Assembly: GCF_002197845.1 (NCBI RefSeq)
Contig: NZ_NIDE01000007.1
Coordinates: 186,001 to 250,000 of the forward strand
Direction of reading: 5' to 3'
Length of the DNA stretch: 64,000 nt
Origin: Fimbriiglobus ruber
GTDB lineage: Bacteria; Planctomycetota; Planctomycetia; Gemmatales; Gemmataceae
This document shows positions 1 through 64,000 of this stretch, piece by piece. Every line of letters begins with the position of its first letter. The first letter of the stretch is position 1. Below the pieces are notes generated by a model, which saw nothing but the letters and a program-made list of their open reading frames with translations, was not told the origin of the DNA and did no database searches. Both the position numbers and the translations under genes were made by a program.

Positions 1-1250
1 GGCGCGGGGGGCGTGTCCTGGCCCCGGGCGTCCGAAACACCCTGGAAGCCGACCGAACTGACGACCAGGAACGAGAATGCGAGGGCCGCCACGACTCCGA
101 GGCGTTGCGTGCGCGGCAGGCGGATGGCTTTGTTCCGGCGGTCGTGCAGCAAGCCGACGACGCGGGCTTCCAGATTGTGGTGGCGCGGTAACATCGTCAG
201 GTACCCTTCCAGGTTTGGGACGGGGTGACAGAGTTGGGCGACGGTTAGCAGCGTCTCCGCGTAGTCCGGGGCCTCCGCGGACGCCAGGACGTGGTTGTCG
301 CAAACGTCCTCGCGGGCCTGGTCCAACTTCCGGTCGAGTAGGTGGACCAGGGGGTGAACCCAGTAGAGGGCGACGGCCAGGCGCTGGAGCAACCGGGTCC
401 AAGGGTCGTGGCGAACGACGTGGGCACATTCGTGGACGAGAATCTCGCGGAGTTGCCGCGGTGTGCATTGGTCGGGCAGAGCCGCGGGAAGGATCACGCG
501 GGGGGAGAACAACCCCGCCACCAACGGGCTGCGCACGTCGGGGGAGAGGTAGACGTCGGGCAGGCGCGCGGGCGACAGCGTCCGGGCGACCACCGCCAGT
601 TCCGCGGCCCAGTACTCGGCGTCCAACGGACTCAGCCGGCGGCAGAGCCGACGGACCCGTAGACAGCCGTAGGAAAGACGCGCGAGCAGGTAAACACTAC
701 CCAACGCCCAAATGCCCAGAAAAACAACGGCAACGGCGTGAAGCGGGTTTGGAGTCGCGACCGGGACGTCAGCGAGCGGAAGTGATTCTTCCGCGACGGG
801 AGTGGGGACAGTGACTGCGGCGAGAACGTCTACGCCCACCCCGGGACTGGCGAACGCGCGCTCCGACGGAATTGGTTCTACTCGCTCGGGCGTAGACAAA
901 GCGGGTGCCGATTCGTCACGCCCGATCGCTCGCCGTGTGCCGACGGGTGCGGGCTGTTGGGGTGAAGTCGCGGGAGCATCGGGTACTCGATCGCGGGAGG
1001 AAGGGGCACCGTCTCCCGGAAGTACGGCGATTCGCCACGGCGCCCGCGGGCCGATCGCGACCCAGACCGGCGCGAGAAGGACGCCGACCAGAGCCGCACC
1101 CCACAGGGCACTGCGCAGGGCAGCCCGGTGGCGGATCAAGAGGTATTCCGCGGCCCAGACCAGCGCGACCAGCGCGGTGACGACCCCGAGTACCTGGAGG
1201 ACGCCGAACAGGATCGAATCGCCGGGGTACCAGTCGGAGAGCGGGTTCAT
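1..1250 (-). CDS. BlaR1-like M56 family metallopeptidase, 3' end cut by window
   Basis: The frame is open from an ATG at 1250 down to base 1, so about 416 residues are visible and the C-terminus lies outside. The N-terminus has hydrophobic segments (about residues 10-35 and 40-60) and a later one near 180-195. The zinc-binding HECAH motif is at residues 273-277, followed by a typical M56 block (YWVHPLVHLLDRK, then REDVCDNHVL). In the BlaR1/MecR1 family such integral-membrane metalloproteases cleave or inactivate a partner BlaI-type repressor after sensing a ligand. The start codon overlaps the stop of the upstream repressor gene (ATGA), so the two are translationally coupled. No penicillin-binding sensor domain is visible in the part present, so the signal is unknown; many planctomycete homologues carry other C-terminal domains. 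Confidence 0.88.
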   Translation of the reverse strand, partial: MNPLSDWYPGDSILFGVLQVLGVVTALVALVWAAEYLLIRHRAALRSALWGAALVGVLLAPVWVAIGPRAPWRIAVLPGDGAPSSRDRVPDAPATSPQQPAPVGTRRAIGRDESAPALSTPERVEPIPSERAFASPGVGVDVLAAVTVPTPVAEESLPLADVPVATPNPLHAVAVVFLGIWALGSVYLLARLSYGCLRVRRLCRRLSPLDAEYWAAELAVVARTLSPARLPDVYLSPDVRSPLVAGLFSPRVILPAALPDQCTPRQLREILVHECAHVVRHDPWTRLLQRLAVALYWVHPLVHLLDRKLDQAREDVCDNHVLASAEAPDYAETLLTVAQLCHPVPNLEGYLTMLPRHHNLEARVVGLLHDRRNKAIRLPRTQRLGVVAALAFSFLVVSSVGFQGVSDARGQDTPPA

Positions 1251-1660
1251 GACTTTTTCCCCCGGGTTCGTGCCTCGTCGATGAGTTTGCGAATCCGTTT
1301 GGCTTCGTCGTCGGAAACGCCGCGCCCTTCCAGAAGTGCCAGGACCAACGCCTCGGCCGAGCCGGCGAAGGCAGCGTCGACGAGCCGGTGAACCACGGTC
1401 CCGAGCGTCGACTTGCGCGGGACGGCGGCCGCGTAATAGTGCGTCTGCCCGTCCGCCCGGCGGGTCAGCCAGCCCTTCTTTTCCAGGCGGTCCATGAGAG
1501 TGAGGACAGTGTTGCGGGCCACGGACCGGCGCTTCGACAGGACGGACCAAACGTCCGTCACGGTCACTTCGGGGCTGTCCCAGGCGATGTGCATGATTTC
1601 GAGCTGCGCCTCGGACAGCGCTGGCAGCCCGTCGGAATCCGGTTTCGCCATCGCGTTCAC
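1247..1660 (-). CDS. BlaI/MecI/CopY-family transcriptional repressor
   Basis: A 137-residue winged-helix protein. The N-terminal half has the family pattern LSEAQLEIMHIAWDSPEVTV followed by RNTVLTLMDRLEKKGWL, the recognition-helix region, and then a dimerisation C-terminus. Family members repress their own operon and are cleaved or released by the neighbouring M56 protease. Here the gene is directly followed, with a 4-base ATGA overlap, by that protease gene. A TACA-N2-TGTA dyad sits about 30 bases upstream of the start and is the expected operator. The regulated process cannot be told from this window. Confidence 0.93.
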   Translation of the reverse strand: MNAMAKPDSDGLPALSEAQLEIMHIAWDSPEVTVTDVWSVLSKRRSVARNTVLTLMDRLEKKGWLTRRADGQTHYYAAAVPRKSTLGTVVHRLVDAAFAGSAEALVLALLEGRGVSDDEAKRIRKLIDEARTRGKKS

Positions 1661-1689
1661 ACCCTTCTAATCGACCCGTGTGGCAGGCG

Positions 1690-1705
1690 TCCTACAGGTG
1701 TAGGA
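1690..1705. promoter_or_regulatory. BlaI-type operator dyad
   Basis: TCCTACAGGTGTAGGA, with 7-base arms TCCTACA/TGTAGGA around a GG centre. It contains the exact TACA-N2-TGTA core bound by BlaI/MecI repressors. A second half site TGTAGGA lies at 1722-1728. The position just upstream of the repressor gene fits autoregulation. Confidence 0.65.
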
Positions 1706-1801
1706 TGAAATTACCGACGAGTGTAGGAGGTGTCAAGCGTAATGGCATTTCGGCGGAGGGTCGGAGTTCGCCGCGCCCCCTCCCATCGACGACGAACTCG
1801 C

Positions 1802-2443
1802 TCAGAGGGAGCCTTCCGCGTTCGAGGAACTTCCGCGTCCGAGTAGCACCGCAGCGGCATCCCATATCTGCGGGTCAGATTCTTTCCGTGGGGGTAGACG
1901 TTCGCTCGCGGTCTGGCGATCCACGTCCGGGGAGTCGGGGTCGGCGCCCGCGGCGAGCAGAAGCTCGATCATCGGAATGTCTAAATTCCACGCCGCCCGG
2001 CCCAGCGCACTCATTCCACTCATGCCGCCGGAGTCGTGAATGGCTTTGTCGGCGCCACAGAGCAGCAGAAGTGCCGCCATCCGGTGATCTTTCTTTTCAA
2101 CGCTCAACCGCAGTGGTGAGTCTCCTTCGTCATCCGTAACGTTCGGATCGGCCCCAGCCGCTAAAAGCAACCGTGCTGCTTCGAGTTGCTGGTTCAACAC
2201 GGCCACGAGCAAAGGGATTGCGGTCCGACCAGGGTCGATGGGGTTAACGGGTGCGCCGTGTCGGAGCAGGAGCAGCACGGATTCGATCGGTCCACCCTCT
2301 GCGAGTTCTTCAATGGCCGACATCAGGGGTAGCCAAACGGGCTGCTGGGGGAGCCCCTTGTTCGGGTCCGCCCCACTCGACAGCAGTAGAGCTAACCGTT
2401 TATGATCATGCTGCTCGACAGCTTGGAATAAATCGGCGGTCAT
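1802..2443 (-). CDS. Ankyrin-repeat protein
   Basis: A 213-residue cytoplasmic protein starting MTADLFQAVEQHDHKR. At least four ankyrin repeats are visible, with the consensus pieces LLLSSGADPN, LLLRHGAPVN, LLLAAGADPNVTDDEGDSPL and ALGRAAWNLDIPMIELLLAAGADPD. Ankyrin repeats form protein-binding scaffolds; no enzymatic domain is attached. The frame extends further upstream, but that would run into the divergent thioredoxin-like gene, so the ATG at 2443, where the first repeat begins, is preferred. The partner and role are unknown. Confidence 0.82.
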   Translation of the reverse strand: MTADLFQAVEQHDHKRLALLLSSGADPNKGLPQQPVWLPLMSAIEELAEGGPIESVLLLLRHGAPVNPIDPGRTAIPLLVAVLNQQLEAARLLLAAGADPNVTDDEGDSPLRLSVEKKDHRMAALLLLCGADKAIHDSGGMSGMSALGRAAWNLDIPMIELLLAAGADPDSPDVDRQTASERLPPRKESDPQIWDAAAVLLGRGSSSNAEGSL

Positions 2444-2609
2444 TGTTCGACACCACCCCACGTCCCGACATCGCAGAACTACTGGCGGGTTTGTTGTAGG
2501 GTCAGGCGCGGCCTGTGGGCGGACAAGTCCACCATGCCGCCGCGGGAGTGGCGGAGGAAGAAGTAGGCCCGCAAATGGATATCGCGATTGTTCTTTACCG
2601 AGAAACCCC

Positions 2610-3761
2610 ATGACACGCATTGCGTTCGGTTTTGTCGCGATTGGGTTCCTTGCCGCGGGAGTCGCCACAGGTGATGACAAGAAGCCCGAACCACCGATCA
2701 ACACTGCCGCCGAACAACTCAAGCAACTCCGCAAACAGTACGACGAGATCGAGGCGAAGTTCATGAAGGACTTGCGCGCCGATCGTTCGGAGAAGGGCAT
2801 TAGAAAAGCGAACGACGAAAACCAGCAAGCGCAGCGGAAATGGCGGGAGGAGGCTCTGGCCGCTCTCCGCAAGTCCGGATCGCTGCCGGAAGCGTTCGAT
2901 CTAATCGTATCCGTCCTCGCCCGCAGCTCGGTCGAACACGCCGAGATGGCCGACCTCCTTCGTAAGCACCACGCGGTCCGCCCGGACCTCGGAAAACTCT
3001 TTCACAGTATGGTCCAGGGGCATGACGGAATCGGGCGGGCATTTGTCGAGGAGATGGCCGAGAAGAGTCCCGTGGCGACCGTCCGCGGCCAGGCGGCGCT
3101 GGCCGTCGGTTGGCAGGCGAAGTGGCGGATTACCCAGGACGGCGAGATGAGCCTGGGATTCGGGGAAAAGCTGACGGAGGATCAGCGGCGACAGATGACG
3201 GCTCGCGCGGAGAAGTACCTCACCCTGGCTGCGACGTACGCGGACGCCCCGGTGGTGTTCGGGGCAGGGACCGTGGCGGAGAACGCCCGCGCCGAACTGG
3301 CGGGGTTGCGGAACCTCCCGAACCTCATGGTCGGCAAAGTAGCTCCGGACATTGAAGGCGAAACGATCGAGGGAACGCGGGTCAAGCTGAGTGACTCGCG
3401 CGGCAAGGTTACGGTTTTGGTGTTTTGGGCCACGTGGTGTGGTCCGTGCATGAAAATGGTTCCTCACGAAAAGAAGCTCGTGGAACGGATGAAGGACAAG
3501 CCCTTTGCGCTGATCGGAGTGAACGGCGACGACGAGCGGGCCAAGGCCCAGGAAATCGCCGCGGCCCGCGGAATGTCGTGGCCATCGTTCTGGGATGCCG
3601 CCAAGCGATCGGACGGCCCGATTACCCGCGCCTGGAACGTCCATGTCTGGCCGACGGTCTTCGTGCTGGACGCCAAGGGTGTCATTCGCTCTGTTCGAAC
3701 GGACGACGACAAACTCGACGAGACGGTGGACGAACTTGTCAAGGAATTGGAAAAGAAGTGA
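2610..3761 (+). CDS. TlpA/ResA-like thioredoxin-fold protein, exported
   Basis: A 383-residue protein with an N-terminal signal-like segment (residues 1-21, ending near GVATG). A charged, largely helical region without recognised domain follows (about 30-245). The C-terminal redoxin domain (about 246-383) carries the WCGPC active site with Cys277 and Cys280 and a WPTVFVLDAKG cis-proline strand. TlpA/ResA proteins reduce disulfides or maintain apocytochrome thiols outside the cytoplasm. The long N-terminal part is typical of planctomycete versions and its job is unknown. The gene is followed 48 bases later by the small membrane gene that IS66 has split. Confidence 0.85.
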   Translation: MTRIAFGFVAIGFLAAGVATGDDKKPEPPINTAAEQLKQLRKQYDEIEAKFMKDLRADRSEKGIRKANDENQQAQRKWREEALAALRKSGSLPEAFDLIVSVLARSSVEHAEMADLLRKHHAVRPDLGKLFHSMVQGHDGIGRAFVEEMAEKSPVATVRGQAALAVGWQAKWRITQDGEMSLGFGEKLTEDQRRQMTARAEKYLTLAATYADAPVVFGAGTVAENARAELAGLRNLPNLMVGKVAPDIEGETIEGTRVKLSDSRGKVTVLVFWATWCGPCMKMVPHEKKLVERMKDKPFALIGVNGDDERAKAQEIAAARGMSWPSFWDAAKRSDGPITRAWNVHVWPTVFVLDAKGVIRSVRTDDDKLDETVDELVKELEKK

Positions 3762-3983
3762 GTAAACGGCCCTCTCTTCCAGCTTTCATCTCCCTCACCG
3801 GAGCCAGCTGTGCCTTCCCCCGTCGACGACGAACTTGCGAAGCTGATGGCTGCCGTCGGGTGGTCGGCGAACCCGTTCTGGCGGTGGTGGGCGCGGCTGG
3901 AGATCCTCGGCGGGCTGGCCGCGGCGGGCGCGGGATTGCTGCTCGGGATGACGCTGGCGGCTCACCCGCCGGCCGACGCGGGG

Positions 3984-3991
3984 CTTCTCAT
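3984..3991. repeat. IS66 target site duplication, left copy (CTTCTCAT)
   Basis: CTTCTCAT directly precedes the left inverted repeat and is repeated exactly at 5627-5634 after the right one. Eight-base target duplications are characteristic of the IS66 family. Confidence 0.93.
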
Positions 3992-5626
3992 GTAGCTGTC
4001 TATTCTGTACGTACGGGAACGGCCTGAGAATTTCCCAGTTCAGACGCGTGCCCGCTTCTACGAGGTAGCCATTTCGACCTTGGGAAAGATGCGATCCAGG
4101 ATCGAGTCTTCCGGGCGTGGAATCTTCAGTTTGATCAGGAGATCTTCGAAGCAACTTCGCCCTGCCTCCATCCACCGCGTCACTTCCGCGATCACGCTCG
4201 CCAACGTCCACTCCGTCAAGTACAACCGCAGCGATTCCAGTACGCTCATCAGGATCGTCCGCCGCCGCGCGCCGGCCGGGGTCTTACTCGTCCGACCCGT
4301 CTTCCGCGCGTCCGCCGAACCCCGGAGGGTCCGCTCGGCTTCGTTGTTCGTCCCCGCGACCGGGGCCGTTGCACCGTTCGGTTGCGTCACCGCCGGGGCC
4401 GTTACGAACGGGAACAATTCCTTGGCCAGCATCAACCGCATCAGTTCATTGACCAGCAGGCGGTAGTCATTCCGGCATCCGTCGCCCGGCGGTTCGTCGG
4501 CCAGCCACTGGGCCGAACACAGGTCGTACACCCGCTGTTCCAGACCCTCGACCCGGGCGGTCCGGCCGGCATCGCTCAACCGGCCGTCGTCCCGTGCCCG
4601 GCACGCCGCCCGGTAGATCTCCAGCAACCGGTCGGTGAACGTCCGGTAGCCCTCGTGGTCGGGTTCCTGCAGGGTCAGCTTAATCGCCTTGCGGAGGAGG
4701 TGCGCCCAGCACTTTTGCGCGATCGTGAAAGTCGCGTACACGGCCGCGTCGTCGCTCACCAGAACACCCTCGAACGTCTCCGGATCGAGAATGGTCTTGA
4801 GCGTCCCGGCATCCTTGTGAACCCCGAACAGCAACACCCGGGCCTGTTCGGACAGGAATGCCCACACGCTGTTCAGACTCCACCGGGTCTCGTCCGCGTG
4901 GACGACGGCCGCGTGGGCCAACAGGGTACACAGGGTGTCGAACTCCTTCTCCCAGTGCCGCGACAACTGGCGGAGCAAGGCGTCGGCTTGGGACTTCGGC
5001 AGCCGGAGTTGTTGGAAGAACGTCAGCACCTGGCACACTTTGTCGAACGACAGGCCGACGCCATGGACCAGGAATGCGATCGCGACGACGATCTCGACCG
5101 CGAATTCACTGCGGCCGAACACCCCGGGGATCTGACCGTACTGGTTCTTGGGTCCGCGATAGATCTCGTACGCGACCAGGACCGCACGCCCGCTCTCGAA
5201 CCGCCACACCGGGCGGACGTGAGACCGGCGGCAGTCGGCGGGCGGGATGCCGGCCGGGAACACCTTCTCGGTGCGTTCCGCGCGAGCGATCTTGTCCGCG
5301 GTCGTGACCCGCCCGTGTCGCTTCGGCTTCTTCCTTTTCTGGGGCTTGTTCGAACGGGCGTGTTGTCGTTGCTCTTCGGCCCGCATGGAGAACGGTTGAT
5401 CGAGTTTGGCGGTCGGCGGGGTGGGGAGGTGTTGCTCAAGTTCGCGGATGCGTTGGCGAGCGGCCAGGAGTTCGGCTTGGAGGGACACGATCAGGTCGAC
5501 CAGGTGTTCGGGTGACACCTTGCCCTGCCGAACGTCCTGTTTGAGCTGCTCATCCCCCATGACGGAAAATTAGCGGCCACGGGCACATCCGGAAAGGCCC
5601 CTCAGCTGTACAGAATAGACAGCTAC
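3992..5626. mobile_element. IS66-like insertion sequence, complete, 1,635 bp
   Basis: The ends are perfect 19-bp inverted repeats, GTAGCTGTCTATTCTGTAC at 3992-4010 and its complement at 5608-5626. It carries only a TnpC-type transposase on the minus strand and no TnpA/TnpB accessory genes, like the single-gene subgroup of IS66. Perfect ends, intact transposase and intact target duplications point to a recent insertion. Confidence 0.95.
4058..5560 (-). CDS. IS66 family transposase (TnpC type)
   Basis: A 500-residue transposase. The N-terminus is a leucine-rich helix (LIVSLQAELLAARQRIRELE) followed by a basic region. A zinc-binding-like segment is degenerate (DCRRSHVRPVW). The catalytic core includes HADETRW (first Asp), VLVSDDAAVY (second Asp) and NNEAERTLR (Glu), consistent with a DDE transposase. 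The C-terminus has the usual helical tail. The length is in the family range, and the reading frame is uninterrupted, so the element may be active. Confidence 0.95.
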   Translation of the reverse strand: MGDEQLKQDVRQGKVSPEHLVDLIVSLQAELLAARQRIRELEQHLPTPPTAKLDQPFSMRAEEQRQHARSNKPQKRKKPKRHGRVTTADKIARAERTEKVFPAGIPPADCRRSHVRPVWRFESGRAVLVAYEIYRGPKNQYGQIPGVFGRSEFAVEIVVAIAFLVHGVGLSFDKVCQVLTFFQQLRLPKSQADALLRQLSRHWEKEFDTLCTLLAHAAVVHADETRWSLNSVWAFLSEQARVLLFGVHKDAGTLKTILDPETFEGVLVSDDAAVYATFTIAQKCWAHLLRKAIKLTLQEPDHEGYRTFTDRLLEIYRAACRARDDGRLSDAGRTARVEGLEQRVYDLCSAQWLADEPPGDGCRNDYRLLVNELMRLMLAKELFPFVTAPAVTQPNGATAPVAGTNNEAERTLRGSADARKTGRTSKTPAGARRRTILMSVLESLRLYLTEWTLASVIAEVTRWMEAGRSCFEDLLIKLKIPRPEDSILDRIFPKVEMATS

Positions 5627-5634
5627 CTTCTCAT
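5627..5634. repeat. IS66 target site duplication, right copy (CTTCTCAT)
   Basis: Exact copy of 3984-3991, immediately after the right inverted repeat. Confidence 0.93.
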
Positions 5635-5777
5635 TTGGGCCTCGCCGGTGGCCCTGATTTCGCTCGGCGGGTATCTCGCCCTCGCCGGGCACCGCAGCCA
5701 CCTGTATCAATCGAATAACCGCCTCGCCGCATACCTCGCGGGGCGGATCGCCGCTCGTTCGTACCCGGGGCCTGACA

Positions 5778-6695
5778 ATGAGCATTCTGGTTGACAAGAA
5801 CACGAAGGTGATCTGCCAGGGGATCACCGGCTCGGCCGGCAGCTTCCACACCGACCAATGCCTGCTGTACGGCAGCCAGTTCGTCGGCGGCGTCACCCCC
5901 AAGAAGGGCGGCACCACTTGGACCGGCAAGGAGTCGAGCAAGACCCTCCCCGTGTTCAACACCGTGTACGACGCCGTCAAACAGACCGGGGCCGACGCGA
6001 CCATGATCTTCGTCCCGGCGGCCGGCGCCGCCGACGCGATCATGGAAGCCGCGGACGCCGGCATCCGCGTCATCGTCGCGATCACCGAGGGCATTCCGAT
6101 CCTCGACATGGCCCGGGCCAAGCGGTTCGTGGCGACCAAGCCGGGCGCCCGCCTGATCGGGCCGAACTGCCCCGGCGTCATCACCCCCGGCCAGTGCAAG
6201 ATCGGCATCATGCCGGGCTACATCCACACCCCGACGCCCGCGGGCAAGACCGGCATCGGCATCATCAGCCGGTCCGGGACGCTGACCTACGAGGCCGTCT
6301 TCCAGCTGTCCGGGATGGGTTACTCGCAGTCGACCTGCGTGGGCATCGGCGGCGACCCGATCATTGGGACGACGCAGATCGAGTTGCTGGAATTGTTCGA
6401 GAAAGACCCGGGGACGGAAGCGATCCTGATGATCGGCGAGATCGGCGGGACGGCCGAGGAGCGGGCGGCGGACTACATTTCGAAGCACGTGAAGAAGCCG
6501 GTAGCCGCGTTCATCGCGGGCCAGACGGCCCCCCCGGGCCGGCGGATGGGCCACGCCGGGGCGATTATCAGCGGCGGCAGCGGGTCGGCGGCCGACAAAA
6601 TCGCCGCGCTGAAGGCCGCCCACATCGAAGTCGCCCCCACCCCGGCCGACCTCGGCACCGCCGTCCAGAAGGCGATCGCCGCGAAGAAGAAGTAA
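5778..6695 (+). CDS. sucD: Succinate--CoA ligase, ADP/GDP-forming, alpha subunit
   Basis: A 305-residue cytoplasmic enzyme that, with SucC, converts succinyl-CoA plus ADP/GDP and phosphate to succinate and ATP/GTP in the citric-acid cycle. It starts [18 protein letters not shown], the CoA-binding Rossmann fold. It contains the [11 protein letters not shown] block, and the active-site phosphohistidine is in MGHAGAI (His259). Full family length. SucC is not adjacent here. The start overlaps the end of the IS-split membrane gene, so the IS66 insertion 150 bases upstream may change sucD transcription. A strong terminator hairpin follows at 6713. Confidence 0.97.
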
Positions 6696-6712
6696 GACGG
6701 GACGCGATTGTG

Positions 6713-6756
6713 AACCGCCGGCCCTGGATCGAATGGCACGAGGCCGGCGGTTTTAT
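6713..6756. terminator. Rho-independent terminator after sucD
   Basis: An 11-bp perfect stem AACCGCCGGCC (6713-6723) / GGCCGGCGGTT (6742-6752), followed on the plus strand by TTTTATTA. It sits between convergent genes (sucD and the minus-strand gene ending at 6756). Confidence 0.8.
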
Positions 6757-8315
6757 TACGGGGTGTAAACGGGACTCAACTGTTCCCGTTTATCGACCAA
6801 CACGCAAGCCCGGACTTCGGCCTCTTCGGCCAGTTCCACGTCAAAGGACTGATGCGACTCCACTTCACCATCGCCGACATTATGAAGGCCACCCTTTGAC
6901 TTTGAGCTGGGTCCGACCCGTCCCATAGGTTTTGAGTCGGCTTTAATCACCGCCAGTAGGCTCAGATCGAACTCGGGCGGCTTTTGACCCTTTTTCCCCC
7001 ACCATGTCAGGCTGACCCGAATCGACTTCGTATTCACTCGGCCGATGATCACTTCGGCTTCGCCGTCCGGAACCTCTAACTTCCAGAGGTGCCCGCGATA
7101 TTCTTTCGGGACACGCTCGGGGATGTGGTAGCCGTTTTTGACCGTAAATAACGCTTTGTCCGGGTTCCAGCGGAGGTCCAACTTGGACATCTCCACTTTC
7201 GCGCGTTTCCATTCTGCTTCCATCACTCCCTTGGGCCAAGTCGGCAAGGGGCCGTTGTCAGCGTCCCGGCGATACACGGACCCGAACATATTCAGGAGTT
7301 GATTGGCCACAAGCACTTTGCACTCCCAGGAGTCGTCTTTCTCGTAAAGCCGGCTTGGGCCATTCTCCCAAGCTTTCATCAGCTTCAGGGGTGAGTTCCC
7401 GGGGATGAGTGGTTTGGCGCGCAAGCGTCCCTTGTCTCGAAAGTATTCGACGTGCCGCTCCGGGCCTTCGGGTTCTCCCGAGCCTTCAAAACCAGAAACG
7501 AGTAAAAATGGCACATCGTCTTGGAGCCAGATGGGAAAGCGTGGTAGCTGTTTGGCATCCTTCGGTGCCGGCGGGGTGGGAGCGCCCACCCGCATCCGCG
7601 GCATGTAACCGGGGTCGTCCGGAACATCGAACAACACGCGGAGTACCAAGAACACGCCGTCACGCCCGGAAGAATCGGGGAAGACTGGAGTGACGCGCAA
7701 ATACTCTTCGATCGCCGCGAGAGCCTTTTCTTTTCCTAATGGCTGCAGAGCGTTGACGATTTGAACCAGGCGTAAGGGGTTGAAATTGGTTCCCCCTTCG
7801 TACGACGGCGCCCTGTCGATCAGGCACAGCAACGGTCGTAGTTCGCCTTCCGGCAATACGTCGGGGCTTGGTGGCTTGCCGCTGCTGCCAAGTATCGACT
7901 CGACCTTACCCCCTCTGCCAATGTGGACGCACCCGAGCGTGGGGAACGTCATGTGGCCGTTTGTCCCGTATCCCCAAATCTCGCGTGTCCATGTCCCCCA
8001 TATTCCGCCGAGATCGGCTTGAGTCTGGATGTCATCTGGCTTCCCGAGAATCGCCCGGACTTCCTTTTCGGTCATCCCTTCTTTGATCTTCGCCATCGCG
8101 CGAGCGAATTCATGCCGCGTTTTCGGTCGCCCGTCACCGAACCCGGTCGGCTTCTCCTGTGCCGGAACGCGGGGACAAGAATCGACACCGGCTCCCATCG
8201 TCAGCGCGAAGAACAGACCGAGTGCCACGGTTTTTCGCAGGATCGTTGTCAATAGTGCGCCTTTCGTCGAGAGTCCGGTAGACGATCCCGGCTGCGTTAC
8301 CTTCGTTCGGCTCAT
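6756..8315 (-). CDS. Exported protein of unknown function with BamE/SmpA-like N-terminal segment
   Basis: A 519-residue protein. After a basic leader there is a hydrophobic export segment (about residues 28-45, KTVALGLFFALTMGAG). Next comes AMAKIKEGMTEKEVRAILGKPDDI, the pattern of SmpA/OmlA (BamE-like) domains, in which a strand-helix unit precedes a GKPD turn. The remaining 400 residues match no family I recognise. The listed start is the first ATG; an internal start nearer the hydrophobic segment is also possible. Convergent with sucD. Confidence 0.6.
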   Translation of the reverse strand: MSRTKVTQPGSSTGLSTKGALLTTILRKTVALGLFFALTMGAGVDSCPRVPAQEKPTGFGDGRPKTRHEFARAMAKIKEGMTEKEVRAILGKPDDIQTQADLGGIWGTWTREIWGYGTNGHMTFPTLGCVHIGRGGKVESILGSSGKPPSPDVLPEGELRPLLCLIDRAPSYEGGTNFNPLRLVQIVNALQPLGKEKALAAIEEYLRVTPVFPDSSGRDGVFLVLRVLFDVPDDPGYMPRMRVGAPTPPAPKDAKQLPRFPIWLQDDVPFLLVSGFEGSGEPEGPERHVEYFRDKGRLRAKPLIPGNSPLKLMKAWENGPSRLYEKDDSWECKVLVANQLLNMFGSVYRRDADNGPLPTWPKGVMEAEWKRAKVEMSKLDLRWNPDKALFTVKNGYHIPERVPKEYRGHLWKLEVPDGEAEVIIGRVNTKSIRVSLTWWGKKGQKPPEFDLSLLAVIKADSKPMGRVGPSSKSKGGLHNVGDGEVESHQSFDVELAEEAEVRACVLVDKREQLSPVYTP

Positions 8316-8441
8316 CTCAAGCGACGTGCCGAGCAGTCCCCAAGTTGGCCGTTACGGCCGATTCAGTCCGACCATCATACCAGAGCGAGCGTCGTCACGC
8401 GGACCGCCCGCGATCGTCCGTGTGGAATCGCCCACGAGCAA

Positions 8442-8885
8442 TCACATCATCTTCTCGAGGAACCGGGTGATCGCGGTCTGCGACACCGCGAGGGTGCCGC
8501 CATGCCCGGCGTAGGCCGGCGGAGTGTCCGGGGGGACCGGCCAGTCGTCGACCCGCGGTTCAGTCGGCCCGAGTTCGATGTCCCAGCGGGGGCACAATTT
8601 CTCGACGAAGTCGAACTCGCCGACGATCATCGTCCACGTCGCCGCCCACAGGCCGTCGAACGGGTGCCCGGCCTGCTCGACCCGGCCCACGAGGCCCCGC
8701 GGCTCGCCCTGGAAATCAAAAAAGCGCTGCACCCGGATGTGGAACACGCCCGCGGCGTCGATCTCCGCATAGTCAATGAAGCGCTCGTCGTCGCTCACGC
8801 CGAGCCGATGCCACCCCCAACCGTAGAAGGGTTGGAAGCACAGAAACTGTCCCACGTAGTCCCGGGAAGACCGCGGCAATGACAT
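8442..8885 (-). CDS. Hypothetical protein, 147 aa
   Basis: Starts MSLPRSSRDYVGQFLCF. It is rich in aromatic residues (FYGWGWHRLGV, LWAATWTMIVGEFDFVEK) and predicted soluble. I do not recognise the family. A longer frame exists to 9026, but that stretch is a palindromic repeat cluster and is unlikely to be coding, so the ATG at 8885 is preferred. Confidence 0.55.
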   Translation of the reverse strand: MSLPRSSRDYVGQFLCFQPFYGWGWHRLGVSDDERFIDYAEIDAAGVFHIRVQRFFDFQGEPRGLVGRVEQAGHPFDGLWAATWTMIVGEFDFVEKLCPRWDIELGPTEPRVDDWPVPPDTPPAYAGHGGTLAVSQTAITRFLEKMM

Positions 8886-8940
8886 GGTAACATCTGGGGT
8901 CTGAAGCCCGCGGCAGCACGTAGCGGGAATTGAGCGAAAG

Positions 8941-9048
8941 CCGGTCGGGATTGTCTCCATCCCGACCGGGAAGACCTGACCACATCCTCGGGTTGGAGTC
9001 CCGACTTTAGCCGGTCGGGATTGCACCGGCTAAAGTCGGGACTCCAAC
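8941..9048. repeat. Nested palindromic repeats (REP-like)
   Basis: Two hairpins. The first has 11-bp arms at 8941-8951 and 8959-8969 (CCGGTCGGGAT and its complement). The second has perfect 24-bp arms at 8992-9015 and 9025-9048 around a 9-base loop. The word CCGGTCGGGATTG occurs in both (8941 and 9011). It lies downstream of the NHL-repeat gene. It may act as a terminator or be a REP/BIME-type repeat. Confidence 0.85.
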
Positions 9049-9059
9049 GCCATCCCCCA

Positions 9060-10115
9060 TTAACCGACTTTCTTCAGGAACGAGATCCGGCCGCCGTCGA
9101 CCCACTCGGCCACGTAGATGTTGCCGGCCGGGTCGAAGCAGGCGTCGTGCGGGTGGACGAACTTGCCGGCCTCCCACTGTTTCGGTTGCGCCCGGACCTT
9201 GAAGCCGTCGAGTACCTTCTTCCGCCACGCCGGGTCATCCCCGAGGTTGGCGATCACCTTGTTGTCCTTGTCGAACAAGGAGATCCGGGCGTGCAGGTCC
9301 GGAACCAGCATGACGGTCTTGTTCGTATCGATGTTCGCGGGGAACAGGACGGTGCCGGGTTCGGTCAGGGAGATGAACTCGCCGTCGAGGGTGAACGTCT
9401 GGAGCCGGGCATTCGCGCGGTCGCAGACGACCAGGACCGGCTTCTCGCCCCGGGTGTCGATCCAGTTCCCGTGCGGGGTCTTGAACTTGCCCTTCTCGGT
9501 CCCGCCGCCGCCGAACACCTTGAGCAGTTCCCCGTCCTTGCCGTACTTCATGATGTACCCGGACCCGTAGCCGTCGCCGACGAAGAAGCTGCCGTCCGGC
9601 GCGAAGGCCACGTTGGTCGGGTTGTAGGCCGTCTTCGGGTTCTCGTACTCCTTCGTCTCCGGCCGCTCTTTCTTCCAAACGATTTCGCCGGTCAACGTCG
9701 CCTTGACCACCTTCGGCGAGGCCCACGTGTTGGTCAGGTACAGGAACTCGTCTGACCCGTCCTTGCGGATATCGATCCCGTGGCCGCCGCCGTGCCACTC
9801 TTTGCCGAACGAGCGGACGAACTTGCCCTGCGGGTCGAACACCATGACGGTGTCGAGCCCCTTCTTCCCCTTGTGCCCCTGGTGGGTGATGTAGACCAGG
9901 CCGGCGGAGTCGATGGCGACGTTGTGGGTCGTTTGCCATTCCAGGGAGCCGGGGAGGGTGCCCCACCCGTGCGTGCATTCGTAAACGTGTTCGCCCGAGC
10001 CGACGGTCGGGGTTTTGCTCCCGGCCTTGTCTTCGGCGCCCAGGATGAGCGGGCCGGTCGCGGCGGCCACGGCGGCCGACGCGGCGGAGGTGTGGAGGAA
10101 TTGACGGCGGTTCAC
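9060..10115 (-). CDS. Tat-exported NHL-repeat (six-bladed beta-propeller) protein
   Basis: A 351-residue protein beginning MNRRQFLHTSAASAAVAAATGP, a twin-arginine-like leader. The mature part has repeated strands of the NHL type (GLVYITHQGHKGKKGLDTV, FDPQGKFVRSFGKEWHGGGHGIDI, PDGSFFVGDGYGSGYIMKYGKDGE, DPAGNIYVAEWVDGGRISFL), consistent with a six-bladed propeller related to peptidyl-alpha-hydroxyglycine lyase-type folds. Planctomycetes encode many such exported propellers. The ligand or substrate is unknown. Single gene, followed by the palindromic repeats. Confidence 0.82.
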   Translation of the reverse strand: MNRRQFLHTSAASAAVAAATGPLILGAEDKAGSKTPTVGSGEHVYECTHGWGTLPGSLEWQTTHNVAIDSAGLVYITHQGHKGKKGLDTVMVFDPQGKFVRSFGKEWHGGGHGIDIRKDGSDEFLYLTNTWASPKVVKATLTGEIVWKKERPETKEYENPKTAYNPTNVAFAPDGSFFVGDGYGSGYIMKYGKDGELLKVFGGGGTEKGKFKTPHGNWIDTRGEKPVLVVCDRANARLQTFTLDGEFISLTEPGTVLFPANIDTNKTVMLVPDLHARISLFDKDNKVIANLGDDPAWRKKVLDGFKVRAQPKQWEAGKFVHPHDACFDPAGNIYVAEWVDGGRISFLKKVG

Positions 10116-10250
10116 GGGGAGGGTCTCCGTGCGGGATGGTTGAGGAGCGACGAGGAATGGCGGTCAGTGTACGCCGCGGACCGCCGGGCCGCAACCATCC
10201 GCGCCGGAGACCGGACGTCTTCGCAGAAGATTTCACAACGCAGTTTGCGG

Positions 10251-10960
10251 TCAGGCGGTGGTCCCACCATCCACGGTCAAATTCGCGGCGGTGATGTACG
10301 AGGACTCCGGACCGGCGATAAATGCCACCAGCGCGGCGACGTCGTCAACGGTCCCGTAGCGGTCGTGTGACGTGCCGGCCTTCTGGGGTATCGCCCAATC
10401 GCCCGCGGCGGGATTCAAATCCGTGTCGATCGGCCCCGGTTGCACGTTGTTGACGGCGATGCCCCCGGCCCCCCGACTTCTCTGGCTAACGCCTGCGAGA
10501 ACATTTTCACGGCACCTTTTGTGGCCGAGTAGGGCACCAGACCGGGCGCCGCGACGCGCTCGCCCACGCGCGAACCGATCATGATGATTCGGCCCCCGCT
10601 CTTCATGTACTTCAGGGCCGCCTGCGTCGCGACGAATACGCCGCGGACGTTGATGTCGATCACGCGGTTCATTTCTTCCAGCGTCGTTTCCTCGAACGGT
10701 TTCGGAATGGCCGCGCCGGCATTGTTCACCAACACGTCAAGTCGGCCGAAAGCCGCGACGGTCTTTTCGACGGCATTCCGAACCGCATCGGCGTCGGCGG
10801 CGTCTGCCTGGATCGCGATCGCCGTTCCGCCTCCACGTTCAAACTCTTTGACAACGGACGCCGCGGCGCCAGCGCCTCGAGAGTACGTGACGGCGACGCG
10901 GGCTCCGTCCGCAGCCAGGCGTTTGGCGATCGCGGCGCCGATACCGCGTGAACCGCACAC
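10251..10960 (-). pseudogene. SDR-family oxidoreductase, N-truncated and frameshifted
   Basis: Short-chain dehydrogenase/reductase remnant. The first frame (10960 to 10415) has SRGIGAAIAKRLAADGARV, DVLVNNAG and the active site YSATKGAVK. After a G-rich run near 10467-10485 the frame shifts and the expected VNNVQPGPIDTDLNP continues in another frame, ending 10251 with ITAANLTVDGGTTA. The start is also damaged: the usual beta-strand plus TG that opens the NAD(P)-binding fold is missing and an in-frame TAA lies five codons upstream of the GTG at 10960. Two independent lesions argue for a real pseudogene, though the frameshift alone could be a sequence error. Confidence 0.8.
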
Positions 10961-11007
10961 GCCCGCGGAGCCTTACGAGGTCGCACCACCCAAGGAAAAA
11001 AGCGGTC

Positions 11008-11364
11008 GTGCCGAAGTGGCTGGCCGAAGCCGAGGCTGCGGCGCCGAACAAGAGCGCGACCGACTGGCGCGGGGCCGGCCGGGAGACCACTACGGGGCTC
11101 GCGGGCAACAAGACGACCGCGAAAGAGAGCGTCGCGGAAGCGTTCCAGAACATCCAGAAGGCGGCCGGCCAAAACCACCTGGAGGTCGAGCAACCGTTCG
11201 TGTCCGACTGCCTGATGGCCGAGCTGGAAGCCGTGGGTGCGGCCCTGGGGAAACAAGAGTTGGACGCTCGGGTTAAGTTGCTGAAGCGACTCCGCGGCGA
11301 CTTCTCGTGGGCGCTGCCGCTCGCCGACCGCGACCGCGTCGACGCGTTCCTGGCAAAACAGTAA
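11008..11364 (+). CDS. Hypothetical protein, 118 aa, possibly N-truncated
   Basis: Reads VPKWLAEAEAAAPNKSATDW from a GTG start and ends DRDRVDAFLAKQ. It is charged, mainly helical and soluble. No family recognised. The frame continues upstream to 10948, overlapping the damaged 5' end of the divergent SDR gene; both genes seem to lose their natural starts at the same junction, which suggests a deletion or rearrangement there. Confidence 0.5.
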   Translation: MPKWLAEAEAAAPNKSATDWRGAGRETTTGLAGNKTTAKESVAEAFQNIQKAAGQNHLEVEQPFVSDCLMAELEAVGAALGKQELDARVKLLKRLRGDFSWALPLADRDRVDAFLAKQ

Positions 11365-11407
11365 TCCCCCTTCCGGCACGTATCCGGAAGGAGGCCTTTG
11401 TACTGAG

Positions 11408-11484
11408 AGCCTGTGAATCAAACCCCACCGATTCGTTGAAAAATAAGGACTTACGTCGCAAAAACGGGGTTTGATTCACAGGCT
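11408..11484. mobile_element. 77-bp MITE-like element
   Basis: Perfect 19-bp terminal inverted repeats, AGCCTGTGAATCAAACCCC at 11408-11426 and its complement at 11466-11484, enclosing about 39 AT-richer bases. The 5-base word CTGAG flanks both sides (11403-11407, 11485-11489); read one base wider, the ends are GAGCC...GGCTC with a TGA duplication. The size and lack of coding fit a non-autonomous miniature element, possibly of an IS5-like family (TNA-type target). No related transposase is in this window. Confidence 0.7.
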
Positions 11485-11497
11485 CTGAGTGGGGAGA

Positions 11498-14059
11498 TCA
11501 GTCCTTTCTGCCGTTCACTCCGTCCGCCGGTTTCTTGGGCTCGGGTTTCACGTCGGGCGGCGGAATGTGTTTGACGTTGGTCACCTCGGTTGCCGGCACC
11601 GAACGCACACCGTCTTTCGAAATAATCCCGTAGGTCACCCGGTCGTCGGCACCGATTTCCGCCTGAACGATCAGCACGCGGGGCGGCCGATCCTTCTTCG
11701 CGTCGCGCGTCAGCACGCCTTCGGCGGGCAACTTCAGGCTGGCGGGCTTGCCCTTGCCGTCGAGATGGAAGAGCGCCCGACCCGTTTTCACGTCTTCGGC
11801 TGTGGCCGCCCGGCCCAGGGGGCAAATGTCGGGAAGGAAGGGGGTCGCAAAGTAATCCAGGCCGAAGAGTTGGCGCTCCGGCTCGGTCGGCTTGCGATAC
11901 TTGCCGGCGAACCGATCGAACGTCGTCTTTAACGCAGCCAACCGCTCGTCCGCGTCTTTAAGTAGCGGATGATACTTGGGCAGCCCCACGACTGCCCGGC
12001 CGAGTTTGTCCGCGGCCTGGTCGCAAGTTCGCTCCGCAGCCTTGTCGCGGCGGCGCGTGGGGTCCGTCAGGATCTCGGGCACTGGACCGCCGCCACGAGC
12101 CCCCGGGACCTGGTGCCAGAGGGTGTTTTGCTCGATGACGAATTCTGCTCCCGTCGGCGCGATATCATCAAGCGCCGCCCGGAGGATTGACAGACAGAAC
12201 GGGTGGGCGAACCATTTCCGCGATTCAAAACCAAGCCCTTGCTGTGTGAGAATGATCTCGACAACGGCCTTGTATTGTGGGTGCTTCGGGTCGGCGAGTG
12301 CCGTCAACGCCCGGTCGGCCTCGGGCGTCCCGATTTCGACCAGGATCGCGACAATGTGTCCCAGGTCGTCGCCGCGGGTGTTGCCCGGGCGGACCGCGAT
12401 CTTCCCCGCGCGGAAGTCGTCGGCGAACGACTGAAGCGGTTTGGGATCGCCGAGATAGTGGGCGACCGTTGCCCACTGACGGCGGTCGCGGGGCGAACCG
12501 GCTTCGCTCGCCCGTTTCGCCATTTCCGGGGCGAGCCGTCGGTCGCCCAGAAACATCAGCGCCGCCAAATACTCGGTCTCGATCCGTTCCCGCTCACCCT
12601 TGTGCCTCCCGGGATAATCCTTCGGGGTTGCGGCGTCGTGGGCCTTGAGGTCCGCGGCCATCAGGGCCAGGACCGCCTCGGCAGCGGTCGGGTTATTGTA
12701 CTTCGCGGCCGCCGTTCCCGGCACGTGGCCGGGAACGGGTCCGACGCGGCCGTTGTACCACCTCGATCCCGGACTGCCGTCGGCTTTGAGTAGAGAGAAG
12801 TTTTCTGCCGCTTCGCGTCGTGTCGGAAAGCTCTCTTTCGGGTTGATGAGTATCTTCATCAGCCGTTCGTCGAACGGGAGGTGCCCGTAGGCCTTCCAGT
12901 ACGCACGGAGTCGTTCGGCCGTCTCTTTGGCCGCGGCGCTACCATGAGACGTGAAGTTGTCGGCGGTCGAATTGATCTCGAACAAACGGATTCGCAATAT
13001 GGCCGATAGTGCCGTGACGATCGCTTCGCGGGTGCCGAGAATGGTCCGTGGGAGCGGGGAGAAGTCTCGCCAATAGTGGACCGAGCGGGTCAGCCGTTCG
13101 TCGGCTTCCAGTGCGTCGATCAGTGCCGGCACGACGGGTTCACCCATGCGGATCAGTTCCCCGACTCGCCGGTCTGACCCGATGTCCACGCCACCGGGCT
13201 GCATCCACTGGCGAACTTCGATCTCGTCCAACCCGTCGAGTAAGTAAGCCAACTTCTTCTTGATGTCCCACCGGTCGAAATCCGCAGGCCATTCTTCCTT
13301 TTTGGCGGCCTTGCCGAACGTTCCCTTTTTTTGCCGCCCCTTGAGATCCGCAACGACCTGGGCGGTCTGCCGGCACAGACCGGTTTTCGCTTCGACCGGG
13401 TACCGGGAGAGTAAGTGCTCGCCGTGGGCCAGAGCCCGTGCGTCGTCTCGCGATTCGAAGGAAAAAATCATGCCGGCATAGTTCCACTCGGCCAGTTTGG
13501 TGCGAAGGCTCGCCCGGGGGTCTTTTTCCCGTGCACGGGCTGACGCAAGAGCCCGCGCGGCCAACCCTTCCTCGCCGAGGCGGTAAAGCCAGGCGGCGTA
13601 GATAAGATCGTGGGCGCCCCTGAGATGGGATTCCTGGATTTGTTGCGTTAGCGCGAAATGATCCTGGTCGGCAGGATTGGTGTTTTTCTCAGGGGCGGGC
13701 ATGAAGCGGGTTCGGGCGGCCGCGACAAAATCCAACTTCTTCAATTCGTTCTCGGACGGAGCCGGGAGCGAAACGCCGTCGGTGCAATACACTCGTCCGG
13801 GCACACCACCTCGACCTGGGACGAACCACGCCCCCGAGTCCGACAGCGAATGTGCGGGTATCTTTTGCACAAAGAACGAAGTCGGCAGACTGACGCGCTG
13901 GGCGCCTTTGGGGTCGAACAAGGTGTCTTTCATCAAGTCGTCGAGGTATTTCTTGTCCGCGGCAGTCAGAGCCGGCTCGGGATCGGCGGCCGGGGTTCGT
14001 GGAGCCGGGTACGCGGCCACAAGAGAAACTAGACAAATGAACCAAAGCGAAACCCTCAT
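11498..14059 (-). CDS. Large exported protein of unknown function, HEAT-like helical repeats
   Basis: An 853-residue protein with a signal peptide (MRVSLWFICLVSLVAAYPAP). The long alpha-helical body includes VGELIRMGEPVVPALIDALEAD and similar units that look like HEAT/PBS-type repeats, plus segments such as LGDRRLAPEMAKRASEAGSP. The C-terminal 100 residues are rich in beta-strand and end in a Pro/Lys tail (PPPDVKPEPKKPADG). No catalytic motif is seen. Such exported HEAT-like scaffolds are common in Gemmata relatives. Function unknown. Confidence 0.72.
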   Translation of the reverse strand: MRVSLWFICLVSLVAAYPAPRTPAADPEPALTAADKKYLDDLMKDTLFDPKGAQRVSLPTSFFVQKIPAHSLSDSGAWFVPGRGGVPGRVYCTDGVSLPAPSENELKKLDFVAAARTRFMPAPEKNTNPADQDHFALTQQIQESHLRGAHDLIYAAWLYRLGEEGLAARALASARAREKDPRASLRTKLAEWNYAGMIFSFESRDDARALAHGEHLLSRYPVEAKTGLCRQTAQVVADLKGRQKKGTFGKAAKKEEWPADFDRWDIKKKLAYLLDGLDEIEVRQWMQPGGVDIGSDRRVGELIRMGEPVVPALIDALEADERLTRSVHYWRDFSPLPRTILGTREAIVTALSAILRIRLFEINSTADNFTSHGSAAAKETAERLRAYWKAYGHLPFDERLMKILINPKESFPTRREAAENFSLLKADGSPGSRWYNGRVGPVPGHVPGTAAAKYNNPTAAEAVLALMAADLKAHDAATPKDYPGRHKGERERIETEYLAALMFLGDRRLAPEMAKRASEAGSPRDRRQWATVAHYLGDPKPLQSFADDFRAGKIAVRPGNTRGDDLGHIVAILVEIGTPEADRALTALADPKHPQYKAVVEIILTQQGLGFESRKWFAHPFCLSILRAALDDIAPTGAEFVIEQNTLWHQVPGARGGGPVPEILTDPTRRRDKAAERTCDQAADKLGRAVVGLPKYHPLLKDADERLAALKTTFDRFAGKYRKPTEPERQLFGLDYFATPFLPDICPLGRAATAEDVKTGRALFHLDGKGKPASLKLPAEGVLTRDAKKDRPPRVLIVQAEIGADDRVTYGIISKDGVRSVPATEVTNVKHIPPPDVKPEPKKPADGVNGRKD

Positions 14060-14226
14060 GATGTCTCCCGAACCGGGCAGAGGGACGTGACAATCCCACG
14101 GCGTGTCTGCTGGTTAAACGAAGCCAGCGAAATAATGTTGGCTACGATTGGTGTCGTGCGAACAAAGATAGTTTATGCGGACAAATTCGAACGAGACTAA
14201 AACGGGTGAAGTGTTCAAGGCGCGCG

Positions 14227-14281
14227 GTTGCGGGCGGCCGGGCTTCGATCTCACAGGGATCGAAGCCCGGCCGCCCGCAAC
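14227..14281. repeat. Long perfect palindrome, 24-bp arms
   Basis: Arms 14227-14250 and 14258-14281 are perfect complements around a 7-base loop (TCACAGG). It lies just downstream of the minus-strand gene ending at 14309. Same architecture as 8992-9048 but different sequence. Confidence 0.88.
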
Positions 14282-14308
14282 GCGTATTTCAATCGCTCGT
14301 CGACTCGC

Positions 14309-14620
14309 TTAGAACTGGTCGAGCCAGAAGTGGTCGCCGCGGTAGTACTTCATCGGGGTCCAGAGTTCGTACCGCCAGCCCGGCTCCTGGAACGGCGGGT
14401 ACGCCATGTACGCCGGCGGGCGGACGTAGGGGTGGCCCTTCGGCTCGGGGTACTGGGGGCTCTGTGCCGGCCAGTAGCTGTGGGGGAAGTACTGGTACGG
14501 GTAGTAAGAATACCGCGGGAGCGGCGGCTCGCTCGCGGTCGCGGTGCTCGCCCCGAACCCGGCCCACGCCGCCACCACCAGCGCCACGGCGCCCAGCCGC
14601 GGTAACCATCGACGGACCAT
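14309..14620 (-). CDS. Small exported Tyr/Pro-rich protein
   Basis: A 103-residue protein from the ATG at 14620, which has a strong AAGGAGG ribosome site eight bases upstream; this decides the start over the upstream in-frame ATG at 14668. The signal peptide is MVRRWLPRLGAVALVVAAWAG. The mature part is dense in Tyr and Pro (PRYSYYPYQYFPHSYWPAQ). No family recognised; it is probably a cell-surface or periplasmic structural protein. Confidence 0.7.
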   Translation of the reverse strand: MVRRWLPRLGAVALVVAAWAGFGASTATASEPPLPRYSYYPYQYFPHSYWPAQSPQYPEPKGHPYVRPPAYMAYPPFQEPGWRYELWTPMKYYRGDHFWLDQF

Positions 14621-14858
14621 GTTCTGCCTCCTTGCAGGGGGCCGACGCCTGCCGGCCAATTTCCTCACTGTTCTTATCAGTCCGCGGGGGCTCGAAAAAA
14701 CGGTTGCGCGGGCCGCACCGGGCCGAAAAACCTAGAACAATCTTCGCCCTGTGCCGGTCCTGGCGAACGCCCCGCGTGCAGCGGTTGGTGATCCGGTCGC
14801 GGCGCCGCGGCTCGAAATTTCCCAGGCCCGATTCAAGTCCTTTCCCCCGCCGACCGAC

Positions 14859-16318
14859 ATGCCCGAATCCGATGCCGAACTGGTTTACGACAACCCGCTC
14901 ATCGCCCGGTACGCCGGCCGCGAGATGGCCGAACGCTGGGGCCGCTCCGCAAGTTCCGGACCTGGCGCCGGCTCTGGCTCGCGCTGGCCGAGGCGGAACA
15001 CGAACTGGGCCTGCCGTCCGACGACGGGAAGTCCCCCCGCATCACCCCGGAACACCTCGCCGACCTCCGCGCCCACCTGGACGACGTCGACTTGAAGGCC
15101 GCCGCCGTCCACGAAAAGCGGCTGCGGCACGATGTCATGGCCCACGTCCACACGCTGGGCGACGTGGCCCCGAAGGCGCGGGAGATCGTCCACCTCGGCG
15201 CGACCTCGTGCTACGTCACCGACAACGCCGACCTCATCCTGATGCGGGAATCGCTCGACGCCCTCTGTTCCAGCCTGGCGACCGTCATCGACGCCCTGGC
15301 CCGGTTCGCCGAGACGTGGAAGGCCGAGCCCACACTCGGGTTCACGCACTTTCAGCCGGCCCAGCTCACGACCGTCGGCAAGCGGGCAGTCCTCTGGCTG
15401 TTCGACTTCGTCCTCGACCTGCAGGAACTCGAACGGCGACGGGACGAACTCCCGTTCCGCGGCGCGAAGGGGACGACCGGCACCCAGGCGAGCTTCCTCG
15501 CCCTGTTCCGCGGCGACCACGAGAAGGTCCGCCAACTGGACCAACTCGTGGCCCAAAAGATGGGCTTCGACCGCGTCTTCCCGGTGACGGGCCAGACGTA
15601 TTCACGGAAGATCGACACGCAGATCCTCGACGCCCTCTCCGGCCTCGCGCAAACCGCCCACAAGTGGGGCACCGACCTGCGGTTGCTCGCCCACAAGCAA
15701 GAGGTGGACGAGCCGCAGGAACCCGATCAGATCGGCTCCAGCGCGATGGCGTACAAGCGGAACCCGATGCGGGCGGAGCGGCTCTGTTCGCTGGCCCGGT
15801 TCCTGATGGGTCTGCCGGCGATGGCCGCCGCGACCCACGCGACGCAGTGGTTCGAGCGCACGTTGGACGACAGCGCGGCCCGGCGGCTCTACATCCCCCA
15901 GGCGTTCCTGACGGCCGACGCCCTCCTGCGGATCGCCCGCAACGTCGCCCCCGGTCTCGTGGTGAACACGCCGGTGATCGCCCGGAACGTGCGCGAATAC
16001 TTGCCCTACATGGCGACCGAGAATCTGATGATGGCGGCAGTCGCGGCCGGAGCCGACCGGCAAGAAGTTCACGAGGAGGTGCGCAAGATCAGCCACGCGG
16101 TCACGGCAAAGGTGAAAGCGGGAACCGGCTCGACAGCTGAACTTCTCACACTCCTCAAAGAGAAAGCGGCATTTGCCAAGTTGGACATGACCGCCGACCC
16201 CCGCGACTTCTACGGCCGCTCGCCAGAGCAGGTCGTCGAGTTCATCGCCGAGTACGTCGCCCCGATCCGGCAGAAGTACGCCGGCCGCCTCGGTGGGCGG
16301 GCCGAACTGTCGGTGTGA
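14859..16318 (+). pseudogene. purB: Adenylosuccinate lyase, single-base frameshift near the start
   Basis: PurB cleaves adenylosuccinate and SAICAR in purine synthesis. The C-terminal 400 residues are intact and carry the fumarase/aspartase-superfamily signature SSAMAYKRNPMRAERL and the HVHTLGDVAPKAREIVHLGATS block. The N-terminus (MPESDAELVYDNPLIARYAGREMAERW) is in another frame; a G4 run at 14938-14941 is one base short for WGPLRKFRTWRRLWLALAEAEHELGL to follow. As written, only a downstream TTG at 15092 could start the long frame, which loses substrate-binding residues. Because purB is a core gene and no second copy is visible here, a sequence error is as likely as a real mutation. Confidence 0.88.
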
Positions 16319-16377
16319 GAGGCGCCGCATCCTTCCAGGGAAACGACCTCGGTCTGGTGGCCGTGGTTGCCGACGCC

Positions 16378-17049
16378 ATGACCGAGCAAGAATGGTTAGT
16401 CTGCGGCAATCCCAGACCGATGCACGCCGTGCTGCGGGCACGTCGTTTGATGGCCACCCACATCCGGAGCCGTCAACCGTGGCGGAAATTACCACTTCTT
16501 GGGGCGGCCTACTGTCGACTCGTTTGGCACCTGATCGTTGACCCTAGAAGTCGCCGAATGATTGAATGGACAGAGCGACAATATGATGAATATCGGTCGA
16601 TGACGCGGGAAGAGCGGGATCTGATCTTCAGTGATGCAGAGTTCGTTGCCTACAATCCTCAGGCAGCGGAAAATGCCCCGCAAAGCGTGGCCGAATTTGC
16701 GGCCCTTTTCGCACCAGACCCGGATTGGGTTATCGGTGCTTTTGCAAGCCTTGAAAGCTACGGCGACCCGCAAGAACGCTGGCGTCAGATGGCGTGCCTC
16801 GTCCGCGAGATTTTCGGCAATCCGTTCAGACCCGCCGTGGCAGATCAGATTTGGCTCAGTTTCACCGTCACTGCCCTCGCGAGACAAATTTACGACTCGT
16901 TCGACTTCTCTCTCATGCCCATCCTTGCCGACGCCCTCCAAGACGCCGGCTGCGACAACGAAGATATCTTGGCTCATTGCCGAAGCGACGGGCCGCACGT
17001 CCGCGGGTGCTGGGTGGTGGATTTGCTTCTGGGATGGGCTGAAGCATGA
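16378..17049 (+). CDS. Gemmata-type MTEQEWL family protein, copy 1
   Basis: A 223-residue soluble protein starting MTEQEWLVCGNPRPM, with the hallmark C-terminus of this planctomycete family: a LVREIFGNPFRP block, then LPILADALQDAGCDN-type and HVRGCWVVDLLLG. An upstream GTG (16315) overlaps the purB stop, but the MTEQEWL start is shared with the next gene and is preferred. Function unknown; such proteins occur in very many copies in Gemmata genomes. It overlaps copy 2 by four bases (ATGA). Confidence 0.75.
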   Translation: MTEQEWLVCGNPRPMHAVLRARRLMATHIRSRQPWRKLPLLGAAYCRLVWHLIVDPRSRRMIEWTERQYDEYRSMTREERDLIFSDAEFVAYNPQAAENAPQSVAEFAALFAPDPDWVIGAFASLESYGDPQERWRQMACLVREIFGNPFRPAVADQIWLSFTVTALARQIYDSFDFSLMPILADALQDAGCDNEDILAHCRSDGPHVRGCWVVDLLLGWAEA

Positions 17050-17687
17050 CGGAGCAGGAGTGGCTGTCGACCGATAACCCTGGCGAATTGAGCTGGCACC
17101 TCGGGTTCCGTCCCGATACCCGAAAGCTTCAGCTGCTGAGGTGTGGTTGGTGGGGGCTTAACCTCCACCTACTGACGGACGAGCGTAGCATTCGCGCGGT
17201 GACCGCCGCGGTGGAGTACACCGAAGGGACACTCTCGGAAACCGACCGCCAGGCGGTCCACGACGCTGCCGTCCAGGCCTATCAACAGTTGAAAGCAGCC
17301 GGCGACGAATCCGCGCAAGTTGCCGGAGGTATCTGGGATCTTCTCAACCCGATGGATGATGACTATTTCCGGAAACGTGCCTGGGGGATGAGACTGTTTC
17401 GCGACCACGGCCCCATCAGATCGGAGCCGCTCTACTGTCAGCTGATGCGTTGCGTGTTCGGCAACCCCTTTCGCCCCGTGACTTTCTCCCCGTCCTGGCT
17501 CAGTTCTACCACCGCCGCTCTCGCCCGACAGATGTATGACAGCCGCGACTTCTCCACAATGCCGATTCTGGCCGACGCCCTCCAAGACGCCGGCTGCGAC
17601 AACGCCGACGTCCTCTCCCACTGCCGCGGAGGCGGGCCGCACGTGCGGGGGTGCTGGGTGGTGGATCGAGTGCTGGGGAAGGAGTAA
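17046..17687 (+). CDS. Gemmata-type MTEQEWL family protein, copy 2
   Basis: A 213-residue tandem paralogue of the preceding gene. Both start MTEQEWL and share the C-terminal half (FGNPFRP, ALARQMYDSRDFSTMPILADALQDAGCDN, GPHVRGCWVVD) but differ in the middle, so the pair is an older duplication under divergence. Translationally coupled to copy 1 by ATGA. Function unknown. Confidence 0.78.
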   Translation: MTEQEWLSTDNPGELSWHLGFRPDTRKLQLLRCGWWGLNLHLLTDERSIRAVTAAVEYTEGTLSETDRQAVHDAAVQAYQQLKAAGDESAQVAGGIWDLLNPMDDDYFRKRAWGMRLFRDHGPIRSEPLYCQLMRCVFGNPFRPVTFSPSWLSSTTAALARQMYDSRDFSTMPILADALQDAGCDNADVLSHCRGGGPHVRGCWVVDRVLGKE

Positions 17688-17727
17688 CTGTATCGACGTA
17701 GGGAGGAAAGCCCCGACCTTCCGTCGG

Positions 17728-17955
17728 TCACTCGTCGGGCTCGATCTCGGTGCAGGCGATCACCTTGGCGTCGTCGTTGAAGTACACCAGCACTTCCGTC
17801 CCGTCGGTGTCACACCCGACATACACTCCGCCCTTGTCCTTCTTAAAATCGACGCGGACCGCTCGACTAGCAGCCTTTCCGCGTTTGACCGACGGACTCA
17901 GGTCCGCCTTCGGATGCTTTGCCCGTAGCTCCGCCAGGGCCTCTTCGAACGTCAT
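17728..17955 (-). CDS. Hypothetical protein, 75 aa
   Basis: Reads MTFEEALAELRAKHPKADLSP and ends ACTEIEPDE. Small, charged and soluble, with a helical N-terminus and a beta-rich C-terminus (GGVYVGCDTDGTEVLVYF). Convergent with the preceding tandem pair. No family recognised. Confidence 0.6.
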   Translation of the reverse strand: MTFEEALAELRAKHPKADLSPSVKRGKAASRAVRVDFKKDKGGVYVGCDTDGTEVLVYFNDDAKVIACTEIEPDE

Positions 17956-18169
17956 CGCCTCGAACCTCCCGAAACTCTATTCTGACCGAAGAAGAAAGAA
18001 AGTTAGGAATGAGAGCGGGGACCGTCAACCTGGTGGCGAATGGGAACGCCCTGATCTTCCGGACGAATGCCATCCTGCGGTCAGACCCAATTCCCGCTTC
18101 CTAAGGTGGCGTTATCCTGCGGCGGTTGTATACTCCCCTCTTGCCACGGCAGACCTCCCGGAGAGCGAC

Positions 18170-18388
18170 ATGGGTTTACGAATGCGCGTTCACGACCGAG
18201 AGCCGATCGGTGCGGCCCTCCGACGGTTCAAGAAACTGATCGAGCGAAGCGGGATGAAGAAAGAACTCCGGGCCCACGAGTACTACGAGAAGCCGTGCGA
18301 AGAGCGAAGCCGGAAGAAGGCCAAGAAGAGGAGCGCGATCAAGAAGGCCGTCCTTGGTAAGCCAGCGAAAAAAGAACCGTCGTACTAA
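18170..18388 (+). CDS. rpsU: 30S ribosomal protein bS21
   Basis: A 72-residue very basic protein. The N-terminal RMRVHDREPIGAALRRFKKLIERSG matches the bS21 core that binds 16S rRNA near the anti-Shine-Dalgarno region, and the YYEKPCEERSRKKAKKR stretch is the usual basic tail. Normal length. A GGAGA ribosome site lies eight bases upstream and a TATACT -10-like box sits at 18129-18134. Single gene. Confidence 0.93.
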   Translation: MGLRMRVHDREPIGAALRRFKKLIERSGMKKELRAHEYYEKPCEERSRKKAKKRSAIKKAVLGKPAKKEPSY

Positions 18389-18465
18389 TCGCCCCGGTCG
18401 TGTGGCTGCTACGCGGCCTCGGGCCGAAATAGGGTAGTGGCCCACAGCCCGGCACGGTATAGCAA

Positions 18466-18669
18466 ATGGCCCACATAACTCTCGACAGTTTCAGAGTTTG
18501 CGAACGTTCTGGCGAGAGCCATCGCGTGCAGCGGGCCACTACCCTGAACGACGGCGGACTCGTTTTCGAGGACGACAAGCCGAATACGCCCGCCGAGGCG
18601 ATGGCAGCGCTGGAAAAAGGATTGATCAAGCACTTTAACTTTAAGGAAGAAGGGATCGAGATCGATTGA
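18466..18669 (+). CDS. Hypothetical small protein, 67 aa
   Basis: Reads MAHITLDSFRVCERSGESHR and ends KHFNFKEEGIEID. The composition and GC-rich third positions fit a coding gene, but there is no recognised family and no clear ribosome site. It lies between rpsU and the convergent LOG-family gene. Confidence 0.42.
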   Translation: MAHITLDSFRVCERSGESHRVQRATTLNDGGLVFEDDKPNTPAEAMAALEKGLIKHFNFKEEGIEID

Positions 18670-18725
18670 GAGCGTTCCATTCGCACGCGCTTCGATCCGG
18701 TCCTTGGTCCTTACCCATCCGCTCT

Positions 18726-19310
18726 TCACCGCTCGTCCAACTTCGCCCATGCGCCCTCGTCCGGCGGCGGCTGCCACCCATCCAGCGTCGCGAACAGGTC
18801 CGGTATCGTGTCCGCGACGAGCAGGCGCGCGCGGTGCTTGGGCTTGAGGAAGCCCTCGCTCACCATGTGGTCCGCCCACGCGAGTAGCGGGTGGAAGAAG
18901 CCGGCGACGTTCAGCACCACGACCGGCTTGCGGTGGATGCCGAGCTGGGACCAGGTCAGGATCTCGAACAGCTCGTCGCAGGTGCCGTACCCGCCGGGCA
19001 GCGCGACGAACGCGTCCGCCCGGTCGGCCATGATCGCCTTCCGCTCGTGCATGGTGCCGACGACGATCAACTCGGTCGCGCCCGAGTACGCGATCTCGAC
19101 CGCGGAAAGCACGTGCGGGATTACGCCGATCACCTCGCCCCCGGCGGCCGTCGCGGCCGCGGCGACTTCGCCCATCAGGCCGATCCGGCCGCCGCCGAAC
19201 ACCAGCCCCCAGCCCCGGGCCACCAGCGCCCGGCCGACGGCGCGGGCCGTCTCCGCGTGAACTGGGTTCGTTCCCGTGCGGGAGCCGCAAAAGACACAGA
19301 CTCGTTTCAT
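18726..19310 (-). CDS. LOG-family (TIGR00730) nucleotide phosphoribohydrolase-like protein
   Basis: A 194-residue Rossmann-like protein. The start MKRVCVFCGSRTGTNP is the typical nucleotide-binding entry. It has GGGRIGLMG and the signature PGGYGTCDELFEILTW, with the catalytic Glu. LOG proteins remove ribose-5-phosphate from cytokinin nucleotides in plants and act on AMP-like nucleotides in bacteria. Cytoplasmic. The length is normal. The physiological substrate here is not known. Confidence 0.9.
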   Translation of the reverse strand: MKRVCVFCGSRTGTNPVHAETARAVGRALVARGWGLVFGGGRIGLMGEVAAAATAAGGEVIGVIPHVLSAVEIAYSGATELIVVGTMHERKAIMADRADAFVALPGGYGTCDELFEILTWSQLGIHRKPVVVLNVAGFFHPLLAWADHMVSEGFLKPKHRARLLVADTIPDLFATLDGWQPPPDEGAWAKLDER

Positions 19311-19330
19311 GTCACATCATACCGGTCAAG

Positions 19331-19360
19331 CAAAACGCCCGCGGCGATGGCGCCACGGGC
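19331..19360 (-). terminator. Rho-independent terminator of the 19400-20005 gene
   Basis: On the minus strand a 10-bp stem with one G-U pair, arms 19360-19351 and 19346-19337, 4-base loop, followed by GTTTTG. It lies between the end of the exported protein gene and the LOG gene. Confidence 0.65.
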
Positions 19361-19399
19361 GGGGTCGTCGGTCGCGGCGGGCCAGCCGCCGCACGCATG

Positions 19400-20005
19400 T
19401 TACTTGCCTTCGGTGAACTCTTTCAGTTCGAGGACGGCTTCGTTGCCTTCGATGCTGTAGGCCAGCTTGATCGTCCCCTTGCCGGGGGCGAACCAGTACC
19501 GGACGGACGTCTTGGACCCGGCAATCTGGAACTCCGGTCCTTCAACCGCAACCGCTTCAATTTCCTTGTCCGAGACCGGGACTTTGACCTTTTCCTTGTC
19601 GTCCTTGATCGTGAACTCGCCCTTGATGGGGTTGTCCTGGTTGTTGATCTGGATCTTGGAGTCGATCTTCCACTTGGTCCCCTTCGGTTCCGGCTTGCCG
19701 TCCTTGAGGGCCAGGATCTTGACCGGCGGGACGATCTCGCTCTTGTTGATCTTCGACCGGTACACGCCGTCCGACTTGACCTGAATCGTTTCGGACGCGA
19801 CCAGCTTTTCGTTGACCAAGGTGTCGATCGTGGCCCCTTCCGGGGTGACGGCGGACACCTTCATGGTGATCGTCGACTCGCCGACCTTGAACACCCACTT
19901 GGTGTCCTTCTTGAGCGGGTAGTACTCCGTGGAGTTCTGGGCCAGCGCGACGCTGCCGACCAGCACGAAGACCGCCCCGAGTGCCAACCGCACTGACCGC
20001 CGCAT
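19400..20005 (-). CDS. Exported beta-rich protein of unknown function
   Basis: A 201-residue protein with signal peptide MRRSVRLALGAVFVLVGSVALAQ. The mature part is Lys-rich and predicted mainly beta-strand (YPLKKDTKWVFKVGESTITM, KGEFTIKDDKEKVKVPVSDK). It ends LELKEFTEGK. This style of small exported planctomycete protein is frequent. No catalytic motif. Followed by a terminator. Confidence 0.72.
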   Translation of the reverse strand: MRRSVRLALGAVFVLVGSVALAQNSTEYYPLKKDTKWVFKVGESTITMKVSAVTPEGATIDTLVNEKLVASETIQVKSDGVYRSKINKSEIVPPVKILALKDGKPEPKGTKWKIDSKIQINNQDNPIKGEFTIKDDKEKVKVPVSDKEIEAVAVEGPEFQIAGSKTSVRYWFAPGKGTIKLAYSIEGNEAVLELKEFTEGK

Positions 20006-20419
20006 GTGCCGTTCTCCTGTGAGAGAGTTTGTGAACCGGTGTGTCGGGGACCGTCTGCCCCCGCGGGTGGTATGCCGCGGTAATATAGCAACCCTCGCGG
20101 GCGCGGCGAGACCGGGTGTACAACCTCTTACGCCGGCCGGCGGGTCGAGGTTCGGCCGGACACGGCCGCGAGCCGCTACTGTGGCCGGAGATCACCCGGG
20201 CGTATGTCTTCCGGCACCCGGTCCTTGGGGCAAATTCGGGCGAATTTGGAAGCCGTCAAATGGGGTCACAACTCGACCTGTTCCCGGCGGCCCAAGACAC
20301 GAGCCCGAAGAGGCGGTTGCGAGCCGTTTTTTGGGGCGATTGTCGGAAAGCATGGCGGATGTTACACTTGGCCCGTTTCGGTTCGGAGGTGGGGCAACTT
20401 GCGCCTGGAGGCGAAGGCG
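20006..20419. other. Intergenic, 414 bp
   Basis: Divergent promoter region between the exported protein and the next plus-strand gene. An open frame runs through part of it but lacks coding character. No repeat or RNA gene seen. Confidence 0.4.
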
Positions 20420-21205
20420 ATGGAAAGTCGGCTTATCAGGCACTTCGAGCCGGACGCAGACAGACTCGCCGTGATCAAAGATTGCATTGATGATTACCCC
20501 ACAGAGGACCCGGAGGCGGAGTGGCCGTGCGGTATCTTGTCCAAACGAACCGTCGTCTACGGCAGCGGCGCGATCGCCCGCCAGGGCGATCCGTTGCGGC
20601 ACAACATCGACCCAGATGAGTTGGCTCTCTGTCGTCGATTGGCTGTGGAAGCAGATGTGTTACTCAAGGACATCGGCTTGGGACTGCGTTCTGAATCTCA
20701 CCAAGACTACCGTGGGTTCTACATCGCGGCAAACGCGGACGAGTCGGTCTCCGAGAAGATCGACGCAGAGTTGATTCGATCCAAGTTCGGTGGCACGATC
20801 TTCCCTCCGGCAGTCGTCTTGATCGACAGGCTCGGGGAGGAAAGCGAGTGGTGGCCGAGCATTCTTCAGTCCGCTGAGATTGTCGCGGAAGACGAAGAGG
20901 CCGATCGTGAAATGAGGGCAGGATGGAAAAAGTCGGGCGTGTTGCCCGAAGGTGCCTCCGACGAGCCGGACGAGGCTCTATTCCTCGATCGCTGGCGGGC
21001 AATGCTCCGTTGGTTCCGGGAGACGCCGCAGTTCCGAGATACCGCCTTCGTGGCCATCGGCGATTACGATCATTTTCATCAGCTACCGCGGGACCAATAT
21101 CCGCCGGGAACGAAGATGATCCCGTGTACATTCCCGCGGCTCTTCCTGGGTTTGACCACGGGTGGTAGTTTGGTGGGCCTGTTCGGGTCGGTGGGCGAAA
21201 CGTGA
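20420..21205 (+). CDS. Hypothetical protein, 261 aa
   Basis: Starts MESRLIRHFEPDADRLAVIK and ends LTTGGSLVGLFGSVGET. It is acidic and soluble, without membrane segments. A frame continues upstream to 20204, but its composition changes there, so the ATG at 20420 is used. No family recognised; it lies convergent to prfA. Confidence 0.55.
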   Translation: MESRLIRHFEPDADRLAVIKDCIDDYPTEDPEAEWPCGILSKRTVVYGSGAIARQGDPLRHNIDPDELALCRRLAVEADVLLKDIGLGLRSESHQDYRGFYIAANADESVSEKIDAELIRSKFGGTIFPPAVVLIDRLGEESEWWPSILQSAEIVAEDEEADREMRAGWKKSGVLPEGASDEPDEALFLDRWRAMLRWFRETPQFRDTAFVAIGDYDHFHQLPRDQYPPGTKMIPCTFPRLFLGLTTGGSLVGLFGSVGET

Positions 21206-21248
21206 AAGTCTCAGGTGGCGCAGGCTGGCCGAAACTGGCCGGAGTGCC

Positions 21249-22325
<1,077 letters not shown>

Positions 22326-22551
22326 GACAGAACGGCTCCGAGTCCGAAGTACGAGAATTTGAAACGGGTGTACGGCAAATGATCTGCGGCCGAAATCACC
22401 CGCGCTAATGGCGAAATGCGACTCGTTCTTCGGGCTCAGGGCGAACGTTCTTGAAGGCTTGCATGACACTATCGCGTAGGCGGTCTGAGGGGGACGAATC
22501 TGCGACTATTTGAAGAGTGGTCGGCTTCCGCGAGCCGATGAACGTAGACCC

Positions 22552-22773
22552 TCACAGGTCGCGTTCGAGTTCGCTTCGAATGTCCGCCCAGGAATGCCCG
22601 GTGTCCTGATCGGCGGACCGTCGGTCGAGTTCCGCCGCGAAGTCGGCATCGTCGAGCGCCCAGTCCAAGCCGTCGGCCCGGACGCTGTCGAGAATCCGCG
22701 CGGCCAATTCCAGTCGCTCGCTTTCCGCGAGCGACTGGCTCTCCTGCCAAACCGCTTCGGCCGTCTTTGACAT
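22552..22773 (-). CDS. Addiction-module antidote-like protein (TIGR02574-like), orphan
   Basis: A 73-residue protein reading MSKTAEAVWQESQSLAESER then LAARILDSV, the helical pattern of the putative addiction-module component family, whose partner is normally a RelE/ParE toxin directly downstream. No intact toxin follows. The stretch 22552-22470 reads VYVHRLAEAD in one frame, faintly toxin-like but far too short. It is probably an orphan or decayed module. Confidence 0.65.
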   Translation of the reverse strand: MSKTAEAVWQESQSLAESERLELAARILDSVRADGLDWALDDADFAAELDRRSADQDTGHSWADIRSELERDL

Positions 22774-22856
22774 GGGCTTTGCCCCCTACGACCGCCATCG
22801 TTTTTTCACAAAACCATATCGTTGGCTTCGCGAAACGTGATCAGCGAGGCTCGAGG

Positions 22857-23171
22857 CTACTTCTTCTCGGTCGGGGTCGCGGCCGGGACGGCGGCTTGTT
22901 CGCCCGCCTTGCCCTTCTGGCCGTAAGACCCGCGTTGGAACTTCTTCTGGAACTTCTCGACGCGGCCGGTGATGTCCAGCAACTTCATTTTACCCGTGAA
23001 GAACGGGTGCGACGCGCTGGAAATTTCGACGCGGTAGAGCGGGTATTCTTTGCCGTCCTCCCACTGGATCGTTTCGTCGCACGCGACGGTCGAGCTGGAG
23101 AGGAACTTGAAGTTAGCCCCGTGGTCCAAAAATACGACCGGGCGGTACGCGGGGTGAATGCCCTTCTTCAT
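22857..23171 (-). CDS. rpmE2: 50S ribosomal protein bL31, type B
   Basis: A 104-residue protein starting [20 protein letters not shown], the type B bL31 entry. It lacks the CxxC zinc pair found in type A proteins. [21 protein letters not shown] and the [13 protein letters not shown] block are conserved. The C-terminal 20 residues form an Ala/Lys extension. The frame is open upstream to 23399, but homology begins at the ATG at 23171. Confidence 0.93.
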
Positions 23172-23268
23172 GGCCAATGTCCTTGCAGATGGTCTGGTGA
23201 CAGACTGTGAATTGTAGAAACGACGCTCGGAGCCGACAAGACAGCCGCGAGAGGATCGACCAGCCCCG

Positions 23269-23306
23269 GGTACGCTACGCGAACGCCGGGGTTCGCGTAG
23301 CGTACC
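23269..23306. repeat. Palindrome with 15-bp perfect arms
   Basis: GGTACGCTACGCGAA at 23269-23283 and its complement at 23292-23306, loop CGCCGGGG. It lies between rpmE2 and tRNA-Asn. It resembles the other long intergenic palindromes in the chromosomal part (8992, 14227). Confidence 0.85.
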
Positions 23307-23401
23307 TCGGGCCGGTTGAGTTACGGGCCGCGAAAGCCGGATTGCTCTCTTGTACGCGCGGGGGCCGTCTTCTATAAAAGTGATGCCGACGAACGGCATA
23401 T

Positions 23402-23473
23402 TCCCCTGTAGCTCAGCGGTAGAGCAGCCGGCTGTTAACCGGCGGGTCGTAGGTTCGAATCCTACCGGGGGAG
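23402..23473 (+). tRNA. tRNA-Asn (anticodon GTT)
   Basis: A 72-base cloverleaf. The acceptor arm is TCCCCTG (23402-23408) paired with CGGGGGA (23466-23472), discriminator G. The anticodon stem GCCGG/CCGGC encloses the loop CTGTTAA. The T arm is GTAGG-TTCGAAT-CCTAC. CCA is not encoded. The integrase gene begins 178 bases downstream, so this tRNA is the likely integration target of the following element. Confidence 0.96.
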
Positions 23474-23517
23474 CTTCTCACGTCGAAATATCGATCGTCA
23501 CAAACGGTTATCGGATC

Positions 23518-23549
23518 AGGCACTTGCGACAGACCGCAAGTGCCTTTTT
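23518..23549 (+). terminator. Rho-independent terminator after tRNA-Asn
   Basis: An 11-bp perfect stem AGGCACTTGCG (23518-23528) / CGCAAGTGCCT (23535-23545), 6-base loop, followed by a run of five T. Confidence 0.87.
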
Positions 23550-23650
23550 CGTTGCGCCCCGCGGATCGGGTGGGCACAGGGTGGGCAGTGCTGGGCTCAC
23601 GTCGGGCTCACATCGCTGGACCCACTCCGAACAATTCCGCGGGGTGTTCG

Positions 23651-24889
23651 ATGGCCTGGCTCGAAACCAAAGGCGATGTGTTCCGCATCCGCTTCCGGTA
23701 CACCGGCGGCAAGCATCTTCTGGCTTTACACACGTCGGATAAGCGCGAGGCGGACGACGCCCTGGCCCGCTTCGGGGCAAACCTCCGCCTCATCGAGCGG
23801 GGTATCATCGATCCGCCACCCGAAGGCGCCGACCTCGGCGTTTACATCGTTTCGGGCGGAAAGCACGTCGAGAACCCGACCCACGTCGTACGCCCCAACC
23901 GACCGACCCTCGCTACCCTCTTTGACCGCTATGTGGCCGAGTTTCCGAAAGCCGCGAAGGAACCGAGTACGCGGAAGACCGAAGCCATCCACATCGCCCA
24001 TCTGCGTCGCTTACTAGATACCGGCTTGCCATTGGTCGACGTCACGTCGCGGACCATTCAGGGCTATATCGATGCCCGCTCTCAGGAAATGGGTCGGCGA
24101 AATAAGCCGGTTCGCAGTAAAACGGTCAAGAAGGAACTCGGCACGTTCTCCACGGTCTGGAACAAGTGGGGGATTCCGCAGGGGCTGGTCGCCACGAAAG
24201 CCCCGGTGACCAATCTGACTTATCCCAAAGAAACGGCCAAACCGCCGTTCCAAACCCGCGATCAGATCGAGCGCCAGATCGGTCGGTGTCATCCGACCAA
24301 GGAAGAGCAAGCCGAATTGTGGTCCGGGTTGTTCTTGACACTGCCCGAGATCGAAGAAGTCCTAGATTTCGTTCGCAACAAGCGGTGTCCGCCCTACGTC
24401 TACCCGATGTTCGTGTTCGCGGCCCACACCGGAGCTCGCCGCAGTGAGATCCGGCGAACCCGGGTCACCGACATCGATTTCACCGAGAAAACGATCCTGA
24501 TCCGAGAGAAGAAGAAGGATCATAGTAAAGAGGAGACCTACCGGACGGTCCCGCTAACCCCCAGGCTTGCGGAGGCCATGCAAGATTGGTTCAAACGTCA
24601 CCCGGGTGGAGCGTATGCGATCTGCACCACGTTCAAGAATGCGATCGCTGACCACCGTGCGACCGAGATGTTCCGTCACGCCGTCCACGGCTCGAAATGG
24701 GCCGTGTTGCCCGGGTGGCACTGCTTCCGGCACAGTTTCATCTCGAACTGCGTCGCGAAAGGCGTCGACCAGCGGCTGATCGATCACTGGGTCGGCCATA
24801 CGACGGAGGAAATGCGGAAGCGGTATTCGCACCTGCTGCCGGCCGCATCACAGACCGCGTTACTGTCGGTGTTTGGTACAAAGGAGTGA
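23651..24889 (+). CDS. Tyrosine recombinase / integrase
   Basis: A 412-residue phage-type integrase. The N-terminus (MAWLETKGDVFRIRFRYTGG) is an AP2-like arm-binding region, followed by a core-binding domain (about 85-210). The catalytic residues are Arg263 (HTGARRSEI), His357 and Arg360 (HCFRHSF), His383 (HWVGH) and nucleophile Tyr392 (MRKRYSHL). It lies just downstream of tRNA-Asn, the typical place for the integrase of a genomic island. It most probably drives integration and excision of the plasmid-like element that follows. Confidence 0.93.
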   Translation: MAWLETKGDVFRIRFRYTGGKHLLALHTSDKREADDALARFGANLRLIERGIIDPPPEGADLGVYIVSGGKHVENPTHVVRPNRPTLATLFDRYVAEFPKAAKEPSTRKTEAIHIAHLRRLLDTGLPLVDVTSRTIQGYIDARSQEMGRRNKPVRSKTVKKELGTFSTVWNKWGIPQGLVATKAPVTNLTYPKETAKPPFQTRDQIERQIGRCHPTKEEQAELWSGLFLTLPEIEEVLDFVRNKRCPPYVYPMFVFAAHTGARRSEIRRTRVTDIDFTEKTILIREKKKDHSKEETYRTVPLTPRLAEAMQDWFKRHPGGAYAICTTFKNAIADHRATEMFRHAVHGSKWAVLPGWHCFRHSFISNCVAKGVDQRLIDHWVGHTTEEMRKRYSHLLPAASQTALLSVFGTKE

Positions 24890-25280
24890 CTTCGCTGCTA
24901 TTTCGTCCACTCGTTGTCTTTCCGCACGACCGTCATTCGAATTCGCAGACCTCACCCTCGGACGACGGTCGATTGCCAGATCGGTTGACGAGACGTAACA
25001 CCCTCCGGTGCAGGGGAAGGACACGACGAGTGGGGATCTGGAATCCACACCTGCGGCCGACCGCCAGACCCCTAATGTCGGCCATGAGCGGACTTCTGCT
25101 GGCGGCCGTGGGAACATCCTCGAAAGAGCCTGCCGGGCATGCCGTCCCAAAAAGCTGCTGATCCATAGGATGAATCCGTCGTGCATCTGTGTCCCGCTAC
25201 AATCGGGTGTATTCTGGCTACGGGCTGCTGCCTCGGCTCTGGTGTCTTGGTGTTTCTCGGGCGGCGCAGGAGCTCTACCG
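24890..25280. other. Intergenic, 391 bp
   Basis: Between the integrase and the Septu-like ATPase. Open frames cross it on both strands, but none looks coding. An AGGAG ribosome site at its end serves the ATPase. No tRNA-like attachment repeat seen. Confidence 0.4.
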
Positions 25281-26612
25281 ATGTTCATTGAAAAGTTATC
25301 ATTGCGAAACGTCCGGACATTTCTCGATAACGAACTGATTTTTCTGCATCCTGAAACGACGTTTCGGACCCGCAAACAGAAGGTCGTACCGCGCTCCCCT
25401 ACGGCCAAACTGCTTCCAAAGCCAAAGCTGACGAACGTGAACCTCCTACTGGGGGATAATGCTTCGGGAAAAACCACTGTTCTTCAATCGATTGCCCTAT
25501 CCTCGCTGGGTCCCGCGGCCCGCGAATCGCAGATCGGATTTCGGCCGTTCGTGCGGGTTAACTCTCCTTCCGATCCTCCCCGGCAACCGGACGAACGCAA
25601 CCGCGCCTTCGTCACCTCGTCTTTTTTGCTACACAGTCAGGACTATACATCGCGAACACAACTGAACTATCAACCGGGGGAACGAGTCGAGGGTCGTATC
25701 CGCATCCACAAGGAAGGAGAATTGGAGAGCATCCATTTTGTGCCGCCCGGGCAAGACGATGACTTGTGGCAGCCTGTGTACCGCAGCAGTAATGACTCAT
25801 TTTTCTGCGTCGCATACGGTGCGACCCGCCGTGTTGACCTCGATCAGGCGGGGGGGCAGGGGCCTTTCGGGAAGACGTCGTTCCTTCGTGGCCAGCGCGT
25901 ACAAAGCGTGTTTCAGGAAGCGTACCAGTTATATCCTCTGCAGTACTGGCTGCCTGCTTTGAAAGGCACGAATCGGAAACGATTCAAGCAGATAATTAAA
26001 ATTCTCAGCCATCTTCTCAAGAGCGGTTCCTACTCATTTGACGGTAAAATGCGCGAGGATGAATACGTCTTTTCGAGAGGCGGCACGGCGATCAAGTTTC
26101 AGAACCTCTCGGATGGTTACCGGGCCTTCATCGGTTGGGTGGCAGACCTCTTGTATCACATGTCGTTCGCCTGTCCGCCAGACAAGAGCCTTTTGGAAAT
26201 GCAAGGCGTCGTCATGGTCGACGAGATCGATCTCCACCTTCATCCACGTTGGCAGATGAAAGTTGTCCGTACTATAGCGAAGACGTTCCCGAACCTGCAA
26301 TTCATCTTTACATCGCACAGCCCGCTCGTTGCCAGCAGCCTGGAATGGATGAATATCATTACGCTCAAAACTTCACCAACGAGAAACGTTACAAAGGACC
26401 GACGCTTCAGTGAAGGCATTCATGGCTTAGACGCCGATCAAGTGCTGATCTCCAATTTCTTCGGACTGGCGACCACGCGGACAGACGAGAAAGCGAGCAG
26501 GCTGGATCGCCTCACGGAAAGAGCCCGTGAAGGTGATGATGAGGCTGCCAAGAAGGTGATCGAAGAGTTGGCGACGGGTTCGGAGGATGAGGAATGGTCC
26601 GATTCCCAATAA
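25281..26612 (+). CDS. Septu-like defence ATPase (PtuA type)
   Basis: A 443-residue ABC/SMC-like AAA ATPase. Walker A is GDNASGKT (58-65), the signature is NLSDGYRAF (275-283), Walker B is VVMVDEIDLHLHPRW (310-324), and a SHSPLVAS switch follows. In Septu systems PtuA forms a complex with the HNH nuclease PtuB and restricts phage. The next gene encodes that nuclease and overlaps by 19 bases. The start ATG at 25281 has AGGAG nine bases upstream; the frame further upstream is not coding-like. Confidence 0.85.
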   Translation: MFIEKLSLRNVRTFLDNELIFLHPETTFRTRKQKVVPRSPTAKLLPKPKLTNVNLLLGDNASGKTTVLQSIALSSLGPAARESQIGFRPFVRVNSPSDPPRQPDERNRAFVTSSFLLHSQDYTSRTQLNYQPGERVEGRIRIHKEGELESIHFVPPGQDDDLWQPVYRSSNDSFFCVAYGATRRVDLDQAGGQGPFGKTSFLRGQRVQSVFQEAYQLYPLQYWLPALKGTNRKRFKQIIKILSHLLKSGSYSFDGKMREDEYVFSRGGTAIKFQNLSDGYRAFIGWVADLLYHMSFACPPDKSLLEMQGVVMVDEIDLHLHPRWQMKVVRTIAKTFPNLQFIFTSHSPLVASSLEWMNIITLKTSPTRNVTKDRRFSEGIHGLDADQVLISNFFGLATTRTDEKASRLDRLTERAREGDDEAAKKVIEELATGSEDEEWSDSQ

Positions 26613-27493
26613 CCCTGGTCAATCTCCAGGCGAAAATCAACACGGTGGACAACACCTGGCTTACGCGGGCAGCTACCCAGACCGCGGCCATCGCGGCAGG
26701 AACCGCGTTTCCGATGTTCCCGGGTTTCTGGTCAGACATTAAAGAAGTCTACATGGAGCTGCAGGGATCCAAATGCGCCTACTGCGAGAAGTGGCTTGAA
26801 GACGAGAGGATAGAGCATGATGTAGAGCACTTTCGGCCTAAGAACCCCGTTCGTCCATGGAAAATTCCCGCGGACATCGCACGGCTCGGGATCGTGGTTC
26901 AGCAGCCGGTGACCGGTACCGAACCTGGCTATCGTTTCTTTGCATATAATCCGCTCAATTACGCCAGTGCGTGCAAGACGTGTAACACGATCCTCAAGAA
27001 GAATTACTTCCCGATCGCTGGCATTCGTGATTCTGACGCGGTGGATCCGGCGGCAGTAGGTGGCGAACAGGCGTTCCTGATCTATCCGATCGGGGACATC
27101 GATGCGGATCCTGAAACGCTCATTGAGTTTAGTGGGTTGAATCCGCAGGCACGGTCTCCTAGTGGGCGAGATAAACTCCGCGCGGCTGTCACCATCAAGA
27201 TCTTCCGCCTGGACGACTGGCGTAAAGGTAAGGAACTAAACAAGGACAGGGCTGAGTTCATCGAAAAACTGTTCTGGGCACTTCGTCTCCGCGACAATCC
27301 ATCAAGCTCAGTCGACGAGGTCGACGCCGCGAACCAAGCGATCAAGCGTCTAACCGGGCGAAAGTTTCGCCATGCCAACTGCCTTAGATCATACAGAAGA
27401 CTGTGGGAAACGAACCGCCTTGAAGCAGAAGCGATCGCGGCGCGGGTTCGCAAGTTCCTTAGGTCATCTTCAAAGAGGCGCAGAGGAAGATGA
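26594..27493 (+). CDS. HNH endonuclease, Septu PtuB type
   Basis: A 299-residue nuclease. Zinc and catalytic motifs are CAYC (61-64), EHDVEHFRPK (74-83, with the HNH histidines) and CKTCN (127-131), the four-cysteine HNH form found in PtuB. A helical, basic C-terminal part follows (ends RRRGR). The gene overlaps the ATPase by 19 bases, so the two are translationally coupled. Role by family: cleavage of invading or host nucleic acid when the ATPase senses phage infection. Confidence 0.85.
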   Translation: MVRFPITLVNLQAKINTVDNTWLTRAATQTAAIAAGTAFPMFPGFWSDIKEVYMELQGSKCAYCEKWLEDERIEHDVEHFRPKNPVRPWKIPADIARLGIVVQQPVTGTEPGYRFFAYNPLNYASACKTCNTILKKNYFPIAGIRDSDAVDPAAVGGEQAFLIYPIGDIDADPETLIEFSGLNPQARSPSGRDKLRAAVTIKIFRLDDWRKGKELNKDRAEFIEKLFWALRLRDNPSSSVDEVDAANQAIKRLTGRKFRHANCLRSYRRLWETNRLEAEAIAARVRKFLRSSSKRRRGR

Positions 27494-27700
27494 TTACAGA
27501 TATACCCATTCCGTAGCCGTTCAGGGCCAGTTGCGGATTGCGACGGCGGTGTTCTTGATGAGCATGGCGATGCCGATCACCCGACTGATGACGGGCAAGC
27601 GATAGCCGGACATATTGCCTATGACTACGAGTGCAGTGTCGGGAATACTCTGCTATGGCTATCACTTTGTTTGGCCGTACTCACTCGAAGCATCTGTGCG

Positions 27701-28705
27701 TTAATCAAAAAGACCTGTCCCTGGCTTTGCAATAATCTTCTTCTTTGCCTTCCGAATCTTCAGAGGGCAAATAACCGCAGCAACCGCATTTTCCCTCTTG
27801 GCTCCAAGCTCGTCATCGGGAGTCCAAAGGGGAATAGCCCAAATGCGATACGTCCCGGAAGCCTGGCCTAAATCGAGATGATGCTCTCCCTCCGTCGGTC
27901 GTCCCGTGGAAGCCGCTGCGTAAATCGGCCCGTCGCGTTCGACCGATTTGTCTTTGGGGAGGAAGAGCCCCTCGATGATGAATGTCGGACTCGGCACGCA
28001 ATACTCGATCCGTAGTTTCAAAGCGTCACGGACTTCCTCGGCGGCACTGATGCCGAACAAGTTGGTCTGATCTTCTCTGCCGACGGTTCCGTGCTGAGTC
28101 GGTTTAAGCTTCCATGAGAAAAAAACGGCCGTCACCGAAAACGGATTCCTCTCGGCGTATCGACGCACCGTGGCTTCGCGCGAGGCTCGGTACGTCGACG
28201 CGAGGTCCGACAATCCTTGGGCCGAGGACACGGCTGCCGCATCCTTTGAGAACCACGGGTCTGGCAACAGCAACTCGGCCGCCGCGACATCGCAGAGCAT
28301 CTCCAGAAAATCGTCGGGATTACTCCTGTCGCGATACCGGGCGTCGGTACGGCACCACGCTTTCGTCGTGTAGTCCGGGAAGAACGTATGGCTGATCTCG
28401 TGGGCAACGCTAAACCTCAGTCGGGTCTCGGGGCGATCCGGATTCACCCGCATCGTGACTCCACCCCGGCCATCCGGCACCAACTCTGCGTCGGGGCTAT
28501 GTACCGGCAATTCGTCGCTGCGTTGAATGCCTCTCAAACTGGCGAGTACATCCACGTTGATCGGCATCGTCGGTTCGCCGAACATGGCGGCCTGCAGGGC
28601 GATCAGTTCTTTCGCTTTGGCACGGATCGCAGCTGGCGCATCGGCAGCGCCCGTCGAGCGAACTAGTTCGTCGATCAGGGCCCCGGTTGTACGAGTGGGC
28701 TGCAT
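27701..28705 (-). CDS. ImmA/IrrE-family metallopeptidase, first copy (CapP-like)
   Basis: A 334-residue protein with the zinc motif HEISH (102-106) and a downstream metal-binding Glu region (DDFLEMLCDVAAAELLLP). ImmA/IrrE proteases cleave partner HTH repressors. The gene is fused in reading to the upstream HTH gene by a TGATG overlap, and the pair is divergent from the ubiquitin-like operon that starts at 29279. That layout resembles CapH-CapP control of CBASS operons. The C-terminal 130 residues (beta-rich, DQTNLFGISAAEEVRD onward) may sense the inducing signal. Confidence 0.85.
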   Translation of the reverse strand: MQPTRTTGALIDELVRSTGAADAPAAIRAKAKELIALQAAMFGEPTMPINVDVLASLRGIQRSDELPVHSPDAELVPDGRGGVTMRVNPDRPETRLRFSVAHEISHTFFPDYTTKAWCRTDARYRDRSNPDDFLEMLCDVAAAELLLPDPWFSKDAAAVSSAQGLSDLASTYRASREATVRRYAERNPFSVTAVFFSWKLKPTQHGTVGREDQTNLFGISAAEEVRDALKLRIEYCVPSPTFIIEGLFLPKDKSVERDGPIYAAASTGRPTEGEHHLDLGQASGTYRIWAIPLWTPDDELGAKRENAVAAVICPLKIRKAKKKIIAKPGTGLFD

Positions 28706-29118
28706 CAGGCTTTTCCTTTCCGTGTAGAATTGACTAGAAGTAGGTAGAGCTGATGCCATTCGTTCGCCGATTGGGGTTGTCCGCCGCGAAACTTCATGCT
28801 GGCCAAATCGCGAAGGTCGTCCGGTGTAAGCGGCGTTTTCTGTGCAACCATCTGAGTTTGAAATTCTTTGAGAGAAGGCGACAATTGAACAACCTCATCC
28901 TGAATCCTGACCGTGGCGAGCGACATGAGATCGGCCAAGGTCGTCGAAAGGGCAGTCGCTATCCGCAAGAGGACGTCCGCCGAAGGTTTTTTTGAGCCGT
29001 CCGTGTCCTTTTCCAATTCCCATAGGTAGGTCTTGGAAATCTTGGCACGACTCGCAAGCTCTTCGAGCGACAAACCCTTCTCTTCACGCAATTTGCGAAT
29101 TCTCTCGGCCAATGACAT
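28705..29118 (-). CDS. XRE/Cro-family HTH repressor, first copy (CapH-like)
   Basis: A 137-residue protein starting MSLAERIRKLREEKGLSLEE, with the helix-turn-helix in LEELASRAKISKTYLWELEK. The second half (about 70-137) is probably the dimerisation and protease-sensitive part. An upstream in-frame extension to 29265 lacks HTH homology and is rejected. It is followed by the metallopeptidase with a TGATG overlap, and its start faces the 4TM-MBL-E2/E1/JAB operon 160 bases away, so it is the likely repressor of that operon and of itself. Confidence 0.85.
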   Translation of the reverse strand: MSLAERIRKLREEKGLSLEELASRAKISKTYLWELEKDTDGSKKPSADVLLRIATALSTTLADLMSLATVRIQDEVVQLSPSLKEFQTQMVAQKTPLTPDDLRDLASMKFRGGQPQSANEWHQLYLLLVNSTRKGKA

Positions 29119-29223
29119 TGCCAGCTCACTTGAATGCAACGAAGCGGAATTCACACTTAGAAATGTACCAGAAAAAACCGCCGCAACAAGATTTTTCGTT
29201 CGCTGCAGTTGAATACTCCACGA

Positions 29224-29239
29224 CGAACGGATATGTTCG
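29224..29239. promoter_or_regulatory. Candidate operator dyad in the divergent promoter
   Basis: CGAAC-N6-GTTCG, within the 160-bp gap between the HTH gene and the membrane-protein gene. This is where a repressor controlling both directions would bind. Short arms, so only suggestive. Confidence 0.35.
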
Positions 29240-29278
29240 CTATAGCTGTACAGAATCGCTGGCACCTTCGGAGCATTT

Positions 29279-30046
29279 ATGCGGCTATTCCTCCAATTTA
29301 TTTCCCTCAGTGATCGCTACGAACGCAAAGCACGGTTGTTGCCTGGACTGTTGCTCGCGGCTGTTCCGGCGCTGACGGCCGGTGTAGTGCTGCACGAGTT
29401 TGCGACATGGTTCGTGGTCGCAAGTTCATCACTCGGCGTGGAGTTCCTCGCCGCGTTCGTCCTCGGCCATCTTGCCCGGGCGCGAGGCCGACGCCTGGAA
29501 GACATACTTTGGAATTCGTGGGGTGGTCCGCCCACGCTGCGATGGCTTCGTCCCTGGGACAACACCTGCTCCGACCAGCAGAAATCCAAGTGGCGGGCCG
29601 CGATCAAGAAACTTACCGGCCTTACACTTCCCGCCGCGATTCCGGAGGGCGGCGATCAGGCTGGTGTGGACCGGGTGAATACTGACGCCGTTCGTCAGTT
29701 GCGATACGTACTTCGCGGCAAAACCGAAGCCACGATGGTGGCAACGCACAACGAAGAATATGGATTCGCCCGCAACCTCTGTGCGCTTCGGTGGCACTGG
29801 GTTGTGATCTGTCTGGCGTGCCTCATCACAGTGTCGGTCTCGTTCGCGTTCGGACTCAAGCCCTTTCTGGGGCTTGCCACCGCAGGTGCCAGTACGTTCG
29901 TAGCAATCTTGGTCGCACGCGAACTACCGGACTACGTGCGGCGCTGTGCCGACCGGTATGCGGAATCGCTGTTCGCGACGGCCGTGATAGTGAGCCAAGC
30001 GGCGAATCACACCGACGCGGAGACGGCCCCAACCAATGGGTCGTGA
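29279..30046 (+). CDS. Four-helix membrane protein, candidate effector
   Basis: A 255-residue protein. Two hydrophobic segments at about 20-38 and 43-65 are followed by a 100-residue soluble insert, then two more at about 173-191 and 195-213. A GGAG ribosome site lies seven bases before the ATG. First gene of a three-gene plus-strand operon. Its topology is like the S-4TM/SLATT type membrane proteins that act as pore-forming or membrane-damaging effectors in defence operons, but I cannot confirm the family from sequence alone. No nucleotide-sensing domain seen. Confidence 0.7.
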   Translation: MRLFLQFISLSDRYERKARLLPGLLLAAVPALTAGVVLHEFATWFVVASSSLGVEFLAAFVLGHLARARGRRLEDILWNSWGGPPTLRWLRPWDNTCSDQQKSKWRAAIKKLTGLTLPAAIPEGGDQAGVDRVNTDAVRQLRYVLRGKTEATMVATHNEEYGFARNLCALRWHWVVICLACLITVSVSFAFGLKPFLGLATAGASTFVAILVARELPDYVRRCADRYAESLFATAVIVSQAANHTDAETAPTNGS

Positions 30047-30074
30047 TGTTTTTTCCCTTCCTCAAGAGGCTACC

Positions 30075-31271
30075 ATGCCAAAGCTGACGTTCTACCCCAT
30101 CGGCAACGCCGACACGTGCCTGATCGATCTGGCGAGCGGCCGCAAAGTACTCTTCGATTTTTCGGACGAGCGCAACCCGGACGACAAAAACGATAAGCGG
30201 ATCGACCTCACAAAATCCCTCCGTGATGACTTGAAGGACGCTAAGCGGGATTTCTACGACGTGCTGGCGATCACCCACCTGGATGACGACCACACGCACA
30301 AAGCCGACGAGTTCTTCTATCTCGATCACGCGGAGAAGTATCAGAAGGGCACGCGCACCAAGTTCGAGGAGCTGTGGGTGCCCGCCGCCGTCATCGTCGA
30401 AAGCCGCAACAAACTCGAACCCGGCGCTCAAGCTATCCAAGCAGAAGCTCGCCATCGCCTCAAGAAAGGCTACGGCATCCGCGTGTTCTCCCGCCCGGAA
30501 TCGCTGCATGACTGGCTCGAAGACAATGACCTTACGGTCGAGGACCGGACGCAATTCATCACCGACGCGGGCCAGGTCGTGCCCGGCTTCGCGTTGGCTA
30601 CGGACGGCGTCGAGTTCTTCGTCCATTCGCCGTTCGCATGGCGGCAAGACGATAACACAGTCATCGACCGTAATGGTGATTCGCTCGTGATGCAACTGAC
30701 GTTCCAGATCGATGGTGTGCAAACCAAGGCCATCCTCGGGTCGGACGTGGCTCACGAAGCACTCTCAGCGATCGTGAAAACGACGAAGAAACACGGCCGC
30801 GAGTCGCGGTTGGCCTGGCATGTGTTCAAGCTGCCGCACCACTGTAGCTACTTGACACTTTCCTCCGACAAAGAGAAATGCCCGACGGTGCCGGTGCCAG
30901 ATGTGAAGTGGTTGTTTGAAACGCAAGGCTACAAGGGCGGGATCGTCGTTTCGACGAGCGAACCGATCCCCTCAGTCGGCTCGCACGAAGGCGGCAGCGA
31001 CCAACCTCCGCACAAGCAAGCGGCCGACTACTATCGCGGGTTGGCCCGCGACAAGTCAGGGCAGTTTCTCGTGACAATGGAACAGCCTTCGGTTGCGGCA
31101 CCCGAGCCGATCGTGATCGACATCACGAAGGAAGGTGCCAAGCGTGCAACAACAAAGAAATCGGAGGCCTCAGCTGTGACAACGGCGAAGAGCATCCCCG
31201 CAGCGATCGCCGCCGCGCGTGGCTCGGCCGAACCGCCTCAAACCCGCGTGGGATTCGGAACATGGCAATGA
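30075..31271 (+). CDS. Metallo-beta-lactamase-fold hydrolase
   Basis: A 398-residue protein. The metal-binding signature is THLDDDHTHKADEF (67-80), a ComEC-like variant of HxHxDH, with FKLPHHCSYL further down and ILGSDVA supplying the bridging Asp. The C-terminal 60 residues are low-complexity, rich in Ala, Thr and Lys. MBL-fold proteins next to E2/E1/JAB proteins are a known gene-neighbourhood theme in prokaryotic ubiquitin-like systems. The substrate is unknown; nucleic acid or a nucleotide signal are both plausible. It overlaps the next gene (ATGA). Confidence 0.82.
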   Translation: MPKLTFYPIGNADTCLIDLASGRKVLFDFSDERNPDDKNDKRIDLTKSLRDDLKDAKRDFYDVLAITHLDDDHTHKADEFFYLDHAEKYQKGTRTKFEELWVPAAVIVESRNKLEPGAQAIQAEARHRLKKGYGIRVFSRPESLHDWLEDNDLTVEDRTQFITDAGQVVPGFALATDGVEFFVHSPFAWRQDDNTVIDRNGDSLVMQLTFQIDGVQTKAILGSDVAHEALSAIVKTTKKHGRESRLAWHVFKLPHHCSYLTLSSDKEKCPTVPVPDVKWLFETQGYKGGIVVSTSEPIPSVGSHEGGSDQPPHKQAADYYRGLARDKSGQFLVTMEQPSVAAPEPIVIDITKEGAKRATTKKSEASAVTTAKSIPAAIAAARGSAEPPQTRVGFGTWQ

Positions 31272-33580
31272 CAGGCGGTCTGAAGCGGGCGGTCGAACAA
31301 CTCCGAGATGTCGAGGCGGCTGCCAGCGGCCTCTTCATGGTCGAGAGCATCAAAGAGCCAAGCAAGCCAGGGGAATGGCTCACGGTGGTCATCGATCTGT
31401 CCTGCGCCGAGCTATCGCGGGTCGGAGGCGGATTGCCGCTCCATAGCCGCGAGCAAATCGTTATCCTCATTCCCTCGAACTTTCCATTCGACGCGCCGAG
31501 CACGTTCGTCATGCACGACCGTTTCGCAGGGTTTCCGCATGTCCAATGGAAACGCTCGCTCTGCCTGTATCAAGCGCCGACAACCGAATGGAACCCGAGC
31601 GACGGCATGTTCGGATTTCTCGACCGCCTGTATTACTGGCTTCAACAAGGGGCGTTGGGGCAACTCGATCCAATCGGTGCGCCGCTGCATCCGCCCGTGG
31701 CGTACCTTGCGGACGGCCCGGTGCGAACGGTCATCCCGCGCGTGGATACTCCTCCAATTGCTGATGTGCCGTGGTTCGGTACCGCTCATTTGCGCGTCGT
31801 GTCCGATGTCAGAGTGGACCTAGTGGGTTGGTCGCCTTTCTTAGACTCGACCACACCGCCGTCGGTCGCGGCAGTAGTCCTCTTACCCGAACCGTTCCCC
31901 TACGAATTCCCAAGCAGTGTTGGCGATTTGATTGAAGCTCTCGCGAATCGCGGGGTGTCGCGGGAACGGCTGTTTCTCACGTTACAATGGGCGGTTATTC
32001 ACAACGACAAGAATGCGCCCCTCTACGTTGTGCTCGGTACACCCATGCGTGGTACTCGCGGTGGCGATCTTCGCCAGCACCTTACGTCCTGGTACATCGA
32101 TCCTGTCTTCGCTTGGGGACTAAAGGTGGCGTTCGACAAGCACGATGAGGACGAACAGACCCGAGCATACGGTGAGAAAATCGAGAAAATTCTGTTGGAC
32201 TGGGCCAGCGTTGCAAAAGTGGCATGGTGCGCCACCCGGGAGGATCGTCCGGAAATCGTGACGCGCCGTGATCGGGGGTCGCCGCTCGCGTGGTTCTCGG
32301 GCCGCACGGTAGCGATTTGGGGATGCGGTGCTCTCGGTGGGCACGTTGCCGAACACCTCACGCGTGCCGGAGCAAAAAAACTGATCTTGCGGGATAACGG
32401 GGTCGTCACTCCCGGCATTCTCGTGCGTCAGCCGTTCGATGATGCCGACATCGGCAGGGCCAAAGCCTTCGCTTTGCGTGATCGCCTCCATCGTATTCGC
32501 CCTGATCTTGAAGTCGAAGTCCACATTGGTTGCATCTTGGATGAACCGCTTGGAAGTACGGACTCGGTTTCGGGGGCGGATCTCGTCATCGACGCGACGG
32601 CATCGACGCCCGTCATGCATTTCCTTGAACTGTGCCGGTGGAAAGTCTCCGGTTCAGTGGCTCCGGTAGTTTCGATGGCGATTGCGCATAATGCTGATCG
32701 CGGCATGGTCACGCTCGCTCACTCGACACACACGGGCGGCACGCTCGACGTTTGCAGACGATTGAAGTTGGAATCGTGTGAGCGAGCGGATCTCGCCGGA
32801 TTTTTCGACGAGTTCTGGCCCGTGGTGCCGCGACCGTTTTTCCAACCCGAACCAGGGTGCTCGGATGCTACCTTCAATGGCTCGTCGGCGGACGTTGGCG
32901 GATTGGCGGCTTTGATGCTGAATCGCGCAGCGGCCGACCTGTCCTCTTCATTCGATCATCGGACAGCAACCGCGCACTTTGTTGCGCAACCGCACACTCT
33001 CGCGAACGGGGAATGTTCGTCGGCCAGTTTTGCATGGAAAGCGGATCACCTCAGTCTTGACATTCACGCTGGTTACCAAATCCGAATTTCGCCGCCAGCG
33101 TGGGCCAACATGCGGTCGTGGATTGTAAAGAGCAAGGATACGGTCGGACCGAAAGCCGAGACCGGTGGCTTGCTCTTCGGCGAACGAGACGACGCCACCA
33201 GCGTGATCTGGGTCTCCGAAGTCAGCGGTCCTCCGGCCGATAGCACGGCATCGGCCGAGGAATTCGTTTGCGGGATAGATGGGACTGCAGAGTTGAACAA
33301 AGAGAAGCGGGAACGCACACGCGGTTCAGTGCAATATCTTGGCATGTGGCACACGCACCCGGATTCCTATCCACTGCCGAGTCCGATCGACTGGCATGGT
33401 ATGCAGCGGTTGGTCGCGGAGGCCGGTGGGGCGAGCCGGTCGTTGATGTTGATCATTGGCTGTCCGCACGGCATGCCGATGCTCGGAACCTATGTGTTTC
33501 GGGCTCAGGATTTCCATGCTTCGCATGGATCGATCATCATCCGCCCCTGTGTCATTCATGCTGCTTCTTGGAACGAGTAG
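31262..33580 (+). CDS. E2-E1-JAB triple-fusion protein (ubiquitin-like conjugation)
   Basis: A 772-residue protein joining three activities. An N-terminal E2/UBC-like domain (about 1-150) has the catalytic-type SLCLYQAPTTEWNP (Cys101). A ThiF/E1-like adenylation domain (about 345-600) has the nucleotide-binding VAIWGCGALGGHVAEHL. A C-terminal JAB/Mpn deubiquitinase-like domain (about 610-770) has ETGGLLFGE and the zinc motif H697-x-H699-x7-S707-x2-D710 (WHTHPDSYPLPSPIDW). By family it would activate, transfer and remove a protein tag, as the Cap2/Cap3 pair does in type II CBASS. No ubiquitin-like gene is next to it. The start may be the second ATG at 31268, which gives an ATGA overlap with the preceding gene. 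Confidence 0.9.
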   Translation: MAMTGGLKRAVEQLRDVEAAASGLFMVESIKEPSKPGEWLTVVIDLSCAELSRVGGGLPLHSREQIVILIPSNFPFDAPSTFVMHDRFAGFPHVQWKRSLCLYQAPTTEWNPSDGMFGFLDRLYYWLQQGALGQLDPIGAPLHPPVAYLADGPVRTVIPRVDTPPIADVPWFGTAHLRVVSDVRVDLVGWSPFLDSTTPPSVAAVVLLPEPFPYEFPSSVGDLIEALANRGVSRERLFLTLQWAVIHNDKNAPLYVVLGTPMRGTRGGDLRQHLTSWYIDPVFAWGLKVAFDKHDEDEQTRAYGEKIEKILLDWASVAKVAWCATREDRPEIVTRRDRGSPLAWFSGRTVAIWGCGALGGHVAEHLTRAGAKKLILRDNGVVTPGILVRQPFDDADIGRAKAFALRDRLHRIRPDLEVEVHIGCILDEPLGSTDSVSGADLVIDATASTPVMHFLELCRWKVSGSVAPVVSMAIAHNADRGMVTLAHSTHTGGTLDVCRRLKLESCERADLAGFFDEFWPVVPRPFFQPEPGCSDATFNGSSADVGGLAALMLNRAAADLSSSFDHRTATAHFVAQPHTLANGECSSASFAWKADHLSLDIHAGYQIRISPPAWANMRSWIVKSKDTVGPKAETGGLLFGERDDATSVIWVSEVSGPPADSTASAEEFVCGIDGTAELNKEKRERTRGSVQYLGMWHTHPDSYPLPSPIDWHGMQRLVAEAGGASRSLMLIIGCPHGMPMLGTYVFRAQDFHASHGSIIIRPCVIHAASWNE

Positions 33581-33642
33581 GCCGCATCGCGGACGGCACT
33601 ATTCTCGGTTTTTATTTGGTGCAAAAGTGTGAACTGAATTGA

Positions 33643-34866
33643 CTACGCGGCCAATCGGAGTGCATTTCTGAGCAGGTGAATGTCTTTGTCCGCCAAAGGT
33701 GCTTCCGGCATGGAGAATCGAATCCATCCGCCCTCGTAAGCGGTCAGCGCCACGCCTCGGTTGCGGAACTCATCCCACAAGGTCTCAGGCTCGATGCGAC
33801 GCCGTTGGGGCCGGCAAGCCTGTGCCAGCAAGATTCCTGACCGCAAGCCGTGGGCCGGCAACGTCGGTTGCCAGCCACTCTCGGCGGCCAACCCGGCGAT
33901 CACGTCCCGGTTTCGGAGCCGGGCGGCGAGGACGGCGTGCGGGTAATCCGACGATACACATCCGTCCGCGACCGCACCTTGGCAGGAGAACAGTGGGGCG
34001 AGGTTTACTGTTTCGGAGTACCTGTCTAATCCGCCTGCTTCGAGATCCATTGAGAACCGCAGAAGCGGGTCATCTAACTCGCCGGCTGTTTTCAGATGGG
34101 ACAGGGTTGTCTCGATTACTCCCTGCGTCCGTCGGCGGCCGTAAAACCCCAACCCCAGCGGATGGTAGGCCCGGAGCCACTTGTGACACCCAGTCAGATA
34201 AAAGTCACAGTACTCGTCGCGTAAGTCGGCGGACGCGTGGCAGAAATCTTGTGCCCCGTCCACAACCACAAATCGGACCTCGTGAGCAGCCTCGAGCCGT
34301 CGGACGATCCGCTCCACGGGCAGTCGAACCCCGAGGTGGCTCACCGCGGTCAGGAACAGTCCGTCGCACCGACGAGCGACGTACTCCCGGCACATCGTAT
34401 CGACCACCTCTTCCTCGGTCATCCGACCGGCCCCGACCGTTTCGTACAGCGGAACAACGGTCACCGGCCGGGAGACCCGGCGTCCCTCCGCTTCCAGAAT
34501 CGCGTGGTATCCAGGCCAGCCGAGGTCCGACGCCAGTACGCACCGGCAGCGCTGGAACAACAGCCGGGCGGACAGCCTCATCAGCTGCGCCGAGCGGCTG
34601 GCCAGAAGGATTGGAAGGTCGGGTCGACTGCCAGCCAAGGCGCGAAGGGAATGCTTGAGCGAGGCGATTCCGTTCCAGTGTGTGAGCCCCGGGTAGCAGG
34701 CTCGCATGCGGTCCGGACAGGCCGCGAAACCGCTCCGGAGGAAGCGCCCGAAGTACGCAGAACCACCCTCGGTTGCGGCCAGGGAGAGATAGTCAGCTGC
34801 GGCCCGATGGGCACCGGGGGACATACGGCCAACCCGGGCGGTGTCGAGGTAGAGGAACTCGTCCAC
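33643..34866 (-). CDS. PLP-dependent enzyme, aminotransferase class V fold
   Basis: A 407-residue protein of the cysteine-desulfurase/kynureninase-like fold. VVDGAQDFCHASADLRDEY carries the PLP-contact Asp, and DFYLTGCHKWLRAYHPLGLGFYG carries the Schiff-base lysine in CHKWL. There is a C-terminal small domain (FRNRGVALTAYEGGWIRFSMP). It is the second gene of a two-gene minus-strand unit after a membrane protein (30-base gap), inside the defence-rich part of the element. Substrate unknown; the pairing with a membrane sensor-like protein is unusual for a housekeeping aminotransferase. Confidence 0.8.
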   Translation of the reverse strand: MDEFLYLDTARVGRMSPGAHRAAADYLSLAATEGGSAYFGRFLRSGFAACPDRMRACYPGLTHWNGIASLKHSLRALAGSRPDLPILLASRSAQLMRLSARLLFQRCRCVLASDLGWPGYHAILEAEGRRVSRPVTVVPLYETVGAGRMTEEEVVDTMCREYVARRCDGLFLTAVSHLGVRLPVERIVRRLEAAHEVRFVVVDGAQDFCHASADLRDEYCDFYLTGCHKWLRAYHPLGLGFYGRRRTQGVIETTLSHLKTAGELDDPLLRFSMDLEAGGLDRYSETVNLAPLFSCQGAVADGCVSSDYPHAVLAARLRNRDVIAGLAAESGWQPTLPAHGLRSGILLAQACRPQRRRIEPETLWDEFRNRGVALTAYEGGWIRFSMPEAPLADKDIHLLRNALRLAA

Positions 34867-34896
34867 GCGCGTCTCCGGATGAGGAATCGCTTGATC

Positions 34897-35814
34897 CTAC
34901 GCTCTGGGCGGCGCGCGGTCCAGAAGAGTCTGGTATGGGGTGGCGAACAAGTATAACCGTTCCCAGCGGTCGCGGGCCAAGCGGACCACTTGAGGGTCGA
35001 AAGTAAGGGTGAACCGAAGCGTCCGGGACCGATCGTCCAGTTCCTGAGTGCCAATCGCCCGACCCCCGTAGATCCCGATGTCGGCCAACAAATCCATCTC
35101 AGATGCCAAGTCATTCTGGCGGACGAGCAGCACCCAGATGCCGTGGTTGTGTTGTTCCTCGATCCACGGTCGGATGTCGAGTGTCGGTAAGGGTGTTCCG
35201 CTCGGCCAAAGATCGTCGCGTAGGATGACGATCCGCTCGATGAGCAGCCCACGCTGAACGGCCTCGAAATTCGCCCGCATACTCTGCCGCCCGGGTGCGT
35301 CCTGCCAGTAATCCGTGGCTCGCACCCAAGCGACCGACCGGTATTCGCGAAGGTCCGGGCTCGCCAGGATCTTCTCGTATACCGTCCGCCATCCTTCCGT
35401 CCCGGAAAAGAGGGCTGTACCGCTGGCCAGGAGATCGAGTTGGCCGACGACCGAGGCGAGTTTCAGTCCGGCGATTTCGCGGAGGATGGGATCGGCCTGG
35501 CCAGCCAGTGCGGTCAGGGTTCGACAGAAGGCTAGGTATTGGGCGTAGAGGTCGTGTTCGGGGGCAAGAGTGAGTGGGACGGCCAACCGCTCAATCATCT
35601 CGGCGCGACGGTTCTCCCGACCGTCTTCCTGGCCAAGATAGGCGAGGAAGAGGCCACCCAAGATACTAATAAAACACCCTAGCATGGCTAGTTGAGCTGA
35701 CAACGGGCCGAACGCCGCGACGAGTCCCATCAGCACCGAACCAAGAACGGCGGTGAACAGGAATCGGAAGCTCAGCAAGGCCGAGCGGCGGAAGATCTTA
35801 CGCTCTCGCGACAT
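34897..35814 (-). CDS. Membrane protein with cytosolic C-terminal domain, unknown function
   Basis: A 305-residue protein starting MSRERKIFRRSALLSFRF, with two hydrophobic segments at about 15-33 and 40-60. A soluble domain of 230 residues follows with blocks EYRSVAWVRATDYWQDAPG, ERIVILRDDLWPSGTPLP and NHGIWVLLVRQNDL. The frame continues upstream to 36042, but homologous-looking sequence begins at this ATG. It is probably co-transcribed with the PLP enzyme. No family recognised. Confidence 0.68.
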   Translation of the reverse strand: MSRERKIFRRSALLSFRFLFTAVLGSVLMGLVAAFGPLSAQLAMLGCFISILGGLFLAYLGQEDGRENRRAEMIERLAVPLTLAPEHDLYAQYLAFCRTLTALAGQADPILREIAGLKLASVVGQLDLLASGTALFSGTEGWRTVYEKILASPDLREYRSVAWVRATDYWQDAPGRQSMRANFEAVQRGLLIERIVILRDDLWPSGTPLPTLDIRPWIEEQHNHGIWVLLVRQNDLASEMDLLADIGIYGGRAIGTQELDDRSRTLRFTLTFDPQVVRLARDRWERLYLFATPYQTLLDRAPPRA

Positions 35815-36045
35815 GGGGCGCAGAGTAGGAGATGGCACACCCGAAAGCAAGCGAGAATACGGCGGCTCGGCGACCGACGTTCCGGCATTTGCCGCAAAGC
35901 CGGTTCGGATGATACGATCCGGAGTGCCTCCTGCCGATTTCGCGACATAACCGATGGCGGACACGTTCAACCCGTCACCCCGCTCCCTCCTCTGGCTCAC
36001 GCTGAGTGGTGGAACGGAAGGATGCATCTGTTCGCCGACCATCAG

Positions 36046-36252
36046 TCATCGCCCCCGCTCGTGGTGTCCGTCCCGATCATTCCGACCCCGGACCATGTCC
36101 AGGACCGTTTTCGTGGTGAGGACGCCGAGGCTGACCGCGGTAATTACCGAGAAGACGATCCCGAGGGTCTTTCCCACCTGCTCTTTCGCCAACCGTTCGG
36201 CGTGGGTGGCAACGTGCATCGGGTTCGGGTTGTGCGGGATGATCGGGTGCAT
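36046..36252 (-). CDS. Small single-pass membrane protein, 68 aa
   Basis: Reads MHPIIPHNPNPMHVATHAER, then an amphipathic stretch and a hydrophobic segment (GKTLGIVFSVITAVSLGVLT), ending with a charged tail. A longer frame to 36498 is possible but lacks coding character. It lies beside the origin region. Family unknown. Confidence 0.45.
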   Translation of the reverse strand: MHPIIPHNPNPMHVATHAERLAKEQVGKTLGIVFSVITAVSLGVLTTKTVLDMVRGRNDRDGHHERGR

Positions 36253-36525
36253 GGCTAGCTCAACTACGACGTGAAAAACGCTGGCGACCGTACACCACTT
36301 CCGAAATGCTGGCAACAACTTCTCGCGCCGCACCGTCAGGCGCCGCAAACGTCGTGAGAAGCCCGTACCGATGTTATTGTCCCGGCTGGTAGGAAGGGGC
36401 CCACCAGACCCGAAGCCCCCTCTTGTATGCCCTTCTCGTGGCGAACGAACGGCATCGCGCCCGGTGGGCGCGGGTACTGACGGAGACACGTCTGCCATCC
36501 CCAGAGCACACGATCGATTTTCGAG

Positions 36526-36859
36526 TTATCCCCAGTCCCCCCGCTCCAACTACAGGAAAGAAAGATATAGGGATATACATATAGGTTTGTGCGACCAACT
36601 TACCGTGGCGCGACCCGCGGTTTTCCGTCGGGGCCGCGACCAACTTACCGTGGACCCGCGACCAACTTACCGTGGATAACATTCGTCACCCTGCCAGTTA
36701 TCCCCAGGCCGGACGGCGTTCGAGCGCGCGACCAAGTTACCGTGGCTCTCCGACGAGACAACGAGCGACGAGCCGGGGACGCTAGTTCTCCTTCTTCGCC
36801 CCCTTCCCTTGGAAAACTGCGGGCCGGACGTGTCCGAATGCGCGACCAAGTTACCGTGG
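36526..36859. other. Iteron-type plasmid replication origin
   Basis: Five copies of an 18-base iteron. Three are GCGACCAACTTACCGTGG (36591-36608, 36636-36653, 36658-36675) and two are GCGACCAAGTTACCGTGG (36728-36745, 36842-36859). Copies 2 and 3 are 22 bases apart and copies 1 and 2 are 45 apart, close to whole helical turns. DnaA-box-like TTATCCCCA occurs at 36526-36534 and 36698-36706, and TTATCCACG on the minus strand at 36671-36679. An AT-rich stretch (36556-36590) precedes the first iteron and could be the unwinding element. It sits next to the 3' end of the RepA-type gene. Confidence 0.87.
36556..36590. other. AT-rich candidate DNA-unwinding element
   Basis: A 35-base stretch of mainly A and T (contains AAAGATATAGGGATATACAT), sharply unlike the GC-rich surroundings, directly beside the first iteron and 20 bases from a DnaA-box-like site. 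Confidence 0.55.
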
Positions 36860-36919
36860 ATGGTTCGAGGGAATTCAACACGTTATCCTCTCCCGGAAAA
36901 TCGCGCGGTTGCCACCCGA

Positions 36920-37833
36920 TTATGTGAGCTTCGAGGGTGATGATCGCGCGGCCACCGGCGGCGGACTGTGGGACAGGGTCAATCCCCCGTCGTCCGCGGA
37001 AATTCTGGCGGACGGATAAGCGGTGACGACGTGGTGGAGCGTGTGGAGGAAATTGCGGCGGAAGTCGCGAATCCGGGCGAATCCCTGCCCGAATTGCTCG
37101 TGGAGGGAGTTCCAATCGACGAATTGGGGTTTGCCCGCGGGCACCCGGTGCAACCGCTGGGCCAGCCAGACGTACACATCAAGGGCCATTGACGATGACG
37201 CCAGGGCGGCGACCGCCCGGTGATCGAGGGGAACCGCGTGCTGGCCCAGAGTTTGGAAATATTCTTCACTCAGCCGGACCGTGGACGGCCACAGAACCCG
37301 CTGGTCGGCCTGCTTCGGGAACCACAAATCGAACGCGCTGACGAACTGGGTGTTGACCTGGACGGCCCGTCCCTCCTCCACCACGCCCATGCGGACGGTC
37401 GCGGCCGCCAGGCGGGCGAGTTGCTCCTTGAGCCCCGGAGTTGTTGGCCGTTGGTCTCCAGGCCGAGGGAGCGGGCGAACGCGGTCATCGACTCCTCGAC
37501 GTCGACGACGGGGGAGCCGGTACGAACGGCCTCAGTGGCCAGGTGGATCAGCACCAGGCGGGGCTTCTCACCGTACGGGAGCCCGAGCTTGGTAAACTCC
37601 CCGGTTCGCGGGTCGATGGCGGACCCGGCCTCGATGCGGAGCGAGGCAATGCCCTGTTTGCGGTCCCACTCGCGGACGTCGTCGCCGGGGTTGCGGTACG
37701 GGATGCCGCACTGGCACTGGACCGAGTGCAGGAAGTCGATCCGGTCGGCCGGGGCCGTGCGGATCGCGGTCGACGTGTCGAGGAGTTTCTGCTGGTGCCG
37801 GGTGAGCGTCAGTCGTCCGAAATCCTGAACCAT
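36920..37833 (-). pseudogene. RepA-type plasmid replication initiator, single-base frameshift
   Basis: Two frames form one protein of about 303 residues. The first (from 37833) has the RepA pattern PRLVLIHLATEAVRTGSP and FARSLGLETNGQQLRG; it then needs one extra base in the run at 37433-37436 (G4 on the coding strand) to continue LKEQLARLAAATVRMGVV and VNTQFVSAFDLWFPK, reaching the stop at 36920. The family (plasmid-encoded RepA) binds iterons and starts replication; five iterons lie just downstream. It is the third gene after parA and its partner. The lesion is either a sequence error or an inactivated initiator in an integrated plasmid. Confidence 0.82.
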
Positions 37834-37845
37834 GCCCGGCGGCCG

Positions 37846-38193
37846 TCAGTTCAGGTAGCCGTTGGACCGCAGCCACGGCTCCAAGGCTTCTTCCAGAATG
37901 TCCTGGAGGGTGTTCGGAAATACGCCGTCGAGTTGCCGCTGAAGCGACGCCCGCTTCAGCGCGGCCGAGAAGTCGGTGCGGATGCGGGTCGTCAGCGGGG
38001 CGCGGCCGATCGCGTTTCCCGACGACCCCTTCCCGTCCCTCGTCTCCGGGGCCGCGGCGTGGGGTGCCGACGACGGGGCCGCCTTATTGCCGGCGAACAC
38101 GAAATCCTTCTCGACCGCGCGGTCCACGCCGCCGGAGTTCAATCCCGCCACCAGTGACCGCCGATCCTTCATACTCCCCTCCTCCTTGCTCAT
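37846..38193 (-). CDS. Small partition/centromere-binding-like partner of ParA
   Basis: A 115-residue protein, its start overlapping the parA stop by four bases (ATGA). A disordered N-terminus (MSKEEGSMKDRRSLVAGLNS) is followed by a basic helical C-terminal half (RIRTDFSAALKRASLQRQLDG, then TLQDILEEALEPWLRSNGYLN) that looks like a small DNA-binding dimer. The gene order parA-small protein-rep is typical of type Ib plasmid partition cassettes. No sequence family could be confirmed. Confidence 0.65.
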   Translation of the reverse strand: MSKEEGSMKDRRSLVAGLNSGGVDRAVEKDFVFAGNKAAPSSAPHAAAPETRDGKGSSGNAIGRAPLTTRIRTDFSAALKRASLQRQLDGVFPNTLQDILEEALEPWLRSNGYLN

Positions 38194-38867
38194 GATCCCA
38201 GCACCTTTTTCGGTGGTCGATTCGTCGATTTGATCGCCCGGGCCGCGGGTAGTAATTCCCGGAACAACGCCTCGACCTCGTCGGTCGCGTCACGCCCGCG
38301 GGCCCCCAGCTGCCAGACGACGGCCCCCTGGCCGGGGGCGTCGGCGTAAATCTGCCTCAACGTCAGGGCCGTCCGGGCCATCGGCAGTTCGAGCGCCGCC
38401 GCGGCGTCCTTCATGTCCTGGGTCAGACGGTAGGTCTTCCCGACCATGCTGAGGACGATCATCGCGCCGGGTTGCCCGCCCCGGATGTCCTGGGCTTGCC
38501 GCAACACGTTCGTGGCCTGGGCCAGCGCGCGGACTTCGAGCATGCTGGCCTTGCACGGTACGATCGCGAGGTCGGCCCGCAGGAGTAGCGCCCGGCTCGT
38601 CTCGGTGTTACTGCCCGGCCCGTCGGCCACGACGTAGTCGGACTGCTGACCGAGGGCTGGCAGCCGGTCGAGGATGTCGTCCGGGTCGGTGAGGCGGACC
38701 GATTTGACGCCGGGCACGGCCTCGGTCGCCCAATCGGACGACGAATGCTGGGTGTCGCAGTCGGCGAGTGTGACCGTATGCCCCTGCTCGTGGAGCCAGG
38801 CGGCCAGGTGAACGGCGAGGGTCGATTTACCCACCCCCCCTTTGGAATTCGCGACGACGATAATCAT
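38190..38867 (-). CDS. parA: ParA-family partition ATPase
   Basis: A 225-residue Walker-type ATPase that starts MIIVVANSKGGVGKST, with the deviant Walker A KGGVGKST (residues 9-16). TLADCDTQHSSSDW and YVVADGPGSNT are the switch motifs. It has no N-terminal HTH, as in small type Ib ParA proteins that segregate plasmids. Followed by a small partner gene and rep. About 600 bases of repeat-rich non-coding DNA lie upstream and may hold the centromere. Confidence 0.92.
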   Translation of the reverse strand: MIIVVANSKGGVGKSTLAVHLAAWLHEQGHTVTLADCDTQHSSSDWATEAVPGVKSVRLTDPDDILDRLPALGQQSDYVVADGPGSNTETSRALLLRADLAIVPCKASMLEVRALAQATNVLRQAQDIRGGQPGAMIVLSMVGKTYRLTQDMKDAAAALELPMARTALTLRQIYADAPGQGAVVWQLGARGRDATDEVEALFRELLPAARAIKSTNRPPKKVLGS

Positions 38868-39477
38868 GACCCGGACACTACAACACCTGCTTGCACGATT
38901 GCAAGCAATATGTGCGTCATGCTTCCGCTCCGTCAGGAAAGCGGTCCGGGTTGCCGGCCTGCCGCCAAAACATTCGGCAACTACACCAGCATGACGGATT
39001 GCTGTCCAGCTTTCCCTGTGCCATGAAAGTCACACGTTTTGCCACCATGCCAGTCCGCGAGCAGGCCAACCAGTTGGCTTGTCAGACGACTTTCCTGAAA
39101 GGTGGGAAGCAGGACGGCCAGCCATCCGGCAAGACGGCATGCCGTCATGACACACGAACGGCAAGCAGGTTTGAAGGCCATCTGTCATGTCATCCGGATG
39201 GCAAGCCGGCCATAAAGCCGCCCGGGCGTGTGTCACGAAAATAGCCCGGCCTGTCAGCCTGCCGGCCCTACGGCCAGTCAGTCGTCTGGCTCACCGGCTG
39301 GCTTTCCCGGGGAAATTCGGCCGATGCGCCGCATCGGGAAGACGCCTGACCACTTTCACCGACTTGGCTTGACGGCTTTTCGGCCAACAATCGATCCAGA
39401 CGAGACGGAAAGAATAAGGCCGAGGAGGAGCGCCGACAGGAGGGCAGGATGGATCGGGTCAGACGTCACCCCCCGTG
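38868..39477. other. Non-coding region upstream of parA, candidate centromere
   Basis: No convincing gene in about 610 bases. The words GGCCA/TGGCC and TTGGCTTG recur many times between 39060 and 39390, with short inverted repeats (GGCATGCC, GCCGGC). Repeat-rich DNA beside parA is where plasmid centromeres usually lie. No regular spacing could be established by eye. Confidence 0.4.
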
Positions 39478-40655
39478 TCATCCGCCCGCCATCAGATTTG
39501 CGGGGTGCGCGATCAGTTTCACTTCCTCTGTGGCTGTCCCCGTTCTGCGGCCTTGGTATTCGCCGGCCGGGATCGACTTTGACACCTCGGCCCGGAACTG
39601 GTCGATCGAAGCCGCCGGACGGTCCGATCCGCGACGCCCAACTGGCGAGCGAGTTCGCGGGGCGGGACCGCCAGGTCCGAGTCGATCAGGCCGACCGCGC
39701 CGGCCGTCAGCCGGCGCCCGGGGACCAGACCCGCCGGGTGAGGAGCGAAGACGTGTCCACACGACCCGCACCGGTACCGCGGCCGGGTCACCACGACCCG
39801 CACCGGTCGCCCGTCCCGATCCCGATCCACGACCACCACCGCCCGCATCCCGTGCCCATACAACCGCGTCTCGTCCGGGGCCCGCCGCCCGCACCTCGGG
39901 CACTCGGAGGGCTCACCTCGGAACCGCGCCTCGACCGCGAATCCCGCCGCCTCTTCTCGGACCGCGGACACGGACCACCCGGGGCCGCCGAACACGCCAC
40001 CGCCCAACCCACCGCGAAAGAATCCCGCCGCACCGCGCGGCCCGGGGGTCCGGTCGCCGTGGAGATCCCGGAGCCAGCGCAGGACCATCGGAATCCGCTG
40101 GTCGGGCCACCGAGAGAACCCGGACCCGTCGACGCTATCGCACCCCAGTTGGTGGGCATGCCGGAACCGGCGCCGGGTGTTGCACCGGCCCATGTGAGCC
40201 CACTTCCCACGTCCCTTCGCCTCGCGCACCAATCCGGCCGCGACGGGTCCGAGTTTGAACTCCGTTCTCCCGCCCACGAACACGGCATCCACCAACTCCC
40301 ACGGTACGCCGACCCGATCCTGACCGTCCTGGAGGACCAGAGCCACGGGCAGGCCGAGGGCCGTGAGAACCGGGTACCAGGTGCGGAACAGGTGGGTCGT
40401 CTGATGGGCATCGCCGACGGTATCGGGGCAGGCGACGAACTGGCACCCGGGCTTTCCCGCGATCCGACCGAGCATCGCACAGAAAGCCGCGGGGTCGAAT
40501 CCGGTGAACGCGGCGTTGTCGGCCGCCCTCGGGAGGCCGGCGGCCAGAACCGGATCGAGGCGGTTGCCCGCGGCGGGCACGACCAGGGCCCCGAGGTACG
40601 GCGAACCGGGGTGGCGGCGGAGGGTCGCAGTGGCACCAGAAACGAACAGACGCAT
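39478..40655 (-). pseudogene. TGT/DpdA-like domain fused to ISL3-transposase-like zinc ribbon and HTH, frameshifted near C-terminus
   Basis: From the ATG at 40655 the first 200 residues (MRLFVSGATATLRRHPGSPYL, FVACPDTVGDA, VALVLQDGQD, AVFVGGRTEFKLG, CDSVDGSGFSRW) resemble the TIM-barrel of tRNA-guanine transglycosylase-like proteins. The next part has two CxxC zinc knuckles (CPRCGRRAP, CGSCGHVF) and an HTH (LARQLGVADRTVRRL), as in the N-terminus of ISL3 transposases. At about 39615 the frame shifts; the natural end IDQFRAEVSKSIPAGEYQ continues in another frame to 39478, while the original frame stops at 39519. Planctomycete mobile elements carry similar fusions. The reaction is unknown. Confidence 0.5.
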
Positions 40656-40911
40656 GAGCGGGAGACGCGGACAACTGGGGTAGAAAATGCCACAATCGGG
40701 CGGCCGCCGCAACCAGAAATGCCGCCCCTGTGGGCGGCGTCACACCGTCATGCGGTCCGAGTTGCCGGCCGGTCGGACGCCGAACCGTGGGTCCGCCCAC
40801 CCGTGTGAACGAGGTCGAGGCGCTCGGGCTGCCATGTCCACGTCATGCAGTACGTCAGCAGTCGGGCTTGGTCGCCTCGTGCCGATGCTGTACGCGGGCG
40901 AACGTCTTTGC

Positions 40912-41010
40912 TTAGAGGCGGTATGGCATCCGGACGTCCGGTTCATTCTCCGAGAAATCCTTAGTATTGCGGGTGACGATCAGGGTGCCTTCGTTTCGGG
41001 CCGACGCCCG
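40912..41010 (-). pseudogene. C-terminal remnant of a PIN-domain (VapC-like) toxin
   Basis: About 32 residues read ARNEGTLIVTRNTKDFSENE and end VRMPYRL. LIVTRNTKDF is the last conserved block of VapC-type PIN ribonucleases. The rest of the toxin is gone; upstream the frame enters the PP-loop gene. No antitoxin next to it. Confidence 0.5.
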
Positions 41011-41012
41011 GG

Positions 41013-41843
41013 TCAGACGCCACACATCCCGTGGCACTCGCCGGCCATCGGGTCGAGTGGTTCCGGAGCCAGCGCGTCGAAGGCGATCTCGGCCAGCGGC
41101 TGGCACGACCGGTGTAGGTACAGCGGTTGACGGAATCCGCGGCGGCAGGCCGAACCGTCCGCCCGCAGGGCCTCGTCGATCGCGACCGCCCGTGCCCACC
41201 CGTCCGGGTCCACGGTCCGCAGATCCCGCCACGCGGCGTTGTCGTGGAACGGGCAGAACACGCACGCCGAGCGGGGGACCGGGTGCGGCACACGATCTGC
41301 CAGCCAGGTCAGGCAGTCCCGGCGGGTCCAGCCGAGGTCGAGCAGCGGGTAGGCCGGCACCGTCCATTGCTTCTCGGCGAACCGCTTACGAGCGCGAGCC
41401 GCCCGGCCGGCCTCGTCGGTCGAGATGCCGAAGTATTGGACGACCCGCACTCCGGGCGGGCACCGCCGCCCCGGGGCGAGCCCGAGCAGATCCCGGCGGA
41501 TCGCCCGCTCGACCACGTCGATCTTGTAGGTCCGGGTGCATTGTCGGGGGATGCGTCCGACCCGCCCGGCTTCGCCGAGGGTGAACGCCGGGATCGAGAC
41601 GAACCGCCGGGTCGGGCCGCAACCCCGGATCAAGTCGTCCCCGAGCCGGCCGGCCGACCGGATCAGGATCGGCGGCGTCCCGAGGGATCGTAGCCAGTCG
41701 AGGTGGCGGTACACGGCGGCCGGTTCCTCGCCGGTGTCGGCAAAGACGGCGAGGTCGCAGGGGAAGCGCCCGTCGTTAGCCATCAGGAATAGGACGCTGG
41801 ACTGTACGCCAGCTCCCAAGTTTAGGACGTGATACTCGCGCAT
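41013..41843 (-). CDS. PAPS-reductase-like PP-loop protein
   Basis: A 276-residue protein starting MREYHVLNLGAGVQSSVLFL, a variant PP-loop (SGGxxS-type) of phosphoadenosine phosphosulfate reductase-like adenine nucleotide alpha-hydrolases. LAVFADTGEEP follows, then cysteine pairs in RQCTRTYKID and SACVFCPFHDNAAW. Members are frequent on phages and islands and some take part in sulfur or nucleic-acid modification; the role here is not known. It lies near the TGT-like gene, so a joint nucleic-acid modification function is conceivable. The frame extends to 42035, but homology starts here. Confidence 0.72.
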   Translation of the reverse strand: MREYHVLNLGAGVQSSVLFLMANDGRFPCDLAVFADTGEEPAAVYRHLDWLRSLGTPPILIRSAGRLGDDLIRGCGPTRRFVSIPAFTLGEAGRVGRIPRQCTRTYKIDVVERAIRRDLLGLAPGRRCPPGVRVVQYFGISTDEAGRAARARKRFAEKQWTVPAYPLLDLGWTRRDCLTWLADRVPHPVPRSACVFCPFHDNAAWRDLRTVDPDGWARAVAIDEALRADGSACRRGFRQPLYLHRSCQPLAEIAFDALAPEPLDPMAGECHGMCGV

Positions 41844-42039
41844 GGGGAATCGATCGGCAGTGGTAACGTGACCCCCGGTGTAGCGCACGTCCGCCCGGAT
41901 GGCAACCACAACGAACCGCCGACAGGAGGGTGGGGCGGACACCGCGCTGAACGCGCCGGGGCTGATGCCGCGGGCCGCTGGCGGGTTTCCATAGGTCGGG
42001 CCTGCCGACGGTGATGCCGGTGGCGTCGAACGCATTGGC

Positions 42040-42142
42040 CTAGAGACCTACGGTTTGCCGACGCCGGAGGGTGGCCTCGGACGATCCCGTCTGGGGCGGT
42101 TGGCACTGCTGACACGCCTCGGCGATCGCCTCGGGTTCGGCC
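42040..42142. repeat. 103-bp inverted repeat, copy A
   Basis: The reverse complement of this segment matches 49257-49359 with one difference in 103 bases. It contains the palindrome GGCGATCGCC. It is non-coding and starts about 200 bases upstream of the PP-loop gene. Confidence 0.93.
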
Positions 42143-42354
42143 ACGCTGTTACCGCCTGGGAACTCGGCTCGTGGCCGCCGGAAATGATCCGCCTTGCGCA
42201 TCCTCTTGTGTCCGCCGTCGCCATCGGAGTGTTTTGTCGCGGGGGTTACTCGTCGTCCGACGCCCCCGCGACGAAACGCGGAGAGGGCAAAGGCGGGCGG
42301 GCCGGGTTTCCCGCGCTCGCTTGAGCCGGAGGAGGATTCCGAGCGGGCGGTGGC

Positions 42355-42852
42355 TTATCGGCCGAGGGCCGGGGTGGCTACGGGCGCCAGGCCGTTGGCG
42401 TGTCGGATGTCGTTGGCGATGCCCTCGAACAATTCCTGCGCCCGGCGGTGTGTTTCGGCGGGCCGGTCCCCGAGCTGCTTGGTCCAGGCGCCGTCGGGGA
42501 CACGCCACGTCCACCCGTCCTCGCGGAGCCGCTGCCGAATGCCCTCGTCCGGTTTTTCGTCGAACTGAATCGCCAGTTGCCGGAAGCGTTGGCTGCGCGA
42601 GAGCCGCGCTTTCGGCCCCTCGTGGTCGCCGCTCAGGTTGATGGTCATCTCGCCGAACGGATCGGGACGTGTCACCCGCGCGGCGAACCCGGTCGTCGGC
42701 GATTCCTGAACCGGTGCCGACTCCGTTGGCGGCTGTTGCGGGGCGGTGACGGCTGCGTCGAGCCCGTCAGTTGACGTCGCGGGAGCGGCCGGGGTTTCCG
42801 GTTCGGAGGATGTGGGAATTGGGGCGGCAGGTTTCTTTCGGGCGCGGGCCAT
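42355..42852 (-). CDS. Hypothetical protein with island-shared C-terminal domain
   Basis: A 165-residue protein from MARARKKPAAPIPTSSEPET: a disordered Ala/Pro/Thr-rich N-terminus, then a compact domain (RFRQLAIQFDEKPDEGIRQR, WTWRVPDGAWTKQL, ETHRRAQELFEGIANDIR). The same domain ends the protein at 56878-57654, so it is a family that spread on this element. Function unknown. It overlaps the next upstream minus-strand gene. Confidence 0.62.
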   Translation of the reverse strand: MARARKKPAAPIPTSSEPETPAAPATSTDGLDAAVTAPQQPPTESAPVQESPTTGFAARVTRPDPFGEMTINLSGDHEGPKARLSRSQRFRQLAIQFDEKPDEGIRQRLREDGWTWRVPDGAWTKQLGDRPAETHRRAQELFEGIANDIRHANGLAPVATPALGR

Positions 42853-43036
42853 AACGTGCTTTCGGACGGGTGAATGATGGGCGATTCTTAGCGCCTTTTT
42901 CTCCCCCGCGCAACGGGTAAACGTCAATCACCAGCCCTTCCGGCGTGCGGCTGAGAACCACGTCGTAGACGCTGTCCACCCGGATGTCGATGCGATCGGG
43001 CAGATCCTCGACTTGCTCGGTTTCAAAGGTGGTCAT
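42767..43036 (-). CDS. Small hypothetical protein, 89 aa
   Basis: Reads MTTFETEQVEDLPDRIDIRV and DVVLSRTPEGLVIDVYPLRG, a compact acidic beta-rich N-terminal half. The last 40 residues are basic and of odd composition, overlapping the gene at 42355-42852, and may not be the natural end. The start overlaps the stop of the next gene upstream (ATGA), so it is in an operon. Family not named by me. Confidence 0.55.
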   Translation of the reverse strand: MTTFETEQVEDLPDRIDIRVDSVYDVVLSRTPEGLVIDVYPLRGGEKGAKNRPSFTRPKARYGPRPKETCRPNSHILRTGNPGRSRDVN

Positions 43037-43434
43037 GCCACGATTCCTTTCATTTGTGCGGCTTCCATCCTGCTCAACCATTGCCAGGTGGACAGAAATT
43101 CCACCGTGTCGCGCGTGATGAAGTACGCGAACCCGCCGAATCCGCCGGACCGCATGTTGCTGCATGCTGTCGCGCCTTCGATTGCGATGTGTGGGAAGGC
43201 AACGGGACAGAGCAACTTGAGTTTTGCCCGGAATAGCTCAGTGCAGTTCACGTGATCGCCGAGCTGGTCCTCTGACTCCTCACAGAAACCATCCTCGGCG
43301 TAGAAGTAGAGCAGATCGTCAGACCGCTCGTGGACCAAGCAGCAGGCAAATGCGAGTTGCTGGAGTTCCATCTCGCTGAAGAGTGACGCCGGGAGATAGG
43401 GTAGCACGGTGGCTTGGGTATAATTGTTTGCCAT
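43033..43434 (-). CDS. Hypothetical protein, 133 aa
   Basis: Reads MANNYTQATVLPYLPASLFS, has a Cys-containing core (LAFACCLVHERSDDLLYFYA) and ends SRMEAAQMKGIVA. Soluble. It overlaps the following gene by four bases. Part of a minus-strand run of small conserved island genes (42355-43945). Function unknown. Confidence 0.6.
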   Translation of the reverse strand: MANNYTQATVLPYLPASLFSEMELQQLAFACCLVHERSDDLLYFYAEDGFCEESEDQLGDHVNCTELFRAKLKLLCPVAFPHIAIEGATACSNMRSGGFGGFAYFITRDTVEFLSTWQWLSRMEAAQMKGIVA

Positions 43435-43494
43435 AAAGCAATTCCTTTCGCTGTGGGCGGCACCGGAATGGCACCGCCCCTTGTGAATGTCGAA

Positions 43495-43620
43495 CTATGC
43501 CGCCTTCCTGGCCTGGGTTGGTTTCGGAACGTCGGTGGTGTCGAAGGCCATGCCGGCGGGAAGCCAATCGATGAACTTCGCCACCTGAATGGCGGTGTTT
43601 TCGGTATCGGTCATAATCAT
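43495..43620 (-). CDS. Small protein, 41 aa
   Basis: Reads MIMTDTENTAIQVAKFIDWL and ends TQARKAA. It has a GGAG ribosome site seven bases upstream of the ATG at 43620 and lies in the same run of small minus-strand genes. Too short to assign. Confidence 0.5.
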   Translation of the reverse strand: MIMTDTENTAIQVAKFIDWLPAGMAFDTTDVPKPTQARKAA

Positions 43621-43684
43621 CTCCATTGAAGTGGTGGGTTGAGAATGGAACCGGCGGGCGGCGAACCGCCCGCCGACGTCCCCG

Positions 43685-43945
43685 TCAGGCGGCGGCCTGT
43701 TCGGATTCCTTGCGGCCCTTGGCGTCGGCCGCGTGCTGGTGCATGATCCAGGTGTGGGCTAAGTCAAATAGCTTGGCCATCGTGAGCAGGTCGTCGAACC
43801 CGAGGCTGTCGGTTTCCTTCCAGGCGTCCCCCTGCTTGTAGCCGCGGCTGGGAATGACGCTGTACCAGTTGCCCTTCTCGCCGTGGTTTCTCCAGATCGT
43901 GACTTGCAGGACGCCGGTGCGGATCTTGTGTGCGGGTTGTGACAT
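43685..43945 (-). CDS. Hypothetical island protein, 86 aa
   Basis: Reads MSQPAHKIRTGVLQVTIWRN, then GNWYSVIPSRGYKQGDAWKE and LFDLAHTWIMHQHAADAKGR. An AGAAGGAG ribosome site precedes the ATG. The pattern matches small conserved proteins on plasmids and conjugative islands of several phyla, but no function is known. First gene of the minus-strand run. Confidence 0.65.
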   Translation of the reverse strand: MSQPAHKIRTGVLQVTIWRNHGEKGNWYSVIPSRGYKQGDAWKETDSLGFDDLLTMAKLFDLAHTWIMHQHAADAKGRKESEQAAA

Positions 43946-44349
43946 GGTGGTTCTCCTTCTCTTTCAGTTACCGGCCGCTTCATTGCGGCCTGACGTGCCG
44001 CGTCCAACACCGTGTGAGCCGGGGCGCCAGCGAATCGGGCCAGCGGAAAATTGGGGGCGACCTTCAGGGGGAGCCGATTTTCCGCTGGCCCGACCCGGCG
44101 GCGGTGTTAGCGGTCACCACGTCCAGGCTGCATGTGAAGTGCGGGTTCACGAGAGAAGAGAATCGTCTGACAGCCCGGGGCCATCGCCAACGAAGCCCGC
44201 GCCGGGTCAAGAGAGAAGAACCAGAAAGACCTGGGTACTCGTGGGTGGGGAAAAGTAGCAAGGAGTCGAAGGCTTCCCGACAGGGATCAATCGGGACTCG
44301 ACGTTGCAGAGGTGATGCGGCGAGTGAGGAAAACGTCATCCGGCAGGCG
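43946..44349. other. Intergenic, 404 bp, with a long hairpin
   Basis: No gene seen. It holds the 17-bp inverted repeat at 44035-44093. It lies upstream of the small-gene run and downstream of the four-repeat protein. Confidence 0.4.
44035..44093. repeat. 17-bp perfect inverted repeat
   Basis: TCGGGCCAGCGGAAAAT at 44035-44051 and its complement at 44077-44093, with a 25-base loop. Not followed by a T run. It may be a protein-binding site or an oriT-type inverted repeat, since the relaxase gene is 1.6 kb away. Confidence 0.8.
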
Positions 44350-45312
44350 TCAGGATCGGCCGGCCACCCCCGGGTATCGGACGCCACGATGCCGGGCCAG
44401 CACGCGGGCGAGTGAGGAGCCGCCCGGCAGGCCGCGGAGGCCCTTTCGCAACGCCTGATCGACGTTAAACCATCGCTCGCCGAACGAGCCGTCGATGGTT
44501 TGCTCCGGGCACCGGCATCCCGGCCACCGGCCGAAGTGTTCGTGGTGTGCGTCTGCCCACGTCAGGATTTGTTCCACCATCAGACGCGGAAGATTGCCGA
44601 CGTTTCGAACCCCGCGGTGGTCCGCGAGAAGCCGCGCCAGCGTCGCGCCGCCCGGCAGACCTCGCAACCCTTTCACCAGGGCTTGCTCCACGTTCAGCCA
44701 GGTTTCGCCCCGCGAACCGGGAATGACGTCACTCCCGTTTTCCTGCCGGGGCCAGCGGCCGGTGCGATGGTAGAAGGCGTCGGCCCAAGCCAGGATTTGC
44801 TCCTCGGTCAAGGGCGGCAAATCCTGCGGGTTGCGCACCCCCCGGTCTTGTGCCAGCAACCGGGCCAGGGAACCGTCGCGCGGCAATCCCCGCAGGCCCC
44901 GCCGCATGGCATCGTCCACCCCTTGCCACTTCTCGCCGGACGATCCGGGAATGAGTTGTGGCACCGTGTCCTGTCTCGGCCACCGGCCCGCACGCTGGTG
45001 GTACGCGTCGGCCCAGGCCAAGATTTGCGCGTGGGTCAGGCGGGGAAGGCCCTTGCGGTTGCGAACGCCCCGGTGTTCGGCCAGCAGACGCGGCAGCGAC
45101 GAACCGCCGGGCAGGCCGCGAAGGCCCTTGCCGAGAGCCGAATTGATCGCGGACCATTTCTCAAGGACGGCTCCGGGTACGGCCATGTGGAACAGCGACC
45201 GCGCGGGCCACCGGCCGGTCCGCTCGTGGAACGCGTCGGCCCAGGCCAGGATTTGCGGCACGTCCAGTTGAGACGGGCGCCAGCCGGGTTGGCGCTTTCG
45301 CTTGCGGGACAT
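44350..45312 (-). CDS. Four-repeat protein of the Gemmata WADAHxxxTGRWP type
   Basis: A 320-residue protein starting MSRKRKRQPGWRPSQLDVPQ. It contains four tandem units of about 67 residues, each reading roughly QILAWADAFHERTGRWP, then W..ID.AL.KGLRGLPGG, SLARLLA.HRGVRN and a PPLT linker. The units end in the same order, so they arose by internal duplication. The repeat is abundant in Gemmata and looks like a short helical nucleic-acid-binding unit similar to helicase-associated repeats; this is an inference. The fourth unit is truncated near the C-terminus. Confidence 0.78.
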   Translation of the reverse strand: MSRKRKRQPGWRPSQLDVPQILAWADAFHERTGRWPARSLFHMAVPGAVLEKWSAINSALGKGLRGLPGGSSLPRLLAEHRGVRNRKGLPRLTHAQILAWADAYHQRAGRWPRQDTVPQLIPGSSGEKWQGVDDAMRRGLRGLPRDGSLARLLAQDRGVRNPQDLPPLTEEQILAWADAFYHRTGRWPRQENGSDVIPGSRGETWLNVEQALVKGLRGLPGGATLARLLADHRGVRNVGNLPRLMVEQILTWADAHHEHFGRWPGCRCPEQTIDGSFGERWFNVDQALRKGLRGLPGGSSLARVLARHRGVRYPGVAGRS

Positions 45313-45705
45313 CGGTACGGCTCGCGGCGAATGGTCGTGGTTGTCGAAGCGTGTTTTATCCGGCGGGACCGGATTCGGTAATTCCTCGGGAAATGGCACC
45401 GCGTCACGCCATGGTGCCACGTCTTCGACCGTCTCGCGCTGATATCTCCGATGAATCCACTCGGACGAGTGGTTCACCAGCCGAAGGGGAGGGGCGAGAT
45501 CGCCAACTGTCCGTCAAGAGGCCGGAGGAGATCCCGGTACCGGTCGCCGGTCGACCCCGCGACCGAACCGGACACCGGGCCGGCGCGTGGGCGACACCGG
45601 ACTGACATCGCGATCGCAGGGGAGGGGGAATCGCCGCGAAATCCTGGGAGACCACGCGGCCGGCGGAAGTGATTTACCCCGGCGCGTGTCGGGGTATGAT
45701 GCCGC
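45313..45705. other. Intergenic, 393 bp, upstream of the relaxase
   Basis: Divergent region between the four-repeat protein and the relaxase. Plasmid transfer origins often lie here; short inverted repeats such as CCGGTACCGG near 45533-45545 are present, but no clear nic site was recognised. Confidence 0.35.
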
Positions 45706-48408
45706 ATGCTCCGCATCACCCAGCAGCAATCCCCCGAGGCCGCCAAGCGGTACCACGCCACCGCCGACTACTACCGCGAGGGCCAGGAAGTCGTCGGGAA
45801 TTGGGGCGGGGACGCGGCCCGGATGCTGGGCCTCCGGGGGCTGGTCGACCAGGACGCGTTCGACCGGCTGTGCGACAACTTGCACCCGCGGACCGGCCGG
45901 CCGCTGACCGCCCGCACCCGGTCGGACCGCACCGTCGGGTACGACTTCACCTTCTCGGTGCCCAAGTCGGTGTCGCTGCTCTACGCCCTGACCGACGACT
46001 CGGCGGTCGCCGCCGCCTTCCGGGCGGCGGTCGGCGAGACCATGCGGGAGATCGAGGCCGAGATGAAGGCCCGCGTCCGCAAGGGCGGCCGGGACGTCGA
46101 CCGGGACACCGGCAACATGGTCTGGGCCGAGTTCGTCCACCGGACGTCCCGCCCGGTGGACGATGTCCCCGACCCGCAGCTTCACGCCCATTGTTTCGCG
46201 TTCAACGCCACCTGGGACGCGCACGAGCGGCAGTGGAAGGCCGGACAGTTCCGGGATCTCAAGCGGGACGCCCCGTACTTCCAGGCCGCCTTCCGGGTGC
46301 GGTTGGCGAACAAACTCCAGGATCTCGGGTTCGGGATCGTCCGCACGCGGGACGATTTCGAGATCGCCGGCGTTCCGGCCGGCGTTTTGAAGCGGTATTC
46401 GCGGCGGACCGAGCAGGTCGAGCGGGTGGCGGCCGAGCGGGGGATCACCGACCCGGACCGCAAGGCCGAACTCGGGGCCAAGACGCGGGAGCGGAAGGGC
46501 ACTCCGCTCGCGTGGGACGCCCTCCGCGAAACCTGGGCGGCCCGGCTCTCGCCGGCCGAGCGCGACGGTCTGGGCCGAGTCGGCAACCGCGAGACGTCGC
46601 CCCCGCGGCCCGCCCGGGGCGAACGGGCGGCGGTGGACTACGCCCTCGATCACTGCTTCGCCCGGGAGGCCGTGGTTCCCGAGCGGAAACTGCTGACCGA
46701 GGCGCTGAAGCGCGGGCTCGGCGCGGTCACGGTCCGAGACGCGGCCCGCGAACTGTACACCCGCCCCCTGATCCGCGGCGACCACGGCGGGCGGGCGGTG
46801 GCCACCACCCCGGCCATGCTCGACGCCGAGAGCCGCCTGATCGCCTTCGCCCGCGGGGGACGGGGGCGGTTCCGCCCGCTGGCGGACGCGGACCGCCCGC
46901 TCGTCCGGGACTGGCTGAACGCCGGCCAGAAGGCGGCCGTCCGCCACGTCCTCGGGTCGCGGGACCGGGTGACGATCGTCCGCGGGGCGGCCGGCACGGG
47001 CAAGACCAAACTCGAAGAGGAACTACGGGACGCCTTCCGCGAGAGGGGTGTACCGGTGGTCGCCCTGGCCCAATCGGCGGACGCCAGCCGGGGTGTCCTC
47101 CGCGACGAGGCGGGCTTCGCCGACGCCGACACGGTGGCCCGGTTCCTCGTGAACACCGGCATGCAGGATCGGGCGCGGAACGGCGTCGTCCTGGTGGATG
47201 AGGCCAGCCAGCTCGGCACCCGCGACCTGTTGCGGGTGTTCGACGTGGCGGACACGATCGGGGCGCGAATCGTACTCGTCGGCGACCGCCGCCAGCACCG
47301 GGCCGTGGCGGCCGGCGAACCGCTGGCCCTGCTGGAGGAGAAGGCCGGGTTGCCCGTCGCCGAGGTGACGGACATTATCCGCCAGTCTGGAGATTACAAA
47401 AAAGCGACGAAGGCACTGAGCCGGGGCGACATCGCGACGGGATTCGCCGAACTCGATCGGCTGAAATGGATCAAAGAGGTGCCCGACTGCGACCGCGACC
47501 GGGTGCTGGCGGCCGCCTACCTGGCGGCGGTCGCGGAGCGGAAGGCGAACGGCGAACGCAAAACCGCCCTGGTGGTCAGCCCGACGCACGCCGAGGCGGG
47601 CCGCGTCACCCGCGCGGTTCGCGACGGCCTCAAGGCCGCCGGCCGACTCGGCGCGGAACGGGTGATCGCGACCTGGCGGCCCGCGCACCTGACCGACGCC
47701 CAGAAGGCCGACCCGACGCAATACGAAGCCGGCGACCTGCTCCGGTTCCACCAACACGCGCCCGGTCACAAGAGTGGCTCCCGGCTGATCCTCGGGGCGG
47801 GCGCGACCCCGCCGGTCGGGTCCGCCGACCGGTTCGAGGTCTACCGGCCGGCCCCACTCGCGGTTGCGGTCGGGGACCGGTTGCGGGTGACGGCCGGGGG
47901 CACGACGCGGGACGGCAAGCACCGGCTCGACACCGGGGCGGTGTTCACCGTGAAGGGGTTCACCCGGCGGGGGGACGTCGTCGACGACCGCGGGTGGGTG
48001 ATCGACCGGGAGTTCGGGCACCTGGCGCACGGGTACGTGGTCACCTCGCACGCCAGCCAGGGCCGGACGGTCGACAAGGTGTTCGTCGCCCAGTCGGGCG
48101 AGTCCTTCGCGGCCTCGAACCGGCGGCAGTTCTACGTGTCGGTGTCGCGGGGCCGCGAGCAGGCCGTCGTCTTCACCGACGACAAGGCCCAATTGCTCGC
48201 CGCCGCGGCGCGGGCGGACGACCCGCTTTCGGCGACCGCCCTGGCCGAGTCTCGCCGCCGGCCGCCTTCGCTCCGCCAGCGCCTGTACAAGCATCTTGCG
48301 TTCGTCCGCCGAATGGGTACGTTCGCACGGACGCACGAAATCCCTTCGACACATTTCCACCGCGAGATGACACAGCAGCACCACCAGGAGAGGGGCCATG
48401 AGCGGTAA
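45706..48408 (+). CDS. MobF-family conjugative relaxase with RecD-like helicase
   Basis: A 900-residue TrwC/TraI-type protein. The relaxase domain (1-300) has the tyrosines Tyr22-Tyr23 (HATADYYREG), FTFSVPKSVSLLYAL, and the metal-binding histidines His145, His160 and His162 (DPQLHAHCFAFN). The helicase part has Walker A VRGAAGTGKTKL, Walker B VVLVDEASQLG, RIVLVGDRRQH and the C-terminal VTSHASQGRTVDKVFV with YVSVSRGRE. It nicks oriT and unwinds the strand for transfer. The C-terminal tail is short. No coupling protein or secretion genes are visible. Confidence 0.95.
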   Translation: MLRITQQQSPEAAKRYHATADYYREGQEVVGNWGGDAARMLGLRGLVDQDAFDRLCDNLHPRTGRPLTARTRSDRTVGYDFTFSVPKSVSLLYALTDDSAVAAAFRAAVGETMREIEAEMKARVRKGGRDVDRDTGNMVWAEFVHRTSRPVDDVPDPQLHAHCFAFNATWDAHERQWKAGQFRDLKRDAPYFQAAFRVRLANKLQDLGFGIVRTRDDFEIAGVPAGVLKRYSRRTEQVERVAAERGITDPDRKAELGAKTRERKGTPLAWDALRETWAARLSPAERDGLGRVGNRETSPPRPARGERAAVDYALDHCFAREAVVPERKLLTEALKRGLGAVTVRDAARELYTRPLIRGDHGGRAVATTPAMLDAESRLIAFARGGRGRFRPLADADRPLVRDWLNAGQKAAVRHVLGSRDRVTIVRGAAGTGKTKLEEELRDAFRERGVPVVALAQSADASRGVLRDEAGFADADTVARFLVNTGMQDRARNGVVLVDEASQLGTRDLLRVFDVADTIGARIVLVGDRRQHRAVAAGEPLALLEEKAGLPVAEVTDIIRQSGDYKKATKALSRGDIATGFAELDRLKWIKEVPDCDRDRVLAAAYLAAVAERKANGERKTALVVSPTHAEAGRVTRAVRDGLKAAGRLGAERVIATWRPAHLTDAQKADPTQYEAGDLLRFHQHAPGHKSGSRLILGAGATPPVGSADRFEVYRPAPLAVAVGDRLRVTAGGTTRDGKHRLDTGAVFTVKGFTRRGDVVDDRGWVIDREFGHLAHGYVVTSHASQGRTVDKVFVAQSGESFAASNRRQFYVSVSRGREQAVVFTDDKAQLLAAAARADDPLSATALAESRRRPPSLRQRLYKHLAFVRRMGTFARTHEIPSTHFHREMTQQHHQERGHER

Positions 48409-48937
48409 CGACCCGGCCGACGACCCGGCCCACCGGTTCCCGTACCTCAAGACCGCCGCGGTCCGCCGGCTGGCGACCGAGACCCCCGGCCGTCGGGCGG
48501 CGGCCGAGGATCCGCCCGCGGACGAGGAGGAGGGGTGCCCGGCGTTCGGCTACCTGCGGGGGACGCGGGACCGCGCTCTGGCCGTTGAGTTCCGGTTCGC
48601 GAACGGGAATAGCGACACGTTCCCGTACAGCCACCTGGCCGGGTGGCGGTTCGACCCGTCGGTCGGGTTGCTCCTGAAATTCACCGCCGACGTGGTGACC
48701 CTGGTGCTGGTCCGGGGGAGCAACCTGGACGCCCCGGTCAACCAAAGTGGGGTGAACCTGACCGACCGTGGGTTCCAGCGGCACCGGATCACCTGGGTGC
48801 GGGAAATGGACGCGGCGGCCCTGAAGGCCGTCGGGGACACCGGCCCGACGGTCGACCGCATCGCGGTGGCCGAGTTCGAGGCGCACGCGGACCTCCGGGC
48901 GTGGCTCGGCACTCACGCCCCGGCCTTCTGCCGCTGA
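48398..48937 (+). CDS. Hypothetical protein coupled to the relaxase
   Basis: A 179-residue protein overlapping the relaxase end by 11 bases. A charged N-terminus is followed by a beta-rich core (DRALAVEFRFANGNSDTFPY, GLLLKFTADVVTLVLVRGSN) and an acidic helical C-terminus. Translational coupling suggests a role with the relaxase. Family not recognised. Confidence 0.65.
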   Translation: MSGNDPADDPAHRFPYLKTAAVRRLATETPGRRAAAEDPPADEEEGCPAFGYLRGTRDRALAVEFRFANGNSDTFPYSHLAGWRFDPSVGLLLKFTADVVTLVLVRGSNLDAPVNQSGVNLTDRGFQRHRITWVREMDAAALKAVGDTGPTVDRIAVAEFEAHADLRAWLGTHAPAFCR

Positions 48938-49513
48938 GTGGCCGCCGGGTCACAGGACGCTTGCGTCGCCTGCCGCGCTATGATCGCACCCATACCACAG
49001 TCCGCAGTCCCCGCTCTGTACCCGATCCTCTCACAGGTCGTCACCGCCCGGCGGGTGAGGTGCAATGACATCGGCCGTTCCGACCCTCATCGTCGCCCCG
49101 ATGACGACCCTCTCCGCCGCCGGCTCACTTGTGGGACGACGCAGCCGCCCGGACCCACGCGCTTCCGCGCGTACGAGACTGCCCTGTCCGGGTTCGACGC
49201 CGCGACGCTGGAGCGGGGGTGGGCGTAGGTCGTCGCAGAGCAGACTTACTGGGTGCGGCCGAACCCGAGGCGATCGCCGAGGCGTGTCAGCAGTGCCAAC
49301 TGCCCCAGACGGGATCGTCCGAGGCCACCCTCCGGCGTCGGCAAACCGTAGGTCTCTAGCTAGGCTCATCAAATCCGCGATGACCGGTTTGGGCAACCGT
49401 TTGGGGAATGCTGCCTGATAGGTAGCTCCCGGCCGGAATATCGGCCACGTCAATTCGCCATCAAAGTGACCGCGAAGCGTGGGGGGTGGGTCTTCAACAT
49501 CGTGTTTGGCGGG
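48938..49513. other. Intergenic, 576 bp, with inverted repeat copy B
   Basis: No gene seen. It holds the 103-bp repeat at 49257-49359. The open frames here are short or shadow frames. Confidence 0.4.
49257..49359. repeat. 103-bp inverted repeat, copy B
   Basis: Inverted copy of 42040-42142 (102 of 103 bases alike). The two copies bracket the 42.1-49.3 kb segment that contains the small island genes, the four-repeat protein and the relaxase. Confidence 0.93.
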
Positions 49514-50362
49514 TCAATCGTCGTATTCGTCCTCTTCATCGTCTATGGCTTCGTCGGTGAAGAGAACAGTCAGTGTCTTGCCATAGCTGCCGAGTCCGAT
49601 CACATCTTCGTTCATCTCAATCTGCGGTGCGCCGTCGAACCACTCGTCGAGCCAGGAGCTTCCTTCGTCCTGTTTAGCCTCGTTTATGTTTGCAGAGTTC
49701 AAATTGAACTTTGCCGTTGCGGACTTGGGAGCAATGACGTCACCCTTCTTTAGCCATTGAAGACCGCTAACATCCTTCAGTTTTTCGGACAAGAAGCAAT
49801 ATTCAACGCGGCTGCCGCTGGTGACGATGACGGCCACCGGATCGTCGGTGTACTTCGCAAGCCGGATTGCTGTCGCGGTGATTGATGTCTTGCAAAGTAA
49901 GGCGAGGGACTGAATGGCACCAAAGCCTTGGCCAGCGCTGTCTACCGCTTTGGAAAAGAGTTTCCCCGGCATTAACAGGGCTGAGGCGAACTGGTCCGCC
50001 TGTCGTTCGTGACGGTTGTGAGAAATGAAACCGCTATGCGACCGATGAACGCCGTCCCCATTGGGGAACAGTGATTGGGCATGGCCAGGCAAGAAGTAGT
50101 GCCCCAATTCATGCGCCACGGTAAACCTGATGAATCCTTCATTGTCGATATGGCGCGCGTACTGGATGCCGAAGACATTACCGACGCGCACAAGGAACCC
50201 GGACACACCAGGTTCGGAAGAATCCTTCGGTTGGACGACGATGTCGGAATTCCGGGCGATGGTAAAAGGGCAAATCGGCAAGGCTGTAAAACCCTGTTGC
50301 TTGATGACGTTTTCGGCTTCGCTTTCCGCTTCAAACAAGGCGATTGAATCGCTCATGGGCAT
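49514..50362 (-). CDS. ImmA/IrrE-family metallopeptidase, second copy (CapP-like)
   Basis: A 282-residue protein with the zinc motif HELGH (84-88) and RQADQFASALLMP downstream. The C-terminal half is beta-rich with an acidic tail. It starts at an ATG overlapping the HTH gene stop as TGATG, exactly as in the first pair. The pair is divergent from the ubiquitin-like operon starting at 50842. Likely substrate by family: the HTH repressor. An upstream GTG (50365) is a less likely start. Confidence 0.87.
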   Translation of the reverse strand: MPMSDSIALFEAESEAENVIKQQGFTALPICPFTIARNSDIVVQPKDSSEPGVSGFLVRVGNVFGIQYARHIDNEGFIRFTVAHELGHYFLPGHAQSLFPNGDGVHRSHSGFISHNRHERQADQFASALLMPGKLFSKAVDSAGQGFGAIQSLALLCKTSITATAIRLAKYTDDPVAVIVTSGSRVEYCFLSEKLKDVSGLQWLKKGDVIAPKSATAKFNLNSANINEAKQDEGSSWLDEWFDGAPQIEMNEDVIGLGSYGKTLTVLFTDEAIDDEEDEYDD

Positions 50363-50703
50363 CACGATCCTTCCTGTCGATCTTTGTTTTTCTGGGCAAG
50401 CATTTTCGCAATCTTTGCCAGACTCTCCTGGTCGTCGGCTGACATTTGCTCGAAGTTCCGGAACAACTGTTGGGCAACGGGCCCGGCACTCTTCGGCTCG
50501 GTTTCTCTGCCAAGCAGGAAGTCGATGGTGACAGACAACGCGTCGGCCAGCTTCTTGAGATTATCAAATGAGGGAGACCGTCTGCCGGACTCGAAATGCG
50601 AAATGGCAGACGGCTGGAAGCCAGCTTTCTGGGCAAGTTCCGATTGGCTCAATCCCTTGTTTTCCCTGGTCTTTCGCAACAGTTCTGGGAATTCTTCCGG
50701 CAT
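50362..50703 (-). CDS. XRE/Cro-family HTH repressor, second copy (CapH-like)
   Basis: A 113-residue protein starting MPEEFPELLRKTRENKGLSQ, with the helix-turn-helix SELAQKAGFQPSAISHFESG. The C-terminal part is acidic and probably protease-sensitive. Its start faces the ubiquitin-like operon 138 bases away. A TGACGG-based palindrome at 50796-50816 is a candidate operator. The frame further upstream (to 50802) has no HTH homology. Confidence 0.88.
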   Translation of the reverse strand: MPEEFPELLRKTRENKGLSQSELAQKAGFQPSAISHFESGRRSPSFDNLKKLADALSVTIDFLLGRETEPKSAGPVAQQLFRNFEQMSADDQESLAKIAKMLAQKNKDRQEGS

Positions 50704-50795
50704 GAGCTTGACTTTCTGTGACGATTTCGTAGAGTTAATTATGACGGATACGGGCAGGCACAGGCCTGTTTTTCTTTGCCCCGCCCATGACGACT

Positions 50796-50816
50796 CCGTC
50801 ACATTGTAGATGACGG
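50796..50816. promoter_or_regulatory. Candidate operator palindrome before the UBL operon
   Basis: CCGTCA-N9-TGACGG within the 138-bp divergent promoter. A further TGACGG is at 50742-50747. The positions fit a repressor controlling both directions. Confidence 0.4.
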
Positions 50817-50841
50817 ACGACTTTTTGCAAGGAGAATCACG

Positions 50842-51186
50842 ATGGATCGAAATGAAGACGAACGCGGCGGGGCCATCCCCACCGAAGAGGGCGCATTACT
50901 CGAAGAGGTCGAGATCGAGGAGTACGCGAAGAAGAATCACCGGCCGCCCAGGGCGAAGCGGTACGTCATCCGGATCGACAAGGTGAAGTTCACCGTCCAT
51001 GTTTCGCACATGACGGGCCGCGAGCTTCTCAAACTGGCGGGCAAGACGCCGCCGGAGAACTACTCGATTTCTCAGAAGCTGCACGGCGGTCATGTCAAGC
51101 CCATCGGGCTGGATCAGGACGTGGACTTCACCTGCCAGGGCGTCGAGCGGTTCATGACCCTGCCACTTGACCAAACGGAGGGCTGA
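50842..51186 (+). CDS. Ubiquitin-like protein, multiubiquitin family (single unit)
   Basis: A 114-residue protein. An acidic N-terminal tail (about 1-38) is followed by one beta-grasp domain: RYVIRIDKVKFTVHV, MTGRELLKLAGKTPPENYSI and VDFTCQGVERFMTLP, the pattern of the multiubiquitin family. Many members have two or more units, but here there is one. It ends DQTEG, with a single terminal glycine rather than a GG pair. An AAGGAG ribosome site precedes the start. It is the first gene of a four-gene operon with an E2, a JAB-E1 fusion and a DUF6527-like protein, and would be the tag that is conjugated. Confidence 0.86.
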   Translation: MDRNEDERGGAIPTEEGALLEEVEIEEYAKKNHRPPRAKRYVIRIDKVKFTVHVSHMTGRELLKLAGKTPPENYSISQKLHGGHVKPIGLDQDVDFTCQGVERFMTLPLDQTEG

Positions 51187-51189
51187 AAC

Positions 51190-51594
51190 GTGCGTCGAGA
51201 CTTTCGATTGCCAGAGGAAGACGAGCAGTATCTCGAAAGCCTCGGCCTGGACTGGGAAACCGTCAAGGTGGGAGAAACGCGCTGGCTGGTTGTCCACGAC
51301 TGGCCAGTGCCTCCGGGCTACAACCACGCCACGGCGATGGCGGGTCTCATTCTCCCGGCCTCCTACCCGGACGGCCCGATTGATATGGTGTATTTCCATC
51401 CGCACCTGTCGCTTAATAGCGGCAAGAACATCAAGAATCTGACCTCTCACCAGTTCGATGGCAAGGATTGGCAACAATGGTCGCGGCATCGAACCGGCGC
51501 CAATCCCTGGCGGGCGGGCGTGGACAATGTCTCAACGCAGTTCCTTCTCGTGGATTACTGGCTGGTGCGCGAGATGCCGGGAGTCGCTGCATGA
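51190..51594 (+). CDS. E2/UBC-like protein (prokaryotic E2 family E type), no cysteine
   Basis: A 134-residue protein with family E features: LESLGLDWETVKVGETRWLV, VPPGYNHATAMAGLILPASY, IDMVYFHPHLSL, HQFDGKDWQQWSRHR and VDNVSTQFLLVDYWL. It sits 3 bases after the UBL gene and overlaps the JAB-E1 gene by 4 (ATGA). No cysteine occurs anywhere in the protein, so it cannot form a classical E2 thioester; it may be a scaffold, or transfer may use another mechanism. Confidence 0.85.
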   Translation: MRRDFRLPEEDEQYLESLGLDWETVKVGETRWLVVHDWPVPPGYNHATAMAGLILPASYPDGPIDMVYFHPHLSLNSGKNIKNLTSHQFDGKDWQQWSRHRTGANPWRAGVDNVSTQFLLVDYWLVREMPGVAA

Positions 51595-52976
51595 TGACCA
51601 AACTACGTTTGTCGGGGGTGCATCATCACGCCCTTCGGGACCACCTTCTTCCCGCCGACGGCCTGGAAGCAGTGGCGATTGCCTTCTGCGGACGCCGCCA
51701 AGGCGGCGACCATCATGTCTTGACCGTACATGACCTGGTGATGATTCCCCACGATGCTTGCACGGAGCGAACGCCGATTCGGGTTTCGTGGCCCACTTCG
51801 ATGCTTATTCCGCACCTGGAAAGGGCGATTCGTCGCGGCCACGCCGTTCTGAAAATCCACAGCCATCGCGGAGACTTCCGGTTCTTCTCCGAAGTCGATG
51901 ACGTTTCGGACCGAAATCTGTTCCACTCGGTTTACGGCTGGTTCGACGGCAATGCTCCGCACGCCAGCGCCGTCATGCTACCCGACGGCGAAATCTTCGG
52001 CCGGGTGGTCACGGACGCGGGCCGGTTTGCCCCCCTTCATTCAGTCGCAGTTGCCGGTCACGATTTCCATTTCTGGCCGGGTGGCAATTCCGCCGGACCA
52101 TTGCCAATATTCACGCAGCGTCATGCACAGATTTTCGGTCAAGGGACCACGGCACGTCTGCGGATGTCAACCGCTGCCGTGATCGGCTGCTCCGGTACCG
52201 GAAGCCCGCTGATCGAACAACTGGTTCGCCTTGGAATAGGCAGGCTGCTCTTGGTCGATCCTGATGTTGTGGAAGAAAAGAACCTCAACCGGATACTGCA
52301 CTCGACGATGGAGGATGCCAAGGCCCGGCGACCAAAGGTCGAAGTCATGGCCCGCGAAATCAACCGTATTGGCCTCGGGACGGAGGTAATACCTCTCCAA
52401 AAAAACCTCGTCGATTCTGAGACGGTGCGGCGGGTCGCGCAATGCGACGTGGTGTTCGGCTGCATGGATGGTGCCGAAGGCCGCAACTTACTGAACCGCT
52501 TGGCAACGTTTTATTGCCTGCCGTATTTCGATGTAGGCGTTCGTCTGGAGGCGGACGGGCAAGGTGGGGTCTCGCAAGTATGCGGCGGCGTTCATTACTT
52601 GCAGCCCGGCGGCTCCAGTCTCTTGAGCCGCGGGGTTATTTCCTCGGAAGACATTGAGGCGGAGGCTCTGCGTCGGTCCGACCCGGTGGAATACGAACGG
52701 CGGTTCAAGGTGGGCTATATCCGTGGCGTTCGCGAAGATCGCCCCGCGGTGGTTAGCGTCAACATGCATTTCGCCAGCATGGCGGTAAACGAGTTTCTTG
52801 CCAGGCTTCACCCATTTCGCGACGATCCAAATGAAGATTATGCGTGGGTTTCGACGAGCCTGACACAGATGCATAACTACGCCAAGCCGGACGGCGTTGC
52901 CTGCGCCCGTCTTGCAAGGCACGTCGGCCGCGGGGACACCAATCCGTTGCTAGACATGCCAATCCTCGGCCAGTAA
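51591..52976 (+). CDS. JAB-E1 fusion protein (ubiquitin-like activating enzyme with protease domain)
   Basis: A 461-residue protein. The N-terminal JAB/JAMM metalloprotease-like domain has Glu26 and the zinc set His90, His92, Ser100 and Asp103 (KIHSHRGDFRFFSEVDD). The ThiF/E1 adenylation domain starts near 190 with VIGCSGTGSPLIEQL, LLLVDPDVVEEKNLNR (Asp223, Arg234) and VVFGCMDGAEGRN. By family the E1 part adenylates the C-terminus of the ubiquitin-like protein and the JAB part processes or removes it. Translationally coupled to the E2-like gene. A second ATG at 51594 is equally possible. Confidence 0.9.
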   Translation: MMTKLRLSGVHHHALRDHLLPADGLEAVAIAFCGRRQGGDHHVLTVHDLVMIPHDACTERTPIRVSWPTSMLIPHLERAIRRGHAVLKIHSHRGDFRFFSEVDDVSDRNLFHSVYGWFDGNAPHASAVMLPDGEIFGRVVTDAGRFAPLHSVAVAGHDFHFWPGGNSAGPLPIFTQRHAQIFGQGTTARLRMSTAAVIGCSGTGSPLIEQLVRLGIGRLLLVDPDVVEEKNLNRILHSTMEDAKARRPKVEVMAREINRIGLGTEVIPLQKNLVDSETVRRVAQCDVVFGCMDGAEGRNLLNRLATFYCLPYFDVGVRLEADGQGGVSQVCGGVHYLQPGGSSLLSRGVISSEDIEAEALRRSDPVEYERRFKVGYIRGVREDRPAVVSVNMHFASMAVNEFLARLHPFRDDPNEDYAWVSTSLTQMHNYAKPDGVACARLARHVGRGDTNPLLDMPILGQ

Positions 52977-52988
52977 GGTCGCATTCTT

Positions 52989-53330
52989 ATGGAATCAATG
53001 TCGAGATTCTGGCGGCGTCTCCGAGGGTGGTGGGCTTCTCTTTGGGATCGTCCCTATCGGTCGGTTATGGTCGAGGAGATTCCGGATCGTCCGGAAACGA
53101 AAACGCTCTACGTCGCCGGAGAAAACGGTCATCTCTGGTTCGTGGCAATGATTTGCCCGTGCGGCTGCGGCGAACTCCTTCACATGAGTTTGCTTCAGGA
53201 TGCACGGCCACACTGGACCGTGAACGTTGACTCAAAGGGCGTCCCGTCCATTTCACCTTCAGTATGGCGGCAAGTCGGTTGCCGAAGTCACTTCTTCCTG
53301 ACTCGTGGACGAATTCAGTGGTGCAATTGA
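52989..53330 (+). CDS. DUF6527-like protein of the UBL operon
   Basis: A 113-residue protein. It carries CPCGCGELLHMSLL (a Cys cluster) and a C-terminal VGCRSHFFLTRGRIQWC, the signature of DUF6527, which is a regular partner of multiubiquitin/E2/JAB/E1 genes. The conserved Cys and His residues suggest a bound metal and possibly a hydrolase role. It follows the JAB-E1 gene after 12 bases and closes the operon. Confidence 0.82.
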   Translation: MESMSRFWRRLRGWWASLWDRPYRSVMVEEIPDRPETKTLYVAGENGHLWFVAMICPCGCGELLHMSLLQDARPHWTVNVDSKGVPSISPSVWRQVGCRSHFFLTRGRIQWCN

Positions 53331-53647
53331 ATTCACGGCGGGCTTGGTCCGTCACTTTTGTTTTGGCGTTCGAGAGCCAGGCGTTCCTGGAATGTCATCG
53401 GCAATGGCGGGGAAATACCCGCCACGGGTATGGCGTCCCCACATATCGCCGAGCCGGATGCGGGCGTTGCCATCACCACCAACAATCATTGCGCCATCAA
53501 CGCGATGCTTATAATATAGGGGGCTTTTCAGGTAACGGCAGACGGTTTTTCGATCTCGCGGACGGCTATCCCGTACCAGCCGGACTCACGGGTGCGTCCG
53601 GAGTCCATTTCGCTTGGCATTTGCTCAGAACGATCTATACTCGCGCG
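53331..53647. other. Intergenic, 317 bp
   Basis: Between the DUF6527-like gene and a small membrane protein. An open frame crosses it but is not coding-like. No repeat seen. Confidence 0.35.
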
Positions 53648-54055
53648 ATGTTATGGTTCGATGACTTCTTCCGCGGGACGAATCCGGTCGCGACCCGGGT
53701 CGGGGTGGCGGTCGCCGGTATCGGGGTGGCCCTGATCCTGGGGCTCGAAGCGCTCACCCAGATCGACCTGGTCGCGATGTACGGCCCCGGCTCTTTCCTG
53801 GCCCTGGTCGGCTGGGCGGCCGTCGTCGGCGCTTCGACCTGTCGCATGGTGGCGGGCTGGATGGACGACAAACGAACAGAACGTGAGGGCCGTTCCGGGC
53901 CGCGCGTGGACGTCGCCCCGGTTCCGACCCACGACGGCCCGGGCACCCCCGACCTCTCACCCGCCGATGCGGCTCCGGACGCCGGGCGGCGATTCCAGGA
54001 TCGCGTGATCGCTTCCATCGAGAAGTCCGCCGGTACTCGGTCCCGCGGTCGGTAA
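53648..54055 (+). CDS. Two-helix membrane protein, 135 aa
   Basis: Reads MLWFDDFFRGTNPVATRVGV, with hydrophobic segments at about 17-35 (GVAVAGIGVALILGLEALT) and 44-62 (GSFLALVGWAAVVGASTCRM), and a long charged Pro/Asp-rich C-terminal tail. The in-frame extension upstream to 53264 is not coding-like. Family unknown. Confidence 0.6.
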   Translation: MLWFDDFFRGTNPVATRVGVAVAGIGVALILGLEALTQIDLVAMYGPGSFLALVGWAAVVGASTCRMVAGWMDDKRTEREGRSGPRVDVAPVPTHDGPGTPDLSPADAAPDAGRRFQDRVIASIEKSAGTRSRGR

Positions 54056-54527
54056 CAGCCGTAGTCCCGAAGGGCGGACCCAAAAAAACGATCAACTATG
54101 AGATCGTCAGGTGTTGGTTTCGAGGGCATCGAAGTGCTTCGTATGACAGATAACAATTCATGAACCGAACGGCCGACTTACCGCACCTGGGCCGTTCACG
54201 CCGCAGCTCCCGCAACAGCCCTTTACCCCCCGAACTCTTGTTCCCGGTCGCCGAAACCGACGGGGGTGGTGCGGGATGCCCGGAACCACGGGCAGAGTCG
54301 CGAAATGTTTCGAGTGACAATTCTGGCGTCCGTGCTACAGTTGGCGGCGTGACGGGGCGTAGAATCCCCTTCAACAGTATCGCGCAGTACGCACGCAACG
54401 CGCGCCCTCGGTCGAGAGGGCGGCGGAATAGAACACCGCTTGCGGGAATACGCCGCGCGCCGCGTTGAGGCGATCTACCCTCTCGGCATCCGCCGGGCCG
54501 CCCCTGTCACCAGAAAGGACGGGGGTT
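54056..54527. other. Intergenic, 472 bp
   Basis: No gene, repeat or RNA recognised. The open frames present have no coding character. The end provides the ribosome site of the HTH gene at 54528. Confidence 0.35.
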
Positions 54528-54836
54528 ATGACCACACGACAACGACACGAGATCGCCCGCCAGATGGGGCGGCGGGTCCGCACCGGGCGGGTGTGCAAGG
54601 GCCTGACGCCGGACGGCCTGGCCGAGCGGGCCGGGCTCACCCGCCGGTACCTGGGGCGGATCGAAGCGGGGGTCGAACAGCCGACGGCCGACGACCTGGT
54701 GGCCATCGCCCGCGCCCTGGAACTCCCGCTGTGGTTCGTCTTCGACGTGCCGGCCGCGCGCGGGGGAGCGGGTCGAAAACCCGCGGTCCACTCCGGGCAA
54801 CGGACCTTACTCGGTTCGCCCGACGACGCGGGCTAA
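54528..54836 (+). CDS. XRE-family HTH protein
   Basis: A 102-residue protein starting MTTRQRHEIARQMGRRVRTG, with HTH LAERAGLTRRYLGRIEAGVE. The C-terminus is short and basic. Preceded by an AAAGGAC-type ribosome site. It overlaps the convergent toxin gene by 30 bases at the 3' ends. Target unknown. Confidence 0.75.
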   Translation: MTTRQRHEIARQMGRRVRTGRVCKGLTPDGLAERAGLTRRYLGRIEAGVEQPTADDLVAIARALELPLWFVFDVPAARGGAGRKPAVHSGQRTLLGSPDDAG

Positions 54837-55247
54837 CCGTGCCTCGATCGCGTCGCCGAATCGGCCGGTGATGTCCTTGAACAAGGCCCGCGGGAGCAGC
54901 CCGTACGCCGCACTCTCCGGACCGCCGCCCGGCTCCGCCATCCGCAGGTCCGGCCCCGGCCACACGAAGCGATTGGCCTCGGTCAACATCACCCAGGATC
55001 GCTCCACGTCCAGGCCCAGACGCTGCTTCGTCGCGTGGGGGATTTCCACGGCCGGGGCGTCGCCGGACGGCGGGGTATGAGTGATCGGTAGCACCGTCAC
55101 GACGCGGCGGCCCTGGTCGTCGGCGACCGCCAGGATCACGGCACAGGGGCGATCCTTCACCCCTTCCTCCCGGCCGCGTTCGTGTTCCCGCCACCACAGG
55201 TACGAATAGCGAACGACCAGACCGGGGGCCGGCTCGGGGAACGCCAC
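54807..55247 (-). CDS. PemK/MazF-like toxin
   Basis: A 146-residue protein with GTG start. GLVVRYSYLWWREHERGREE, then RPCAVILAVADDQGRRVVTVLPITHTPP and VMLTEANRFVWPGPDLR match the PemK-like growth-inhibitor fold, which cleaves mRNA. It is directly downstream of a Phd/YefM antitoxin gene (2-base gap), the usual antitoxin-first order. It would stabilise the element by post-segregational killing. Confidence 0.72.
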   Translation of the reverse strand: MAFPEPAPGLVVRYSYLWWREHERGREEGVKDRPCAVILAVADDQGRRVVTVLPITHTPPSGDAPAVEIPHATKQRLGLDVERSWVMLTEANRFVWPGPDLRMAEPGGGPESAAYGLLPRALFKDITGRFGDAIEARLARVVGRTE

Positions 55248-55249
55248 GC

Positions 55250-55507
55250 TCAGCCGGCGACTTCAGGATCGAACGCGGCGGCGGCCGCCGGCGGTTCCGC
55301 GGTCCGGATGGCGTCCAGGTCGGCGGCCGTGAAATCGGTCACCCGCAAGACTTCGCGGTCCCGCCGCTTGAGCCGCTGGAACTCCTCGGCCGACAGCAAC
55401 ACGAGCCGCTCCCGCCCGTTGCGCGTCACCACGACCGGCCCGACCAACGCCCGGTCCTGATAGTGCCCAATCTTCCGCTGGAACTCGCCCGCCGATACCA
55501 TCTCCAT
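55250..55507 (-). CDS. Phd/YefM-family antitoxin
   Basis: An 85-residue protein: MVSAGEFQRKIGHYQDRALV, GPVVVTRNGRERLVLLSAEEFQRLKRRD, the Phd fold that binds DNA as a dimer, then an acidic C-terminal tail that would neutralise the toxin. The start ATG at 55507 has GGAGG nine bases upstream; an ATG at 55522 is also in frame. An ACACAT/ATGTGT dyad lies just upstream as a candidate autoregulatory operator. Confidence 0.85.
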   Translation of the reverse strand: MEMVSAGEFQRKIGHYQDRALVGPVVVTRNGRERLVLLSAEEFQRLKRRDREVLRVTDFTAADLDAIRTAEPPAAAAAFDPEVAG

Positions 55508-55525
55508 ACTCTTAACCTCCATATA

Positions 55526-55549
55526 ACACATTAAACACGTATTATGTGT
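55526..55549. promoter_or_regulatory. Candidate antitoxin operator
   Basis: ACACAT (55526-55531) and ATGTGT (55544-55549) form a dyad in a locally AT-rich stretch upstream of the Phd-like gene, where antitoxins of this family usually bind to repress their own operon. Confidence 0.4.
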
Positions 55550-55660
55550 ACTATACACGATATGCATATTTTCCGTCAACCCAATATTCGGCCGGACTTC
55601 CATGCACCGCGGTTCCGTCACGCAATCATTAAACATACTGGTTTACAGGACATAGAAAGT

Positions 55661-55738
55661 GTGACAGGATTCGTGACAAATTCCGGCCGCGGCGGCGGCC
55701 GGACCGCGGGTGTCACGTAATCGGTCGTTTATGTGACA
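55661..55738. promoter_or_regulatory. Cluster of four GTGACA motifs, candidate res site
   Basis: GTGACA at 55661-55666, 55673-55678 and 55733-55738, and its complement TGTCAC at 55711-55716, all in the 130 bases before the resolvase gene. Serine resolvases usually bind repeated sites just upstream of their gene. The partner site is not known. Confidence 0.45.
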
Positions 55739-55776
55739 AGCGGCGAAATCAATACGTATCGGACGGTGGGGTCGGG

Positions 55777-56415
55777 ATGCTGATGGGGTACATGCGGGTG
55801 AGCAAGGCGGACGGGAGCCAGGTGACGGACCTCCAGCGCGACGCCCTGCTGGCGGCGGGCGTCGATCTTCGACACTTATATGAAGACGCCGCGTCCGGCC
55901 GGCGGGACGACCGGCCCGGCCTCGCGGGTTGCCTCAAGGCGCTCCGGGTCGGGGACACGCTGGTCGTCTGGAAGCTCGACCGCCTGGGGCGGGATCTTCG
56001 CCATCTGGTCAACACGGTTCACGATTTGACGATTCGCGGCATCGGCTTCCGGGTCCTAACCGGGCACGGCGTCAGCATCGACACCACTTCCCCGAGTGGC
56101 AAGCTGATCTTCGGGATCTTCGCCGCGCTCGCCGAGTTCGAGCGGGAACTGATCGTCGAGCGGACCCGGGCGGGACTGGCCGCCGCCCGGGCGAGGGGCC
56201 GGGCGGGCGGGCGGCCGTACAAGATGACGACCGCCAAGCTCCGGCTCGCGATGGCGGCGATGGGCCACCCGGAAACCAGGGTCGGCGACCTGTGTACGGA
56301 ACTCGGGATTACCCGCCAGACGCTCTACCGGCACGTCGGCCCGGGCGGGGCCTTGCGAGAAGACGGGAAGCGGTTGCTGAACCGGCGGAACACGCCCGGC
56401 GTCGTGCCCGCATAG
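55777..56415 (+). CDS. Serine resolvase/invertase
   Basis: A 212-residue small serine recombinase. MGYMRVSKADGSQVTDLQRD gives the nucleophile Ser at residue 9, DRLGRDLRHLVNTVHDLTIRG is the conserved Arg region, FAALAEFERELIVERTRAG forms the long E helix, and a C-terminal HTH (VGDLCTELGITRQTLYRHV) binds DNA. TnpR/Hin-type enzymes resolve cointegrates or plasmid multimers. The position by the toxin-antitoxin pair fits plasmid maintenance. Confidence 0.93.
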   Translation: MLMGYMRVSKADGSQVTDLQRDALLAAGVDLRHLYEDAASGRRDDRPGLAGCLKALRVGDTLVVWKLDRLGRDLRHLVNTVHDLTIRGIGFRVLTGHGVSIDTTSPSGKLIFGIFAALAEFERELIVERTRAGLAAARARGRAGGRPYKMTTAKLRLAMAAMGHPETRVGDLCTELGITRQTLYRHVGPGGALREDGKRLLNRRNTPGVVPA

Positions 56416-56429
56416 AGAGGGAGTGTATC

Positions 56430-56777
56430 ATGGACAATTTGCTCACCGTCGCCTTTGAAGCTCACCACGCCGGGAAGAACCATCACCGCCGCTACGAGGT
56501 GACGGTCGGCCGCGATTTATTTGACGACTGGACGGTAACCATCCGCTACGGCCGGGTCGGGCGAGGCGGCCAAGAGAAGCGCTACGCCTCACCGAAGCCG
56601 GACGAGATGCGGGCGGTCATCCGCGACCGACTCGGCCGCCGCCTCTCGGCCCCCAAGCGAATCGGTTGCCCGTACCGGCTCGCAGGTTTCAGCACGGTAC
56701 CCGGTTTCGATGCCGCCGACTGGCTGCCCGGCGAGGTGATGGCGCGGTTCTTTGCCGTGGCGTGTCCCGCACGGTGA
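56430..56777 (+). CDS. WGR-domain protein
   Basis: A 115-residue protein: HRRYEVTVGRDLFDDWTVTI and RYGRVGRGGQEKRYASPKPD form the WGR fold (WTV...YGRVG...GQ), a nucleic-acid-binding domain found in PARP-like and bacterial regulator proteins. The rest (PKRIGCPYRLAGFST) is a short tail. Start ATG at 56430 lies 15 bases after the resolvase stop. Function on the element unknown. Confidence 0.72.
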   Translation: MDNLLTVAFEAHHAGKNHHRRYEVTVGRDLFDDWTVTIRYGRVGRGGQEKRYASPKPDEMRAVIRDRLGRRLSAPKRIGCPYRLAGFSTVPGFDAADWLPGEVMARFFAVACPAR

Positions 56778-56877
56778 CAAACCGGCAAGCCGTCTTGCCG
56801 GCAAGCCGTCCTGCCGGCCGGCTGGCAAGCCGGTAGGCGGTGTCGAGGGCGCCACCGATCCGGTCCGGGCGGGCCGA

Positions 56878-57654
56878 CTACCGGGAGACCGGACGGACCG
56901 GCGGTAGGCCCGCGTCCGCCCGGATCTCGTTGCCGATTTCGGTGAACAACTTCTCGGCGGCCGCGTGGGTCCGCCACCGCTGGTATTCCGGGTCGAATGG
57001 CAGCGTCCAGGCTTGTTCCGCGTCCCACCCCTGCCAGCCATTCTCGCGAAGACGGGTCGCGTATTTCGCGGCCGGCTTCTCGTCGAACCGGAGTTGGAGT
57101 TGATTGAGCCGCACGCTGCGGAGCAAGCGGGCCTTCGGGCCGTCGGCCGCCGGACTGAGGGCGATGGTGCCGAGGGCGAACGCGTCGGAGAAGTGGCCGC
57201 GGCCCGGCCCGGGCGTTCCGGTGCCCGCAGGGCGTCCAGGTTCGCGGCCGGTGCGGACGTCGTGGGTGTGGTCCGGGGTTGACGAACGCGTGTTCGACGG
57301 GTCTGGTGAAACGTCGCGCGCGGGGCCGCGAATGAGCTTCGTCCGCGCCCGCTCGATGTCCCGAACGGCCGCCCGGATCTGGTTTTCCGTCAGCGTCCAG
57401 GCGGGGGGCAGAACTTCGACGACGTTGAATTGGAATCGTTGGTAAAGGGCCTCCGCCCGGTCGTCGTGGCCGAGGGCGTCCGCCACCAGGGCGAGGGCGA
57501 GTTGGGCCGACCCGTTCGCGGCGTGCCCCCACGCGAACCCGGACCGGGAATGCGTCTTCAGATCGAGCCGCGGGTCGAGCGTCCGACAGGACGTGCCGTC
57601 GTCGACGGTGACCGCCCATCCGCCGTGTGTGCGCTGACCGCGATAAACCTTCAT
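56878..57654 (-). CDS. DUF6166 protein with island-shared C-terminal domain
   Basis: A 258-residue protein. The N-terminal DUF6166 part (about 1-100) has SRSGFAWGHAANGSAQLALA and LADALGHDDRAEALYQRFQF. A disordered linker follows, and the C-terminal domain (RLNQLQLRFDEKPAAKYATR, NGWQGWDAEQAWTL, RTHAAAEKLFTEIGNEIR) is homologous to the end of the protein at 42355-42852. This is a domain shuffle within the element. Function unknown. Confidence 0.75.
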   Translation of the reverse strand: MKVYRGQRTHGGWAVTVDDGTSCRTLDPRLDLKTHSRSGFAWGHAANGSAQLALALVADALGHDDRAEALYQRFQFNVVEVLPPAWTLTENQIRAAVRDIERARTKLIRGPARDVSPDPSNTRSSTPDHTHDVRTGREPGRPAGTGTPGPGRGHFSDAFALGTIALSPAADGPKARLLRSVRLNQLQLRFDEKPAAKYATRLRENGWQGWDAEQAWTLPFDPEYQRWRTHAAAEKLFTEIGNEIRADAGLPPVRPVSR

Positions 57655-58028
57655 GCCCCGCCCGCTTGTGGTGAATTCGGGCCAGCGTTAGCACGTCCGG
57701 CGGTCGCTGTCGAGTTCCCGAAAAGTGGCCCGTCGTTGTAGAAAGCGCGGTCGCGAAAGATTGCCCCCGCGGCCGCGGTGACGTGAGGACGCGGGGGGAA
57801 GTTGGAAGTGCCCGGGTATCACCGAACGAACACCGGGAGGCCCCTTGGAACGATCGCCCCGCGGCGGATTCGCGGCCCCGGTACCCCGCCCGTGTCCGGG
57901 CGGCGCGGGTTGTGGTTTCCAACGGCCCGCCCCGAGCGGGAAGGGACAAATCTATTTGATTATTAAACCATTTGCATTGTATATGTGTATATCAAGTATT
58001 TTTAAATAAGTAAATATTTGCTATATAC
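57655..58028. other. Intergenic, 374 bp, with an AT-rich island
   Basis: Divergent promoter region. The last 75 bases (57951-58028) are strongly AT-rich in a GC-rich setting. They include TTGATT (57956-57961) and TATATG (57980-57985) with 18-base spacing, a possible promoter for the TIGR02996 gene. Confidence 0.4.
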
Positions 58029-58844
58029 ATGTCCGACGATGAAGACGGATTTCTTCGCGCGATCCGGGCGCGGCCCGACGACGACGCGGTCCGGCTCGTC
58101 TACGCCGACTGGCTCGAGGAACACGGGCGGCCCGCCCGGGCCGAGTTCATCCGGGCGCAGTGTGCCGCGGAAAAAGTCGCCGCCCGCCCGGAGAAGCAGC
58201 GCCTGGAGAAGAGGGCGGACGATTTGCTGGGGGAACACCGGGAAGAGTGGACCCGGGCGGTGCGGGCCGCCGCCCCGAGCCTCGTCCCGGACAGCGTCCA
58301 ATTTCGGCGGGGGTTTCCCGCCCTGGTGGTCACCACGGCGACCCGGTATTTGCGCGACCCGGCGTCCTTTTCGCGGCTGGCCGACGGGGATCCCGGGATC
58401 GCGGTGCGCGTACTGGTCGACGACCTCGACCAACTCCGGCAGGTGGTCGAGTGCCCCGACGTCGGCGGGATCCGGGCCCTCGACCTGAGTGCCTGCGACA
58501 TTGGAGACGACGGGGCGCGGGTACTCGCGGGCGCACCGAATCTGTCCCGACTGACGTCCCTGAACGTGTCCGGAAGCCGCGTGACCGACGCGGGGGCCGC
58601 GGCCCTCGCGGAATCGACCCGCTTGACGGAGGTGCGGCACCTGGACCTCCGCGGAAATCGGATCTCCGCCGCCGCCGCCCTCCGGTTGATCCGGTCTCCG
58701 AACCTCGCCCGCCTGCGGTCGCTTGCCGTCGAGGGCAATGCGATCGACGGGCACGTGCTAGAAGAAATTGACCGCATCATGGCGGCGCGGAACCCGGACT
58801 CCCCCGGGCCCCCGCGGCGGCCACCGGCGGTCGGGTTCATTTGA
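58029..58844 (+). CDS. TIGR02996 domain protein with leucine-rich-repeat-like C-terminus
   Basis: A 271-residue protein. The start MSDDEDGFLRAIRARPDDDA with VRLVYADWLEEHGRPARAEF is the TIGR02996 'repeat-companion' domain, found in hundreds of copies in Gemmata. From about 150 on, LRR-like units follow (LDLSACDIGDDGARVLAG, LTSLNVSGSRVTDAGAAALA, LDLRGNRIS). Function unknown. It strongly supports the Gemmataceae assignment. Confidence 0.88.
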   Translation: MSDDEDGFLRAIRARPDDDAVRLVYADWLEEHGRPARAEFIRAQCAAEKVAARPEKQRLEKRADDLLGEHREEWTRAVRAAAPSLVPDSVQFRRGFPALVVTTATRYLRDPASFSRLADGDPGIAVRVLVDDLDQLRQVVECPDVGGIRALDLSACDIGDDGARVLAGAPNLSRLTSLNVSGSRVTDAGAAALAESTRLTEVRHLDLRGNRISAAAALRLIRSPNLARLRSLAVEGNAIDGHVLEEIDRIMAARNPDSPGPPRRPPAVGFI

Positions 58845-58942
58845 CCGCGGCGCGGCGACCCGCGCGGTCGGTCCGGTCGTCGGCCGCACGGGTTCGACCG
58901 CTTCGGAGGTTCGCGCGCCGCACGCCCGGTCGCGCGCCCGGG

Positions 58943-59770
58943 TCACTCGGCGGACACGGGCACGCGGAACCGGACGTGGACGCCCTCGCCGCGCCGGTAT
59001 TCGCAGTCGAACTCGCCGCCGACCAACACGTCCTCGGTCGGCACGGCGAACACTAAGTTCCCGTCCGTCTCCTCGATCCGACCCACTTCTTCCCCGGCGG
59101 CCGAGACCAGGCGGCCCGCCCAGCGGCTGGCGGCGAGGGGTGGCGGGACGAGTAGCTCGACACCGAGCCGCCAACCGAGGGGGTGGCGCGTCAGGGTAAA
59201 TTCGACCGTCACCGCCGGGGCGGGACGGTCGGTCGGCTCGACGTTGGCCACCCGGTCGTCGGGGGCCGTCACGGTCCACCGCCGGCGCCCTCGGGTGGGG
59301 CCGAGGGCGGCCAGCGCCAACCCGCGGTCGGCCGCCGCCGGCGACGCGGCGGCGGCCCAGATCTCGTCGGCCGACCGCGGCGGCCGGCCCGCCCGGCCCC
59401 GGAGTGCCGCCAACCAGTACGGCGGGAGGACTTCCAGGATCGCGTCGCGCAGGGTCAGCAGGGCGATGGGATCGGTGACCACGAGGCCGAAGCGCTCCGG
59501 GGAGCGCGTGGACAGTGCCCCCAGACCGCCCGCCAGGACGGCGGCCACCTCGGGGTCGGTCAGCCGGTCCGCCCGCCCGTCGCCCGGCCCGGGCAATGTT
59601 TGGAGATGAGACAGGATCGGGCGTAACAAGTCTCGGTCGAGGAGGGCGGTCTCCAATCCGCCGACGAGGGCCCGTTGTTCGCCGGCGGACGGTTCCCACC
59701 CCGTTCGTGCCCGCTGCTCGATGACGAAATTCGTGAGCGTTCGCGCCAGTTCTTCCGGGATCGGGTCCAT
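58943..59770 (-). CDS. Hypothetical protein of the sigma/CHAT cluster
   Basis: A 275-residue protein starting MDPIPEELARTLTNFVIEQR. A helical N-terminal half is followed by a beta-rich C-terminal part (HPLGWRLGVELLVPPPLAAS, VRFRVPVSAE). No family recognised. It follows the sigma factor by one base, so it is in the same unit as the CHAT protein and sigma factor. Confidence 0.65.
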   Translation of the reverse strand: MDPIPEELARTLTNFVIEQRARTGWEPSAGEQRALVGGLETALLDRDLLRPILSHLQTLPGPGDGRADRLTDPEVAAVLAGGLGALSTRSPERFGLVVTDPIALLTLRDAILEVLPPYWLAALRGRAGRPPRSADEIWAAAASPAAADRGLALAALGPTRGRRRWTVTAPDDRVANVEPTDRPAPAVTVEFTLTRHPLGWRLGVELLVPPPLAASRWAGRLVSAAGEEVGRIEETDGNLVFAVPTEDVLVGGEFDCEYRRGEGVHVRFRVPVSAE

Positions 59771-59771
59771 G

Positions 59772-60395
59772 CTAACGTCCTTTCCGTTCGGGGCCGCCCG
59801 TGGGTTCCGGTGAGCCGCAAATGACGTCCAGCATCTGTGTCTGGATGTCGATGAGATCGGCCGCGTGCCAGTTCTGTCCGACGAGGCAGTGCCGCAGGAT
59901 CGTCATGCCCCGAAACTTTCGTTGGCGGTCGGTGCCGTCGAGCGGTTCCCCTTCGCAAAGGCTCTTGGCGATCGCGCCGCGCTGCTCCGGGGTCAACCCC
60001 CGCCAGCAGCCGCGAAAGGCGTCCGTGGATTCGTCGCGGATCAGCCCGCGGAGCCCGCCGGGTCGCTCGTCCGCTGTAGCGTCTGCGACGTCATCGGGAT
60101 CCGTCGGTTCATCGTCCCGGTGGCGACACCCGCCCCGACAGGCGACCCGAACGAAGTAGGAAAAGAGCAGTGCTCCCGGCCGCCCGTCGCGGTAGCGCAC
60201 CCGGGGGCGGTCCGTCGCGTCCGGATAAATCCGGTCCAGAAACGCTTCCCGGAGAAGTGCGGAGAGGGCGATTTGGACGCCGTCTTCGGCGTCCTCGTAC
60301 CGGCCCCCGCACGTCGTCTGGACGCACCGGAAGGTGGCCGCCAAAAGGCTCTCGCAGGAGGCCAGAAACCACGCCCGGAACTCGTCCGTCGTCAT
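59772..60395 (-). CDS. ECF-like RNA polymerase sigma factor
   Basis: A 207-residue protein. FRAWFLASCESLLAATFRCV with YEDAEDGVQIALSALLREAF resembles sigma region 2. The C-terminal part has a region 4-like helical segment (LTPEQRGAIAKSLCEGEPLD and RGMTILRHCL). The middle contains an acidic insert. Homology is weak enough that it could be a sigma-like regulator. It lies between the unknown protein and the CHAT gene in one minus-strand cluster, the type of linkage seen for planctomycete ECF factors. Confidence 0.6.
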   Translation of the reverse strand: MTTDEFRAWFLASCESLLAATFRCVQTTCGGRYEDAEDGVQIALSALLREAFLDRIYPDATDRPRVRYRDGRPGALLFSYFVRVACRGGCRHRDDEPTDPDDVADATADERPGGLRGLIRDESTDAFRGCWRGLTPEQRGAIAKSLCEGEPLDGTDRQRKFRGMTILRHCLVGQNWHAADLIDIQTQMLDVICGSPEPTGGPERKGR

Positions 60396-60422
60396 GGGAA
60401 GTTTCCATCGGGAATCCGGGAC

Positions 60423-63400
60423 TCAGCCCAACCCGTACAGCTCGAACGCCGCGACCGTATTCAGGCCGACGGCCGGACGGCCGGCCCGCGTGTCGGCGAG
60501 CCACTGGTGCCGCGCCGCCGCGACCGCCCCGGCCCGCGGGCGGGCCTCGCACGGGTCACGGGCCGCCGCACCCGGACGAGAATCGGTGCCCGCGTACGCC
60601 GCGGGTCGCGCCGCGGTCGCTCCCCGAACGACCTCGTCCCGGAGCCGCAAGTAGTGTCCCGCGACGTCGTTGGCGAACGCGGGGGCGTCCAGCGAATGGA
60701 GCGGCCACAGGCCGGCCAGCACCGACCGCGCCCGGTGGGTGGCGAGTTCCACGCAGAAGCCTTCCACGTCCTGTAGCCCCGACTGCCGCACCCGCCCGAC
60801 GGAGCAACTGACCTGGATCAATAACTCGATCCCGCGTAAGTCGCACGCGCGACTCGCCCGCCACGTGTCGCCGTCCTTCCGCAGCAGCGACGACCCGTTC
60901 CAAACGCCGTCGCCGAGTTCGATCCCCGACAGACCCCCGTGCCCGTGCCCGCAGACCGACACGACCCGGAACGCCCGGTGGGCCCGGAGCCCCCGGGCCA
61001 GGCAGGCGTGCGTTCCCGGCGGGTGGTCCGCGGAACTGTACCACGTGCGCCCGGACCCGGGCGGGGCCAACCGCTGGTGGCCCCGGTGCAACAGGACCGC
61101 GCCGTTCCGCGGGCCGTCGTCCCCCCGCGCGAACCAGGACAGCGATAAAATGTTGTCGGGCTCGTCCCGGGTGTCGTGCCACTCGCCGCGGTCGACGTCC
61201 TCCAGCCACTCGACCAGGGACAGCGACAACACCGCGTGCATCGACCGCACCCGCTCGAACAGGAATCGGTCGTCGTGGCGGAGGAAGGCGACGGGGACGC
61301 CGTGGAGTGCGTCGTCCACCTGGACCACCACGTCGTGGTCCGGCACCCGGTCCAGGGCGGCCGCCACTTCGGCTAGCGGCCAGGCCGCGGCCACCGCCGC
61401 CAGGAACTCCGCGGTCGCCGCGTCCAGATAGGCCGTCAAGGCGGGCGGGTCCAGGCCCGCGGCTTTCCGGTCGTCCCAGAATTGCCGCCAGTGCGCGACG
61501 TCGATCGCGGGCGGCGACTCGCCCGCGGCGGGCCACAGGTGCGGGAACTGTCGCCGCAACAGATCCCGGCACGTGGTCAGTCCGTACTCCTTGAGCAGCC
61601 GCTCCAGCCGCCACAGGGCGCGCGAACCCGGCAACTCCCCCCACTCCGCCCGACTGATGTGTTCGGTCAAGCCGGCGACGTGATTCATGACGTGCCCCCA
61701 CGTCTCGGGCTCCCCGAGCCGGAAGCGCTCCCACCCGTCGCGGATCGCCTCGTCGTGCCGACGCGCGGCGGCGGCGACGCGGGCGCGGGCGCCGGGCGCG
61801 GTGTGGCCGCCCGCGACGACCCGGAGGCGGTCGCCGGCCCGTCCGAACAGGGCCCACGCCAGTTGCCCGGACGACGTGAAGCCGACCCGAAATAATACGC
61901 GGCGGTCGCCCAGAACCGCGGCCAGCCGGGCTTCGCCGATCCCCGGTCGCAAGGAGGCCGCCAACGCGTCCGGCCCCCTCGTCGTGGGCGGTGGGAGCGG
62001 GCGACCGCCTCGTTCGGGCGTGCCGCCCGGGGGTTCGGAACGCCGTCCGAAACTGGCCGGGCCGGCCGCGGCGTGCGCCGCCCGGGCGGCCGACAGCGTT
62101 TCCCCACAGGCCCACCCCGGGACCGGTCCGGCCGCCCCGTCGGTGCCGGGAGACGGGTTCGCACACAGAAAGCGCTCCAACAGCATCCGGTGACCGAGTT
62201 CGGCGTCCCAGCACAGGAATTGGCGGCGGAGCTCGTCGGCCCGCCGCGGGACCGCCTCGCGTGTCGTCAGGGTGTGCCCGAGGGTCACGATCTTACGCCG
62301 GACGGCCGCGCTGTATTCCGCCAACAACAGCCGGTCGTACGCGGCCAGGTTGAGGCGGGTGGTCCGGTCGCGGAGGTGGTCGACGACGCGACCGCACACG
62401 AGGTGCGCGCGGCCCGGGTCGCGGTCCTCCAAATGGTTCAGGACGTGAACGGCCAGCCGCAGGACCGAGAGCGTCGCGGGGCCGGGCGCGAGCCCCAGCC
62501 AGTCGTCGTCGCGGTCGAGGGTGTCGAGCAGCCGGTGATACTGGTCGCGGAGATCGGCCCCCCGCAGGGCGTCGAGGAGCGTGCACGCCACGTCGACTGT
62601 TTCCGGGTAGCAGGCCCCGACGAACGACCCCGGGAAGAGTTTCTCCCGGACGCGCCGCAACCAGCCGGGCGCGGCGTGGTCCCGCATCGAATCCGGGTCC
62701 GTCAGGGCTTCCAGGAGTACGACTGCGCGGGCGGCCTGGCCCGTCTTAATGTAGGACGATGCCAATGTGGCCGGTAACGACGCCCGCCCGTACGGCCCGG
62801 TCGACGCCAGCCGCTGCCGCATGACGGCGGGGGAATGCCACGCCGCGGCATCGATCCCGAGGTATTCCTCGATCAGAACGGCGGCCCGCCCGGGCCGCCC
62901 GTCGACCGCCAGCACGGCCCCGAGTCGCATCACCAACCCGTCGAGGTTCTCGTCCGGCGCCGCGGCGCGGCGGGCCCGGAGCTTCGGCCCGAGGACCCCC
63001 GCCCGCCGGCCGTAATCGCCCGGCGTGATGTTCAGGTGACGTTCGAGTAGCTGCCGGCATTCGTCGAAGCGGCCGCCGAAGAAAAGGATTTGCGAAATCA
63101 CCACCCAGATCTGCTCGCCGACGAGGGGCGGCGACTCGCCGATCTCCGAGTAGAACTCCTGGTACCGCGCGACCGGATCCCGCGCGACGTGTGGGAAGAC
63201 CGCGTCCAGGAGACACGCGGCCTCGGCCATCCGGTCCGTCGCGTGAAGTCCCACCACCCACATCATCAAGAGCCCGACGGCCAACCGGCGGTCCGCGGTC
63301 ACGTGTGGCCGACCCGTCAGGAACCGGTGCCGGACGTCCGGCGGGTGGTAATAGTCGCCGCCGGACACGGCGAACCGGGCTTCCAACAGTCCCACCAACT

Positions 63401-64000
63401 GGTCGAACAAGTTGCAGTCCGCCAGGGCGAAGGCGATGACGAAAACGAGGACGTCGGCGAACGCGGGGGCGACGTGCGCGAGCCAGGCCGGCGACCCGCG
63501 TGGGGCCGCGTCCCCGCCGCCCCCGACACCGCCGCAGGTGTCGTAAAGGTCGACGACGTCCCGCGTGCGGGTCGTCGGCCACCCGGCCATGACGACGAAC
63601 AGCAGTGCGGCCGCGTCCGCCTCGGGGGGCCGCCAGCGGGGGGGAATCCGGGGCCCGCGGTCCGCCCCGACCCGGGCGCCCGGCGCGGGGGCGGCCAGGG
63701 CCGCGCGAAACGTCTGAAAGGTCTCGGCTTGTCGGCTCGCCCGTCCCACCAGGGCGGCCCAACTGACGAGCCTGTCGCGGGCCGCGACGAAGCTCGAACC
63801 CGCGATCCGCCGCCCTAGGGTACCCAGGGAGGAGAGGTCGTCCGGCCAGATCCCCAGGTACGCCCCGAAAACCACGACCCCCCGGTCCGTGTGACCCAGG
63901 CGGTGCCAACACCACGCGAGCCCGCGAATCAGGTCCGCGACCCAGTGGCCGATTCCGTGCTTTCCGGTCAAAATGAGGGCGGAAACCTCGGGCGGACTGC
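60423..64000 (-). CDS. CHAT-domain protein with helical repeats, 5' end cut by window
   Basis: The frame is open to base 64000, so the natural start is outside or is the TTG at 63971 (1,182 residues from there). The first 900 residues are mostly helical, TPR-like. The C-terminal CHAT caspase-like domain has CGHGHGG (His1009-His1011 counted from 63971) and LLIQVSCSVG (Cys1056), the catalytic dyad pattern, and ends in LADTRAGRPAVGLNTVAAFE. CHAT proteins are cysteine proteases or signalling scaffolds. Upstream member of the cluster with a sigma-like gene, which suggests sensing-to-transcription control. Confidence 0.8.
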   Translation of the reverse strand, partial: SPPEVSALILTGKHGIGHWVADLIRGLAWCWHRLGHTDRGVVVFGAYLGIWPDDLSSLGTLGRRIAGSSFVAARDRLVSWAALVGRASRQAETFQTFRAALAAPAPGARVGADRGPRIPPRWRPPEADAAALLFVVMAGWPTTRTRDVVDLYDTCGGVGGGGDAAPRGSPAWLAHVAPAFADVLVFVIAFALADCNLFDQLVGLLEARFAVSGGDYYHPPDVRHRFLTGRPHVTADRRLAVGLLMMWVVGLHATDRMAEAACLLDAVFPHVARDPVARYQEFYSEIGESPPLVGEQIWVVISQILFFGGRFDECRQLLERHLNITPGDYGRRAGVLGPKLRARRAAAPDENLDGLVMRLGAVLAVDGRPGRAAVLIEEYLGIDAAAWHSPAVMRQRLASTGPYGRASLPATLASSYIKTGQAARAVVLLEALTDPDSMRDHAAPGWLRRVREKLFPGSFVGACYPETVDVACTLLDALRGADLRDQYHRLLDTLDRDDDWLGLAPGPATLSVLRLAVHVLNHLEDRDPGRAHLVCGRVVDHLRDRTTRLNLAAYDRLLLAEYSAAVRRKIVTLGHTLTTREAVPRRADELRRQFLCWDAELGHRMLLERFLCANPSPGTDGAAGPVPGWACGETLSAARAAHAAAGPASFGRRSEPPGGTPERGGRPLPPPTTRGPDALAASLRPGIGEARLAAVLGDRRVLFRVGFTSSGQLAWALFGRAGDRLRVVAGGHTAPGARARVAAAARRHDEAIRDGWERFRLGEPETWGHVMNHVAGLTEHISRAEWGELPGSRALWRLERLLKEYGLTTCRDLLRRQFPHLWPAAGESPPAIDVAHWRQFWDDRKAAGLDPPALTAYLDAATAEFLAAVAAAWPLAEVAAALDRVPDHDVVVQVDDALHGVPVAFLRHDDRFLFERVRSMHAVLSLSLVEWLEDVDRGEWHDTRDEPDNILSLSWFARGDDGPRNGAVLLHRGHQRLAPPGSGRTWYSSADHPPGTHACLARGLRAHRAFRVVSVCGHGHGGLSGIELGDGVWNGSSLLRKDGDTWRASRACDLRGIELLIQVSCSVGRVRQSGLQDVEGFCVELATHRARSVLAGLWPLHSLDAPAFANDVAGHYLRLRDEVVRGATAARPAAYAGTDSRPGAAARDPCEARPRAGAVAAARHQWLADTRAGRPAVGLNTVAAFELYGLG

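What the first reader, a model, noticed from the sequence alone, without database searches (positions are those of the whole stretch)
50842..53330. Complete single-UBL operon: UBL, E2-like, JAB-E1 fusion, DUF6527
Seen: four tightly packed genes, in order tag, E2-like, protease-activase fusion, Cys-rich DUF6527-like. Known: multiubiquitin, E2 family E, JAB, E1 and DUF6527 families co-occur in bacterial ubiquitin-like operons predicted from comparative genomics. Here JAB and E1 are in one protein and only one ubiquitin-like unit is present, a compact form.
Basis: partly seen in the sequence, partly recalled or inferred. Interest (0 to 1): 0.75.

Follow-up and report, generated by a model that had tools for sequence, protein, structure and literature searches.

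The report
Bacterial ubiquitin-like (Bub) tagging operon
This is an intact bacterial protein-tagging operon of a kind described in 2006 and given solved structures in 2025 (the Bub system), carried with a DNA-damage switch in a planctomycete defence island; it is a good new example, not a new kind of system.

Summary
Confirmed: 50842-53330 holds four tight, intact genes: a single ubiquitin-like unit ending in Gly, an E2-family-E protein with no cysteine, a JAB-E1 fusion, and a DUF6527 protein. Reinterpreted: this is a Bub (bacterial ubiquitination-like) operon, the "type 6e" operon of Iyer 2006 (PMC1779556), which already listed the JAB-E1 fusion, the metal-binding fourth gene and a solo-Ubl case. 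Citrobacter BubCD (PDB 9ea4, E 1e-84, full length) and BubB (9eae; model TM 0.89) are close relatives. The "compact form" is ordinary: 48 of 49 relatives have one Ubl, and 18 of 39 complete non-redundant operons are more compact still, with Ubl and E2 in one protein. Planctomycete relatives keep the order (5 of 5). The locus lies in a relaxase-bearing island with 6A-MBL (a second E2-E1-JAB system with its own CapH/CapP) and Septu. New leads: BubE carries a Trp/Arg-rich helix that looks membrane-binding, and many phages carry lone DUF6527 genes. Anti-phage activity of Bub is unproven. New member of a known kind; interest low to moderate.

The parts
49514..50365 (-). CapP: ImmA/IrrE (M78) metalloprotease, HELGH motif; predicted ssDNA-activated protease of CapH
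   Evidence: PADLOC capP E 1.3e-58; Pfam Peptidase_M78 E 2.6e-9
50362..50703 (-). CapH: HTH repressor (listed ORF to 50802; the likely start is the ATG at 50703)
   Evidence: PADLOC capH E 2.8e-26, HTH_3 E 4e-18; start choice by alignment with L002
50704..50841 (.). Divergent capH-bubA intergenic region; five TGACG/CGTCA half-sites at 50719, 50742, 50788, 50797 and 50811: putative CapH operators and bubA promoter
   Evidence: the only stretch of 63,862 sliding 138-bp windows with 5 or more half-sites; half-site core TGAC kept at all five places, and the block TCCGTCACATTGTA kept exactly, in the Fuerstiella relative L002
50842..51186 (+). bubA: one ubiquitin-like (Multi_ubiq) domain, residues about 32-114, with an acidic N-terminal extension; C-terminus ...DQTEG, already mature
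   Evidence: PF14452 E 3.8e-14; one domain; similar to Ubl-BilA 8u38 (E 4e-6) and weakly to a Citrobacter BubA fragment
51190..51594 (+). bubB: E2-like, no cysteine in the whole protein; invariant QxWSRH motif (WSRH at 51478-51489)
   Evidence: PF14462 E 9.4e-35; PDB 9eae_C Citrobacter BubB E 2e-26; model TM 0.89/0.93 to 9eae_C
51591..52976 (+). bubCD: N-terminal JAB/JAMM isopeptidase domain (E26, H90-x-H92-x7-S100-x2-D103; 51858-51899) fused to an E1 adenylation domain (GxxGxG at 52185-52202); Ser342 (52614-52616) lies near where canonical E1s carry the Cys (inferred)
   Evidence: full-length match to PDB 9ea4 Citrobacter BubCD, E 1.2e-84; residue conservation over 56 sequences
52989..53330 (+). 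bubE: DUF6527 protein; putative zinc site C56/C58/C60/C98 and Ser91-His101 pair
   Evidence: PF20137 E 5.8e-24; these residues invariant in the 35 aligned sequences and kept in four lone viral-contig members
52992..53045 (+). bubE N-terminal helix (residues 2-19), Trp/Arg-rich, candidate interfacial membrane helix
   Evidence: helix 2-19 in the model; 39 of 39 relatives net positive, mean 1.95 Trp in 20 residues against 0-0.06 in the neighbouring proteins

Best explanation
A Bub (bacterial ubiquitination-like, type 6e) operon under CapH/CapP control. CapH represses the divergent promoter. When DNA damage or phage infection makes single-stranded DNA, CapP cuts CapH and the operon is expressed. 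BubCD's E1 domain adenylates the C-terminal Gly of BubA and passes it, without an E2 thioester because BubB has no cysteine, through BubB to target proteins. BubCD's JAB domain and the small BubE protein (a probable Ser-His hydrolase with a zinc site) remove or recycle the tag. Because BubA here already ends in ...TEG and both proteases are nonetheless kept, at least one of them probably works on conjugates and not only on Ubl maturation. Shown here: genes, order, motifs, homology to the solved BubCD and BubB, regulator homology, half-site cluster. Inferred: the chemistry (oxyester, from the literature as I remember it), the trigger (from CapH/CapP literature), the role of BubE, the targets and a defence role.
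For: Full-length E 1e-84 match to Citrobacter BubCD and E 2e-26 to BubB, BubB model TM 0.89. Complete and intact catalytic sets: JAMM, E1 ATP site, invariant WSRH of the E2, BubE C56/C58/C60/C98 and S91/H101. BubB has no Cys, and the E1 has a conserved Ser342 near where a catalytic Cys would be expected. CapH/CapP at PADLOC E 3e-26 and 1e-58; 219 of 544 Bub operons carry CapW or CapH+CapP (PMC13373217); in my set CapP is upstream and divergent in 21 of 35 and CapH in 17 of 35. Half-site cluster and footprint. 16 of 21 separate Ubls end exactly in Gly, and complete operons keep JAB and DUF6527 regardless. Purifying selection on all six genes. Located among 6A-MBL and Septu.
Against: No Bub operon has been shown to protect against phage (stated in PMC13373217). 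The key mechanistic papers (Ye 2026 NSMB, Gong 2025 Structure) are not held, so the oxyester mechanism and the BubE Ser-His assignment rest on my memory of their abstracts plus the residue patterns here. This BubB departs from the family at R75 (Leu) and D77 (Ser); two relatives share that, so it is probably a subclade trait. The JAB domain is below Pfam's cut-off (22.8 against 25).
Confidence: 0.88

Rival explanations
1. A Bil (bacterial ISG15-like, type 6d) anti-phage system that tags phage structural proteins through thioester chemistry.
For: The Ubl's best solved match is annotated Ubl-BilA 8u38 (E 4e-6); a Ubl, E1, E2 and JAB are all present.
Against: Type 6d has separate JAB and E1 genes and an E2 with a conserved Cys plus a downstream His (PMC1779556); here JAB and E1 are fused and the E2 has no Cys. 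The E1 and E2 match BubCD and BubB with E 1e-84 and 2e-26.
Confidence: 0.03
2. A general DNA-damage or stress response (protein-fate) module rather than an anti-phage system.
For: Its regulator class responds to DNA damage; PMC13373217 itself leaves this open and says Bub has not been shown to protect against phage.
Against: It sits among 6A-MBL and Septu with a relaxase, ParA and resolvase; Bub genes are frequent on plasmids (141 records) and patchy in the phylum (11 of 294 genomes hold any DUF6527), which is typical of accessory defence cargo.
Confidence: 0.3
3. An addiction or selfish module of the mobile element, maintained by opposing conjugation and deconjugation (the 2006 speculation of Iyer and colleagues).
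For: Mobile context; paired conjugating and deconjugating activities in one operon; speculation in PMC1779556.
Against: No toxic component is recognised; the CapH/CapP switch fits inducible expression better than addiction.
Confidence: 0.07

Closest known systems
Citrobacter Bub system (BubA, BubB, BubCD; PDB 9ea4, 9ea5, 9ea8, 9eae, 9eav; Ye 2026 NSMB, cited through PMC13373217)
   Same: E1-JAB fusion homologous over its full length; Cys-less E2 of family E; multiubiquitin-family Ubl; DUF6527 gene downstream (a C. koseri plasmid shows this order)
   Different: In the C. koseri operon three Ubl units and the E2 form one 363-aa protein; here one Ubl and a separate E2
Type 6e 'polyUbl' operon of Iyer, Burroughs and Aravind 2006 (PMC1779556)
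   Same: Ubl, E2-like, JAB fused to the N-terminus of E1, metal-binding protein (sll6052 of Synechocystis given as the example)
   Different: Most 2006 examples have 2-3 Ubl units; a solo-Ubl case was already listed. The E2 was then called inactive
Synechocystis PCC 6803 pSYSX and Oscillatoria PCC 7112 plasmid operons
   Same: Same four genes in the same order with divergent HTH and ImmA/IrrE genes
   Different: Two Ubl units per BubA
CapH+CapP regulators (named in PMC13373217)
   Same: HTH repressor plus M78 protease next to an immune-type operon
   Different: Nothing of substance seen; the operator here is predicted only
6A-MBL (type 6a) system, present in the same window
   Same: E2, E1 and JAB activities, own CapH/CapP
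   Different: E2_A-ThiF-JAB in one protein plus an MBL-fold enzyme; different E2 family

Membership tests
Bub / type 6e | Ubl of the Multi_ubiq family with C-terminal Gly | tested here: met
   PF14452 E 3.8e-14; ends ...DQTEG, motif shared by most relatives
Bub / type 6e | Tandem Ubl units ('polyUbl'); typical of the 2006 description but not required by it | tested here: not met
   one unit; but 48 of 49 relatives also have one, and the 2006 paper lists a solo-Ubl case, so it is not a defining requirement
Bub / type 6e | E2-like protein of family E homologous to BubB, without catalytic Cys | tested here: met
Bub / type 6e | JAB fused to the N-terminus of an E1 (BubCD), JAMM motif intact | tested here: met
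   full-length match to 9ea4; E26, H90, H92, S100, D103 conserved
Bub / type 6e | Downstream metal-binding DUF6527 protein (BubE) | tested here: met
   PF20137 E 5.8e-24; C56/C58/C60/C98 invariant
Bub / type 6e | Conjugation through oxyester intermediates | not testable with these tools
   absence of Cys in BubB and Ser342 in the E1 are consistent with it; needs biochemistry
Bub / type 6e | Anti-phage protection | not testable with these tools
   not demonstrated for any Bub operon according to PMC13373217
CapH+CapP regulation | Adjacent HTH (CapH) and M78 protease (CapP) | tested here: met
   PADLOC E 2.8e-26 and 1.3e-58
CapH+CapP regulation | ssDNA-activated cleavage of CapH and derepression | not testable with these tools
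   needs biochemistry; known for the class from PMC13373217
Bil (type 6d) | E2 with catalytic Cys; separate JAB and E1 genes | tested here: not met
   no Cys in BubB, JAB and E1 in one ORF
Type II CBASS | CD-NTase gene next to Cap2/Cap3 | tested here: not met
   no CD-NTase family hit among the scanned flanking genes; the E1 has no E2 domain

The most novel reading that the evidence does not exclude
BubE is a membrane-docked Ser-His deconjugase: a Trp/Arg-rich amphipathic helix, at the N-terminus in most members and at the C-terminus in divergent ones (L067, L068, L080), tethers the protease to the membrane. Bub tagging would then be edited at the membrane, and BubE would act on conjugates rather than only maturing the Ubl.
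Probability: 0.35. Interest if true: 0.5.

Novelty: new member of a known kind. Interest (0 to 1): 0.22.

Why it matters
It is a clean, intact, single-Ubl Bub operon with its switch, in a planctomycete lineage where the family is rare (11 of 294 sampled genomes of the phylum hold DUF6527). Since its Ubl is already mature while both proteases are kept, it is a convenient natural variant for asking what BubE and the JAB domain do besides maturation. It also shows two different E2-E1-JAB systems, each with its own CapH/CapP, in one island. None of this changes the picture of bacterial ubiquitin-like systems by itself.

Tried and rejected
Looked for a relative of BubE among solved structures: Foldseek gave nothing below E 1 and VIA-align nothing above Z 3.6 for a confident model (pLDDT 91), so its fold could not be assigned. 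PDB sequence hits to BubE were spurious matches to designed repeat proteins. Considered Bil and CBASS; rejected on architecture. Searched phages and viral contigs for BubCD: none, so Bub was not found phage-borne in these collections. A general palindrome search across the capH-bubA regions of 16 loci gave no shared operator; the half-site claim is limited to this window and its closest relative L002. L047/L056 first looked like an E2-JAB-E1 fusion but are degraded loci with frameshifts and no Ubl. The amphipathicity of the BubE N-terminus is weak against shuffles (median p 0.10); the composition signal (Trp, net charge) is the stronger evidence. Ye 2026, Gong 2025 and the CapH/CapP paper are not held.

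Full report
OBSERVATION. Pfam gives Multi_ubiq for 50842-51186 (E 3.8e-14), Prok-E2_E for 51190-51594 (E 9.4e-35), ThiF for 51591-52976 (E 6.5e-29, with a sub-threshold Prok-JAB at its N-terminus) and DUF6527 for 52989-53330 (E 5.8e-24). Spacing is 3 nt, a 4-nt overlap, and 12 nt. Against a 75%-identical relative in a Fuerstiella MAG (L002) all four genes and the two regulators have dN 0.18-0.31 with dS of about 1 to saturation, so this is a maintained unit. The genome (12.4 Mb) has 75 PSD1 matches, absent from 14 control genomes, which supports a planctomycete, and has a single DUF6527.

WHAT IT IS. By sequence the JAB-E1 protein matches Citrobacter BubCD over its full length (PDB 9ea4, E 1.2e-84) and the E2 matches Citrobacter BubB (9eae, E 2.3e-26); an AlphaFold model of the E2 (pLDDT 94) overlays 9eae_C with TM 0.89/0.93 and nothing else convincingly. 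The system is therefore Bub, bacterial ubiquitination-like. It is the type 6e operon of Iyer, Burroughs and Aravind 2006 (PMC1779556), described there as a polyUbl, an E2-like protein, a protein with JAB fused to E1, and a metal-binding protein with sll6052 of Synechocystis as example; a solo-Ubl case and Ubl-E2 fusions were noted. The Bub name and the count of 544 operons come through PMC13373217, which cites Ye 2026 and Gong 2025; those two are not held. From memory only: Ye 2026 reports oxyester intermediates and a Ser-His serine protease in Bub operons.

SURROUNDINGS. Divergently upstream lie CapH (50362-50703) and CapP (49514-50365), PADLOC E 2.8e-26 and 1.3e-58. The literature says CapP is activated by ssDNA and cleaves CapH, and that 219 of 544 Bub operons have CapW or CapH+CapP. 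Among 35 non-redundant relatives with enough upstream sequence, 21 have a divergent CapP and 17 a CapH by profiles built here. The 138-bp intergenic region holds five TGACG/CGTCA half-sites; no other place in the window reaches five, and the core TGAC of all five, plus the exact block TCCGTCACATTGTA, is kept in L002. The regulator-operon unit has 57% G+C in a 64% window. Nearby are a TrwC relaxase, ParA and a resolvase, Septu PtuA/PtuB, and a 6A-MBL system whose E2-E1-JAB protein and MBL enzyme pass NCBIfam cut-offs, with its own CapH/CapP. This is a defence island with mobile-element genes.

COMPARISON. One genome scan gave 55 relatives; 42 clusters at 90% identity remain and 39 hold all of A, B, CD and E in order. 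Of the three exceptions two are cut by contig ends and one is degraded. In other planctomycetes 5 of 5 close loci have A-B-CD-E with separate A and B (L069-L073). 48 of 49 BubA proteins from the scan have one Ubl. In 18 of 39 complete clusters Ubl and E2 are one protein, mostly with QTEG or a similar motif at the junction. So the single-Ubl, JAB-E1 form is the ordinary form of this clade; multi-Ubl forms occur in more distant enterobacterial, rhizobial and cyanobacterial operons. Bub genes occur on 141 plasmid records and in no phage record searched.

MECHANISM. JAMM residues E26, H90, H92, S100 and D103 and the E1 ATP-site residues are invariant or nearly so. BubB has no cysteine, and the QxWSRH motif is invariant in 52 sequences. 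In the E1, Ser342 lies in P-G-G-S-S-L, near where canonical E1s carry their Cys (inference). This fits non-thioester transfer. BubE keeps C56, C58, C60, C98, P90-S91 and H101 in all 35 aligned sequences, and the cysteines, S91 and H101 in four lone viral-contig members, consistent with a zinc-stabilised Ser-His hydrolase. Of 21 separate Ubls, 16 end exactly in Gly while JAB and DUF6527 are retained; hence at least one protease is likely to act on conjugates. This is an argument from gene content, not a demonstration.

A NEW LEAD ON BubE. The model shows an N-terminal helix (residues 2-19) and a compact beta domain without a match in the PDB. In 39 non-redundant relatives the first 20 residues are always net positive and hold 1.95 Trp on average, against 0-0.06 in BubA, BubB, BubCD and CapP, although the sequence itself is not conserved. 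Three divergent members that lack it have a similar stretch at the C-terminus (FWQRIRKWWS, GLFARLRKWLFG, LKGWWQAWQRRRR); one (L081) has neither clearly. This suggests membrane docking, or a shared partner; formal amphipathicity against shuffles is weak (median p 0.10).

A SECOND LEAD. DUF6527 members without any recognised E1, E2 or Ubl neighbour are common in phages: tblastn with a lone planctomycete member finds 292 records, mostly Salmonella and Klebsiella phages including Det7. These correspond to phrog_3362, to which the window BubE itself matches only weakly (E 0.0013). A counter-defence role is a guess.

VERDICT. Observation confirmed; interpretation partly supported; a new member of a known kind with a useful natural variation. 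Whether Bub defends against phage is open.

Noticed in passing
27701-33580: Second E2-E1-JAB system: 6A-MBL enzyme (30036-31271, NF058524 E 4e-121) and cap2_3 fusion (31262-33580, NF058523 E 2e-119), preceded by its own divergent CapH (28705-29265) and CapP (27701-28759); first gene 29279-30046 gave no PADLOC or NCBIfam hit.
   Followed up: partly
25008-27493: Septu PtuA (E 2e-115) and PtuB (E 3e-75) by PADLOC.
   Followed up: partly
38190-38867, 45706-48408, 55777-56415: ParA-like ATPase, TrwC relaxase-helicase and serine resolvase: the defence genes lie in an island with mobile-element genes.
   Followed up: partly
54807-55636: Phd/YefM antitoxin (55250-55636) followed by a 146-aa ORF (54807-55247) without a Pfam hit: possible toxin-antitoxin pair.
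   Followed up: no
60423-63971: 1182-aa protein with weak TPR and CHAT-protease hits below Pfam cut-offs.
   Followed up: no
L089:3477-3788 (phage Det7 gene 149), L090:3477-3788: Lone DUF6527-type genes in hundreds of phages (292 records, mostly Salmonella and Klebsiella phages) without other Bub genes nearby; possible anti-Bub deconjugases or unrelated hydrolases.
   Followed up: partly
L067, L068: Divergent planctomycete loci with a distant ThiF protein next to a DUF6527 that has a Trp/Arg-rich C-terminal tail, with CapH or CapP nearby: possibly another Bub-like type.
   Followed up: partly
L080, L081: Operons with a 'phosphotransferase' gene between E1 and DUF6527 and a Ubl ending in ATFGGGV or ATFGHGNH instead of TEG.
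   Followed up: no
window BubB residues 75 and 77 (about 51412-51420): R75 and D77, present in 47 of 52 sequences, are Leu and Ser here; L002 and L005 have similar changes.
   Followed up: no
L078:5028-5183: Short stand-alone DUF6527 annotation beside TIR and CBASS-annotated genes on an E. coli plasmid; may be a remnant.
   Followed up: no
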